Source: Diphasiastrum complanatum (lineage: Eukaryota > Streptophyta > Lycopodiopsida > Lycopodiales > Lycopodiaceae). From it: a DNA stretch of 64,000 bases. The DNA lies in contig CM055095.1 of NCBI GenBank assembly GCA_029204225.1, forward strand, positions 37,720,597-37,784,596, given 5' to 3'. Shown here in pieces: positions 1 to 64,000 of the stretch. Position 1 is the stretch's first letter. Every line of letters starts with the position of its first letter. The position numbers and the translations under genes were made by a program. A model generated the notes under the pieces. That model was not told where the DNA came from. It did not search any database and was given only the letters and a program-made list of their open reading frames with translations.

Positions 1-1801
1 CATGAAGAGTGCAAACATGCACATTTTTTAAAGAGATAGGCAGCACAGGCTTCCAGTTTGGATCTGCATATTCTCTAGTAATTCTTGTACCCCTAGTTAC
101 ATCTTTTGCCATTTTCATGCAGTACAAACAAAGGTGTTTTGATGTAGCACCGTGAGAGACATTATACATACATTTCAATGTTTTCAAATCACCTGCTAAG
201 TGCCATTCAACATTGAAGTCTTCAACTCATGGAACGTTGAGAAATCCTCCATCCATATGGTCCTTGATGATCCTAGGATAAGATGTCCTTGAGAATATCC
301 ATGATAATATATCATGATCCTCTTTCAGCACCTGTCCAAAGAATTAATCATACTTAGTTTACAATGTATTAATACTATTCAATGAATGTAATGTAATAAT
401 GAGGCTAGTTACCTAAAACGCTGCAACCACCATATATCATTTTCTGACTGGACATTGAATTTGAAATCTTCTTGGTTCTTTGTTTGGGATAGAGCACCAT
501 TCATGAGAGTTTATATTAACTCTTCCATCTTCTACCCTTTCACAATTTCTGGCTCATCTAACTTAATTACTATGATTATTTTGCCATTCACTTTTTCATA
601 GGCTATATCATAGAATGTGATGATGTATCTCAGCAAGTAATTTAGATCAACAAATAAATCGTTTGATGAATTATAGAATATCGATCTTCCATCAGTTTCA
701 TACACCTCCTCAATATGAAATGGAGTTCCAGTGATCTTATGCATACCTATGTTTAATGTATCCCTCTCTTTCTTCAAGTGATATGTCCTAGGGATTGGGA
801 CTTTTCTAATTTGAACTTGCTTAAAATCTCCTCTAATTAGTTTAAATATTGTTGCATATGCTTCCCTACTAATACTTGCAAAATCACAAGCACCCTGAAC
901 TATAGTCTTATCTAAAATATTTCGAATGTCCACCATCAAAGACTCTGCTATTTTACACTTTACATTTGGAATCCTATTGTTCATCATGATACGCTCAGTG
1001 AGTTTGCAAGTCAATATTGTGCCCAATGACATTCCTAGTGTAGCATTGTCTTTAATATTCCGAGGAGCTACTAATGCAGATCTGCAAAAAAAACAGATAG
1101 TTAACAGAATATCACCATAGCTGAAATTAAATCTAAATGTCATTGAAAAACTTACAAAATTTAGAATATGTTTACTTGAATGCACGGATCCTTCTATTTC
1201 GATAACCTCCTTTTGAAAGCGTTTGAATATCCTTGCAACTTTGTCGCTTTCGCTTCTTACTTTCAGCCTTCTTCTTTACCAAATCCACATCCTTCAGTAA
1301 TTGTAAGTTTTCAATACGAATAGACTGTAAGACTGATTGCATTTGCTCTAGTTCTGATTTGATATTGATTGCTATCTTTTGTAATGATTCATTATTTTTT
1401 TTAAGTTGTTCATTTTCTTCTAACGTCTTTTGGAGATGACAATCTCTATTCTGACAATACGAGGATATCCAAATTAACTCACCTTCTAAAAAGTGACCTT
1501 TATTCATATAGAGTTGTTTTCCATGGTTTTGCAATCTTTCATAATATCCAAGTAATCCACTATGCCCATTGCATATCCATGTAACTAAATGAATTATTGA
1601 AGAGAATGTGGGATGTGTCAAAGTGCTTGGATCTTGTGGATATAATGTTCCATTTGTCCACAAATCCATGTTTTTCTTTCCTTCTGCCCTGTAATGAGAA
1701 CGATCTTCAGCAGATATTTGAACTCCTTTGCCTCCTCTTCTCTGCAAAGGTGCCAAATCAACAGGGATATCCACATGTAGATGATATAATGTCATCATCA
1801 A
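1..1801 (-). pseudogene. Coiled-coil transposon-like protein family, copy A (3' part cut by window start)
   Basis: I do not recognise a named family. Read on the minus strand, an N-terminal part (1801-1172) holds the motif DLWTNGTLYPQDP, a coiled coil (ENEQLKKNNESLQKI) and a basic KKRKR run. A likely 74-base GT-AG intron (about 1155-1082) follows. Then come a block with EAYATIFKLI, a block with LLRYIITFYDIAYEKV, and near position 1-240 a segment with WHLAGDLKTLK, a CLYC cysteine pair and VHVCTLH. All these blocks recur in the same order in a second copy at about 15.5-18.3 kb, so this is a multi-exon family and not chance ORFs. In-frame stops between the blocks suggest decay. The Cys pair with downstream His residues could bind zinc. 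Origin from a DNA transposon is inference only. Confidence 0.55.
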
Positions 1802-2197
1802 AAAAATAATAGAGTAATCAGTTGCATCAAAGTACTATGACCAGATTCTATGAAGCAAAACAAAATACTCATCTTTGATTATATTATATACTATGTACGA
1901 TCAATCCAATCTCCATGCTTGTATGCTTGATTCAAATTTGGAAATGCCGCTCATTTTTTCATTTTTTCCATTCTCGTGGAAGGAATGCATATGTAAACAT
2001 TTTGCAATTTTTCCTGATTCGAATTTGGGGATGGCGGTCATATTCTAGATCCAATGAAAATTTTGCCCTTTTCGTAACCAATGGAGGGAATATTTTTGAA
2101 TTTAGTCAAGTTATACTGCGAACTGTTAACAGTTCTTAACTGTGACTATAGACACTGTGGTTAGATCATTGGGAGTTGGGGAGGCCTTGGGAGTGGT
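1802..2197. other. Spacer with no gene recognised
   Basis: About 400 AT-rich bases between the minus-strand family copy and the plus-strand Copia remnant. I see no ORF with family resemblance, no LTR end and no clear repeat. Confidence 0.4.
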
Positions 2198-4080
2198 GTG
2201 GGCAAACAAATAAACAATATTGAAAAAAAGAAAGATAGATCAAAGCTCAAGTGCTTCTATTGTGACATCAAAGGACACTTTGCAAGTGAGTGCTACAAGA
2301 AGAAGAGAGATCAAGGAGACAAGCAAGGTAATCTTACTCTTGATGAGGATGGTTTGGATGTTCAAGATGCAAATGATGATGTTTTTGTGATGTCTTCATG
2401 TATGCTTGCTAATGATGGAGATCTAGATCCATGGTGGATTGATAGTGGAGGAAGTTCACACAATGTGACTTTTCACAAAGAGTATTTCACTTCTTTGTTG
2501 GCATATGGAGATGACAAGAGGGTGATCTACACGGCCAATGATGGTGAGTGTGCAATCAAAGGGATTGTCACAATTTATATTTCTCTCTCTACAAATAGGA
2601 ATGTTCATTTGGAGGATGTCTTGTTTATTCCATCTATTACCAAGAATTTGCTTAGTGTGAGTCAATTGCTAAGTAAGGGCCTCAAAGTTGAGTTTGATGG
2701 AGATGCTTGTATGATCAAAAGGAAGGATGTCTTGATTGGAAAAGGTAAAAGACAAGTTGTTCAAACTAGATGCTTGTGTTATTGGTAACCAAGTTGGATG
2801 TGTTGCAAGAGAGCAAATACCTATTCAAGAGGTTTGGCATAAAAGGATGGGACACCTTAACTTCAAGTCATTGGAGGTAATGGCTAGAAAGAAGGTTGTG
2901 ATAGGTCTTCCAAGTTCCTTAAGTGGCATCAATCATGTTTGTGAGTCTTGTGCATTGTCTAAGTCACATAGACTACCTTATGCTAGGTCTACATCTAGAT
3001 CTACAAAGCCTTTTCAACTTGTACATTCGGATATTCATGGAATTACTACAATTAACAATAGTGGAGCTAAGATGTATGTAACTTTCATTGATGATTTTAG
3101 TAGATTTTGTTGGATCTATCTACTAAAGAGCAAAGATGAAGTGTGTGATGTCTTTGTTAAGTTCAATAATGCAAGGGAGAACCCATTTTCCACAAGGATC
3201 AAGTGCTTAAGGAGTGAAAATGGTGTTGAGTACATATCTACCAAGCTCCAAGCCTTTTGTGATGAGCATGGGAGGAGTATACAACACCAAGGACCCCACA
3301 ACAAAATGGAGTGGCAGAAAGGAAGAATAGGACTTTATGTGAAAGTGCTAAAGCCATGAGGTTAATTGCTAATCTTGATAAACCATTTTGGGATCAAGCT
3401 TTGTTGTGTGCCAATTTCTTGTGCAATAGGTGGCCGAGTGCTATTTTGGATGGAAGGACACCCTTTGAGATGCTATTCAAGAGGAGGCCAAGTGTCAACT
3501 TTCTAAGAACTTTTGGATGCACATGCTATGTCAACATTACTCTTGATGTTAGGACCAAGGAGGATCCATCTTCAAGAAAGGTATTTAATTTGTTGGATAT
3601 AGTGAGGTGAGTAAAGCCTACAAAGTTTATATTCCTACTACTAACAAAGTGATTGTTGGTAGAGATGTCATGGGGAAACATTCCAAAAGTGTCTTCAAGT
3701 ACTATTGATGATGATGTGGATGGATCTAACATTCTTGATGTTGATGTAAAGGATCCTACTTTAGATGGTGATGATGATGGACCTTCATCAAGTCAAAAGC
3801 CAAGGAGAACGTCAAGGGAAAGACAAGTACCTTCAAGGCTCACATATGATGAAAAAGGCATGGTAAGCAAGTAGTTTTTGGAAATTATTTTGCTTTCCTA
3901 ACCTCTTTTGATGAACCTACAAGTGTAGATGAAGCAAGGAAATAATAGGAGTGGATCCAAGCAATGGATCTTGAGTATCAAGCTCTTATGAAGAATGGAA
4001 CATAGAGATTGATGGAATCACCTAAGGACAAGAAAGCTATTGGATGTTTTCATGATTTTACAGCAAGTAATGGATATGGA
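2198..4080 (+). pseudogene. Degenerate Ty1/Copia gag-pol
   Basis: The ORF fragments read in Copia order. A CCHC zinc knuckle (CFYCDIKGHFASEC, about 2252-2293) is followed by an aspartic protease start (WWIDSG, Asp at about 2441) and a GAG-pre-integrase segment. The integrase zinc-binding region has HLNFKSLEVMARK, then CESCALSKSHRLPY. The integrase core has HSDIHG and FIDDFSRFCW, then ERKNRTLCESAKAM. A linker ends in RQVPSRLTYDE. Frameshifts lie near 2740 and 3310, and several stops fall after 3600. Only the start of reverse transcriptase survives (EWIQAMDLEYQALMKNGT ... KKAIGC, about 3940-4050), with stops. The zinc knuckle and protease resemble those of the element at 41-45 kb, so the two belong to related lineages. 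I found no LTRs. Confidence 0.85.
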
Positions 4081-4890
4081 AAACAATGTTTGTTCAAAGA
4101 CTTTTATGATCAAGTTGATGATCAAGAGGTTCATCTCAAAGGGCTTCAACAAGGCAAAAGAGAAGTTGGCAATTTGGAGCTAGTCAAGAGCATCAAAGGA
4201 GAGGTAATTGACAAAGATGTTATGGATATGTTTTTGTAGGTTATTGAAGACCCAAGTAAAGTCAAAGGGGCAGCAAGGAAGTGTTGTTCAAGTCTACTTT
4301 ACTTGTTCTATCTCATGTTTGAGCATTTTCATGTGGATGTGTACAAATTGTCAAAATATGGTAAAACTAGCTAAATTGGTGAGCGTCATTTTGATGTTGG
4401 ATTTGTATTAGCATTCTTGGCTGGTTTTGTTGATGGAAATAAAGCTATGGGAGGTTCATTATGTCACTCATTCATGGTCAAGTCATCAAGGTATGATGAT
4501 ATCTTGAGGCGGGATGGAGATGGAGGCTCATTCATGGAGTTTCATGGTGGATACATGGCAACAAAGGGCAAAGGAGGAGGAGACATGCAAGAAAATGTTG
4601 ATCACTCACATTTATTATTTGTTTGCTGTATTTTTTCACAGAGTTAAAAGTTGATAGCATGGAGGAATCATCTCATTTACATTCTATGTGATTCTTCATG
4701 GCATATTGAGGTGCAATATCATTTTGTGAGGGAGCAAGTCATTGCAAAGGAGGGGGGTATCGGGTGGCCTGAGACTCAAAACTTCACCTTGAACTGGATT
4801 GGGAAGCTGATCAGTCTTGGACATTTGCTTCGCTCTAGCCATAACAAGAATCTAACAATGGCTTGCCAACAATCCAAAAGATGGTGATGA
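4081..4890 (+). pseudogene. Scrambled 3' end of the Copia remnant, with an RNase H tail fragment
   Basis: Most of this stretch is not assignable. At about 4695-4755 the translation HIEVQYHFVREQV matches the conserved end of Copia RNase H (usually KHIEV.YHFVRE). This suggests that the 3' end of the same element survives after loss of most of reverse transcriptase and RNase H. ORFs at 4009-4647 are short and show no family motifs. Confidence 0.5.
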
Positions 4891-5040
4891 AGCTCAAAAA
4901 TAAAAAATGTACGAAATGAATATTGGACTTATGCACAACTAGTAAAATAGGTACCTTATGGGCGTCTAGAGGTGCGCATTAATCAGATATGCAAAAACTA
5001 GAAAAAAGAAAGTGTCCAGATTGGGATTCAATGAAATTCA

Positions 5041-5393
5041 TATAGAGTTTATCCCACACGTGTGCAACTTTGAAATACACGTGTTGAATATTTACTTGTT
5101 AAAATAAATGCATGGACAAGTGGCATGATATTATTCCTTGAATTCTAACATGTCAATAACCGTCATCATTAGGATTTTGACACCTGACAATTGTCATACT
5201 AATAAGCACATGCCATGTGTCCAAATATAGAATTTGTGCGCATGCTTTTATTTCATGCGTCTGTGCCAAAATGTGGACTAAACTAATATCTCAATGTAAT
5301 TAGGTAGACCATTGTTCAAAAATATTCTTAAAAAAGAAAAACTATAAATATGAGACACCTTCCTCATTTTCACAACTCTAGTTTTGCTTTTTT
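5041..5393 (+). promoter_or_regulatory. Probable promoter of partner gene A
   Basis: A canonical TATA box, TATAAATA, lies at 5343-5350, 44 bases upstream of the first ATG (5394). Two CACGTG G-box cores lie farther upstream at 5057-5062 and 5078-5083. The TATA-to-start spacing predicts a very short leader (about 20 nt) to the first ATG. That ATG has a poor context (T at -3), so initiation at the better ATG at 5484 is plausible. Confidence 0.5.
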
Positions 5394-6733
5394 ATGTTCA
5401 AGAACTTTTCTGCATTAGTCACTTTATGTGAATTAGTTGTTTTTCTAACAGTTTTAGACCACCTACGACTATTCTATACCATCATGGAGAATGCTAGGAT
5501 TGAGGTTTCAAGACTTCTAGTTGGTATAGAGTTTGAACATCAGATTGATAGGATATTGCCCATCTTCTGTGCCACAATAGATACACTTGCCACCTCCAGA
5601 GCTAACTCAGAAAGTGTGTCATTTGTCATGGATTATATAAATACAACACTTTTTCCGTATAGTGTAAAAGTTTCTGATTCTGATATTGCATGGATTCCAT
5701 ACAACTTACTAACATACATATGGAAGGGTGATAGACAATTTGTAACTAGAATCAAGAGATTTGTGCATAATCATTCTAGAAATCACTATAGAATTCTGAT
5801 AGTTGAGGAGCAGCATAGGGATAATTTGTTGAACATTGGATCAAAGATCATTTCAGGTGAGATGGTCTCTGTGTTCTTTGTTTTTGAGCATACAACTGTT
5901 CCAATGCCTACTGACTCACAGGAGGCCACTTTATGCCATGATGAGCATCCAATAAATGAAGAAGAAGAAAGAGCACTCTCCTTGCAACAATTTTCTGAGT
6001 TGTCTCAACAAACTAGTGATGCAAACAATAGATTGCTGCAAATTAGGAGCCTCTCCAATCATCATTAATGATAGAGACTACATTTTTTATCATGATCTAC
6101 AACATGTTCTCCATCTCCGAGAGGACAAACTACTAAGTGCGCTGCTGAAATTGTAGAATAGAGCCAATATATATGATCACACAGTGATTGATTATACCTT
6201 CTAGAAGTTGTGTCCGACAAATGAGGATGGCACAGGCAAAATGGCATTGGCAAAAATCCTGACAGAGCTTTGAAACGCTGGTCCCTCTTCTGAGGTGACT
6301 CACCAAGATCCAAAAGAGTACGATTTCACTCAACCGGAGGGACAACAAGGAAGCATTAACCTGAGTGACACTACAAAAGCTGATGAGGGGACACATGGCG
6401 CCATTGAAATCGATGCTTACACAGCTAGAGCAATGAGAGTGAGAAAAACCAGGGAGAGTGACTCCAAGGATGTTTCCTTGGTGCACAGGGGACACAGGGC
6501 GCCATTGAAATTGATGCTTACGCAACTAGAGCAATGAGAGTCTGCTTAAGTGCAAATCATTGTGCAAACATATTGCACAGGTGGAGCTAGCAAAAGGATA
6601 TAATAAAACACATTGTATTTTAAGAAGCGTAGTTGTAAATGATCTGAGCTCAAGCTTCGAGTCTAGGCTAGTGATTGGAGCAGCCACTGGCCCATTTTCC
6701 AAAGAATTTGATGCTCATATTATTACATCATAA
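5394..6733 (+). pseudogene. Partner gene A: unrecognised gene converging on the H3-like gene (decayed)
   Basis: Function unknown. The longest frame (5394-6068) gives up to 224 residues. The second ATG (5484, MENARIEV) has a purine at -3 and G at +4. This frame ends in an acidic, Ser/Gln-rich stretch. A frame change near 6055 leads into PIIINDRDYIFYHDLQHVL (6055-6156, TAG end). A later segment carries DEGTHGAIEIDAY (6295-6540). The last block, LKCKSLCKHIAQVEL with HCILRS downstream, ends at 6733. Three blocks match partner gene B at 49.0-50.0 kb: B has PIIIDGQEYVFMHDLQHIL, DEGTEA then AVEIDDF, and LKYKALSKHVGEVEL with YCVLRK. These matches in the same order show one gene family. The frameshifts and stops suggest a pseudogene, although short introns could explain part of this. 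It converges on the H3-like gene at 7418-8013. Confidence 0.65.
6387..6541 (+). repeat. Tandem duplication inside partner gene A
   Basis: A segment of about 54 bases starting GGGGACACATGGCGCCATTG at 6387 recurs at 6488 with a few changes (period 101). The duplicated part encodes the conserved EIDAYTARAMR block. The second copy is out of frame with the first, which adds to the damage of this gene. Confidence 0.85.
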
Positions 6734-6955
6734 ATTCTTAAGCATACACTACTGTCAAGTGAGAGGAAGGCTATTATGTACCAAAAGCTCAATGAATAAA
6801 AAGTCTCTTTGCAATTGTGTGTTTCAAAATTGGTGTTGTGTTCCTATTTGTTCATTATGATTGAAATTATAAAAGCTAATTGCTTATAAAACTAAACTAC
6901 ACAGAAAATCAGTAAAGAGGAAGTCAAGAGGAGTGCGAGATTGGACCCTTTAACA

Positions 6956-7261
6956 TAGTCAAAACCAATATTTTCATGCTCCTGCGTGATCACGTAGGAG
7001 CGTGAAAATAATGGTTTTGACTAGGTCAGAGGGTTCAGTCTTGTGCTCCTCTATGATCATGCAGGAGCGCGAAAATAATTGTTTTGACCAGGTTATAGGG
7101 TCCAGTCTTGCGCTACTCCGGGATCACGTAGGAGCGCAAATTTAGGGGTTTTGAGCTGTTCAAAGGGTCCACTCTTGCGCTCCTTCGTGATTACGCAGGA
7201 GCGCAAATATAGGTGTGTTGACCAGGTCAGAGGGCCTACTTTCGCGCTCCTCCATGATCAG
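6956..7261. repeat. Tandem array of 67-bp hairpin units between partner A and H3-like A
   Basis: Four and a half units spaced about 67 bases apart each contain a palindrome of the form GCGCTCCT...TGATCA...AGGAGCGC, centred near 6990, 7056, 7124 and 7189; a half unit ends near 7261. In the first unit the arms extend to 33-34 bases (6956-7023, from TAGTCAAAACCA to TGGTTTTGACTA). The spacers carry TTTTGACCAGGTCAGAGGGTCC-like sequence. The array lies between the 3' ends of two convergent genes, so both transcripts could read into it. Confidence 0.85.
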
Positions 7262-7417
7262 CTTATAGGATTCATAATATAAATTTGCATCACACGAGTG
7301 TGAAAAATCTGCACTATGAAATATGCATCAGATGTATATGGAAAATTGGCCCTTAGGGCTTCCATTGTATATGAACAATGTACATTTGAAACAGAGTGGC
7401 ATTGGGCCTATTCCAAT

Positions 7418-8013
7418 CTACAATTTCCTAATTTTCATGGCCAACATTAAGTCACATGGCATGAGTGTCACTCGCTTGGCATATTGGGCACAGAGGTAGG
7501 CATCTTCGAATAGTGTAGTGAGCTGATTCTTAGTAGCCTCCTATAGTGCAGATACAACCTCACTCGTGATCTTGTAGTCTAGAAATTGTCCATAATTTTT
7601 TTGATCACTCTAAAAAATGGTGTTCGAAGAAGCAAGAGATTGGTGTTGTTTTGGTACTCTCTTCCATAAATCTAGGTTGGCATTGGTTGCGTTGCAGCCG
7701 AAGATGCACCACCGGTAGCAGGTTGAGATACAACAGTAGTAGTGGCATTGTCGAGATTAAGAAGATCTTCGACGTCCGTGGGCACTATTCCCACAACCTG
7801 AACCTCAGAGTCTATGAAATTACGAACATCTTCCTTCGTTGGTGTGGGGATCCGAGGTGTAGTTGGAGAGCTCAACATGACACGGGCTGCCATGCGAAGA
7901 TTTCTTAAAATTTCATTGCGCCTGATACTCTGAAGCTGTTGCGCAGTAACCCTGAACCTGTTAGGCGCCCTTGCTGTTTGCTTTGTCCTAGCCATGTGCT
8001 TACTTCTAGCCAT
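7418..8013 (-). pseudogene. Divergent histone H3-like gene A with extended tail (decayed)
   Basis: The frame opens MARSKHMARTKQTAR, so a start at the second ATG (7995) gives the exact histone H3 N-terminus ARTKQTAR, including Lys4. After Arg8 it leaves the H3 sequence (APNRFRVTAQQ) and runs about 100 residues of non-histone spacer. A TAG stop follows at 7672-7674. The same frame then continues with EYQNNTNLLLLRTPFFRVI and KKIMDNF, aligning with H3 KYQKSTELLIRKLPFQRLV and REIAQDF. A frameshift leads to SEVVSAL-stop-EA, where H3 has SAVAALQEA. It then reads TTLFEDAYLCAQYAKRVTL and MPCDLMLA up to the stop at 7418-7420, aligning with H3 GLFEDTNLCAIHAKRVTI and MPKDIQLA. I see no intron. The protein would be a long-tailed H3 variant, but this copy is disabled. 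Confidence 0.8.
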
Positions 8014-8137
8014 AAACAGTTCAAAATATACTAGGAAGACCTTAATTACGCTAAAAAGATCTTACTGGAAAGATGAAAAAATCTACGAAATTACGCTCTC
8101 CTCTATTGGTAAAATTGAAAAATGAATGGTAAAATTC

Positions 8138-8146
8138 TTTATATAT
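8138..8146 (-). promoter_or_regulatory. TATA box of H3-like gene A
   Basis: Read on the minus strand, TATATAAAG lies 125 bases upstream of the first ATG and 143 bases upstream of the ARTKQTAR start. The TATA box of H3-like gene B sits at a similar distance (114 bases), and both are preceded by AGGCCAAAA about 45-50 bases farther up. That supports a shared promoter layout. Confidence 0.5.
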
Positions 8147-8789
8147 CATTTGGCCCATGCATACTAAAGTTCAACTAGCATGTTTTGGCCTTGTATAGCT
8201 TAATGCAAGCTTTTTGGGCAATAGCAGATATGTGCAAATAGTGAGGTAGAGAGATCCCTCACAATTAGTTCGACGCACAAGTTCGATATTTGGTTTTTGG
8301 AATATTCTCAAGAATATTCTTCATGAATATTAATTTCAAAGGAATATTTCTTTTTTGTATAGTTATAAAGTGGCTAGAATATTTTAATATTCGACGACAC
8401 ATTTATTTCATGATCCATTCTAGTGACACGTGTACAAATCAGACAGTGTATAAATATCAATTCAACGCCAACACAAAATTTTTAGTAATTTTTTCATTCT
8501 ACCCTTGTTTACGTGTCGTACATATCGTTCTTTTCCGCAGTTTCTTGAAACTTTAATATTGCTTTTGATCACTGCGCACATGTTCGATACATACAAGTAA
8601 TCTTCTATTTTTTTGTGCTAATATTACATTAACCCAATGTCTTTACGTAGGCTTGATCCGGTTATCGTGCTCTCTTCATTTCTCAACGATTTTGGTATTG
8701 AAGCTGGGTGTTGGAGAGAGAGGGGGAGAATAAATAATTGACGAACACGAACGAGAAACGAACTCGAACACGAAACAAACTCGAACAGA
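8147..8789. other. Upstream flank of H3-like gene A, no gene recognised
   Basis: AT-rich sequence without a convincing ORF. A second TATAAATA (8449-8456), preceded by a CACGTG core (8427-8432), faces the plus strand but no gene follows it. Near 8738-8785 there is a short (ACGAAC)-type imperfect repeat at the point where the Copia remnant begins. Confidence 0.35.
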
Positions 8790-9940
8790 CCGCCGTTGAA
8801 GAAGAATGTAAATCCAGATGTGGATTTATGATTGTCTGCATCTCCTCCCCAGCTTGCATCAGAATAGCCACTGAGTTGATGAAGATTGTTGTTGTTGACA
8901 TCTCCATAGCAGATGCACTGGTTCATGGTAGCTCGAATACATCTCATGACTCGAATAAGAGCCTTCTAATGGGTAATGCTAGGATTAGCCATATATTGGC
9001 TGAGTGAGCTTACAACAAAAGAGATACCTGATCTTGTACAGACCATTGCATACATGAGAGATCCAAGTATCTATTGATACGGATATTCTCTCATCTGCTC
9101 CTCTTCCTGCTTGGTATGGGGACATTGGTCCTTCTACAAATGTAGGCCTGGATCCATTGGTGAGTGAGCTAATTTACAATTCATCAAATTGTATATGTTA
9201 AGAACATTGTGAAGATACCTTTGTTGAGTGATGTAAATCAGTCGATTTGCTCTATCTCTGTGGATTTGAATTCCAAGACAGAAGTGAGCTTCGCCTAGAT
9301 CAGTCATGTCAAATTCTGAGAACAACATCTGTTTTGCATCCTTGACCATTTTGGTATTGTTGCTGAAGAGAAACGTATCATCAACGTACAAGGTGATGAT
9401 AATGAAGGATTGCTACACTGACCTTGAATAAATATTGCAATCAACAGTGCTTGGTTTGAATCCTTGTTCAATGAGAAATGTGTTGATCCTCTAAAACCAA
9501 GCTCTGGCAGACTGTTACAAGCCGTACAGTGCTTTGTGGAGTTTACAAACATGAGTTTTCATGCCTTCCAGAACGTATCCTTTGGGCTGGATCATATAGA
9601 TATCTTCTTGTATGACTCCGTTCAAATAGGCTGTTTGTACATCAAGTTGATGTACTTCGAGGTCGGCAGCTACAGCATAAGACCAAAGCATTTGGATCGA
9701 CGAATGTTTGACGACTGGACTAAAAGTCTCACTGTAGTCGACATTCGGGATTTGGGTGAATCCTCGTGCTACTAGTCTAGCTTTCCTTCGATCAATTGCT
9801 CTGTTGGCATTATATTTGATCTTAAAGATCCATTTGCAATCAATAATATTGTAGCCAATAGGAGCTTCAACTAATGACCATGTCTGATTCTTGATCAGAG
9901 AGGAATATTCTCTGTCCATGGCTTCTCTCCAGAGATCAAA
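8790..9940 (-). pseudogene. Copia C reverse transcriptase and RNase H
   Basis: The frame from 9919 opens MDREYSSLIKNQTWSLVEAP and contains CKWIFKIKYNANRAIDRRK, HQLDVQTAYLNGVI and CKLHKALYGL, all typical Copia RT motifs. After stops it continues with the catalytic YVDD box (about 9388-9377), FDMTDLGEAHFCLGIQI and RNase H remnants GYSDASWGGDADNHKSTSG. Few stops interrupt it, so this is a fairly young degenerate copy. It cannot be active because RNase H is truncated. Confidence 0.88.
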
Positions 9941-9946
9941 GTCTGG

Positions 9947-10882
9947 TTAGCTGAGTGCCTCTTCGACTGTCGTCAGTTCCTGCATTAAGAAAAATGCAGA
10001 CTCAAAAGTATACCTTGTGGGCTGTGTGCGCACTTGGCTTGATCTTCTGGGATGATTCGACTGATGAACCACTCCTGGGACTTGTTGTTGGGTAGCAGCA
10101 ACATCTTCGTTTGATTTGTTGTCTCGAAGTGGGTCGACAATAGACGTGCTTGAGCCAGAAGCTCGGACTGTCGTGTCAATGGCAGGAGATGTAGGTTCTT
10201 CTTGAGCAATATCCTTGCCTTTGAGGTCGACGAATTGATCCTCGATAAAGATTGTATCTCGGATATACAAGATTTGTTGGGTATCAGGATCATACAGCTT
10301 GTAGGTGTTATTAGACAAAGTATATCCAATCATGATGGTCTTGAGACCTTGGAAGTCCAATTGTAGCCAAGTCCAATTGTAGTCCAATTGTACCTTTGTA
10401 TGAATTGAAGTACTGAGAGTTTGACTAAAGGTAGAAAAACAATGACTTAATTTATACAAGTATCCATGCCTCTTTCCAAGTGCTAGAATCTTGCCAGTCC
10501 TATCAACTACTTTACACTGATCACATTCGAACTCTACTCTATGTCCTAAATCTGCGATTCTGCTTATAGAGAGCAGATTCGTAGATAAATTTGGTACATA
10601 CAGGACTTTAGAGAGTAGCTTAGATTGATCATTTGTAAAACTTAATCTTACAGTGCCTTCACCTTTGATAGCTTGTGTGCTATTGTCACCAAGGTGAACG
10701 AACTTCTGGATACTGTAAGGTGTATAGGACTTGAAATAGCCAATGAGGCTAGTCATGTGCTGAGTGGCTCCGGAATCTAGGAACCAAGAACTGTCCCCAG
10801 ATGCTTCTTGATGGTTGGTCATGAAGGCATCATGATCTGCTTCTTGAATAGGCTGTGGAGCTTCTACACCTACATTTGCCAC
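9947..10882 (-). pseudogene. Copia C protease fused in frame to the integrase C-terminus
   Basis: An open frame of 311 residues starts within the gag tail. It has the protease motif SSWFLDSGATQHMT and the GAG-pre-integrase signature KVLYVPNLSTNLLSISRIADLG ending in HGYLYKLSH. It then jumps directly to the end of integrase (MIGYTLSNNTYKLYDPDTQQ ... IFIEDQF) and the linker before RT. The zinc-binding and catalytic integrase domains are missing, yet the frame stays open. The junction near 10355-10395 is a cluster of short direct repeats (CCAATTGTAG/CCAAGTCCAATTGTAG), which suggests slippage or recombination between repeats. Confidence 0.82.
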
Positions 10883-11535
10883 TTGATTCGACTGTCCCTT
10901 GCTATTGTTCTTCGCTTGAAGTATTCAGCAGTCTTGAATTTCGTGGTTGTTTTATTTGCAGTATCTGCAGAACAGTTGTTTCTTTGTCTACGGATTCGAC
11001 TGTTCCTTGTCCTGAGCTGGTTTCTGGTCTGGCTTTTATTGCTTTGGGCCTTTCTTCTTCTTCTGCTTTGTCATGCTCTTGTTGGTATATAAAACTTGAG
11101 AATCAGCTGAGGAACTTGAGGCTTCGTTCCATCGTGTGTCTTCCTGCAACAACATAGTAATGACTCTTGAAAGAGTCAATTTTGGATGAGTCATGATGAT
11201 CATCACCTAGCTGTTGTAAGAACTTGGCAAGCTTGTAAGTTGTTGCATCACTGCGTCTTGATCGTCTATGACAGATCCGACAACGGCCATTTGTCTTAGT
11301 AGGTTCTTGAATTGATTAATGTGATTCTGCAGAGAATCACCATTCGTCATCTTGAGAGAGTAGAATTTCTTCCTGAGATGTAGCTTAGAAGCTATATCTC
11401 GCACTTCGTATAGTGTGCTCAAGATGTCCCAGTCTTCTTTTGACGTTTGAGCCTCGGATACATGGCCGATCTGGGTATCCGTGATGTTGAGGATGATTAG
11501 CGCGAAAGCTTTTTCATCTTTCTGCTTCTCAGATT
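10883..11535 (-). pseudogene. Copia C gag remnant
   Basis: Minus-strand fragments match plant Copia gag (UBN2-type). KLHLRKKFYSLKMTNG, INQFKNLLRQMAVVG and LTSLPSSYNS lie in 11422-11207. A degenerate CCHC knuckle, LFCRYCK-stop-NNHEIQDC, lies at about 10985-10930. The first third of gag is missing because the element is truncated near 11535. Confidence 0.75.
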
Positions 11536-12285
11536 AAGTATATCATGTATGCAAGTTAATAATGTGGCAAAGCACAATCCAATAGCGGACGAAACCGCAT
11601 GTCCTAGAAGCTTATTTTTTCTGTAATGAGGAATGAAACCTCTTCTCTTAGTCTCTTCTTCTCTCACTTGATCATCTGATCATCATCATCGTCTGAATGA
11701 TGTCCTAAATATGTATATATACATAATATTATAGGTGTGCAGATGTGAAAGTACAGAGTGGATGTGCTGTTTGTAGGAGATCGTGGGAGGCTGCAATCGT
11801 TGTCCAATCTGTTAGCGCAACTGCATGGAGTGAGCGTAAAAAGGGTGCGACGTCAGCCAGTGCTAAAGTGAACGTTGGTGATGATGCGAAAAGTGGGTCA
11901 CTCTTACGAATGGCCTTAGGTTAAGATTTATAGGGTGCCTTAGCTTTTAGGGCACCTTCAACATTCTATAGGATAGTGTCCCCTTTTCGCCTGTTACCAT
12001 AACTTGTGTAAAAACACATTGTTCGCGATTCTTTCACCTTTTATTCGTCGGTGCGAATTTGCGTGTAAATATGCAGGCTGCGTGACAACATTAGTAAACA
12101 TGTAGCAAGAATGGAGGCAGATTAAAAGTGGAATTTAGGAGAGTAGAAGGAGTAAATCCAAACACCAGGGAGTACTTCATATCGTTGTTTCATCCTTTTT
12201 CTCATGTTTTTGCTACAGCTAATCAAAATAGACACGTGTTCTTTGAGCCTTACAAGATATTCAAAAGTTTTGTTACATTGCCCTT
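11536..12285. other. Spacer with no gene recognised
   Basis: No ORF has family resemblance. A short inverted repeat, GGTGCC...GGCACC, lies near 11935-11957. This stretch separates a minus-strand Copia truncated in gag from a plus-strand Copia truncated in integrase, so it may contain a rearrangement junction. Confidence 0.35.
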
Positions 12286-14458
12286 GGAGTAGCAGAGAGG
12301 AAGAACCAAACACTTATTGAGAGTGCCAAAAGCATGATGGCCCATGCTTCTCTTCCCAAGAGATTTGGACAGAAGTTGTTGCCACAACTGTCTACTTGCA
12401 AAAATCAATCCATCACCAAGGCCCTGAATGGCAAGACACCCTATGAGTTGTGGACTGGATCGAAGCCATCACTCAAACATATTCGAGTGTTTGGATGCAT
12501 TGCCTATGCTCATATCCCTGAAGCTGGATGACAAAAACAGAAAATCGATTTCCATTGGCTACTCCTCATATCACAAGGCATACAAGCTCTACAACCTAAT
12601 CACTCAGAAGACATTCACGAGCAGAGATGTTATATTCATGCAAGACCAATTTTTCGATCACAAAGGAAAAGCTCCAGAAAAATCCGAACCAAAGATCGAA
12701 AATTCAAAATCCGACCTAAGGGTCGAACAACAAAAATCGATACTGACTCGAACAATGAGTCAGAACCTCAACAGATCAAACAACATGAAAGGGTCAAAAT
12801 TCAACCCAGAAGATCAAATCGACCTAGACCGCCTCCATCTCGATTCATGGATGATTCAGCTTGTTATTTTGTGCAGGAACCAAACATAGTTAATGAGGCA
12901 ATGTCAACCTTGATGCTGACCAGTGGAAAGCAGCCATGGATGCAGAATTTGATTATCTAATTGAGAATCAAACGTGGACTGTTACTGAGTTGCCAAAGGA
13001 TCGAAATCCGATCCCATGTAAGTGGATTTCTAAAGTGTAGTATGGTGCTGAAGGTAAAGTAAATCGGTACAAAGCCAGATTGGTTGCCAAGGGTTTTCAC
13101 AAATTCCAAATCTAGATTATTCCGAAACCTTTAGTCCTATGGTAAAGCATGATTCAATTCGTTTACTTCTTTCCTATGCAGCTGCAACAGACCTCGAAGT
13201 TCACCAAATAGACATTCAAACTGCATTCCTCAATGGCACGAAGAGGAGAAATACATGTCCCAACCAGAAGGATATGAGGTAAAGGGTAAGGAGCACCTAG
13301 TGTGTAAAATTCACAAAGGTCTGTATGGTCTAAAACAGTCTCCAAGAGTCTGATTTTAGAAAATAAATACATTTCTAATCGAAAATGGTTTCATTCCAAA
13401 CTCGATAGACTCAAATGTTTATTTTAAGTCTGTATCAGATTTCTTCATAATCATCACTCTTTATGTTGATGACACGTTACTGTTTAGTAACAATTTAATT
13501 TTTTTGAGAGATACCAAATGCTTGTTAGCATAGGAATACAATATGACATATATGGGTCCGGCTTACTACTGTCTTAGAATTCAGATTTTCCAAACTCGAC
13601 TAAGCAGACAGACTTTCATCAGCTAGCAAAGATACCTCACCAATGTGTTGAAGAAATATGGAATGGCCAAGTGCAAACCGAGCCACTTCCCACTTGGCCT
13701 TGGTTTGAAGCTTTCAAAGGAGCAATGTCCAAAATCTGAATTAGAGAAGGAGGAGATGAAGTAGTAACCATTTCCCTCCATAATCGGTTCATTGATGTAT
13801 ATTATGCTCTGCACTCAACCCGACCTTGCTTACTCAATCAGCTCTCTCAACCAATTTCTTTCAACTCTAGGTCCAGTCCATTGGAAGGCTCTCATGAAAG
13901 TCATGAAGTATGTCCAAGCTACAAAACATCTCAACATTTGTTATGGAGGGAGGCAGCCAATCTGCCAACATTCTAGAGGGATTCCCAGATGCAGATTGGG
14001 CTGGAGATATCGACACAAGAAAATCAACCTCTAGATTTGTGTTCTTGTTCAATCAAGGCCCAATTTCATGGAACAACCAAAAACAGACCTTAGTAGCGTT
14101 ATCCTCCACAAAATCAAATACGTAGCTGCCACAAATGCTACCAAGGAAGCAATTTGGCTGAGGAACTTGCTTGCAGATATCGAAATTATCCAATCACATC
14201 CAACGACCCTCTATTGTGACAATCAAAGTGCCATTGCACTATTTTTGAATCCGAGATTCCACTCTCGGAGTAAGCAAATCAAAATCCGATATTACTATCT
14301 TAGAGAGAATGTGCAAAGCAAGAAAATTTCTTGAGTTTATTGCAGGACAGAGTTACAGACAACAAATTACTTCACCAAGGCTCTAACAAAAGAGCATAAT
14401 CTCAGATTTAACAACCTACTAAATCTGAAGATCAAAATTTTTCAGGATTCACAATAAG
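12286..14458 (+). pseudogene. Copia D pol remnant (integrase to RNase H)
   Basis: The integrase tail starts abruptly (GVAERKNQTLIESAKSMMAH) and runs through PYELWTGSKPSLKHIRVFGC. The linker region contains SRDVIFMQDQFF. The RT region (WKAAMDAEFDYLIENQTW ... CKWISKV-stop) is full of frameshifts. The YVDD box survives (LYVDDTLLFSNN, about 13461-13490). RNase H follows (DADWAGDIDTRKSTS, 14000s; LYCDNQSAIAL, about 14205), and the tail ends in TTNYFTKALTKEHNLRFNNLL just before the polypurine tract. The 5' half of the element is missing. Confidence 0.85.
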
Positions 14459-14464
14459 GAGGAG

Positions 14465-15369
14465 TGTTGGAATTCATGCTCAAGCCCAATTCCATTAAGT
14501 AATGAGCATCTTGAATCCTGTTCATACTTATTCTGAGAAAACTACACAAAAATATGAAGGTTCAAAATTTTAGCAAAGGATCGATTTTTTCTAACCCAAG
14601 CCATTTTTTTGACCCAATGTCAATCCCATCAAAATGTGATTTTCCAATCCTAGATCGAGGCAGAAAATATCCTGACGTCTTCAACCCTGGATCGAATCGG
14701 ATCAGATCGGCGAGTATGATAAATTCGGACATCTTCGACTCTGGATTGGATCGGGTCTAACAAATTTGACCCTTAGTTAATTTTTCGATACCTAGAAGTT
14801 AGAAATTTTCAATATGGTACCTCAAATCTGTAATTTTTCGAGTCATTGTATCTTTCGAGTCAGTGTATATTTTTCAAATCTTTTTAAATTTCAATACTGT
14901 TAACTAGAAGTCTGACCCACATACTGTTAAAATAATGATTACATTCTATGGTATTGTTAGTAGATTAACTTAGGATTCCAATGCACTGATCAACTAACTC
15001 CAATCATATGATGATGGAGTCAACGCCTTGACAAAAAAATTTCTAACAATGATTCAGACATTATTCTATAACGAGAATCAGTGATTAAGTAGGTTTTGTA
15101 GAATCAGTTAATTAGGAGTTTTGAATATCTAGCTATCAACGATTTCAGCTGAAGGTTGGGTGCCCTACTGTTCCGCGCCCAACTTCAAACTTCTTTACTC
15201 ACATTTTCGATTTTTATCTGAGTGCATTTTTGTGCTACATTTTTGGTTCCATTGCACATTTGCAGTATTCATTTCATCTTGAACTCATAGCTGGTAATTG
15301 ATGCATACCAATCTATCTCCATCTGCTCACCACTTCTGCCGCTCACCACGTTTCCATCAAAATCCTACA
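14465..15369 (+). repeat. 3' LTR of Copia D
   Basis: 905 bases bounded by TGTTGG at the start and CCTACA at the end (TG...CA). It lies directly after a polypurine tract (AATAAGGAGGAG) at 14453-14464 and the end of pol. The first about 45 bases nearly match the LTR at 23970-24833 read on the opposite strand, so the two are one LTR family. Confidence 0.88.
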
Positions 15370-18335
15370 CTCATAAGTTCATTAAACCACACAAAATAAT
15401 TTTTGCTACTATTCTTTGATTTGCTCATTTTGCTTTGTAGGCAACTTACATAGAATTATGTCGAGAAAAGAAAAATGCTTATCTTTTGGAGCCATTTGCA
15501 AGAAGAAAATTCCTCCACGACAACAAAATGCAACTGGTATTAGAAAAAGAAAAAGAAGATGGCAAGGAGATATGGATATATTCAATCAGTTGGAAATGTA
15601 TTTTTTCAAAACAAATCACAAATATATAGTACAATGCTATGTTTGTCAATCTATCTCCCTTGATGTATAAATTTGCATGCCTTTCTAAACTTGATGTAGT
15701 TTGTAGATTTTGTTTGATGTCATATTGGTGCTCATCGATAGAATCATTGAAATACCTGAAGGATATATTCGTGTCTACCATTGAGGCCACCATGCTGTGT
15801 GTTTTTGTGAGATGTTGCTCTTGCTTGCCAATGAGATTTTTGCATCCCTTGTGATGACCATATACTCAAACTTCCATGATTTTCTGCTAAGGAGATGGAA
15901 TGGGGTCATAATATGTGCTGCAAAATATCAATCATTTCTATCAAAAGATAAACTTCAAAAAATAAAATAAAATGGTAACTTGATATCTGTTTTTAAATGA
16001 GTACCATGTAATGTGCGACATGATCCGCTCCTCGTGCCACTTTAATTGCATCTACAAACTCAACACAAATTTTTTGGAGCAGTTGCAAGTCATTGTTTGA
16101 AAATATTTCCTTTCGTAACATTTTAACCACATCATCTAATTTTTTCCATACTTCAATTTTCAATACCCTTGTTGATCCTTTCTGCTCAAAATCTTGAGTA
16201 GCAGCTATGATATCTTTCCAAACTAAGTAACACATCTTAGATGGCTTTCCTGAATGGTTTGATAAAAAATTTCATGCCTTTGCTCCGCCAATGCTTGGCT
16301 TGCAAAGTACATTTTCTATTTTTCCCGAAAGCTTAAGGTCCTTTTGTATTTTAACATGTCCTTCTTTAGACAGAACATCTTCTAATCTAGAAATAGCCTC
16401 CTTGGAAGATGATTATAGCTTAGTGTTCCAGGCATTTAACATGTGACAATACACAAGCTTTTCGATTATTCTAACCTCAACATGGAGAGTGCAAATATGT
16501 ACGTTTTGTAGAGGAATTGGCAGAATAGGTTTCCAATTTGGATCCTCTTTGTCTCTTGTTATTCTTGTATTCTTGGTCATGTCATTTGATGATTTCATAC
16601 AATATAAACATGGATTTTTGGCAGTTGCTCCATGGGAAACATTGAACATAAATTTTAAAGTTTTCAAATCACCAGCCAAATGCCACTCTACCTTGAAGTC
16701 TCCTATTTCAGGTACATTGAAAAGTTCCCCATCCATATGCTCTTTGATAGTTATAGAATATGTTCTTTTGCTAAACACCCATGACAAAATGTCATGATCT
16801 TCTTTTAAAACCTAAAAAGTGGATACACAAAAAACTAGTCGATTGATAACAATATCAAATCCAAGTAACATACTTTATTTTTTAGTTTTTAAAATATCAT
16901 ACCCCAACAATATCAAACTCAAGTAACATACTTTAGTTTTTAAAATATCATACCCCAAATGCTGCCAACCACCAGATGTCATTCTCGGAGTGACACTGAA
17001 GTTGAAATCTCTTTGATCGTTTGTCTTTTGAAGAGCTCCATTCATGAGTGTTATACTCACTCTCTCTATTTTTTGTCCTTTAATAAGTTTCGATTCATCC
17101 AACTTCAATACCAGGACTATCTTATTGTCTACCTTTTCTGTGGAAATATCATAGAAATGTATAATAAACCTTAATAACATATTCATAACTACAAACAAGT
17201 TATTTGACTGATTGTAAGACATGGATTTTTTGTCCTTTGATTGATATATTTCCTCGATATGAAATGGAACACCGATAATCTTTTGAATTCCTCTATTAAA
17301 TGTATCACACTCTTGTTTTATTTGAAATGGTCATTGAATAAAAAATTTCTTAATGCTAACCAACATCAAAGCCTCTTTGATAATCTTAAATATGGTGTCA
17401 TAAGCATCTCTGCTTATTCCAACAAAATCATATGCTCCTAGAATTATAGTATTGTCAAGTAATTTTTGTACTTCAATCATTAATGCATCAACAATTTTTA
17501 TCTTAACACGATTGTTTTGATTATTGATCATCAATGACTCAATTGAATTTGTTGTCAACACAGAGCCCAAAAGACTTGCCTATAGTAGCATTGTCTTTCA
17601 CATTTTGATTCTCAACCAATGCAGATTTGTAAAAAAAAAAAAATGATTAATGCTACAATTTACAATCGTGCAAAAACAATATAAGATCTAAACTCGTGAA
17701 GTAAAAAAACGACTGCAAAGGCCAAAAGTCAAAAACTTACTTTAATGCATAAATTCTCCTTTTTGATAGCCTCTTGTTGATGACAAATTATGAATATTTA
17801 TGCTGATCACTCATTTTCGTTTTTTTGTTTTTATCATTTTACCTATCAAGTCAACATCTTTCAATATTTGTGAGTATGCAAAACGACCATTATTCAATTT
17901 AATTTTCATTTGGTCAATGTCTTTTCTTGTACTCACTATGATTTTTTGTAACAATTCACTATTATTCCGAAGATTTTCATTTTCTTTTTGGATAACCTCA
18001 TTCTCTAGCAATTTTATTTGCAAAATATTGTCTTTTTGAGCACAATCTAAAGATATATGTCTAATTACATCCTCTTAACAATGGATTCTTTCCATTGAAA
18101 ATGCATTACCATATTCTTCTATTCTTTTACAATAAACTAGCAAACCATTCTTTCCATGACAGACAAAATATATCAATTGAGCAACTGAAGAAAATTTGGA
18201 ATGTTGCATGGAATATGCAGGATCTTTAGGATATAATGTCCCATCTGTCCAGAGGTCCAGATTTGTTTTCCCGTCAACCCTATAGCAGAAACAATAATCA
18301 ACTGATAAGCAAGATGCTTTGACACCTCTTTTAAT
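15370..18335 (-). pseudogene. Coiled-coil transposon-like protein family, copy B
   Basis: This is the second copy of the family at 1-1801 and it shows more of the C-terminus. From high to low coordinates it reads LDLWTDGTLYPKDP (about 18260), a coiled coil (NENLRNNSELLQKI, 18.0-17.8 kb), a DAYDTIFKII block (17.4 kb) and LLRFIIHFYDISTEKV (17.2 kb). WHLAGDLKTLKFMFNVSHGA with CLYC and VHICTLH lies at 16.79-16.41 kb. A helical block with GADHVAHYM (16.2-16.0 kb) is followed by WSSQGMQKSHWQARA (about 15.85 kb). The last motif and HYM remind me of uncharacterised transposon-associated proteins in several eukaryotes, but I cannot name the family. Stops and frameshifts are frequent. The N-terminus is cut at about 18335, where a Copia fragment begins. 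Confidence 0.6.
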
Positions 18336-18344
18336 CAAAGGAGC

Positions 18345-19030
18345 ATAAAAACAAGCCTGAGGAGAGTAGCTAGTGGTGAATTGTTGATGTATTCCACAGG
18401 TCTTGCAAAGTTCCTTGAACTTGGTGGAGATGTATAAAACGTATAGCTTTGATTGTTCTCTAGGTCTGATTTTTTGTAGATGCCTTGAACTGCTTGAAGA
18501 ATAAGAAAGTATCAAATTTATTCCTTCAAAAAGTAAGTAGCAGTTCTCCTAGAAAAGCCATCAATAAAAGTCAGAAAATAAAAAGCTCCCCCTGTGGAAG
18601 AAGTCTGCATTGGGCCACAAAGGTCACTATGTACACTTGCTCGTAATGCAGCTTTCACATGGAAAATCAGATTTGCTAATAGAGAAAATATCTTGCACTA
18701 AATTCTGATTTGACATTTCTTGAATACTCTTGAAATTTAAATGGCCTAGTCTAAAATGCCACAGCAAATGATTTGATTCAGAAGTAGAAATAAGAGCTTG
18801 ACTACTAGTAGAATAATAGTGACTTAATTTGTAAAGGTAGCCACATCTTCTACCATAAGCTAGGACTTTCCTAGACTTGTCAAAAATAGTGCAGCCCTCC
18901 GTATCAAATTTTACCCTACGACCAGAATTAGTGATTTCGCTTATAGAAAGCAGATTCTTGGTAAGGTTCAGAATATAAGGGACATTGGGTAACAACTCAA
19001 TAACACCTCTCTGAAATTCGACCCTGACTG
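18345..19030 (-). pseudogene. Copia E, GAG-pre-integrase/integrase fragment
   Basis: The 18995-18627 frame contains VPYILNLTKNLLSISEITNS and the integrase zinc-binding motif LLWHFRLGHLNFKSIQEM with CESCITSK. Further down, integrase core remnants (FKELCKTCGIHQQFTTSYSPQ-like, about 18430-18350) end at the junction with family copy B. Together with the gag, PBS and LTR at 22.96-24.83 kb it probably forms one minus-strand element split by the plus-strand element inserted between. Confidence 0.8.
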
Positions 19031-19033
19031 TGT

Positions 19034-20110
19034 TGGATTATTCTCTTTCTTACTAATTGACTAATAGGTTTTAATCCTCATCCATTGTTTATCCAATTCT
19101 ACAGATTTTCCCGTGTCTTTATACAGTTTGCAGAATTACAAGTGTTTTTACACAGTCTGTAGAAATACACGGAGTTTGACAACAGTGTCGTATTTTCTCT
19201 CTCTACAATCTAGACAGTGTCGCCTATCAAGAATTACGAGTAAAATTACAGTGTCATATTTTTCGCATTTTTGTGACATTGTCATCTGTCAGGAATTACG
19301 TGTGAAAATGTAGTGTTGTCTTTTTTCCCTTTTTCGCCTGTGAAGAATTGTGAGTAAAACTGCAGAGTCACATTTTTTGCATTTTTCAAAGTGCCTCAAA
19401 TGTTAAGAAAATGACTGAAACAAAGTGTGGAGCTAATCCAATATTAAAAAAATGAGATTTTATGACACTATCGTTTTTTTTGCAAAAAACCGACAATGTC
19501 GTCCATTTGCGACACTGTCGCCTGTGGCAGTTTTAGTTCATTTATGCAAAGTGACAATTTTAGTTCATTTATGAGAAGGAACTGGATGAATGCCACCGAA
19601 CTCCAGCCAACTGGCACTCGCATTTGAAGACCTAAAATACTTAGTATAAATCAGTTGTTCATACATCTCATTATCAATGTTCAAGATCTGACAATATTGT
19701 GAATATGGAGTTGAGTGTTAATACACGACGCTTCCTACGCTCTTATCAAGCAGATCATTCACAATAAAAAAGTATTGTAGTTAGCTCTCTATCAAGCTTT
19801 CAAGCTTGAACTCTCTTGAGCATTCTAGCTCAATTTTTATTTATTTAGAGTTGCTATTGTGCTATTGCTTATCAATAGAGCTGCTTATTATCAGACTTAT
19901 TCTCAGTTACTCAGAGACAACTTAGAGTGCACGGTTTCCAACCGCTATTGTTTTGCGCTCATTAGCATCTGATTTTGTTTTCTAAATCAATACTATTTCT
20001 TATTGCATTCAGTATATGTCAGAATGCATGCATCTCTGTATTGCTTTTGTAACTGATAGAAATTGTTTGAGAACTCAATACTTTATGTTTGGCTACGTAA
20101 TCACTTAGTA
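19034..20110 (+). repeat. 5' LTR of Copia F
   Basis: It begins TGTTGGATTATTC, matching the TGTTGG start of the related LTRs, and its end is uncertain because the following internal sequence is deleted. From about 19541 it matches the 3' copy at 22322-22960. The first 500 bases contain several imperfect copies of a motif like GTGTCGCCTGTCAAGAATTACG. The 3' boundary is an estimate. Confidence 0.65.
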
Positions 20111-20256
20111 TCTAGCGATTTCAAAATTAGTTACTAAATATTGAACGTGATTTCCATCAATACTGTTTTGTTCAATTTTTGATAGACGTAGTCATGCATT
20201 GGAAGTAGGAAGTTTCCGCTGTTACATTATCTATCCCAAAGGATGGTAAAGCTTAC

Positions 20257-22315
20257 ATGCTTATTATCCTCAATGGTCTTGCTGAGAGAAAGAACATAAC
20301 CTTAGTTGAATCGGCAAAGTGCATGTTATCACATGCGACACTTCTGAAGCCCTTCTGGGCTGGAATCGTTTTAACAACAACTTATATTCAGAACAGATGT
20401 CCTACTAAAGGTCTCTTAGACAAAATACCATTCAAAGTTTGGACTAGTAGTGCAGATACCTTGTGATCTCAAGAAGAAGCTCGACTTTTAGAGTATTAAA
20501 TGTATTTTCATCAGCTACACTACTTCAGATCAAGCCTACAAGTTGTTCGATCCCATCAGTCGAAGATATTCACTAGCTGGGATGTCATCTTCATCAAAGA
20601 TCAGTTTCAAGACCTCTTCAGTCGACTATTCCCATTGAAGGTCCAAGCTCATCTACTCTCGACGAACAACATACCAACGACGAATCAGAAGATGATGATG
20701 TTACAGTTCAGCAACTACAGTATGATGAAAATGATCAACTTCCTCTATTACCCAAAAGATCTTCAAGACCAAGCAGACCACCTAACTAGTATATCAACGA
20801 GTCTGTAGCCTACCTTGTTCATAAGCCGACGTCTGTAGAAGAGGCACTCAGTCAGCCTGATTCAGTTCTCTGGAAAGAAGCTATGGATAAAGAGTATTCA
20901 TCTCTTACCAAAAACCAGACATGGACAATTGTTGAATTACTTGCTAGCAGAAACATAGTTGATTGCAAATGGATTTTCAAAGTCAAGTACAATGCAGATG
21001 GAAGCATCAACAGGAGAAATGCACGACTTGTTGTGAGAGGATTTTCTCAAGTATACAATGTCAATTACACTGAGACCTTCAGTCCAGTAGTCAAGCATTC
21101 TTCTATTCGACTTTTTCTATCATTTGCCGCTGCAGCAGATTTGGGAATACATCAAATGGATGTACAGACTGCATATCTCAATGGAGTTATTGAAGAGGAC
21201 ATTTGCGTGGTGCAACCCGAAGGTTATATTATCGAGGGTAAACACAATCACGTGTGTAAACTCCATAAAGCACTTTATGGCGTGAAGCAATATGCTCGAG
21301 CATGGTTTCAAAGAATCAATACTTTCCTTATTGATCACAGCTACATGCGAAGCTCTTCAGATTCCAATGTTTACTTCAAAGAAGTGCAACAGTCTTTTAT
21401 CATTATCACTCTATATGTGGATGATACATTGCTTTTCAACAACAATACCAACCTGATAAAAGAGGCCAAGACAATGCTATCTTCCGAATTCGACATGACC
21501 GATCTGGGCAAAGCTCATTTCTGCCTTGGTATACAAATCCTCAAAAACAGAAAACAGAAGTTGGTCTACATTACACAATAGAGGTACATCTACAACATGT
21601 TAGTCAGATATAATTTGATTAATTGCAAGTTAGCTCTCTCACCAATGGAACCAGGTCTCAAATTGTCAAAGGACCAGTGTCCCCAAACAATTCATGAGAG
21701 ATGCGTGAGTATCCTTACCATTCTATTATAGGATCCTTATGTACGCCATGATCTGTACCATGCCAGAAATAGCCTTTGCAGTCAGCTTTCTCAGTCAGTT
21801 TATGACTAACCCTGGTTTAAGACATTGGAAGGCTCTTATCAGAGTCATGAGATATCTTTAAACTACTATGGACTTTTGCATTTGTTATGGAACAGTCGGC
21901 AACGACAAACTCAATTTACTCAGTGGTTACACAGATGCAAGTTGGGCATGAGATGTAAACACTCGTAAATCTACTTCCGGATGTACATTCTTCCTCAACA
22001 ATGGTCCAATTTCCTAGAACAGTCACAAGCAATCTTCGATAGCTCTATCTTCCACAGAATCAGAGTATATTGTAGCCTCTCAAGTTACAAAGGAATCAAT
22101 TTGGTTAAGGAACTTACTTTCAGATATCGGTCTTGATCAATCTGCTCCAACATTATTATTTTGTAATAATCAAAGTGCCATTGCCTTATCAGCCAACCCT
22201 AGATTTCATTCTAGGAGTAAGCACATTGAACTGAAGTATCATTTTATCAGAAGCAAAGTTCTCAACGAAGAGGTCAGATTGCAGTACTGTAGAATGCAAG
22301 ATATGACAACAGATA
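20257..22315 (+). pseudogene. Copia F pol remnant (integrase end, RT, RNase H)
   Basis: NGLAERKNITLVESAKCMLS (20257) is the end of the integrase core. After a linker the RT frame 20883-21581 is open for 232 residues. It has QTWTIVELLASRNIVDCKW, HQMDVQTAYLNGVI, CKLHKALYGVKQ, the catalytic LYVDDTLLF box (21410-21436) and DMTDLGKAHFCLGIQI. RNase H follows with stops (YTDASWA, KSTSG; SKHIELKYHFIRSK, about 22215). The frame ends at DMTTDIFT, just before the usual TKAL, where it fuses to LTR sequence. Confidence 0.87.
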
Positions 22316-22321
22316 TTTTTA

Positions 22322-22960
22322 CCTTTTTAGTTCATTTATGCAAAGTGACAGTTTTAGTTCATTTATGCAGATAGACTGTTTACGGTCAATTTTCACCGCT
22401 TATCAGCAATCAATTTCTGAGAAGGAACTGGATGAATGCCAGCGGACTCCAACCAACTGACAATCGCATTTGAAGACCTATAACATTTAGTAAAAATCAG
22501 TTGTTCATACATCTCATTATCAATGTTCAAGATCTGACAATATTGTGAATTGTGAAGGAGTTGAGTGTTATTACACCATGCTTCCTACGCTCTTATCAAG
22601 CAGATAGTTTACAATCAGAAAGTATTGTAGTTAGCTCTCTATCAAGCTTTCAAGCTTGAACTCTCTTGAGCATTCTAGCTCAGTTTTTAGAGATTTATTT
22701 AGAGTTGCTATTGCGCTACTGCTTATCAGCAAAGCTGCTTATTATTAGACTTATTCTCAGTTACTCAAAGACAACCTAAAGTGCGTGGTTTCTATCCGCT
22801 ATTGTTTTGCGCTCATTAGCATCTGATTTTGTTTTCTGAATCGATACTATTTCTTATCGCATTCAGTATATGTCAGAATGCATGCATTTCTGTATTGCTT
22901 TTGTAGTTGAGAAATTGTTTGAGAATTCAATACTTTATGTTTGGCTACGTAATCACTTTT
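22322..22960 (+). repeat. 3' LTR of Copia F (both ends truncated)
   Basis: Matches 19541-20110 over most of its length, with shared stretches such as GTTCATACATCTCATTATCA and AGCATCTGATTTTGTTTTCT. It lacks the first about 500 bases of the 5' copy. Its 3' edge is the junction to the minus-strand Copia E gag. Confidence 0.8.
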
Positions 22961-22964
22961 GATA

Positions 22965-23870
22965 TCCTGAAAACTTCTGACCCTGGTCATAAGGGCAGTT
23001 TCATCTTTCTCTTCAGGCTGGATCAAGTGACTGGTTGAGGCAGCATTTGCTTGTTGTTGGATCTGCTTCTTCTTTTTATTGTTGTACTTGAGTGTCCTCT
23101 TACAGTATTTATAGAAGAGTTTCTGAATAGGTTGGAATGATGAAAAATTTGATCTTGGACCAGAATTCGACCCTGAGCCAAAATTCGACCCAGAGCCAAA
23201 ATTTGATCCACAACCAAAATTTGATCCTCGCTGCATGTTGCTCCTTTTGTCTGAATAATTAGATTTTGTAGATCTCTTTGACTTGAATTTTTTATTTTTC
23301 TTTGTGTATAGAGCCTAAGAATTAGATCCTGAGCATGAGGAGGATGCATTTGTTTTGATCTCTTCTTGTAACAACATTGAGATGACTTTATATAAAGTTA
23401 GTTGCTACTGGGTCGAAATAGCCATGGCCCATGTTTCATAGGCATCAGAGAGACTCGATAAAAGAGTCATCACTGCATCTGAATCTTCAATGTTCGATCC
23501 TGTTGTAGTCATCTACCCCATAAGGTTTTCGAATGTGTTGAGATGGCTGGAAATAGTGTCTGCATCAGACATCCTCAAGGTGAAGAATTTTTTCTCGGAT
23601 TGACTGATTTGGGAGTCATTGGTGTTCAATGTAATTAAGGCAAATGCCTTGCCATCTCGTTGCTTCCATTTGGTGATGCTAGCTGCATCAGCCTCTCGCT
23701 TCATTTCAGTACCATCGATGGTGTCCCATAGTTCCTTGGCTAATAGAACAACTCTCATCTTGAACTTCTGGTAGTTCTCTCTATTGAGCTTGTCAATCAG
23801 AGAAGAGCTAGAAGTAGAATTCCATTCTGGTATAGTATCGATATTGTTGGTAGAAACAATAATTGCAGAT
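22965..23870 (-). pseudogene. Copia E gag remnant
   Basis: Minus-strand frames show AKELWDTIDGTEMKREADAA and FFTLRMSDADTISSHLNTFE (23758-23513), typical of UBN2 gag. An unusual Gly/Ser/Asn/Phe repeat (GSNFGSGSNFGSGSN, about 23230-23150) follows. Next is a degenerate zinc knuckle (FYKYCKRTLKYNNKKKKQ) and an acidic tail EEKDETALMTRV. The frame is broken at the junction with the nested Copia F. Confidence 0.75.
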
Positions 23871-23957
23871 TATTGTTGGTTGCGTACTTGCTGATATGAG
23901 GTCTCGTTAGAAACGAGACTGAATCCGCAATGAAAATTGTAGATTACCGAGCCACCC

Positions 23958-23969
23958 GCTCTGATACCA
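23958..23969 (-). other. Primer-binding site of Copia E
   Basis: Read on the minus strand, TGGTATCAGAGC is the standard plant Copia primer-binding site, complementary to the 3' end of initiator tRNA-Met. It lies one base inside the LTR end (CCTACA), which fixes the orientation and the LTR boundary of the element. Confidence 0.93.
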
Positions 23970-24833
23970 TGTAGGATTTTGATGGAAAGCGCTGAGTAGT
24001 GGAAGTGGTGAGCAGATGGATATAGATCGGTAGTGCATCAATTACCAGCTATGAGTTCAAGATGAAAAGAACACTGCAAATGTGCAATGTAACCAAAAAC
24101 CTAGACACAAAAATGCACTCAGATAAAAAACAGAAATGTGAGTACAGAAGCTTGAAGTTGGCCGCGGAACAGTAGGGTGCTCAACCTTTAGCTGAAATTG
24201 TTGATAGCTAGATAATCAGAACTCCTAAATAGCTAGTTCTACAAAACCTACTTAATCACTAATCCTCAATACAGAATAATGCCTGAATCATTGTTACAAA
24301 AGATGTCTGTTAGGACGTTGACTCCATCATTGATGATTGGAAGTCAGTTGATCAGTGCATTGGAATCCTAAGTTAATCTACTTACAGTCCCACAGAATGT
24401 AGCCAATATTTTAACAATATGTGGGTTAGATTTCTAGTTAACAGTATCGAAATTTACAAAGACTCAAAAAATATACACTGACTCAAAAAATATACACTGG
24501 CTCAAAAAATACAATGACGTCGAAGATTTAAGGTCAAAGACATCCGGATTTATCAGACCCGATTCAGGGTCGAAGACGTCTGGATATTTTCTGCCTCGAT
24601 CCGATTTAATCCAAGGTTGGAGAATCACATTTTGATGGGATTGACATGGGGTCGGAAAATAGGCTTGGGTCAGAAAATAGGCTTGGGTCGAAAAAATTCG
24701 ATCTTGAATTTTTTCGATCCTTTGCTAAAATTTTGAGCCTTTATAGTTTTGTGTAGTTTTTCTAGAATAAGTATGAACATGTTTTAGGATGCTCATTACT
24801 TAATGGAATTGGGCTTGAGCATGACTTCCAACA
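23970..24833 (-). repeat. 5' LTR of Copia E
   Basis: 864 bases. On the minus strand it starts TGTTGGAAGTCATGC and ends ATCCTACA (TG...CA), followed by the primer-binding site. It is the same LTR family as 14465-15369. The internal part contains a GTCGAAGACGTC-type AT-poor stretch seen in both copies. Confidence 0.9.
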
Positions 24834-26282
24834 ATGACCACCTAAGTAATGAGACAACATGGCCCACATTTGCAAGTGGAATGGAGGAACTACATACTTG
24901 TCGATTGCAAATGAGCCAAAAGACACCATTGTATTATGTTGATACACAATACATAAACAACATTCAAATGCTAATCAAGCTTCAACATCTTATAATTGAC
25001 ACTAACATATTAATTAACTCTAAGCTTATAAGGGTCTAGAGAGGGGGTTCGTTTTGGGACTTATGGAGACTTGTGCCTTGATCATATTTCGGTAAGTTCT
25101 ATATACATGCCAATGCCTATGATCAGTCATGTATTTACACTCATGGATCTAATCTAGAGGCAAAACCACACTTATGCCTCAACACATGATGGCTATTTAC
25201 TTTGACACTTACGTTGTGTGTAATTCTAATAGCCAGTTATTGTGAAATCAAATGTTTTACACCACACATAAGTGCCCTTCACATACATCAAGATCTTCTT
25301 ACATATGCTAGATGTCATCTCAACAATGTGTCTTACTCACAAAGGGAAATGCTCAATTCTAAGACACAATGAGAAGATATTATCAATATAACTAACAAGA
25401 GTGCAAACACATATTATCAAAGTTAATTGTGATCATTGTGGTTTTGACCCTAACGTATTGTCTTAAGTAATGACAACACATTCCTCATGATCAGTCTATT
25501 ATATAGACAATTGAATTTGGCAATCGATTCATCTCTCTAGGGTGATTATGCAACCCACATTGCCAAGCAATAGACCAGATTTATAGAGGCTTTTTGAGCA
25601 ACAACTTGATTCAATACCCTTTTTCTTGTCAACAATTTGATTACCAAGTCAACATGAGTTTACATTTGCATAGACAACATAATTACTTAGGAACTTCCTA
25701 CAATAAGGTCTCTAATTCATGGCAATCTCAATGAGAACGAAAATATCATTGGCCAAACTGGCTCACTTTGATACCAACGATGGCATGGACACCGTATGAA
25801 GAACAACTTAGCTTGCCATGTTTAATTCTTTGCCTACCTTTATAAGAATCAAATATAAAACCCAACATGCCAACACACACTAGATTCATGGAATGTTCTT
25901 GATTGACCAACTTCATCTAGGCATCCATTGAAATCATAAATAAAACTTGACATCAAGCCAATTAAAAATTGTATGAAACTTGTAAAGAATCATTCAAAGA
26001 ACTTATTCATCACAACCAACACTCGAAGTTTGTTCCATCACCAATCAAGCTAACTCATCACACATCAAACCAACGAGTCAAAGTCTAAACCGACTTGACC
26101 ATACTTTTAACATATTGTACCTTGTTGACTAAATCTTCGATGATTGTCGACCACCATGGACAATGTCGAGAGATCCTTGCTTGGGTATTGTTAAAATTTC
26201 TCTCCCCCCCCCCTTTAGGGAACCTCACTTTGTAGCCAACTCCCTATAATTTTACTCTTCTCTTGTATGCCCTTGTCTATGC
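24834..26282. other. Intergenic stretch, no gene recognised
   Basis: No ORF above about 80 codons has any family resemblance. The sequence is AT-rich, contains a C10 run at about 26203-26213, and shows no LTR or terminal inverted repeat that I could identify. Confidence 0.35.
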
Positions 26283-26352
26283 ATTAGGTTGGAGTCGAAC
26301 TTATGACTTCAATAAAAAGGATATGAAGCCTTAACCAACTCACCAATTCTTG
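26283..26352 (-). repeat. tRNA-derived SINE-like fragment
   Basis: On the minus strand, TGGTGAGTTGGTTAAGGC resembles a tRNA A box, and about 35 bases later AAGTTCGACTCC resembles a B box. The spacer lacks a convincing tRNA cloverleaf, so I call it a tRNA-derived repeat and not a tRNA gene. Confidence 0.45.
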
Positions 26353-26426
26353 GAGATGATTCCTACAATCAAGCGATTGGTCATGCACATTTTAGGGTCT
26401 TAGCTTGACTAGATCTATTTGATTTA

Positions 26427-26703
26427 CATGTACACGATGGAGGCTCAACTTGATTAGATCCGTTCTCCAATAAGTGGTGATGACTTGATCTATCTAATTT
26501 ACATGTACACGATGGAGGCTCGACTTGATTAGATCCCTTCTCCCATAAGTGGTGATGACTTGTTCTATCTAATTTACATTTACACGATGGAGGCTCGACC
26601 TAATTAGATCCGTTCTCCAATAAGTGGTGATGACTGGATCTATTTGATTTACATGTACACGACGGAGGCTCAACTTGATTAGATCCATCCTCCAATAAGT
26701 GGT
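26427..26703. repeat. 75-bp tandem repeat, 3.7 copies
   Basis: Units starting CATGTACACGATGGAGGCTC recur at 26427, 26502, 26577 and 26652 (period exactly 75) with a few substitutions each. All contain TTAGATCC and AATAAGTGGTGATGACT. I see no coding potential conserved across units. Confidence 0.9.
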
Positions 26704-27390
26704 GAATTAGGTACGATCTATGTTCCTCCAAACTAATAAGGTTGGTAATTTGACTCAGATCGAGAGCATGAGGACATCATACATAAAAAACACCGAAAAA
26801 AGACTCGAGTATATGTGATTTAGTAGCTCATCCCCATGTGAATGAGAGAAGCTTTGCCCCTTAAATCCACAATTTAGTGTGGGAGTTTGTTTTGAAGAGA
26901 TGGTGGTGTTGTGGGAGTCACACTTTGGATATGAGGAGCTTTTTTCATAGGTCGTTGGTTATATTGAAGAAAAAGATCGAGATTTGAAACCGCCATGCCC
27001 TTGCTTCTCTTTTTCTTCACAAAGGTAATACATAATAATAATAAATCAGCTTTCTCTCGCTTCTATCTTTCCTTGCTTGCTCGCTTGCTCGCTAGCAATG
27101 TGGGAAAAGAGCGATGGTGGCACCAGATGTATTGTCGCTCCCCCATTGACAATGGAAGAACCTGAATAAGTCTGTATTTACAATGAAAGAAGCAGCAAGC
27201 AATAGACATAGTACATGATCGTAGATGGAAAGACAGCAGAGATGATGATCTATTGTTCTATCAATTTTTCATCTCGCAAGTTTAGTTTATTGGCGTGTTG
27301 ATCAGTTAGATCTGCGTTCTTGTCTTAAATCATCTGTTTGAAGGTGTAGCAGCAAGTTTGGAAGCAGCCCATATAGTTATTTCTCTATCC
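26704..27390 (+). promoter_or_regulatory. Upstream region and 5' leader of the BIG gene
   Basis: This gene-free stretch precedes the BIG start codon. A pyrimidine-rich segment with GCTTGCTCGCTTGCTCGCT (about 27070-27095) and further TTTCTCTC tracts are typical of plant 5' leaders. I cannot identify a reliable TATA box or transcription start. No ATG lies in frame just upstream of 27391. Confidence 0.35.
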
Positions 27391-30300
27391 ATGGCGACCA
27401 CAGCTTCGGCACCGGGTGGAAGCTCCCGTCTGGGCAGGATCCTTGGCCCTGCTTTAGACAAGATGATAAAAAATGCTTCGTGGCGCAAGCATGGGAAGCT
27501 GGTACAGGATTGCAAGGCGGTTGTGGATAAGCTCGCTGCTGTTTCCGATGCTGCCAATGCAAATGCAAGTGCAGATGAGGAAGCTGTGCTGTTGACGGAT
27601 AGCCCTCTTGTTGATGAAAACATTTTGTATAGTGCAGGGGATGCAGAATTTATACTGCAGCCCTTCATCGCGGCTTGTGAAACGCAGGTTGCAAAGGTGG
27701 CGGAGCCTGCGTTGGATTGTTTTCAGAAATTGATTGCGCAGGGACACTTGAGAGGTGAGGTAGATGTGGACGTGGGTGTGGGGAGTAGCAATTCGGGGGT
27801 TTTAGTGCAGATCATGAATGCAATCTGCAAGTGCCATGACTCTGGTGATGAGGGCATTGAGCTTTTAGTGCTGAAAACACTTCTTACTGCAGTGATCTCG
27901 ACGACACTGGCTATTCATGGTGATTTTCTGCTCAAGGCCATTCGAACATGTTACAATGTGTTTCTGGGAAGCAAAGTTATTGTTAATCAGACGACTGCTA
28001 AGGCATCGCTCACTCAGATGCTCGTTATTGTTTTCAGGAGAATGGAGGCGGATTCATCCACAATTCCCATCCAACCCATTGTTGTGGCAGATCTGATGGA
28101 GTCCGCGGAAAGATCTGCTTCTGACGCAAATGTTACTCAGTCTGTTCAAAATATCATCACGAAGGTGGTATTGGATATGGAGATTGTCTTCCCTAAACTT
28201 CCTTCAGTCAAACCCTTAATAAGGGAGAATCAAGGCTTGAATGATGCTAGCTTAGCAAATGAAAATAGCAGCCCCTCCCACGTCTTGCAGGATTCAGAAA
28301 AGGGTGTGCAGGATAGCGGTGATTGGGATGATAGCTTAAATCAAAGGGCTGTGGAGAATAAGAAAGGTGAGGGATTCGACAGAGATGTAGACACAGAAGA
28401 AGATCTGGATGAGCCTTTTACGAACAAGCTTCGGCGGGATGCTTATCTTGCATTTAGGACACTTTGCAAACTTTCCATGAAAAATACAGCTCAAGAGGGG
28501 ACATCGGATGCTTTTCTAATTCGTGGGAAAGCTGTAGCTTTGGAACTGTTGAAGATACTGTTGGAAGATGCAGGACCCATTTTCCGCAGCAGTAAGAGGT
28601 GACAACTCTGCAATATGGAACCTTTATATTATTAGCATTCAAGGGAGTAAAGTTTGCTTCCTATCTAAACATCCAGTTTTTTTAGGGCAAGCTTCGGCTT
28701 AATCATGTGAAAGCATCCATTCATTTATCATATAAGAGGAATTGTATTGTTTGCCATTTGCCATGGTATACTCTAATATGTGAGAAGCTTTTGTTGAATT
28801 GGAATTCCACATTTTGGCTGGCCATGCAGATTCCTCAGTGCAATCAAGCAGTACCTGTGTATATCGCTTTTGAAGAACAGTGCATCATCAGCTTTGAACA
28901 TTTTTGATTTGTCTTGCTCAATTCTTATGAGCTTAGTGTCGAAATTCAGGGCTGGCCTGAAGGCTGAAATAGGAGTATTCTTCCCTATGATAGTATTGAG
29001 GGTACTGGAGAATGTGTCCCAACCAAGTTACCAGCTAAAAGTGATAGTTCTTCACCTGCTAGAGAAACTCTGCATGGATTCACAAATACTTGTTGACATA
29101 TTTGTAAATTATGACTGTGATGTTGATTCATCCAACATGTTTGAAAGGTATTTTCTCGCGAGTACCCCTGGTTTATCTTCAATGTACAAGTGTTCCATTA
29201 TTGTTCTCGTTGCTCTGCCTCATCACTTCATTTCAAAATTGGTTTCGCATCTGAATGCTTGTTCCTCTCCAGGATGGTCAATGGGCTGCTTAAGACCGCT
29301 CAAGGAGTCCCTCCAGGGGCAGACTCTACTCTGAATGCCGTTCAAGATGCTGCTTTGAAGGTTTCTGCCATAAAATGCCTTGTAGGGGTTTTGAAGTCAA
29401 TGGGGGATTGGATGAATAGGCAGTTGCGTTTGACTGATACTTCCTATTTCAAGAATATGGATCCCGAAGAAAGCACTGAATCTGGAAGTGCTGTTTTTGG
29501 AACAGTTCTTGAAGGCGATGATGAAAATGGAGCAGAAAGTCGCCCGACTGATTCTGGATTAGAAATCTCAGCAGTTGCAACCATTGAGCAAAGACGTGCC
29601 TATAAACTTGAATTCCAGGTAATAAGCATCACGGTTTTCAAGATCCTATTTAGCATATGTGCCAAAATCATGCTACTTTCCTTGGCATGAGTTTATATCG
29701 TTTCTAGAAACTGTAGGGCTCTTGGAATAAAAATTCAAAAAGCGATTTACGTCTCTACAATCCAATCTGCAGGAAGGAATATCACTTTTCAATCGTAAGC
29801 CACGGAAAGGAATCGATTTTCTTCTAAATTCCAAGAAACTGGAGTCCTCTGAAGATATAGCAAAGTTTCTTTTGGGTACTCCAGGTCTTGACAAAACTAT
29901 GATCGGTGATTATTTGGGAGAGAAGGATGATCTGGCTCTGAGAGTCATGCATGCTTATGTAGATTCTTTTAACTTTATTGCAATGCAGTTTGATGAAGCA
30001 ATTAGAACCTTTTTGATGGGATTTCGACTCCCTGGAGAAGCACAGAAGATAGATAGAATCATGGAGAAGTTTGCTGAACGTTATTGCAAGTGTAATCCTA
30101 AAGCTTTTACAAGTGCAGACACTGCATATGTGCTTGCGTACTCTGTCATTATGTTGAACACAGATGCGCACAACCCAATGGTAAAGGACAAGGTCAGTTC
30201 CAACGTTTTGCTTGATGCTGTCTACACCCTGACAATTCAAAATGTGGGGTTTAGGGTTTAACGTTTAGGGTAAGGATGTCATAGCATTTGGTCCTTGCCA

Positions 30301-33300
30301 TGCATGATGGTTTTGGTGGTCTGGGACTTTGTGCATGGGCTTCATAAGGTTTTAGATTGCATGCTTCCTTTGTCAGGTACTATCCCAGAGAAAAAAACGA
30401 TACATCCTTCTGTTTAAACTTGGGGCTTTGCCGCAGATACGAAGGACTCACCCTTGCTAGCATTTTTTTACTATCCTTTTTCTATCATGTTTATTGCTCT
30501 CTCAAAGCTCCAAAAGATTTCATTCCTGGTTACAATTATTGCATTTATTTGAATTTATAAGCAAAATAAATATGGTACGTTGCAGATGTCAAAGCAAGAT
30601 TTTATTCGCAACAATCGTGGAATTGATGATGGGAATGATTTGCCCGAAGAGTTTATGGGTGCGTTGTATGACCGTATCGTAAGAAATGAGATCAAAATGA
30701 AGGCGAACAATCCTGTATCAAAAGGTAAGCAAGCGTCCAGCAGTAATAGGTTGCCGGGCATTGAGAACATACTTAATATTGTCGTTGGGAAGCCTAAAAA
30801 AGAGGAGAAGTCATTTGAGACTAGTGAGGACATCAGTCAGCACATGCAAGAACAGCTGAAGGAGAAGGCTAGTAAATCTGAGTACGTGTCAAATGCCTTT
30901 TCCAGGAGTGCAATGTGTCATTTTGGAGTTGCAATAAAAAAGCTTCATACGTAAGGTTTCTTTAACACCCTGTGGTAGTTTTGCAGGTCTGCTTATTATT
31001 CTGCATCTGAAGTTGAGATTCTAAAGCCGATGGTGGAAGTCTCATGGGCTCCAATGCTGGCTGCTTTCAGTGTCCCGCTGGATAAAAGTGAAGATGGAGT
31101 TGTAACTTACCAATGTCTTGAAGGTTTTCGCCATGCAATCCATGTAACAGCAGTCATGTGCATGCAGACACAACGTGATGCCTTTGTTACTTCACTTGCA
31201 AAGTTCACATGTCTTCATTCTCCTTCTGATATCAAACAAAAGAATATTGATGCAATCAAGGTATTTTGCTGCTGACTGCTGTAGCATAAATTGAACATAA
31301 GAGTCTCTCAAATTTTTTGTGACCTACTTGAAGATTATTCCTGGCTTGTCAGGGCAATTTAATTGATCCTTGAAGCATTAGGAATTATTACTACTCGTTT
31401 ATGGTTTTTAAAGTTGTCAGTCAATGAGCTCGAACCATCTTTCTGACACTTGTTTTAGATGCTCAAGGAACGATTTTTGAGGCCTAAAGGATTTTGCAAG
31501 TTAACCAAACTATGCACTTGTCAGGACCCTGTATAGAATCTGACAAACATAGTTACCAGGAACAGCGTTTGCATTGGGTTGCAAACTTGCAAACCCATTT
31601 GCTACAAACGCACTTGGTGGGACCATGCATGGAATCTTACAGTCACGGTTACTAACAAACGTGTTTGCACTAGATTGCAAGCTTGCAAACACGTTTTCCA
31701 AGAACGCATTTGCAAACTCGTTACAAATGTCAGCATTTATGGTAGAATTTTGTTTTGGCAATTTTTATCTACAATCAGAAGGTTGAATGACCTTTGAATA
31801 TTGTATGTGATGTTTCACAGTATTTTGAACCTGTTATTTCTTAAGATGCCTAAAAAAGTTCATCTTAATATCGGCTAAACTTAGGGTTTTCTTTGTTTAT
31901 TTTTTTTGCAAATCTGCTGACTTTTTGCCAAACTTGCAAACATGTTCGCAAACTAAACACAGTTGAAGGCTGTGAATGTTTGCTGGCAACTATGCCAACA
32001 AGCTGATGGAAATTTGCTGTTAGAAAGTTCTTGGGTGTAGTTGCTATCACCCCGTGATGTGCACAATACTGACACATGTCCTGACACTTACCTGCATCTT
32101 TGCACTGAGAGTAAGACTGCTAAGGGCCAGAAGAGCCAGGCTTACGATACTGTGATATGCCAATCATTTGGAAAGCCTATGGCCGTGGAAAAAACTTCTG
32201 TAGAGCCTTATTAAAGTTTAGACCACAAGCTGATAGCTTAGAATGATCATGTGAGAGTGTAATTCCTTCTATCAAAGTATTTGGATTTAACTTTGGGTAT
32301 TGGCATCTACTATGTACTTCATTGTTTTAAATCATTTGAAGTATCATCTTTTGCAGACAGTCCTAATCATAGCGGAGGATGATGGGAATTATCTACAAGA
32401 AGCATGGGAACATGTGCTCACCTGTATTTCTCGCTTTGAGCATCTTCACCTGATTGGAGAAGGAGCACCTCCTGATGCCACTTTTTTTGCCGTACAGCAG
32501 AATGAACTTGAGAAAACAAGGCAAGGATTGCGGTCGCCTGTATTTCCCAGTTCATGGCGAAAAGGTACTGGTCGCATGCAGTATTCTGCAGCAGCTGCAG
32601 CAGTGGCACGTCGAGGTTCGTATGATAGCGCAGGAGCGGGTGGGCTTGGTAGTGGTGCCGTTACAACAGAGCAAATGAATAATCTAGTATCAAACTTGAA
32701 TATGCTTGAGCAGATTGACAGCTTGGAGGTGAATAAGATTTTCAGCCGGAGTCACCGGTTGAACAGTGAAGCTATTGTCGATTTTGTGAAGGCCCTTTGC
32801 AGAGTATCAATGGAGGAGCTACGATCGAACAGTGATCCTCGAGTTTTTAGCCTTACTAAGATCGTTGAGATATCGTAAGACTGCAGTGCTATCTGGCAAC
32901 TGTAAAACTTATGAATCTGTTCAGTAGGCACATAGATACATGAAGCATAACATGTTTTTAGATTAATGGACATGACAATCATTGCTTGAATGCAGGCATT
33001 TCAACATGAATCGGATTAGACTGGTTTGGTCTCGCATGTGGAATGTGCTAGCTGACTTTTTTGTGACAGTAGGATGCTCAGACAACCTTTCTGTTGCCAT
33101 GTATGTTATGGACTCCTTGCGGCAGTTGGCCATGAAGTTCTTGGAACGAGAGGAGCTGGCAAATTATAATTTTCAAAATCAGTTCATGAAGCCTTTTGTA
33201 GTTGTTATGCAGAAGAGTAGCTCTGTTGAGATCAGAGAACTTATAATTCGCTGTGTCTCTCAAATGGTGTTTGCTCGTGTCAGCAACGTAAAGTCTGGCT

Positions 33301-35656
33301 GGAAGATAATGTTTATGGTAATAGCTTCTGCTCAAACTGGTCTTAAAAAATCTTTTATGAATCTGTAATGATTGTAGTGCGTTTGTAGAAGATCTTGTGT
33401 GGGAAGTTGCCGTGAAGGGAATTATCATTATCACAGTTTACTGTCCTGCTTTGGTTTAACTCCTAAAAGCATATTCTCATATTTTTTCTTGCTTAGCGCA
33501 TACTTCCGAAATTATGAAAGCGATTTTTATAAAGTTGCTACAGAAAAATGCGTTCTAAATACCTGTTTCCTTTTTTTGAACGATATTTAAACAGGTTTTT
33601 ACGACAGCTGCTACAGATGAACATAAAAACATTGTGCTGTTGGCCTTCGAAACTATCGAGAAGATTGTGCGAGAATATTTCACATTTATAACTGAGACAG
33701 AAACTAATACTTTCACTGACTGTGTGAACTGCCTTATCGCATTCACTAATAGCAGATTCAACCAGGACATTTGTCTGAATGCGATAGCGTTTCTTCGATT
33801 TTGTGCACTGAAGTTAGCTGAAGGAGAGCTAGGCTCCTCTGCACACAACAAAGAGAACACAACTAAGATTACCACCAGTATCTCAGCATCTGAAAGACAG
33901 GGTTCCTTGGATATTCCATCTGCTGCTGATAAGGACGACTACTTGCATTTTTGGTTTCCCTTGCTAGCAGGTTTGCACTTGAAAAAGAACTTTTTCACTT
34001 ACTTTTATAAGAAACAGAGTCTGAGTTTCTTTCTTTCACACAGTTCGTTAGATGATATTTAAATTTTTTTACTAGTAAGTTAGTTTGGTTCTTAAATTCG
34101 TATGTCCTTCGCTCAACATAGGTTTGTCAGAGCTGACTTTTGATACTCGACCTGATATTCGAAAAAGTGCATTGGAAGTGTTATCTGACACTTTGCGCTA
34201 CCATGGACATATTTTTCCTCCTGATTTTTGGGAGCGCATATTTGAATCTATTCTCTTCCCGATATTCGAGAATGTGCAAAGGGAAACAGAGTCAGGAGCT
34301 GCTATGCACCCGAGTTTTGATGTGGATGAAGAAGATCAAGTGGAACTAGAGAAGAATAATTGGCTATATGAAACTTGTACAGTGACATTTCAGCTTTTAG
34401 TGGACTTGCTTGTCAAGTTTTATGCAGTCATAAGTTCTCTACTTGAGAGATTTCTATTACTAATGAAAAGTTTTGTGAGAAAACTTCATCAAAGGCTGGC
34501 TTCTGTCGGTGTAGCAGCATTTGTACGGCTAATTAGCAATGCAGGATATATGTTCTCTGAAGGGAGTTGGCACATAGTTCTATCAGCTTTGAAGCAAGTA
34601 ACTACAGAAACGCTCCCAGATTTAGGTCACATTGTGGGGCTGCTGGAGAAATTTCCAATCCGAAGTACTGCAGGGGAACACAACACTACAAGAAGCTTCA
34701 AGCTGAAAGTGGATGAAGTGACAAAAAGGCAGAAAGATGTTGTGGTTCTTTTGTCATTTAAATTTTTTGAAGTGAATTGCCATGTAGCAGTTCAGCTACT
34801 TCTGGTGCAGGCAAGTCTTGTTAGTTCTACGACTACTTAATCTAACACAAATCACAATCCTTGGCTTTTTTTACATGCGTTTTGCAAGTTTCTTGGCTAG
34901 CTAATTGGTTGAACGATTTTGGGCTTCTGAGTTTGAAACTCAATTGACATTTCTTTCAGACCAGAAGTTACACTCATAAGCAGGATGATCTGCATAGTGC
35001 ATCTAAGGGTTCTGGTGTTTCATACATATGTGCAGGCTATTTCTGAAGTTTACAATCTACATGGGGCTTTACTGATATCGGAATCAAATACCATTCTTTT
35101 ACTCGATACACTGCAATTAGTTGCTAGACATGCGTACCACATTAACCTTAATTATTCAATGCGTGAAAAGCTCCAAAAGTTACAGCCATCGATGCAGTTT
35201 CCTGATCCTCCCTTGCTACGCCTAGAGAGTGAATCTTATAATGCATATTTATTGATGCTGCAACAATTACCTGGAGACAAGCCAGGCTTGGCCCAGATGG
35301 GTCTGGTGGAGACTAGACTTGTGGAGCTATGTGAGGAGGTCCTGCAAGTCTACTTGAAAACTTCTGCTCTAGGTCCTGTTAGTGTGGCAGGCCATAAGGA
35401 TAAGCTCTTGCAACCACTTTGGGTGATTCCTTTGGCTTCTGCACGACGGCGAGAGTTAGCTGCAAGGGCTCCATTAGTAGTGGCAACACTTCGAGCAGTT
35501 GGTGGACTAGAAATTTCTTCATTTCAAAGGTATCTTGTCCGTTTCTTTCCATTGCTTGTGAACCTTGTCAGTTGTGAGCATGGATCTGTGGAGGTCCAAC
35601 TAGCACTCAGTAATATGTTTAGCTCTTCTATATGGCCAGTTTTATCGCAAGCTTAA
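27391..35656 (+). CDS. BIG: BIG-class ARF guanine-nucleotide exchange factor (Sec7 domain), 11 exons
   Basis: Large ARF-GEF of the plant BIG1-4 class. It activates ARF GTPases at the trans-Golgi network for vesicle budding and secretion. Inferred exons: 27391-28598, 28830-29147, 29273-29618, 29773-30192, 30586-30881, 30987-31260, 32357-32874, 32996-33317, 33595-33970, 34122-34810, 35036-35656. They sum to 5,388 nt in frame, 1,795 residues, close to the family's usual length. The start ATGGCG (27391) has a strong context and opens into a BIG2/3-like DCB domain ([13 protein letters not shown]). The HUS box NYDCD is at about 496-500 and Sec7 at about 612-800, with the catalytic glutamate of FRLPGE at about 713. 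C-terminal HDS repeats end near ISCEHGS-like LVSCEHGS. Residues Tyr747, Ser748, Asp755 and Met765 match the brefeldin-A-sensitive signature. All introns are GT-AG except intron 10 (GC-AG). No internal stops, so probably functional. Confidence 0.95.
30246..30272 (+). repeat. Short telomere-like tract in BIG intron 4
   Basis: GGTTTAGGGTTTAACGTTTAGGGTAA contains two TTTAGGG units and one variant unit, the plant telomere motif. The tract is short and intronic. Confidence 0.6.
31261..32356. other. BIG intron 6 (longest intron)
   Basis: A 1,096-base GT-AG intron between ...[11 protein letters not shown] and [14 protein letters not shown]. It holds a two-unit 96-bp tandem repeat (31525-31716) and no embedded gene that I recognise. 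The other introns are 105-393 bases. Confidence 0.85.
31525..31716. repeat. 96-bp tandem duplication in BIG intron 6
   Basis: Two units start GACCCTGTATAGAATCT (31525) and GACCATGCATGGAATCT (31621). Each contains a self-complementary GTTTGCA...TGCAAAC stretch, so each unit can form a hairpin. Confidence 0.75.
34811..35035 (+). other. GC-AG intron of the BIG gene
   Basis: The donor reads CAG|GCAAGT and the acceptor TGTGCAG|GC. The exons on both sides join in frame (VQLLLVQ then [12 protein letters not shown]) exactly as the protein family requires. GC donors with an otherwise perfect consensus are a known minority class in plants. Confidence 0.85.
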
Positions 35657-35995
35657 TGCTTACTCTCAATAACACAAAAAAGGAATTTGGAAGGTAACAT
35701 AACCTTCCAAGGATTCATTTTCTATGCTCGTGATATGAAATCATCAGTTTGTGTACTATGCTTTCATAAAAATTAAAATCAATTCGTAGTTTTTAAAAGA
35801 GATTAGTTGTTCTCGAGAACAACTCATTTAGATCGGCTACTTACCATACATGTATTATCACATTTAATATAAAGGCACATTACTTGACACTGCTTGCAGT
35901 ATTCTCGAACTATATGTTGAGACAGTGGTGCAAATTTTGCAGAGTTATCTTATTTGTAATCTGGTCAAAGATGGGTTGTCAGGAATGCATGGTAA

Positions 35996-36084
35996 CACAT
36001 CTTGGTTTCCAAGGGGGGCTTGAACCTGGGACCGAAAAAACTTCGGATGCCAAGCTAACCAACTGTGTCAACCCCTTGGATGAT
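35996..36084 (-). mobile_element. tRNA-derived SINE copy 1
   Basis: On the minus strand it has an A-box-like TTGGTTAGCTTGGCATCC and a B-box-like CAGGTTCAAGCCCCC. It matches the copy at 53269-53353 along its length. It is flanked by near-identical direct repeats GAATGCATGGTAA (35983-35995) and GAATGCATGATAA (36085-36097), probably the target-site duplication. It lies about 330 bases downstream of the BIG stop codon. Confidence 0.7.
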
Positions 36085-37036
36085 GAATGCATGATAATGA
36101 GATAGGTGGATTATTATAGATTATTGGTTAAAGTTTTTAGTCTTGTGTTCCCAAAATAGCAATTTCATGGCCTAACAGATTCCAAGACTGCGAGGGATAG
36201 TTGATTGGTAGTGCATGCACAATGGAGCTTGTCTTATTTCTTTGGAGAGAATTTCAATTGAAGTCAATGTAACCAGTCTGCTGAAAATTGTGCTCATTTA
36301 TGTGTAAGTATTGTTCTTAAAATCCTGAATCATTGCAATATTGGAGGTTTGAATGCAGAATGAGATTTTAATGATGGATTCTCCTGCCTCCTAGCACTTT
36401 TCAGGCTTCAGCTGTGAACTTTATTGTAGACATAGTAAGACTTTCAATCAAGAAATTTGGAGTTTTTGAAGACAGAAGCAATTAAGGGTTTAAGCAAAAC
36501 GATTTTTAAAATGTCGGCTTCCTTTTTGATAGTGTATGTTAGCCTTTTGTTGCATGCACCATGCAGTATTCTAGTCTATGATGATTACACACATCAATGA
36601 TCGCGGTGATAGGCTTCATATAACAAGGTTTTGCAAAAGAAACCAAGTTTTGGAAGGAGTCCAATGAGATGCAGGAGAGTCGCATCTCTACCATATGTAA
36701 CTTCAAACAGGACTCAATGTTGGCGGATAAACTTTAGGGTTTCATTATTTATAGAGGATGAATGCTTGTACAAAGACACTATTGGATGTAAGGAAGACAA
36801 TAGCCTTTGGTTACATTACAATACTTTTTCTAGGTAGCACGAGTGCTAGTCACTTCCAAAGGATGCAAAATCATATGCAACTTTGAATATATTCTTTTTA
36901 TAAGTACCAGCTTGAATTTATTCAAAATTATACTAAAAGATTTATATCAACTTAACTGATATTCAGAAACAAGTTGCTATTTTATATATATCACACTCTA
37001 GGTTAGTTACACTAGTAATCTCAATATACTTAGTAC

Positions 37037-37460
37037 CAAGGTTGCATCGAACCACGGTTCGAACCACCGAATCGTTAGGTACCGGTTCGAACCAGTTCTG
37101 CTGCATTTTTGACCCTCATGGTTTCTGGCAGCCTTGGATCTAATCAAGAATGTATCACAGTGTTTTTTTGTTATCTCTATCTTTTTTTTCGTTAAACAAA
37201 AGACTAGAACCTTGTATTAAGCTCCTACCAAATGATTTGAAAAAACCCTAATCTCTTTCACAAGAAAAGCAGAAATAATAGGAGGGGAGATTTCAGATTT
37301 TCAGAGCATCGGCAAGTTAGAATGAAGGTTCAAATTTAGAATCAATTAAAAAAAAATGTTCTAACCTTTTCCCGATTCGAACCGAGCTAGCCGGTTCGAA
37401 TCAGTTCGAATCGGGTCGAATCGGGTCGAATCGGCTGGTTCGAATTGGCTTGTAACCTTG
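37037..37460. mobile_element. hAT-type MITE with 8-bp target-site duplication
   Basis: The 424-base element starts CAAGGTTGCATCGAACC. Its other end, read in reverse complement, starts CAAGGTTACAAGCC and soon reaches TTCGAACC, so the ends are inverted repeats. It is flanked on both sides by CTTAGTAC (37029-37036 and 37461-37468). An 8-bp duplication and a CA-GG terminus fit the hAT superfamily. It has no coding capacity. The interior carries repeated GGTTCGAA/TTCGAATCGG motifs, densest near 37370-37440. Confidence 0.85.
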
Positions 37461-37468
37461 CTTAGTAC

Positions 37469-39515
37469 AAATTACAATTTAGTATCAGAGTCCAGAATTT
37501 AACAATACTAGTCAATAGTTAACAAATTTGCAACTTACATTCATGTTGTTTGTTCTAGCAAGCAGCTCAAGCCTTGGCCCCTCAATGGTTGCCTAGTTGC
37601 TCATGAGGAGGATAGGGTTTGGCATTTACTATTTACGGTCATAATGCATAAGGTTATTAATATGGACCTTGGTAATTAATTGAAGTTTAAGTTACTTGGG
37701 CTTCTTGTTGGGTCTTGAAAAATTAAATTTTGAATTCTAATCACATGTGAGCTATGAATATTCTAACTACTTGTAAGTGAATCGAGCTTATTGTCAATTT
37801 AAGGACATCTTTCTAGCTATATTTTAGTGACAAAAAGAATCTTTGAGAAAATCTTAAGCTCTTCATTAAGTAATTCAAGGAGAATAAAAGGAATAAGAGC
37901 TTTGCGAATAAAAAATGCATAACTATTTTCACCCAAAATGAGAATACTCCCAATAACTGACAAAAGATGTCCTATATAATAGTAATGAAACTAGCTTAGA
38001 AAGGGTGTAAGCTTGTTTAGAAAATGTCCAATTGTTCTTTGACATCAAGATATTTGGAAAAATTATTAAAAGTTTTTTTTGACTAGAACTTTTTATGAAC
38101 ATGCAAAAACATGTCTAGCATGTCATGGTGCTTTAGAACATGTTTCCTCTTTTTGAGGTTTAGGAACTCCAATTTGTAGTTGTGTATGTTATGTTGTCCA
38201 TAGGTTTGTCGCTATTGGTTGGCAACCACAATGACATCGTACCTTTAAGTGAGGTATGGAAACATATGACACTAAAATAACCCTTGAGATTGTCGTTGTT
38301 GTAACTATCATGAAATTGTGGAATGCTTCTTGTGGTAGGCTTAATATTTTGGAAGGCTTCTTGTGGTAGGTTTGATATTGCTTCATGTAATATTCCATAA
38401 TTTCAAATGATAGTAGAAAACGAGGTAGGAGAACATTTGTAGTACATCGTATAATTTGATGATAGTACAAAACTAGGTAGGCCACCTCAAAATTCAGTTT
38501 TATGTTAAGTCTTTAAAATTTTTGTTACTGTGACCTTGATTTAAGTCAAGAAAAGGGAGATTTATAAACACAAGTTGAAGAAAGCTTATGTATGTAAAAG
38601 AATTCCAATCATTATGCTAGCTCTTTGAACATGTGTTGAAATGAGTCACACCCATGAGAATAACTTGGGCTCAACCTAAGTAGGCATTGCCACATGGAAC
38701 TATCATGTGGTGCTGATAATTGGGCTGGGCTGAAACTATTTTGGGCAATACATTTAGGTGGTTCTTTGCATCTTGGCCCCTTAAATGTGTTGTCACATGT
38801 CATGGTATTTGTAGTGATGTGATCTTGTTTCACATGATGTAGAGTTACCTCATTTTCCATGCACGATTCTTGTCTAGATTAATGCTCTCTATCTTTAATC
38901 GTAGCTCTTAAGCCCTTTCATTAGCACTCACTCTATGATCACTCCCTCACCATTCCTTAATAATAATTTTGCTTTTATTAATGAAGGATGGGAAAACCCA
39001 TCAATGTACAAAAAGATGAAAGTATATAGAATGATAATGATAACCGACAAAGAGAACTTCATGTTCTCATTTTGTATGGAGAACTTTCCTCTTTTGATTC
39101 TATGTCCATCTCTTTCATATTTGAAAAGCTTAATAAAACCTAAAATATTAAAGGGCTACGGTGGCCCACAATGCCAATCACATTAAGAGGTGCAAAATGG
39201 TTGGCCCAATCATGTTTAGAGATGCAAATCACTTGGCCAACCATATTCTGAGGTTCTAGCTAGTTGGTCCAATCATGGAGAGAGATGGGGATCTAGAGGT
39301 CCAATCATCATGAGAGGTGGAATCCATGAGGTCCAATCAGATACAAGCATTCCCCAAGCTAGTAGATCTTGAGCTACTCCTATATGGAAGTGCTCTCTTA
39401 TTGTATATACAAGTTTTTGTGAAGCAATCTTTGTGACTGCACATTGTTTTTTCTCATATTCTCTCTTTACTCTGAGGGCTCACTCATCTTCTCTCTCGAG
39501 TTCTCTCTCTACTCG
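37469..39515. other. Intergenic stretch, no gene recognised
   Basis: No ORF shows family resemblance. A local imperfect duplication lies at 38325-38385 (GGCTTCTTGTGGTAGG twice). The rest is AT-rich sequence. Confidence 0.35.
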
Positions 39516-39519
39516 AGAG

Positions 39520-39524
39520 TAGGC

Positions 39525-39561
<37 letters not shown>
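39520..39561. repeat. (CT)n microsatellite
   Basis: About 20 CT units at 39530-39561, preceded by related CTCTCTCGAG sequence. Any Arg/Glu-rich ORF across it is a repeat artefact. Confidence 0.9.
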
Positions 39562-39562
<1 letters not shown>

Positions 39563-39759
39563 AAAGCTTGTTGAGAACTTACTTTTTTCATGTCCTTTGA
39601 TTGCTTTGAGTGCCAATTGAATGTGGACTCATTATGCATGAACTTGTGCTCTTGCCTTAGAATCAATCTAGAGGAAGATTGCAGGATGCAATCTATGTGA
39701 TAGATCTATGTGCAATGACAACTACATTAGAAGATCAATTGTAGGTGTTGTGAAGGTCT

Positions 39760-40065
39760 TCACACGTGTGAAACCTTTATAGTATGTACTCTCATCAAAT
39801 TTTTCAATGTGTCATTATCTTTGACTTTCACATGTTGAATACACCGAATCACGAAACTTCCAATTGTTTCATCCAAAGTATCGGCATCCATTGTAGGAAC
39901 ATGCAATAACTTTCCTTTTTGACGGGCTGCATGAACAATGATTGAGCATTTTCCAATACCAATTTGTTTTCCATGACAAGTTGCATTTGGATCCAATGAA
40001 AATATCTCACCAAGTCCACATTCTTCTGTGTTTATTGTAAGCACCACTAAAGTTCCCACTTTCAA
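39760..40065 (-). pseudogene. Possible En/Spm-type (Ptta) transposase C-terminal fragment
   Basis: An open frame of 101 residues. The pattern VGTLVVLTINTEECGLG, EIFSLDPNATCHGKQIG, then a conserved Cys (GKCSIIV) and TLDETIGSFVIR is similar to the C-terminal segment of plant Ptta/En/Spm transposases (pattern: hydrophobic strand, DP, GG..LG, C.V.V, T..DA...I.WP). This assignment is from memory of the family pattern and is tentative. No other transposase domains are visible nearby. Confidence 0.35.
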
Positions 40066-40863
40066 GTTATATTGAACACCTATAAAAGTTGAAGATTCAT
40101 TTACAATTTACGACATTCATGATCTAGGTTTGCTAAGATACCTTTTTTTATTGGAGCAAGATAGTGAAATTCTTCAATAGTAGAACTCATTATGTCATAT
40201 TTATTGCAAGCACCACTTAGTATTCCTAATTCCAAATTATATTCAACTTTTTGTACAAGCATAGATGTTCTCTTAGTATAAATTTCTATAGTACATTAGT
40301 TGAGCATGTCATCATCTAGCACTAAAATTTCATAACTAAAGATTCATTTCAATTTATTGTTTTTGATGAACTAGGTTAGCCAAAATATCATTTTTATTGA
40401 AACACAATAGTGTTGTTCTTTAGTAGTAAAAATAAACTCAATGAACCTAGTTTGTCAACATATATAATTATCATAAATTTAAGTTTAAAATCCAAGTTTT
40501 GTCAAGAAAAGTTCACAAAGGTATGACAATCCTAATTCGCTAATAACAAGAAAAAAAAATCATTAGGGCCCTTTTTGGACTACAAAAGGGCCTCTTCACT
40601 AATTATAATTAGTGTTTATGATGACACGTGTACCAATAGAATATTGACAACTAAGAGGGAATGGTCCATATGACATAGCAAATTCAATGGTGCAGATTAA
40701 ATCAAGTGTGGGTCCACAAAGTACACCTCTAACATTAACTCCAGATAAAGCGATAACTATGCCTACAAGTTAACATCAACTAGCCTGTCTATCTACTGTG
40801 AAAGTACTATACTTTAGGACCATAAATGGATCTACAAAAGATCCACAAGAGTGATTGGATGTT
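40066..40863. other. Intergenic stretch, no gene recognised
   Basis: AT-rich sequence between the transposase-like fragment and the left LTR of Copia G. I see no ORF with family resemblance and no repeat. Confidence 0.35.
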
Positions 40864-41451
40864 TGCTTAACAATCTATCAAAAAACTAGACACAAAAAAG
40901 CTGATCTAGATTGGCAATTTGACTAGCATTAACAATCAAAAGCATTGATCAACATTGAAATCTATAATATAGGCTGTAGTACGACCTTCAAGCTGAGAAA
41001 CAAGTAGAAATTGATTTGGTTTCATTTGGATCACAAAAACTCAATATACATAGTGAACTAGCTTGAGATTGCCAATGAGCTCCAAAAATATTCTATCTTC
41101 TCAATATGGGAGCTTGGAATACATAGCAAATTCGACTTCCTTCTTGAAGTTAGGGGGATTTCCTGCATGTAATAAGGAATTTAACTCACTCTTCTTGCCC
41201 TAAAATGAAACCCTAGAGTTATGCTTGGTAGGTAGCTAGTTGGTCAAATTTTCACCTTAAACTTAGGTGTAGGTCCTATAAAGTAGGGATGACCACCAAA
41301 TAGTCATGACCAACTCTCTTGACTTGACCTAAACTACATTAGGAGTGGGTTTCCATGTGGCATTTTGGCCTTACATGTGTGAAACCCAATTAAACACAAT
41401 ATTTACAATGTTCTACATGGCTAGATTTGCCAAATTAGGCTATTTTTCACA
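40864..41451 (-). repeat. 3' LTR of Copia G
   Basis: 588 bases. On the minus strand it starts TGTGAAAAATAGCC and ends GTTAAGCA (TG...CA). It matches 44611-45217 nearly base for base over most of its length; the main differences are a shorter segment near 40965 and single-base changes. Confidence 0.93.
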
Positions 41452-42684
41452 GTCCTCCTCAAATCTAGCTTTGGAAATAATAATGTATCTATATACAATT
41501 CTTAGACCTGATCTTAACATCAGAAATGAATCATGTTCAGGGTTAGAAGATGACTAATCAGCCCCTAGAGATGATGACATGATCTATCACCATATCCAAG
41601 ATAATGCTTCTTTGATCTTGATCTCCTCCAAGATGAATTGAAGAGTCTTGATTCTTCCTTGCACCTTTGCACTTGATTTCTTCCATGTTGAGTGAAGATG
41701 CATGAACTTGAAACTTGCTCCTCCTTGATCTTGATGCTTCTCTTTGAAGGAAATATGATGTCTCCATGTCTTGTGAAAATCACATTGATCAAGATCACAA
41801 AACATGTACTTGCTAATATTACCAAGATTTATTATGCTAGAATGACTAGTCCACAAACCATCAAAAGTAAGCATGATTTTCCTAATCTTGTAATTACAAG
41901 TGATCTTGAACTTCATGAGGCTACGTACTTACTTATGGAGATAAGTGTCCTTCAAGGATGTTTCACTTATTCTCATAAGAAGTTTACAATTTGCCTCTCC
42001 AAAAGAAAAAACACATTTTTCAAAACAATGAGTGATTAACTCATTCTTGCTCTTCCAAAATCCAAGAGCACTCATTTGATCAAACAACCAATTTACTCTT
42101 AATTGGTTCATAACAATTTTAAGATCACTAAGACATAAAAACTTGTTCTCAAACGAGTCATTACACATCTTATCTTCAACTTCCTTCTTGGTGAAGCCCT
42201 CAAGTTGCCTCATGTAGATCTCATAGCAAAAGGGTTCATCAAGCATTGAAGTTAGAAAAGTGCTGAAAGTGAATGGTTGAGAATCTTCCCCTTGATTACC
42301 TTAGCCAAGATAAGTGAGCCTTGAAGGCTCGTCCTTTGCCTTTGTGGATCTTCTTGGAGCACTTGATCTTTGAGGTGGATCCTCAAGATCTCCATCCCTT
42401 TGTTGCTCCTCCTCAATCCTTGCAAAATCATTGACACCAAGGTTGTTGATCTCACTTTCATTCACACAAGATACTAAATGGATCCAAGCATCTCTTGTCT
42501 AAACATATAAGAATGTTTCATGCATCTTATCACCACTATTTGGTACATGAAAGAAAGAGTGTACATTTGAATGAATGATTTCCTCTTTTGCCATAGCAAT
42601 TTTAGCATCCAACTTAAACAAACTACCTTGTTTAACACCATTTGCTATGCAATTATCATTCTTCAGTATGGAACGAACTCCATG
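41452..42684 (-). pseudogene. Copia G pol scraps
   Basis: Only short RT traces can be matched. EIYMRQLEGFTKKEVEDKMC (42.24-42.16 kb) corresponds to the RT segment EEIYM.QPEGF...G.E..VC. It is followed by unmatched short frames. Integrase, the YVDD box and a clear RNase H are not found. Confidence 0.6.
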
Positions 42685-43860
42685 CTAGAAGTGAACATGT
42701 AAACCATCATCCATTAGTTGTCCAACACTAAGCAAGCCCTTGGTAATTGATGGTACAAAAAGGACATTGTCTAGATCCATCCTTTTGCTAGATCCTAGAC
42801 TTAATGAGATGGTATCAACACTATCTATCTTACACTCTTGATCATTTTCTAAAGAAAAAAATTTACTAGCACCATTGAAAGAGTGTAAGGTTGAGAATGT
42901 GTCCTTTTGGAAAGTCATGTGGGATCTAGCCCCACTATCAATCCACCAAGTGTCCTTTGAGTTGCTTTTGCTTGTGTGGGTGGATGTAGATATTATCAAA
43001 GATGAGATCTCCTCATCTTCATCCTTCTGATATGCAAGGTTCCCTTGTTTGTCCTCCTCCTCTTTTGCTCTTAGCCTCTTGTAGCATTCGAATGCATAAT
43101 GCCCCTTCTTTCCACAAAAGAAGCATTTTTGCTTTGACTTTTTCTTTGAGCTTGATGCATCATCCTCTTCTTTGGCCTCTTTGGGATGCTTCTTCTTTCC
43201 ATTAGTCTTATTTTTGCCCTTGAATGGGAAATTGGCTTTCTCATCTCCATCCTGCAAAGACAATGAACTCATTCTTGCCTTGGCGTGGAGCATCCTACAT
43301 TCTTCAGCCACTAATACACTATGAAGTTTTTCTATAGTTGGCAAACTATCTTGGATGGCAAAACTTTGGACCAAATTTGCAAAGTCATCTCCTAGACCAT
43401 TAAGGACAATTTGTACAAGCTCTCCATCTTGAATATTCTCTCCAATGGAAGCCAACTCCCTATTTAGAGACTTGATTCTGAGTACATAATCCTGGGCACT
43501 CTCCTCACTTCTCCTCATGCTTTGCAAAATCTGATTTCTAAGCATGAGAACTCTAGAAGTGTTGCTAGATTCATAGATTGATTTTAAAGACTCCCAAGCC
43601 TCTTTACCACTAGTACATGCTGGTACTTCTCTCAACAAATCATTGCTCACATTCATCTTCACACAATGAAGTGCAAGCCTAGATCTCTTCTTGTATCTAG
43701 CTAACTCCTGTGAACTTAGAGGTTCATCTTCATCCTCAATCAAGAACTCATAAAGGTCTTGGAGCACCATGAGTGACTCCATCCTAACCTTCCAAACATC
43801 ATAATTTTTAGAATTCAATCGCTCACTAGCTTCTAGAAGGTATGCTCCAATAGATCCCAT
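42685..43860 (-). CDS. Copia G gag-protease polyprotein fragment
   Basis: An uninterrupted frame of 391 residues from the ATG at 43860 (MGSIGAYLLEASERL). The gag core follows: NYDVWKVRMESLM near 20-32, CVKMNVSNDLL, SGKEAWESLKSIYE and IVLNGLGDDFANLVQSF. A Lys-rich segment precedes the zinc knuckle CFFCGKKGHYAFEC (CX2CX4HX4C). The protease has its catalytic DSG in TWWIDSGARSHMT and then VLFVPSITKGLLSVGQL. The frame ends inside the pre-integrase region. The absence of any stop over 1.17 kb is notable in a window where every other retroelement frame is broken, so this is either recent or maintained. It is close in sequence to the gag-protease at 2.2-2.8 kb. Confidence 0.92.
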   Translation of the reverse strand: MGSIGAYLLEASERLNSKNYDVWKVRMESLMVLQDLYEFLIEDEDEPLSSQELARYKKRSRLALHCVKMNVSNDLLREVPACTSGKEAWESLKSIYESSNTSRVLMLRNQILQSMRRSEESAQDYVLRIKSLNRELASIGENIQDGELVQIVLNGLGDDFANLVQSFAIQDSLPTIEKLHSVLVAEECRMLHAKARMSSLSLQDGDEKANFPFKGKNKTNGKKKHPKEAKEEDDASSSKKKSKQKCFFCGKKGHYAFECYKRLRAKEEEDKQGNLAYQKDEDEEISSLIISTSTHTSKSNSKDTWWIDSGARSHMTFQKDTFSTLHSFNGASKFFSLENDQECKIDSVDTISLSLGSSKRMDLDNVLFVPSITKGLLSVGQLMDDGLHVHF

Positions 43861-44610
43861 CTTACCAATGATTAAGAGATAGATTTGACTGACTTTGAAA
43901 CTCACAAAGGTCTCACACTTGTAGTGTTTTACTCAAATTGGATTTCTAATGCAATAAATGGACTTATAATAACAGTTCTATCACTCTCTCACAAAGCTGG
44001 AATGAAGATAAGATGATGTGAAATCTACTTACAATCAAATCTTGCCATTTTTTCACTCTATTGAGTACTCTTGAAAAAATCAATGAACACAAAGTAGATT
44101 GAACTTCTTGACCCTCCCTAAGTTCTTTTCCAAAATTTTCTCACTAGAAACTTCCTCTCTTTGGACTTCTAGTCACAGTTCTTACACTCCCTCACAAAGA
44201 AGAAATGAAGATTAGATGAGAATCTATCAAAGACTTATCAAATCCTACCAATTTTCACCATATTTGGAGAAAAACATAACTAAATCTCCCACACTCTTTT
44301 TGATGTACTTTCAAGACCTGTAAAACAAGTTTATAGGACCTGATTTCAGCCTAGATTAATTAGATCTCATGATCCTATGTCAAATCTAATCAATGGCCCT
44401 CAATCTTGGTAGCTTATCCTAAGATTTCCACCAAAAATTACATCAAAAGCTCACAAATTGAATTTCTTTGGATCAAATAAATATCATGCATTAAATGCAG
44501 GTTCAGAGGTCCCCAAATGTGTGAAAAGTATAGATTTGGATCCTTACCAATTTTGGGATCAAATCCCCTCACCAAAATCAAGATCCTAGCTCGCCCTCTT
44601 AATACTAGCT
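43861..44610 (-). other. 5' untranslated leader of Copia G
   Basis: About 750 bases between the 5' LTR and gag, without a gene. A degraded tRNA-Met-type primer-binding site (TAGTATTAAGAGGGC on the minus strand) lies at about 44609-44595. Confidence 0.6.
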
Positions 44611-45217
44611 TGCTTAACAATCTATCAAAAAACTAGACACAAAAAAGTTGATCTAGATTGGCAAATTGACAAACAACAAGCATTAACAATCAAAAGCATT
44701 GATCAACATTGAAATACGAGCCCACATGTGTGTACTACAGTCTGTAGTACGGCCTTCAAGCTGAGAAACAAGTAGAAATTGATTTGGTTTCATTTGGATC
44801 ACAAAAACTCAATATACATAGTGAACTAGCTTGAGATTGCCAATGAGCTCCAAAAATATTCTATCTTCTCACTATGGGAGCTTGGAATACATAGCAAATT
44901 TGACTTCCTTCTTGAAGTTAGGTGGATTTTCAGCATGTAATAAGGAATTTAACTCACTCTTCTTGCCCTAAAATGAAACCCTAGAGTTATGCTTGGTAGG
45001 TAGCTAGTTGGTCAAATTTTCACCTTAAACTTAGGTGTAGGTCCTATAAAGTAGGGATGACCACCAAATAGACATGACCAACTCTCTTGACTTGACCTAA
45101 CCTACATTAGGAGTGGGTTCCATGTGGCATTTTGGCCTTACATGTGTGGAACCCAATTATATACAATATTACAATGTTCTACATGGCTAGATTTGCCAAA
45201 TTAGGCTATTTTTCACA
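44611..45217 (-). repeat. 5' LTR of Copia G
   Basis: 607 bases, same termini as the 3' copy. Compared with the copy at 40864-41451 it has about 19 extra bases near 44740 (GAGCCCACATGTGTGTAC region). The close match suggests a relatively recent insertion. Confidence 0.93.
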
Positions 45218-45283
45218 TCTACTAGCAACCATATGCTAAGTGAGCTTAGTCCTTATTTCAAATCTTGAATGTTCACAAGTTTG

Positions 45284-45492
<209 letters not shown>

Positions 45493-45597
45493 TCATTTTG
45501 TATACTCAACATTCTTTTTCTTTCATTTCTGTTCAACTTACCTAAAGCTCTCACACACTATTTTGCATATCTTACATTATCATTACATCATAAATTA

Positions 45598-46900
45598 TGG
45601 CCTCCAGTCAATCAAGGAAGCCCAAGAATCAACTGGCTTCCATTGTTGCACACATCAAAGATGCCAATGTCTCATAAATTCTCAACTTTTGACTGGGTTT
45701 ACATGCAACCTCTGGCAAAGGAACTCACAAGGTTGCAAAGAGAAAGCAAAACAACCAAGACTACCATTGGAAATGAAGGATCCACAATTTCAAGATCGAC
45801 CAAAACGACGAATATCTTGCAAAAGTGCAACACATATACATGCGTTGAGATATTTTATTTCGGGATGTGGCTGTTGCTGATAGAACCATATAGTCACATT
45901 GTAAGTCCCACCTCTTTTATTCTTGTGTTAAATATTATGTTTGAATTTTTATTATGACATTGTAATGGATAAGAATGTTGTATGAATGCCGGGTGCAGAT
46001 GTCTTTCCTTCAAATAGCTGGCAAAACGTGAAGTCCTTCACTGGAAAATTCTCTGCCATACACGTCAAATATGGAGAACTGATATATGGTGGGTTGACAT
46101 CCTCTACTCTAATCAAAATGGGCATTTTCGTTTACGATCACATGTACGAAGTTCCAAAAAAAAAAACTTCGGCCAGGGCAAATTAGCACCAATTTCTGAG
46201 CCTACGATCAATTCTCATGAGTGACCATATGTTGACCAGTTGACTATTGAATTAATGAGGAGGCAACTTCTTAAAGAGATTATTGATAATATGAAGCCAA
46301 CATTCGGATCCAAACGAGTCTACACTAGCATCTATGTGCTGATCACTATATTTGTTGCCATATTTAAGGTAGTCCCCTTTAGGATAACATATTTGTTGCA
46401 GGGGATTCAAAGGAAATGGAGACAAAGGAGATTTAATAAGGTGTAAGCTCTCTTGTCAAACAATGACCATAAGGTATCAAACATGCTCCTTAAGTTTCAT
46501 CTATAGGCGATATAAGTTTGCTCATGGCTGATGGGACGCGTTGGACGCTGAGACAAATCAGCAAAAAGTGAAATATCCATACATTTTCTCCATGATGAAA
46601 TACAAGAAGTTCATATCAATAGGGAGTGCAGCCTAGAAGATCTTCGACATATGCTTGGATTGACTTTTGCTGATGTGCCAGCAAATTTGTTTTCACTTGT
46701 AATGGACAAAATGTAAGTCCCTAATTTGCATCAGATTCTTGAATTTCAAATAGTAATGCTGAATACATATAGAAGGATTATTAATTTTGTGTCTGGTTTT
46801 GCAAATACATAGACGAGCCGAAAAAGATCAGATTTGTGTTTCATTTTAACAATCATGGACATTAGGAGTCTAATGGGAATAAAGGATTTTATGTAATGAC
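45598..46900 (+). other. Unrecognised gene-like fragments upstream of H3-like gene B
   Basis: Several short frames look exon-like but match no family I know. A possible start is at 45598 (MASSQSRKPKNQLASIV). Others are a frame with HVKYGELIYGGLTSSTLIKM (46000s), one with LTIELMRRQLLKEIIDNMKP (46240-46446), and one with ECSLEDLRHMLGLTFADV (about 46630-46690) followed by a consensus GTAAGT donor. Stops separate them. They may be a decayed multi-exon gene on the plus strand. Confidence 0.25.
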
Positions 46901-47227
46901 ATATAGAAAGCACAATTAGTTGGTTGTGTTTAGACTCTATTCAAATATGATTGGTTGTGTTTTGACTTTACTCTTGCATTATCACAATTCATATGCCTGT
47001 TAGTACATTCGTGGATGTCTAAGTAAGGTTGAGACAACTTGTTAGGGTTTTAATCGTTTAGTGATATGCATTTTATCAATAATATTGGTTTTCAATCAGG
47101 TTTCTTTGAAGGTCTCTGTTAACTTGCAATTCAGATCTCTACTCATGCGCCAAGACATGAATATACTATATTTGGAATAGAGGCCAAAATATTTATAGGA
47201 TCACTTACTAAAAATAGAACCCTTCAC

Positions 47228-47235
47228 TATATAAG
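47228..47235 (+). promoter_or_regulatory. TATA box of H3-like gene B
   Basis: TATATAAG, 114 bases upstream of the ATG at 47349. An AGGCCAAAA motif lies about 45 bases farther upstream, as at gene A. The following leader is pyrimidine-rich (TCCTCATTTTTCCACTTC). Confidence 0.55.
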
Positions 47236-47348
47236 GGTGTTTGGGTCCTCATTTTTCCACTTCATCCCTCGAGTGTTAGAGTGTCAGTTTTCAAAGAGTT
47301 TCCGTTTTCCAGATTTTGTGTTTTTTGATACGTGTTCACGAGGAAGAT

Positions 47349-48547
47349 ATGGCACGGACGAAACAAACGGCTAGAGATCCCAGAGTGATTGCATTGCTCC
47401 ATCGGGATGCACTAGCCGCCCTCGATGATAGAGAGAGAAGGGGGAGCAGAAGTAGGAGTAGGAGTCGTAGCCCAAGAGCGATGCAAGATGATTCGACCAC
47501 TTAGCATGAAGCTGAGGAGGAAATGGCCCAACCACTAACAAGACAGCAGGAGGAGCAACAACAACAACAGCAACAACAACAACAAGAGCAACCACAACAA
47601 TAGCAACCACAACAACAAAGAAGCCCTTCCCCGACGCCAACTGAACGGGAAGAAACAATGCAGTTCTTGGACCAAGAGCTTGTGGCATCGGGTGCATTGC
47701 CGATTTTGAATGATTCATTCTTCGACCCATTTTCACTAGCAACGAGCATGGACAGGGTGGACTTGAACATATTGGATGACACCACACCTACCGTGTCACC
47801 CCCAAGTCATGGGCTAGTGATGGGTCCAATGATGTCATTGTTGGTGGGCGATTCTAATGAGGGCACCCCGATTTCACAGACAACAAGGATGAAGCATAAG
47901 GCGACACATAGACGGTCTGGAAGTAGAGCACACAAGCAAAAGAAAAAAAATCCCCGCAAGGTAGGCTCTACACCAAAGAGAAAGAATCTTGTTGCTCCAC
48001 TGCCATCACCACCGCCCCCACCGCCAACATTGCCTCCACCTCCACCTCCACCTCCACCTCCACCTCCACCTCCACCTCCACCACCTCCACCACCTCCACC
48101 TCCATCTCCACCTCCACCTCCACCACCTCCACCACCTCCAACTTCTGCCATAGCTGGCCCAAGTAGGACCATAGAGTATGAGAGGGGTAGGCCAGTCCCT
48201 CGTGGGACACCTTGGGCTGGAGCTCCATAGGATGCAGCCACCATCTCCTCGATCACGTAGGAAGTGTAGAATTGCAAAGTGGCTGCAAGATTTAAGGAGA
48301 TATCAAAAATCTATTAAATTATTGATACCTAGGGCCCCATTTGTGAGGCTTGTCAAAGAAATAATTGATGAATTTTCCTTGGGGAATAGGGTTATGGCAA
48401 ATGCTGTGTCGGCGATACAAGAGTTTGTGGAATTGTACTTGACACAACTTTTTGAAAACTCATTTTTGTGTGTAGTACGCGGAGAGAGTCACAATAGTCC
48501 TGAAGGATCTCCACCTTGCTAGAAGGTTAAGGAGAGAGCGTAATTGA
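47349..48547 (+). pseudogene. Divergent histone H3-like gene B with a very long Ser-Arg/Gln/Pro tail
   Basis: The ATG (purine at -3, G at +4) opens MARTKQTARDPRVIALL, identical to H3 through Arg8; the H3 Lys9 position and the following K-rich tail are absent. In one frame to 48230 come an Arg/Ser run (SRSRSRSRSP), a Gln tract, MDRVDLNILDDTTPTV, basic RRSGSRAHKQKKK and a long Pro run. That frame holds two TAG stops (47502, 47601). The +1 frame then gives an H3 fold: LRRYQKSIKLLIPRAPFVRL, VKEIIDEF, AVSAIQEFVELYLTQLFEN and SFLCVVR. After a further shift the third frame gives ERVTIVLKDLHLARRLRRER, stop at 48545-48547. This aligns with H3 from KYQKSTELLI to the C-terminus, with no extra loop-1 residues. 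It would be an H3 variant with an N-terminal extension of about 290 residues; this copy is broken. Confidence 0.85.
48000..48140 (+). repeat. Proline-coding (CCACCT)n/(CCACCACCT)n repeat
   Basis: A purine-poor hexamer/nonamer repeat encodes nearly 50 prolines in the tail of H3-like gene B. Its units keep the reading frame, so length variation here would not by itself cause the downstream frameshift. Confidence 0.9.
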
Positions 48548-48790
48548 AAATATGATGTACTGAAGATTTTATCTATAATATACTGAAGATTTTGTGTTAA
48601 GTATATTGAAAATTTTCAGGTAATGTGAATGCAAATTGTTGTGATTGTGTTTAATATCTGATTTCAGGTTTATTTGATTGCAAATTTGAGTAATTCAGTA
48701 CTATCTATGTGAATGGAGTGATTTGAGATTTTTAGTACTATGGGAATGATTGTTTTTTATTATGATTTAGTTAAAGATATTTTTTTTTTT

Positions 48791-48900
48791 GCCTGGGCGT
48801 GAAAATCACGCCAAGGCGCGACCACGACCACTTTGACCTAGTCAAAGTGGCCTATGTTACGCCTTGGCTTGAAAATCACGCCTTGGCGTGATTTTTTTTC
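48791..48900. repeat. Inverted repeats between H3-like B and partner B
   Basis: A perfect 10-bp stem, CCACTTTGAC-CTA-GTCAAAGTGG (48828-48850), sits between larger imperfect arms. The left arm has GCGTGAAAATCACGCCAAGGCG and the right arm CGCCTTGGCTTGAAAATCACG. Like array A, it contains GCGTGAAAAT and a TTGAC-CTAG-TCA core and lies about 250 bases past the H3-like stop codon. Confidence 0.75.
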
Positions 48901-49012
48901 ATTTTTATCAAATATATTTTAAAATTGAATTCTAAATTATAAGAATAATTACATCAAATAATTAAAACAGATAATTAGGAGAGTCGACAAGAAAAACTGA
49001 CAATGTCTTTAT

Positions 49013-50015
49013 TCACATGCAGTTTATTTCCTTTAGAGAAGACTTCAGATTCTCTGATCGCTTTGCTGATGACATTACTGATTTTAGCATATCTAATGCT
49101 AATTTCAAAGCATCACTCTCATTCTCGCGGGTCAATTAAACCTGAGAGAATGATCCAAGTCTCAAATCCAGGACATAAATTATTCAAAATGGCTTTTCGG
49201 AGGACACAGTAAGCCTTTGGCGCTGATGGGGACAACTCTACCTCTCCAACGTGCTTGGAGAGCGCTTTGTATTTAAGAAGCTCCGTTAGTTAATTTGGAC
49301 TGTACTTGTTGCTGAAGCAGAAAATAAAGTTGTTGGGCAAGCTCCCAACGTAGTGGGCCAGAGACTTATCCAGAGTTCCTACTTCAGCTTTTTCTCGAAC
49401 GTCGCCCCTTCGCATAGCAAAGTCATCAATCTCCACTGCGTCCTGCATTTGGTTCAAATTATTGCAAAATGAGTATAATGAAGACAAACAAACATAACAA
49501 AAACACACAAGTTGAATTGTTGGGTCAAACTCGCCTCAGTCCCTTCATCAATGTCTTCGGTTTGCACAAGCTGAATTCCTTTGCCTTTGTACTCCACATT
49601 GACGTTTTCCTGTCGAGTACCTCGAATGGCCTCATTTGAATTGGTGGTGGCTGAAGTGTCTTCAATTGGCAAAGTACTCTTGCGAGTGCTTTCTGAGTGG
49701 TGTCCGTGTCATGGCCGATCAGCTACTCATACGTGTCGTCGGGCTGGGTGTGGTCGAATGTGGAACTGCCATGCCGCAACTTTACTAATGCTGCCAACAT
49801 CTCATCTTCTTGCAAGCCAAGAATATGTTGCAAATCATGCATGAACACATACTCTTGCCCATCAATGATGATTGGAACAAGCCATGGATACGAAGCATGA
49901 CATCATTGGACTCATCTATATCCTCTGGCTCCGCTGATGTGGATGCACCTCTTGCCACTTGTGCTGCCAAGACTGATTCCTACTCCGAGGATAAATCTTC
50001 CTCTTTAGCCTTCAT
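49013..50015 (-). pseudogene. Partner gene B: unrecognised gene converging on H3-like gene B (decayed)
   Basis: The minus-strand order matches partner A. An acidic Ser/Glu-rich segment (EPEDIDESNDVMLRIHGL, about 49930-49880) is followed by a frame change into PIIIDGQEYVFMHDLQHIL with ED.MLAALVKL. Then come VEYKGKGIQLVQTEDIDEGT (49672-49530) and a probable intron ending in AATGCAG. DAVEIDDFAMRRGDVREKAE (49440-49380) is followed, past one stop, by LKYKALSKHVGEVELS with YCVLRKAIL. A helical tail ends at a TGA at 49013-49015. The N-terminal domain of partner A (about 180 residues) was not found here; it may lie upstream beyond an intron or the CT microsatellite, because the ATG at 50015 is preceded by an acceptor-like CACCTAG. 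Function unknown; no catalytic motif that I recognise. Confidence 0.65.
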
Positions 50016-50308
50016 CTAGGTGCAAGAATGCAAAAAGGCATGACAAGAAGTTCTATAAATTGGAAGGCAGCTTATTTTTTGCGTTAATATTAGATTTGTA
50101 GATCGTAAGCCTATGGTTAACATAGAGAAATGAATGGAATTTTAGTTGACTTGTAAATGGTCTACACACCATATAATCTTGGTAAAAACCATGATAAATT
50201 TTGTTTTAGTCCTATTGCTTTGACATCAATGATCCATATGGTTTCAATCTTATGCCAATGATGTACTGGTCTGTCTTATATGTCTTTTGGCATGGAAAAG
50301 ATGGTAAT

Positions 50309-52413
<2,105 letters not shown>

Positions 52414-52733
52414 ATGTAACTTTTGAACCACAACTTGGATTAAGATGATTACGGTGCTATTAGAAGGCTATCTACGAGAAATTTCCAACGACACCCAATA
52501 TGATCTATTTCGAGATATTGTCAGTCAAAGTTATGGGTGACAAACTGGTCAATTGTGCTGAAAAGTGATATAAGATTGACCGATAGCTTTGACCAAATAT
52601 AACTTTGATTGATAACATTTTTTTAACTATAGCTCAGAACTAGGTCATGTTGGGTCTCATTGGAAAGCTCTCGCCGAGGCCTTCTAATGGCACCATAATC
52701 GTCTCAATCTAAGTTGTAGTTTAAAAGTTACAA
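52414..52733. mobile_element. Fold-back (inverted-repeat) element, about 320 bp
   Basis: The left arm starts GTAACTTTTGAACCACAACTT (one mismatch per few bases). It pairs with the right arm, whose reverse complement starts GTAACTTTTAAACTACAACT and continues through ATTAGAAGGC and CCAA(C/T)GA(C/G)ACCCAA. Arms are about 115 bases with roughly 70-75% pairing. There is no ORF. Superfamily unknown because I cannot fix the target-site duplication. Confidence 0.65.
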
Positions 52734-53253
52734 ATTTCTCAATTATAGACTATACCTTTACATAGAATTTAGCTAACCATTGAATATTGTGTAGGTAGGA
52801 CTGTGGGTAGAAAAATATTTTATTTTTGTATTTTACATTGCCAAAAATTTGTAATGGCAATCCTTATAGGGCCCTTTTGAAGGCCAAAATGTCTCTAATG
52901 GGTCATGCATCTTTACTATTGCAAGGTGTGAGTGAGGAGAGAAATGACAATTTGTAGAGATCGTAAGTGCCTTTCCACTACTTACAAGGTACAAAGTGAA
53001 GAAACACACAATTGACATAGTTTACACTTCTTTGGATTCATTTTGTACATATTTTTGGTAGTTGCTACCCATGGTTAAACTTTAAGGTCCCAATATGCAA
53101 CTACATTCTTCACATGACAAGGTAAAATCAATGTGAAAATTTAAAGAGTATTAGACTAAACAAAAATGTGTTAGGCATGTGTATGAGAAATGGTAACAAT
53201 TGCATGTGAATTACAAACTTAATTTTTATTGACCTTTTGACTAGCTATCTAGT
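52734..53253. other. Intergenic stretch, no gene recognised
   Basis: AT-rich sequence between the fold-back element and SINE copy 2. Nothing recognised. Confidence 0.35.
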
Positions 53254-53268
53254 CATTGTAATGCATGA

Positions 53269-53353
53269 ACCAACGGGGTTGTCTTGGTTGGTTAGCTTGA
53301 CATCCAAAGTTTCTTTGGTCTCAGGTTCGAGCCTCCCCTTGGAAACCAAGAAG
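53269..53353 (+). mobile_element. tRNA-derived SINE copy 2 with perfect 15-bp target-site duplication
   Basis: An 85-base insertion is flanked by identical CATTGTAATGCATGA repeats at 53254-53268 and 53354-53368. It has an A-box-like TTGGTTAGCTTGACATCC and a B-box-like CAGGTTCGAGCCTCC about 30 bases later. It ends CTTGGAAACCAAGAAG, partly self-complementary. It matches SINE copy 1 downstream of the BIG gene. Confidence 0.85.
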
Positions 53354-53368
53354 CATTGTAATGCATGA

Positions 53369-54749
53369 CAATATTTTTTTTGGGAGCATATTGGTAGACG
53401 ATCAAATATGTTACCCTTTGGATTTGCCATCAACATTGGTTAATTATTAAAGCTAGATCTTGTAATATTTGCTTTGATCAAGAGATATAGTGTAGTAGTT
53501 TGCCAGAGTATTGGGGATTGACATTCAATGCATGTTTGTTTTTTGTGGTGCAAATTCAAATGTGGTAGTAGTGCGCTAAATTAAGTGTGTGCTTATTTTT
53601 GAAAACAAACACAACTCCGAAGGTATCAAGGGAAGGGCCACTTGCAAAGTCCCCATCACATACTTTCTCATGATGTACACGTGCCTAAAAGGAGGCACAT
53701 TGCTTGATTTAGGTTGTAGACTAGTGTTGTCACAAAAGAAACAAAACTGTCAACAATGCTATTTGTCTTTGGATTTTGGCAAGATAATTGTAAATGATTT
53801 TCTTTTGTCACATCGTGAGGATGAGAAAGACAAGAAGCACATGCTCATGTGATTAACAATTATTGATATTGTAGGAAAAGATGTGGACACCTTTGTAGTT
53901 AAACTTGACTAGTAATATTCACAAGATGATCCACCTAACTAATAGAGCTTCCAAGGCTGGAAAACTCTCCTCCAAGCTAGAAATTAATCATACAAGCTAT
54001 CCATTAGAGGTATTTCGAGTACCAAAAGGGCCTTATGTCAAGATGCTGTTTTTGACTTTTCAACTATTTGACGTACACTTGGCCCAGTTATATATTTACA
54101 CATGTGAAAGACCGTAACGTTGTTTGCCGGTTGAACTTTTTTTGGAGCCTTTTGGTCATATTTTTTTACTGTTCAAAACTCCCGCCGGACAGGGTCCTGA
54201 CTTGTGATTGGACCATCATTGTTGCCCGTGAGTTTCCCGAGTGCCCAGGACTTAACACTAGTGGTTAAAGTAAGTCTCTGACCGTAGTTAGAGTAACATA
54301 TATGGTTTACGAAAGACCGCCAACAAATTTGGTTTCTTATTTTCATACTGATTCGTCTACTTTTAGATTCAAACTCTATTGCTCATCTTCTTTTAGCTTT
54401 GCAGTGGCTTTTGGAAGCCATAGACCATGAAGCAATATTGTCTCAATTTCTGTCTGCAATTGAAAAGACTCAGATGGCTCTTGGATACCATGTATCTATA
54501 CAAAATTTCAGTGGGTTTTCATGCATCCCTCATCAAGAGGTGCTTTTCGTAAAATGAGAAAATCAAATATGGATTATAGGAGCTTTTGGAAAGGTAGAAT
54601 TTAGACTTCAAAGTTTCACCTGATGGTCGATCCATTTCAGAGGTCTTGGTTCAACATGTGTACATGCATAAGGAAATTAGAGTGGAAGGCATAAGTTCAA
54701 ATCATAGACTCAAATGCAATTGTAAGTTTTGGAAATTTTTTGAAGTTTA
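53369..54749. other. Intergenic stretch, no gene recognised
   Basis: Short ORFs (up to 87 codons) without family motifs. No repeat stands out. Confidence 0.35.
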
Positions 54750-55012
54750 CATCCTAGAACCGACATTACAGCTGACGAGCTAGATCCGATATTACAGCTA
54801 ACGAGCTAGATCCGGCATTACAACCGACGAGCTAGATCCGACGACTAGACTTGAAGATTACATCCGACAATCTAGACCTGACGTAAACTGCATCTAACAT
54901 AAACTGTAGGTCTAGACTGTCGGACTGCATGATCTAAACTGCATATGACGTAAACTGCATCCGACGTAAACTGTAGGTCTAGACCTGACGTAAACTGCAT
55001 CCGACGTAAACT
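54750..55012. repeat. Minisatellite-like cluster with ACGAGCTAGATCCG and GACGTAAACTGCATCC units
   Basis: Three units like ACATTACAGCTGACGAGCTAG (period about 31) lead into several copies of GACGTAAACTGCATCC and GTAGGTCTAGAC. The block directly precedes the Gypsy remnant. Short CATCCGAC-like sequence also occurs just after that remnant (57660-57710), so it may belong to the LTR or leader. Confidence 0.7.
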
Positions 55013-55017
55013 TTTGA

Positions 55018-57450
55018 GTGAGATCACACCGAACGATAATCCGAATGATAGAGATAGACCTTTTCATTAGATCTCAAGTGAATCAAGATCCTGGACCATT
55101 AAGATGGAGGCTTGATCAGTATTATAGCCCAAAAGATCAGCATGTTCAACATGTTCCTCATTTTAGCCCTTCAGAAGAGATGCTTTGTATGCAGAGAAAC
55201 CACTCACGTTCAAAGTGAATGTACCCTGAGATATCAATACATCGTTGAATGAAATGATTGTATTAGAAAACATTGCTATAAAGATTGCCCTAACCAAACC
55301 AAAAATACCGTTTTGAGCAACGCTCCCAGTAGTCCTGATATTCAAGATGAATTAAGGCAACCGGAAAACAATGAAGTGGTTGAGCTTACTTCATATTGGT
55401 GTTGCTAAAGGTAACAACATCACCTTACCTGTGCACTATAAATCTTATCCTTAGCAAAGGCATTTCGCTGAATCCTAAAAAGTAACAAATCTAGGTTACC
55501 CATGGTGAGGTACTGGGCCATAACATTTCTCAAAATGGTATAGCCACTGATCTTGAAAAGATCGGAGTGATTCTGGAAATGCCACTACCAGGCACGGTGA
55601 AGAAAATTTATGTTTTTCTTGACCACACAGGTTACTATCAAATTTTTATAATATACTATGCCAATAAAGCAAGGTCAGTATACAAAATCGTTATCGACCC
55701 AAGGTGGACAGAAGAACAGATTGAAGTCTTTGAAGACCTCAAACAGGCTTTAGTCACCGCACCACTTCTTCGTGTGCCTGATTACAACAAGGAGTTCCAT
55801 GTGCATACGGATGCTAGTAAGTATGCCATTGGCATTGTTTCAATGCAACTCGGAGAATTTGGAAAGGATTTTTCAATCCGTTTCCTAAGCCATAGTTGGT
55901 CTCAACTGAGGTTTATTATTCCACTATTGACAGAGAAGCATTAGCAATGGTCTATGTCATACAACAATTTTGTCATTATTTGCTAGGCCAGCTCTTTGTC
56001 TTTTATACTAAACATCATGCTCTTCTATACGTACTAAATAAACCATGCAAACAGGATGGATTGCACGATGGTTGTTGATTCTTCTAGAATTCAACTTTTG
56101 AGTTGTTGTTCGAAAAGGATCACAACATTTCTTGGCTGATTATCTTTCGCGATTATCCAATACTGAAGCATCTGGCGAGCCAATAAATGATGAGTTACCA
56201 AATGTGTGTCTATTTTATATAGATGCGACACCTTTATGGGCTCTGATGATATCACTAGATATCTAGCCACTGGGGAAATGGATCCTTAGTTAATAAAACC
56301 ACAAAAAATAAAGCTCATTATCAAATTTTTGCCTTATTATCTTATTGCATGACAACTATATAAGTTAGGTGTTGATGGTCACACGCCGTTGCACACATGA
56401 ATCTGAAGTCCGATAGATCATTGCCTTGACACACAAAGGTATTGGAGGTGGACATTTATCCTCCGATGCTAATGCTAGGGCAATCCTTTTGGTAGGATTT
56501 TGGTGGCCAACCCTATTCAGAGACACCCATGCTTATATAAAAGTCTGTGACGTTTGTCAACACGCAAAGAATATTCAAAAAGCCGACCACAATCTCGTTA
56601 CTCCAATACTTGAAAGTGAAGCATTTCACAAGTGGGGTATTGATTTTGTTGGACCTATTAGTCTAGCAGCACGTGGCACACAATCACGATACATCTTGAT
56701 TGCCACCAATTATGCAACAAAATGGATAGAGGCTAGAGCAACACGAAAAGCAGATGCAAAAATCGTAGCACGCTTTCTCTATGAAACCATTATCACTCGA
56801 TTTGGTTGTCCAATAGAACTTGTAATTGATCATGGATCTCACTTCCTTAACAAAGTAATCAACAATTTATTAACTCATTACTTCATTATACATCGAAAGA
56901 GCTGTACTATCCTAGATGCAATGGGCAAGCTGAATCTACCAACAAAACTATTTGCAAGGTTTTAACAAAGATAGTAGAAGCAAGTAGATTAGACTGGAAA
57001 ACAAAGTTATTTTTTGCTATTTGGGCTTATAGAACAACGCCAAAATGAGCCACGAGTTGGAAAACACCCTTCTCTACATGTCACTTTAGCATATGCTATT
57101 GACTTGTGTGATGATAGTGCTTATCAACACCAAGTTCAGAATAATCTCTTTACGTTAACCAAATTGTGTGAAACACGTTTCATATCTTATCACGCACAAT
57201 TAGTTCATAAGAGACGACAAAAGGCTTGGCATGATCGTCATGCCAAGACTAAGGATATTCATGATGGTGATATAGTTCTACTTTACACATCCTCGAAAGT
57301 CCATCTTGGAAAGTTGAAATTCTGTAGCCAAGGCCTTATATAGTAAAGAGATTTTTTACGAATGGTGCAATGCAGTTAAAAACATTAGAAGGCATACCCC
57401 TAGAGACATTGGTCAATGGTAGCTGACTACAGAAGTACTATGAGGATACC
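55018..57450 (+). mobile_element. Ty3/Gypsy remnant
   Basis: Plus-strand order: a gag tail with a CCHC zinc knuckle (CFVCRETTHVQSEC, 55178-55225); the end of RT (GHNISQNGIATDLEKIG, about 55515, then ILEMPLPGTVKKIYVFLDHTG); and RNase H (FHVHTDASKYAIGIV, 55800s; REALAMVYVIQQFCHYLLG). Integrase has GGGHLSSDANARAILLVGFW, a CDVC pair, WGIDFVGPI with the first catalytic Asp, and FGCPIELVIDHG. The C-terminal segment reads HLGKLKFCSQGPYIVKRFF and LVNGS.LQKYY. The protease and most of RT are missing and stops are frequent. No LTR pair identified. Confidence 0.85.
56426..56965 (+). pseudogene. Gypsy integrase fragment
   Basis: An open frame of 179 residues. It has a zinc-binding region (H...H then C-x2-C in VCDVCQHAKN) and the core motifs WGIDFVGPI (first Asp) and VIDHGSHFLNKV (second Asp). 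The third acidic residue region is lost in a frameshift after LTHYF. It is the best preserved part of the Gypsy copy. Confidence 0.87.
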
Positions 57451-59110
57451 TTTATGGTAAGTCATGTGTAAAATGTACTTTTGGGTTATTTTTACTTTCC
57501 ATTTTTGTCAAATTTTTCTTTCCATTTTTTTCTCATCCACCATCCTATATATTATGTCCTTTCACAATATTTTCTCTATGTATATATCTACCCAAGTTTT
57601 TCCTAAAATACAATACATTTCACACTTGAAACAAAAATTCAAAAACTAAACCAAGTTTTACATCCGAAGGTACAACCGACAGTACCCTCAAAAGTGCATC
57701 CGACGGTCAGGTACACCTTCACGATCGTGACAAGCTACTGTTGCTGCATCTCAGGAACTGAGGACAAAAAAGCATCAAGAGAGATCTTCTCCACAAACAT
57801 CCGGACCTGCTGACCACACAAGCAACAAAAAAAACCAAGAAGGAAGGCACCAGAAGCAAGACAACTTCTGAATCGGACAACCCACCACCATCAAAGATAG
57901 CCAAGTTGATCCCTAGAAAGAAAAAAAGGATGGTTGTTGTCCTCTAGTAGCAGTGAGGACGATGATGATGAAGAGGAAGGCCAATTGCAGACAAGACAAG
58001 CTAGGACCAGAAAGACATCACCTGTCATTTCCTCAATACAACTACAATTGATGGATACTCAGCAGACACAGTCACCACTAGTGCCATCACCTCCTACTAG
58101 ATCCAGGTCCCAATCACCAACAGGGTCCATCCAAATCATAACCTCACCCACTCATGTACAACAAACAGTTGATTCTATGGTGACAATTCAACAACAACCA
58201 TAAGCAATAGATTTAGGGGAGGGAGAAAGGGCTGCCTACTGACACACTTGCAAAAGACACAATTGTAGCTAAGGAAGAAGACAATGTTCAAGCGGCACAT
58301 GCCATGGAAGATTTTCAACCAGATCAAGGGGAGAGCCCAAAGGCCGAGGATTGAGTACCCCTCTTCTTTGAAACAAGACAATTTCATCGATGTAGACGCC
58401 ATTGACTACTTGAGGTGGAGAAAGCGTCTGAGGAACTTGCACAAGTCTTGTCACTAACCCCCACTCCCACCACTACCACCATTGTTATTACCACCACTGT
58501 CATTACCACTCCCACCACTATTATTACCACCACCCCCATCACCAAATCCATTACCACATCTCTCGTCCCCATTATCATAATTCCCAACATCTCCACTACC
58601 CTTGTGAATACACAACTAACCACTCCATTGCATATTCATGCTTCCATTCTCCAATTTTGTTTTTCCAACCTACCACTGTCTGCACACCGAGTTTCCCACC
58701 CTCCCTGCTTAAGACAACTTATCCAAGAGAGCCAAGGAATCCCTGAAATGGCATGCTGAGTCCTCATACCACCTTCATTGGTTGGTAGATCAGCTTGTCC
58801 AGCAAGGAGAGGAACTAAGCTGTAGCAAGCCATGGAAGAAATCAATACTGAAAGGGCCAAGAGACAAGAGGAGCAATCTCAATTCTCAAATAAGCTCTAG
58901 TCTCTACAACAAGTGCAAGAGAAGCTCAAGCGTCAAATGGATCTCTTCACTCACAAGAATAAGAGACTAACTGATGTGATGACAACGAATCCATTGCCAG
59001 TCTAGGATCGAGATCAGGCTGTAGATGTGCCAAACCAGCGGGGCACATTAGAGTCAAGAAGATAGCAAACAAAATCTGCAATTCCTTGTGATGGGAATTT
59101 GCGAACAGTG
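57451..59110 (+). pseudogene. Unrecognised low-complexity, coiled-coil coding remnant
   Basis: Several broken plus-strand frames appear to be one ORF. SSSSSEDDDDEEEG (57940) leads to a Gln/Ser/Pro/Thr stretch. IEYPSSLKQDNFIDVDAID (about 58350) is followed by Pro/Leu-rich repeats (58460-58560). RAKESLKWHAESSYHLHWL (58730) leads to a coiled coil (AKRQEEQSQFSNKL, LQQVQEKLKRQMDLFTHKNK, 58860-58970). It lies directly downstream of the Gypsy remnant and could be an extra ORF or gag-like protein of a related retroelement. I cannot name it. Confidence 0.3.
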
Positions 59111-59203
59111 GAAGATTAGAGGCGATATTGTTACCCTCTCTGAAGCGAAGAATGGATTCCTCTGGATTCTACCATAGCAGAGAGCTTCCGATCAAGGTCT
59201 TTT

Positions 59204-60050
59204 ATGGACATTCAAAACTGTATGAATTGTAGCACATGTTCAAAAAATGATAGATTGCACTGGTTTCTATCTTTTGCAATGTTTGTAAAGGTTTTTGTTA
59301 AATTTAATATTTGTAGAACAACGACAATTTTAATTTGTAGTGATTTAACAGACGAGATGTTATCAGGCCTCCTAGATGATCAATGGGATAAAAAGAGTGA
59401 TGGCAAATTCAAATACATAGTTAATAGATTGTCAATGAAATTTAGATATCAAATAGAAAAACAAATGCTTTCTTTAACATTTTAATATAGAAGATGGTCC
59501 AAAGTTGGCAATGAATAGAGAGCATTGAATCAAGATTCTACATAAAATCATCAAGATCAAATAGAAATTCAAGTGACGCAAAATGATTCTACTATTACAA
59601 CAATTGAGGTGGAGGTAGATTGGACACTGAATCGATCAGAGCTTACTTTGCTGCAATATGATATTCCTGAACACTTTTGTTTTCGATTCAATGAGAGATT
59701 GATACATGTATGTGTGTTTTCTATACAATGTTAATACACATTTGAAATGACTTTCAATGAGTTTATTTAAAATTATTTCAGTGTTTTCACTATTTTGTGC
59801 TTGCATCTAATATCTATCCCAATGTTGTTATTGTTTAACAAGTTTCTTTGATGTACATGTAAGACCAAGACAAGAAAATCGTATATAGTGCAAGGATTTA
59901 AATACAAGTGTAGAAATTGTCAAAATCGCATAAACATTGGGATGGTAGACATGCAACAATGTACCTTTCAAAAAAAGAAACTCAAATAACTTCAAGATTT
60001 CATCGAACATATGGTATTCAATATTTTGGGAAATGTACATTGTTAGCAAA
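59204..60050 (+). other. Unrecognised exon-like ORFs
   Basis: A frame with LTDEMLSGLLDDQWDKKSDG (59340-59410) faintly resembles Myb/SANT-like domains. A second frame, VDWTLNRSELTLLQYDIPEHFCF, ends at a consensus GTATGTG donor (about 59707). A third has a CRNCQN cysteine pair (59910). These may be exons of a decayed plus-strand gene. No family identified. Confidence 0.2.
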
Positions 60051-60149
60051 ATCGAAATAAAATATTCGTGGCTTTCAAGAATACCCCACTTTCTGTTTGC
60101 ATATCCATTCTATGCATCATCATGTGAGGATATCTTTTGATACATTTGT

Positions 60150-61060
60150 ATTTTATATCAACAATTAGTTACACTTATATCGATATTTACATTTCAATCA
60201 TAAGCGTCCACGTCTGGGGTAGCTCATGCTTGTAGGACCTTGCAGACGATAATAGGACTTGCAGCATTTCATGTCAGAACTGATGAACAGTTTTTGTTGA
60301 TACTTCAGGACATTGAAACTGCAATTTAAAACATTGAGTGTATATATTAGCCAATGACTAATAACCTATAATTACACAAATATTATATCATCAGGATACT
60401 GGAAGTTGAGAAATTTGCCCCACGTATATTAACAATTGGACTTTGCATCATATACCAATCCAAGAATGATTTAACATTCCAAATGCAAAACCATCCGCAA
60501 CTGAATGCATTGTCTTGTTGCGAAGACTAAAAGATTACAACGAAAAATTATTAAATGTATAATTCGGTATAATTTTTAACTGCATGCCATCATCTAAATA
60601 AAAAATCAGTGAAAAGATTTTTTTACCTTTGCATCAACAATATTCTTTCAGTATTTACATTTAGCCCATCTGGCCTGGGCAATAGCTCCACCATCTTCTT
60701 GTATAAGGAGTCGACATTGGAATGGGTGGCATTCAAGGAATTTATTTTCATGCACACAAGTGTGCAGCTTCTAGTAGAATCCACTTTTAAAGATATAACA
60801 TGCATGTTCCAATGTGTGCTGCTAGCAAATGACAAGCAATGAATGACTAGAATCTATAAGAGTTTCTAAAAACCAAATCTTACAAAAAGAAATTATCTTA
60901 CTCTCTGCACAATATGGAATGATGAAGATGGTTGTCTCCTCGCTTATGTGCTTGAAGAGCCTTCTAGCTTTCCTCTCTCGATGCTACATCTCTATTCAAG
61001 GGAGGTGAGGGTGAAGAGCTGGGAGACCGAAGCTTGCGTTGTGCCCGCTTGGGCTTGTCA
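60150..61060 (-). other. Unrecognised exon-like ORFs on the minus strand
   Basis: A 70-residue frame (60835-60623) contains NVDSLYKKMVELLPRPDGLN. Neighbouring short frames have RKARRLFKHISEETTIFIIP (about 60965-60905). They face the plus-strand ORFs at 59.2-60.05 kb. I recognise no family and the coding status is doubtful. Confidence 0.2.
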
Positions 61061-61101
61061 AAAATTAGTGAGAATGAGCGGAAGCTGATGAGCGAGCTTG
61101 G

Positions 61102-61687
61102 TGTAGGATCAGAAGCGCCACAAACAACAACAGAATATTCAAATTGAATGATTCAGACAAATGCTCAATGAAACAATACAATAGTGAGACTGAGAATTTG
61201 CACTCTGATTAATATCAAATAGTGAGTAAAATACTTGAAGTGATAACTTCAGCTTACAATCGTTGAGTGTGATAATGCTGGCTACAAAAACTCGAAAAAT
61301 TAGAAGAAGTTTTCTGATAAAGATTAAGTCTTAACTAACTTCATATCCACAGCTTATAGGTCTATTACAAAATATCTTCTTGCTAAATATCTAATTAGCA
61401 TTAATTGCTAGCTACTTCATTTATTACAACCGCCCTTGAATGTACAAAGTAGGCAGACTTTTAGCGCGAATCAGATTTCTAACCGACAGTATCGAAATTT
61501 ACATTGTATCGAAAATTACAATGACCGAAAAATATAGAATTTTTTGAGTCGATACAGTATCAAAAAATTCTAGAAAGTTCGATCTTGAATTTTTCGATCT
61601 TCTACTCAAAAATTTGAGCCTTCTGTTTCTGATTTTTTAGAATGCTCATTAATGAATATATTTGAGGCTGAGCATCGAATTCCAACA
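61102..61687 (-). repeat. 3' LTR of Copia H
   Basis: 586 bases. On the minus strand it starts TGTTGGAATTCGATGC and ends GATCCTACA (TG...CA), preceded by the polypurine tract AAGGGGGAG and the end of pol. The termini match the LTR family at 14465 and 23970, but the interior is shorter. Confidence 0.87.
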
Positions 61688-61694
61688 CTCCCCC

Positions 61695-62015
61695 TTAATG
61701 TGGATCCATAAGACTTTTGATTTTCAGATTCAACATGTCGTTGAATCTGAGATGGTGCTCTTTTGACAGAGCCTTTGTGAAGTAATTTGCTACATTTATT
61801 CTGTCTTGCAGTAGATTGATGATACCTTCTTGCTTTGCAATTTCTCTCTTAAATAGTGATACCTGATTTCGATATGCTTGCTTCAAGAATGAAATCTCAG
61901 ATTGAGAGAGAGAGCTATGGTGCTTTGTTTGTCACAAAAGATGGTCGTTGGATGTGACTGTGTAAGGTCGATTTTTGCTAGCAGGTGCCTCAGATGCTCA
62001 AAGCATATCCTCCAT
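61695..62015 (-). pseudogene. Copia H RNase H C-terminus
   Basis: On the minus strand HPTTIFCDKQSTIALSLN and KHIEIRYHYLRE-like sequence (62.0-61.87 kb) lead to NVANYFTKALSKEHHLRFND and a stop at 61695. This is the usual end of Copia pol. The rest of the element upstream is missing: beyond about 62015 no pol sequence is seen. Confidence 0.85.
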
Positions 62016-64000
62016 ACTTTGATTACTCCTTTTCATATGTCCATTCAACTATGAAAGAACTACAACTAAATGAGATTTTTAGTTTCTCAAATACTATTGA
62101 CCAAAAATGACCTGTGATAACGATTACTAACTATGTCTTTGGACAATCCGTAGAGTTGAAACTATTGCTCTACAAATATCTTAGCTAAATCAAATGCCTT
62201 CACAATATATTTAGTTATAATAACTGTAGCTAATCTGGTTAGGCGATTCACAATTACCCAACTTGCATCATGACCTTTTTGACTCCAAAATACCAATTAC
62301 GAAATCAATAAAATGTTGTTCCACCTCTTGTTAGAAATTTCTTCTTGCATATACATAGGCTTCATGGATTATTTTTATTATAGTGAATGCAGATTCCAAT
62401 TCTTTAAGCTCAAGATCAATGGACACCAAAACTACCAACTATGGCCCCTAAGTGTCCCATGATACACTATCTTCCATGATACAATATCTTAAAAGCAAAA
62501 CAATACATTAATCTTCTCAAACTATCAATCCTTGTGGTAGATCGACTATCCTACTAGATAGACAATAATCTGTCTACCCAACGGTACCTTCAGCTTCTTA
62601 AAAGCTCCCAATGGATAAGCAATACCTTCATTCATATATATAATCAATCCTTGAACATTAAGCAGTAAATACATTCAATTATTTACACACCCAATAGAGT
62701 TGACCCACTACTTTCATGTAAAGTATGTTCTTACATGGCTGCCTATAGTTACTGCCTACATACAATTACATAGCAAGATTGATGCAACATTTTTTGGAGG
62801 AAGCATGCTCATGCACTCTAATGACTTTGTGCTTGATTCACTTCGCATAAATCACCCCTTGAACTTCATCCATCAACTTGATCTATGTACCTTAGACTTT
62901 GCTCACAAGTAAGTATGAAAAACAATCTTAACTAGCTCACAAGCTTGCCATAAAACTATTCACATTGATTAGATTACATACAAAAAAAGCAAATATTTCA
63001 TATTCAGATTGTTAACATTCAAAATCCAACTCAATGTGCTGGTGTACTAAATTGAAAAGTAAAAGTAGAACTCCCCTGTCAGATTTTAATCTATATATTA
63101 ATAAGCACCTTAATCCATAAGATAGAGATGAAAACTAGATGCTATGATGTCATCACATGCCACGTCCTGCCAGAACAGTTGTTTTTTCCTTATATGTCCT
63201 TATTGTGTGACTGAATAGAGTTGAACCTCTGACCTCAAGCTGAGGAAAGGAGGCCTATACCAATACGCCACTTGTTGGGGGACCTTCAGATTGTTGACGC
63301 CTTAATGTCAACCTATCCATTAAACAATGTACATATCATACACAAAGCCTTTTGAGTACAGTCAGAATTTCAGGGTGGCCTAAGAAATTGTTCTGAATTG
63401 AGACCCTACGACTTTTTGCCAGTAAACTCACTATCACAGTAATTAACTAGCTAAAAGTTCATAATTTCTGTAAGTGCATGGACTGCCCTAAAAAATGTGC
63501 TCCTATTTTGTGAAATGTTAGATCTTTCACAACAATAATGGATCTTAATCGTATGTGAACTGCAACCACAGTTGACAGTGCTAATTCTACTTTCTTGGGT
63601 ATTGAACTTTTCATCAGAGTCTGAGCATTTCAAGTGTGGCTTGTTGGCAACAATTTGTTTCTGGTTCTTTTTCAAAGTCCAAAGTCTGCTGATATTTTGT
63701 CAAACTTTCAAGCCCCATGGAAAAATGGACCCACCCTTCAATCCCAAATGGTCAACCGCCACATATTTATCTCATAAGAGAATTTGGTTTGCTTTGTCCG
63801 ATCAAACCTTTAACATGTGCATTTCCTGGTCTGTGATAGCCTTGCACCAGGTTGAATCTGCTCTAGCGTAGAAGCTGTGAACTTTTCCGAAAGATGATAG
63901 TGAGTTATTCTTGCTTGTTCTAGTCTTAGGAAACACTTGACAATGTGATGTCTCAACTTGTAAAAATGTCATCTAGCATGCACTGCATCTGCTTTCTAGA
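62016..64000. other. Terminal stretch, no gene recognised
   Basis: Only short ORFs without family motifs. A tRNA-like repeat fragment lies at about 63221-63290. Confidence 0.35.
63221..63290 (-). repeat. tRNA-derived SINE-like fragment
   Basis: On the minus strand, AAGTGGCGTATTGGTATAGG resembles an A box region, and GGTCAGAGGTTCAACTC follows as a B-box-like segment about 30 bases on. I could not fold it as a functional tRNA. Confidence 0.45.

Follow-up and report, generated by a model that had tools for sequence, protein, structure and literature searches.

In plants, transposons are silenced by a loop that links H3K9me2 and CHG methylation. Histones carried by selfish elements are known from viruses, as in the case of bracovirus H4 and the histones of giant viruses. 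Several DNA transposons carry genes that act on chromatin or DNA marks: Arabidopsis VANDAL transposons encode VANC proteins that counter silencing (PMC10398659, PMC5735166), and fungal DNA transposons encode TET/JBP dioxygenases (PMC12730594). The same source describes CMCT transposons with CA...TG ends, the motif series D, D, C(2)C, H(3-4)H, E and a target-site duplication of 2-5 bp, and it cites a title according to which Spy transposons make no target-site duplication (PMC12730594). Within the titles and abstract beginnings of the openly licensed PMC literature, we found no description of a transposon-encoded nucleosome core histone.

The two H3-like loci described here are decayed copies from two families of inverted-repeat DNA transposons in Diphasiastrum complanatum. 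They lie in a window of 64,000 nt, the whole stretch of DNA analysed (C4:37720597-37784596 of the 1.745-Gb assembly with 5176 contigs), which consists of plant-like DNA containing several Copia pieces and, at 27.4-35.7 kb, exons of a BIG-type ARF-GEF; scans for Rfam families and tRNAs found nothing in it. At locus B, the order from left to right is an H3-like gene (+), a palindromic array and a partner gene (-). The H3-like gene (47349..48544, +), preceded by a TATA-like box at 47228, encodes a MARTKQTAR tip, a Q/P-rich linker and an H3 fold, and its frame is disrupted by TAG codons at 47502 and 47601 and by frameshifts. The array (48791..48891) is built from two GC-rich palindromes with 70-bp spacing on either side of TTTGACCTAGTCAAA, and the partner gene (49116..49973, -) persists in pieces 78-82% identical to the family I partner introduced below; comparison with the latter did not reveal an N-terminal part. 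Locus A is the mirror image: its H3-like gene (7424..8013, -) reads MARSKHMARTKQTAR and continues to an H3 fold, disrupted by a TAG at 7674, a stop before EATK at about 7543 and a frameshift at about 7582. The array of locus A (6927..7260) has a 67-bp period with five motif sites, and the partner gene (5484..6751, +) stays open until 6065, followed by a frameshift and stops. The tip MARTKQTAR is exact at both loci, and both folds score above the Pfam PF00125 cut-off, with E 3e-16 for locus B (47349-48544, +) and E 9e-18 for locus A (8013-7424, -; the query spans one frameshift and has an X in place of a stop). In addition, a 71-aa piece of the locus B histone, translated directly from the window, matched solved H3 chains with a best E of 1.5e-14. 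Pfam folds, homologous partners and similar arrays thus bear out the original prediction of an H3-like gene and a partner with inverted repeats between them, mirrored at the two loci and sharing the MARTKQTAR start and the H3 fold.

Among the partner blocks that had been predicted to be shared, block 2 (59% identity over 34 aa) and block 3 (35% over 65 columns) align, with tblastn E values of 2e-11 and 9e-11; the N-terminal part of the locus A partner in turn aligns with family I at 43% over 138 aa (E 9e-36). The acidic tail block, likewise put forward as common to both, is weakly similar (E 0.06), and the 120 nt after the tip are 20% identical without gaps. As DNA, A and B are nearly unrelated: the best matches are one between the partner genes (72% over 57 nt) and one in an array core (86% over 21 nt), the second of which is not significant on its own (E 0.8). 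By sequence, locus A is assigned to family III and locus B is family I-like, and because they belong to different families they are not the duplicated pair that had been suggested.

The wider distribution became visible with a PF00125 profile search of the plant's own genome, in which 6325 first-look candidates led to 150 scored ones and 153 matches, 150 of them listed. Among the matches listed, at least 134 fall into one score class of 95-110 bits found on each of C1-C23, some of which may be duplicated or haplotype DNA; a further 13 are canonical H3 (164-165 bits) and three are partial at 83-84 bits, the two that were examined (L037, L038) being intron-split host H3 genes. Since neither window copy is among the matches listed, there are likely many more histone-carrying copies than these 134 or more. 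Thirty of the 134 were examined (20 with 9.9 kb, six with 3 kb and four with 1.6 kb, in which tail and fold only are visible), and all 30 belong to three families. In family I (n=16), the histone combines MARTKQTAR, a Q-rich and P-rich linker and an H3 fold ending in LRRERN, and in family II (n=13) it starts with MDRRKQTRR and continues past the fold for about 200 aa at the C-terminus. Family III (n=1, L035) has matching stretches 77-82% identical to locus A at the DNA level. Pairwise identity is 89-99.5% between family I copies and 82-96% between family II copies, and of the 26 flanked copies, at least 7 have a frame that runs unbroken from tip to fold end.

A widespread lack of the partner at other H3-like loci, which would speak against a linked unit, was not found: it adjoins H3 in 23 of 26 non-canonical loci with flanks (not seen in L017, L024 and L040). 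However, the unit is larger than the two-gene module of 2.8 kb originally proposed. Families I and II carry four genes (H3-like, partner, alpha and beta) in about 9 kb, a full length that for family I is an estimate from partly overlapping loci. From end to end, family I reads alpha (+), H3 (+), array, partner (-) and beta (-), and family II beta (+), partner (-), H3 (+) and alpha (-); in family III, H3, array and partner are seen and the ends are not. The convergent layout expected for H3 and partner therefore holds for families I and III, whereas the two genes stand head to head in family II.

Copies in which both ends are visible are bounded by CATTAG...CTAATG inverted repeats (CATTAGGGCCCTTTTTGGACTCAAAAAGGGCC in family I, CATTAGAGGAGTTCTCAATATCAAAAAGACCC in family II, inverted at the opposite end) with 0-3 mismatches. 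Two such family II copies measure 8681 and 9305 bp, the family I copy L009 is a 6404-bp derivative in which most of beta is absent, and a 1090-bp family I derivative is nested in L013. Joined flanks match uninterrupted relatives at three of four sites tried, and no target-site duplication or loss is apparent at the junction of any of these three readable sites. The nested site in L013 is empty in L026, L027, L014 and partly L028, the L009 site is empty in the Copia of L010, L012, L019 and L020 (76-84% identical), and the L028/L032 site (family II) is empty in the Copia piece of the window at 43170-43369 (92%). For the element of L018, no empty relative of its own site was found. As a relative of the L013 site, L018 shows a 17-bp gap whose start coincides exactly with the point of insertion in L013; the gap may have been left by excision or have arisen by chance. 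Inverted repeats, dispersed copies and empty sites, as in TIR DNA transposons, are thus present in families I and II. The search for shared ends was successful in this respect, whereas target-site duplications were seen at none of three sites.

Both window loci can be placed in this scheme as decayed copies of the middle of a larger element. Element B has a left terminal inverted repeat (40561..40592, +) with 2 of 32 mismatches to the family I end, an alpha relic (45944..46721, +) in pieces 52-92% identical to family I alpha, an LTR retroelement at 40863-45217 that separates the two, and a tentative right terminal repeat (52869..52900, -) with 9 of 32 mismatches. Relics of other elements lie elsewhere in the window. 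A beta relic (1..1266, -) with 85-92% identity to family II comes from a family II element that extends past the window start; an additional family II-like element has left a relic of beta, the presumed transposase (15735..17646, -), together with partner-like pieces (12170-12286 and 15372-15524, +); and another element has left an alpha-like relic (59144..59728, +; 41% to family II alpha), along with which we noted a CATTAGAGG stretch at 54002. A duplicated host gene pair is ruled out as the source of the copies, since they are dispersed and bounded by terminal repeats. We therefore regard the identity of these units as transposons as nearly certain, and the mobile, amplified selfish unit with a histone variant that had been predicted is supported by the inverted terminal repeats, the empty sites, the at least 134 matches listed and the assignment of all 30 examined.

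Owing to its motifs and position, beta is presumed to be the transposase. The motifs KLD, HLA(G/A/V)DLKTL, C(I/L)YC and QGMEKSH follow each other in this order in families I and II, and patterns matched in the examined loci and the window 10 times for D1, 13 times for D2, 13 times for C(2)C and 11 times for E. In four family I loci and in none of family II, HI(F/V)YAH provides an H(4)H before the last E, as found by pattern scan. The region around this last E presumably resembles RAG1. Beta gave nothing above the Pfam cut-off and had no relatives in solved structures, viral contigs or phages. The elements resemble CMCT transposons in their CA...TG ends and the presence of several genes and, judged by pattern, possibly also in the D/D/C(2)C/E motifs and the H(4)H of family I. 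They differ in having no target-site duplication at three of three sites instead of 2-5 bp, in the missing Pfam transposase match and in carrying a histone. The absent duplication recalls Spy, yet Spy belongs to the PIF/Harbinger-ISL2EU-Spy group and no such domain turned up in beta (no Pfam match above cut-off). Because dN/dS of beta is high (0.92 in family I; 0.87, 0.74 and 0.45 for three pieces in family II), many copies may be non-autonomous. The corresponding values are 0.36-0.64 for the partner and 0.43-0.58 for alpha. Pfam, NCBIfam, PHROGs and PDB returned nothing above cut-off for the partner, which speaks against a known protein of these collections; matches below threshold (HTH_Tnp_4 with E 0.04 and a PDB chain with E 0.2) were left unused, and an AlphaFold single-sequence model of the N-terminal part of partner A was uninformative (mean pLDDT 39).

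On both strands of the 64 kb, all 11 matches (6 places) to TTTGACCWRGTCARA with up to two mismatches lie inside the two palindromic arrays, with 1.7 expected. The narrower TTTGACCTAGTCAAA with three mismatches gave nine matches, seven of them in the arrays, compared to a mean of 3.8 expected by chance, with at least as many matches in 2 of 100 shuffles. Beyond the window, TTTGACnnnGTCAAA with at most one mismatch is present in 12 of 15 flanked family I loci, in L035 and in both window loci; it is missing in the family I loci L019, L020 and L024, in 10 of 10 family II loci and in four of four flank tiles. Where family I loci have two or more array copies, these are 70 bp apart, with a single exception of 62 bp (L021).

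With respect to core histone H3, the fold is above the PF00125 cut-off, whereas the canonical K9 tail is absent. The folds of families I and II are identical to host H3 in 48-51 of 91-92 residues. Both keep R69, R83, K115, R116, V117, T118 and K122, which we take to be contact positions of H3, as well as D123 and L126, and both are changed at R63 (to P), R49, R72 and K79. Host H3 tails read MARTKQTARKSTGGK. Among 32 element tails (19 from families I and III, 13 from family II), collected by a scan that required similarity to the two tips and would miss grossly decayed ones, K4 is present in all 32 and K9 in none, while Q5 (31), T6 (30) and R8 (31) are nearly invariant. Position 9 is D in 27, E in two, G in two and A in one, so that 29 of the 32 tails have an acidic residue there. 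Of the 19 family I and III tails, 11 read exactly ARTKQTAR; the remaining eight have one or two residues changed (five at R2 or T3, two at T6, one at A7). An in-frame ATG lies upstream of the tip in families I and III, and if it were used, the histone tip would not be free.

These features lead us to a mechanistic proposal. Since fold and many contacts are kept, the element H3 could pair with host H4 and enter nucleosomes, either locally on the element or more broadly. With K9 missing from each tail read and K4 retained, such nucleosomes would carry the active mark and not H3K9me2, and the H3K9me2-CHG methylation loop would thereby be broken. We propose only tentatively that the element H3 makes nucleosomes unable to take H3K9 silencing, and an anti-silencing role of the histone seems possible to us, somewhat short of probable; the loss of K9 could also be simple relaxation. 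Taken as a whole, transposon identity together with an anti-silencing role is the explanation towards which we lean. The partner or another element protein might direct the histone to the element via the palindromic array (families I and III), in a VANC-like manner. A transposon group that builds its own silencing-proof chromatin, in which the array of families I and III might act as the address, is a still more speculative extension. As in the VANDAL/VANC system, an element protein would act against silencing, possibly via element-specific short motifs. VANC, however, is presumably not a histone, whereas here a histone would take on the anti-silencing role. Silencing may have left its traces on the copies: 40 of 60 listed stop changes are C:G to T:A, most commonly CAG to TAG (18), a tally in which overlapping queries may double-count a few, and this fits CHG methylation decay of methylated, silenced copies. 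A reading of TAG as glutamine, considered because the window H3 stops are TAG, is ruled out by majority-codon comparison, which points to CAG-to-TAG and other C-to-T decay, and is also contradicted by the ARF-GEF exons, which read normally.

Alternatively, the histone may serve transposition itself, with the ARTKQTAR tip docking host H3K4 readers or the fold forming a nucleosome-like transpososome, in order to steer insertion into open chromatin. H3 tail readers bind a short tail peptide, and it is such a peptide that is conserved here; moreover, in families I and II the H3 gene has remained together with beta, partner and alpha. However, the three readable insertions, which are three sites only, are in Copia and another element, with no evident open chromatin, and we consider this explanation unlikely. 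Less probable still is that the elements captured a CENH3-like or mitotic variant that serves in segregation or associates with centromeres, its R2-T3-K4 acting as in H3T3 phosphorylation. As in plant CENH3, the fold contains a LIP motif and family II has AAED, and in the H3 tree family II joins plant CENH3 at 82/79; as to origin, the tree favours neither H3 nor CENH3. Loop 1 is H3-like in family I and one residue longer in family II. On the other hand, identity to CENH3 (42-46 of 91-92 residues) is no higher than to host H3, copies among the matches listed spread over all large contigs, and R occupies position 3 in 13 of 13 family II tails.

A functionless passenger, that is a host H3 pseudogene or retrocopy captured once, would agree with the many broken copies and with the fact that transposons often carry pieces of host genes. 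Against this, H3 is present in three families, the partner is its regular neighbour, and the substitutions indicate constraint. Between family I and the locus A copy, the tip MARTKQTAR differs by 7 synonymous and 0 non-synonymous changes, and between family I and L035 by 5 and 0, in a comparison of 6.7 synonymous sites only; against four host H3 genes, tips of families I and III show 5-9 synonymous and 0 non-synonymous changes. Judged by these counts, the tip ARTKQTAR common to I and III is under purifying selection. Fold dN/dS is 0.42 in family I (12 copies) and 0.20 in family II (8 copies), calculated as pairwise sums over copies chosen by histone score, which depresses the fold value, and linkers and extension reach 0.56-0.63. 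Passenger status is therefore highly improbable in our opinion. An endogenous virus in place of a transposon, to which several genes, a convergent layout, many copies and the existence of viral histones would be suited, is hardly credible given the inverted terminal repeats, the nested deletion derivative, the precise empty sites, 20 frames with no capsid- or polymerase-like Pfam match above cut-off (distant homologues could escape) and viral-contig scans with partner A, the H3 A tail, the H3 B fold and beta that gave no relatives and mostly reach close ones.

Transposon identity with an anti-silencing histone thus remains our preferred reading, and it can be set beside the known systems. Like viral histones, it concerns a selfish element with a histone; unlike them, the carrier is a transposon in the host genome and an H3-like gene alone is seen. 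In common with the TET/JBP transposons, a gene for a chromatin or DNA mark is carried by transposons of several lineages, here however for a nucleosome core protein instead of an enzyme and in a plant host. Anti-silencing proteins (VANC) and TET/JBP enzymes on transposons are already known, and for a nucleosome core histone we found no such description within the literature searched. Whatever the histone does, these elements, with four genes, inverted repeats, CACTA/RAG1-like motifs and no target-site duplication, represent a lineage that merits placement, and the H3-like genes of genomes like this one are at risk of misannotation as host histones. If the proposed role is true, these transposons would attack the silencing mark directly, exchanging the very protein on which it sits, and they would provide a natural uncoupling of H3K4 from H3K9 function.

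Among the H3-carrying elements, two family I copies on contig C8, lying about 12 Mb apart (L009 and L022), have a common flank that is 99.5% identical over 2 kb, which indicates that they represent duplicated DNA and not independent insertions. Besides, two near-alike copies (L010 and L012), one of them on C5 and the other on a small contig, have an identical set of neighbouring frames and are possibly uncollapsed haplotypes, so that copy counts may be inflated.

At a further pair of genomic loci, L018 carries a 17-bp gap at about position 1585, corresponding to 1083/2174 of L013, and this gap starts exactly at the insertion point of the family I derivative in L013. It could be an excision scar, or it could have arisen by chance.

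Regarding the start of the H3-like gene, L009, L021 and L016 possess an extra in-frame ATG four codons 5' of MARTKQTAR, the start context of which is weaker by general start-codon rules. In locus A of the window and in the family III locus L035, an in-frame ATG is found six codons 5' of the same motif, and locus B of the window has none.

In the window, a (TC)n microsatellite (about 50310-50470) adjoins the partner gene of element B, and a similar S-L repeat frame precedes the alpha gene in three family I copies (L011, L021, L024). A tandem repeat with a 75-bp unit (26406-26705) lies directly ahead of the ARF-GEF gene. Element B also harbours an LTR retroelement (40863-45217; ends 93% identical), whose Copia gag (42685-43905, minus strand) provides the empty site, i.e. 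the uninterrupted relative of the joined flanks, for one family II copy located elsewhere.
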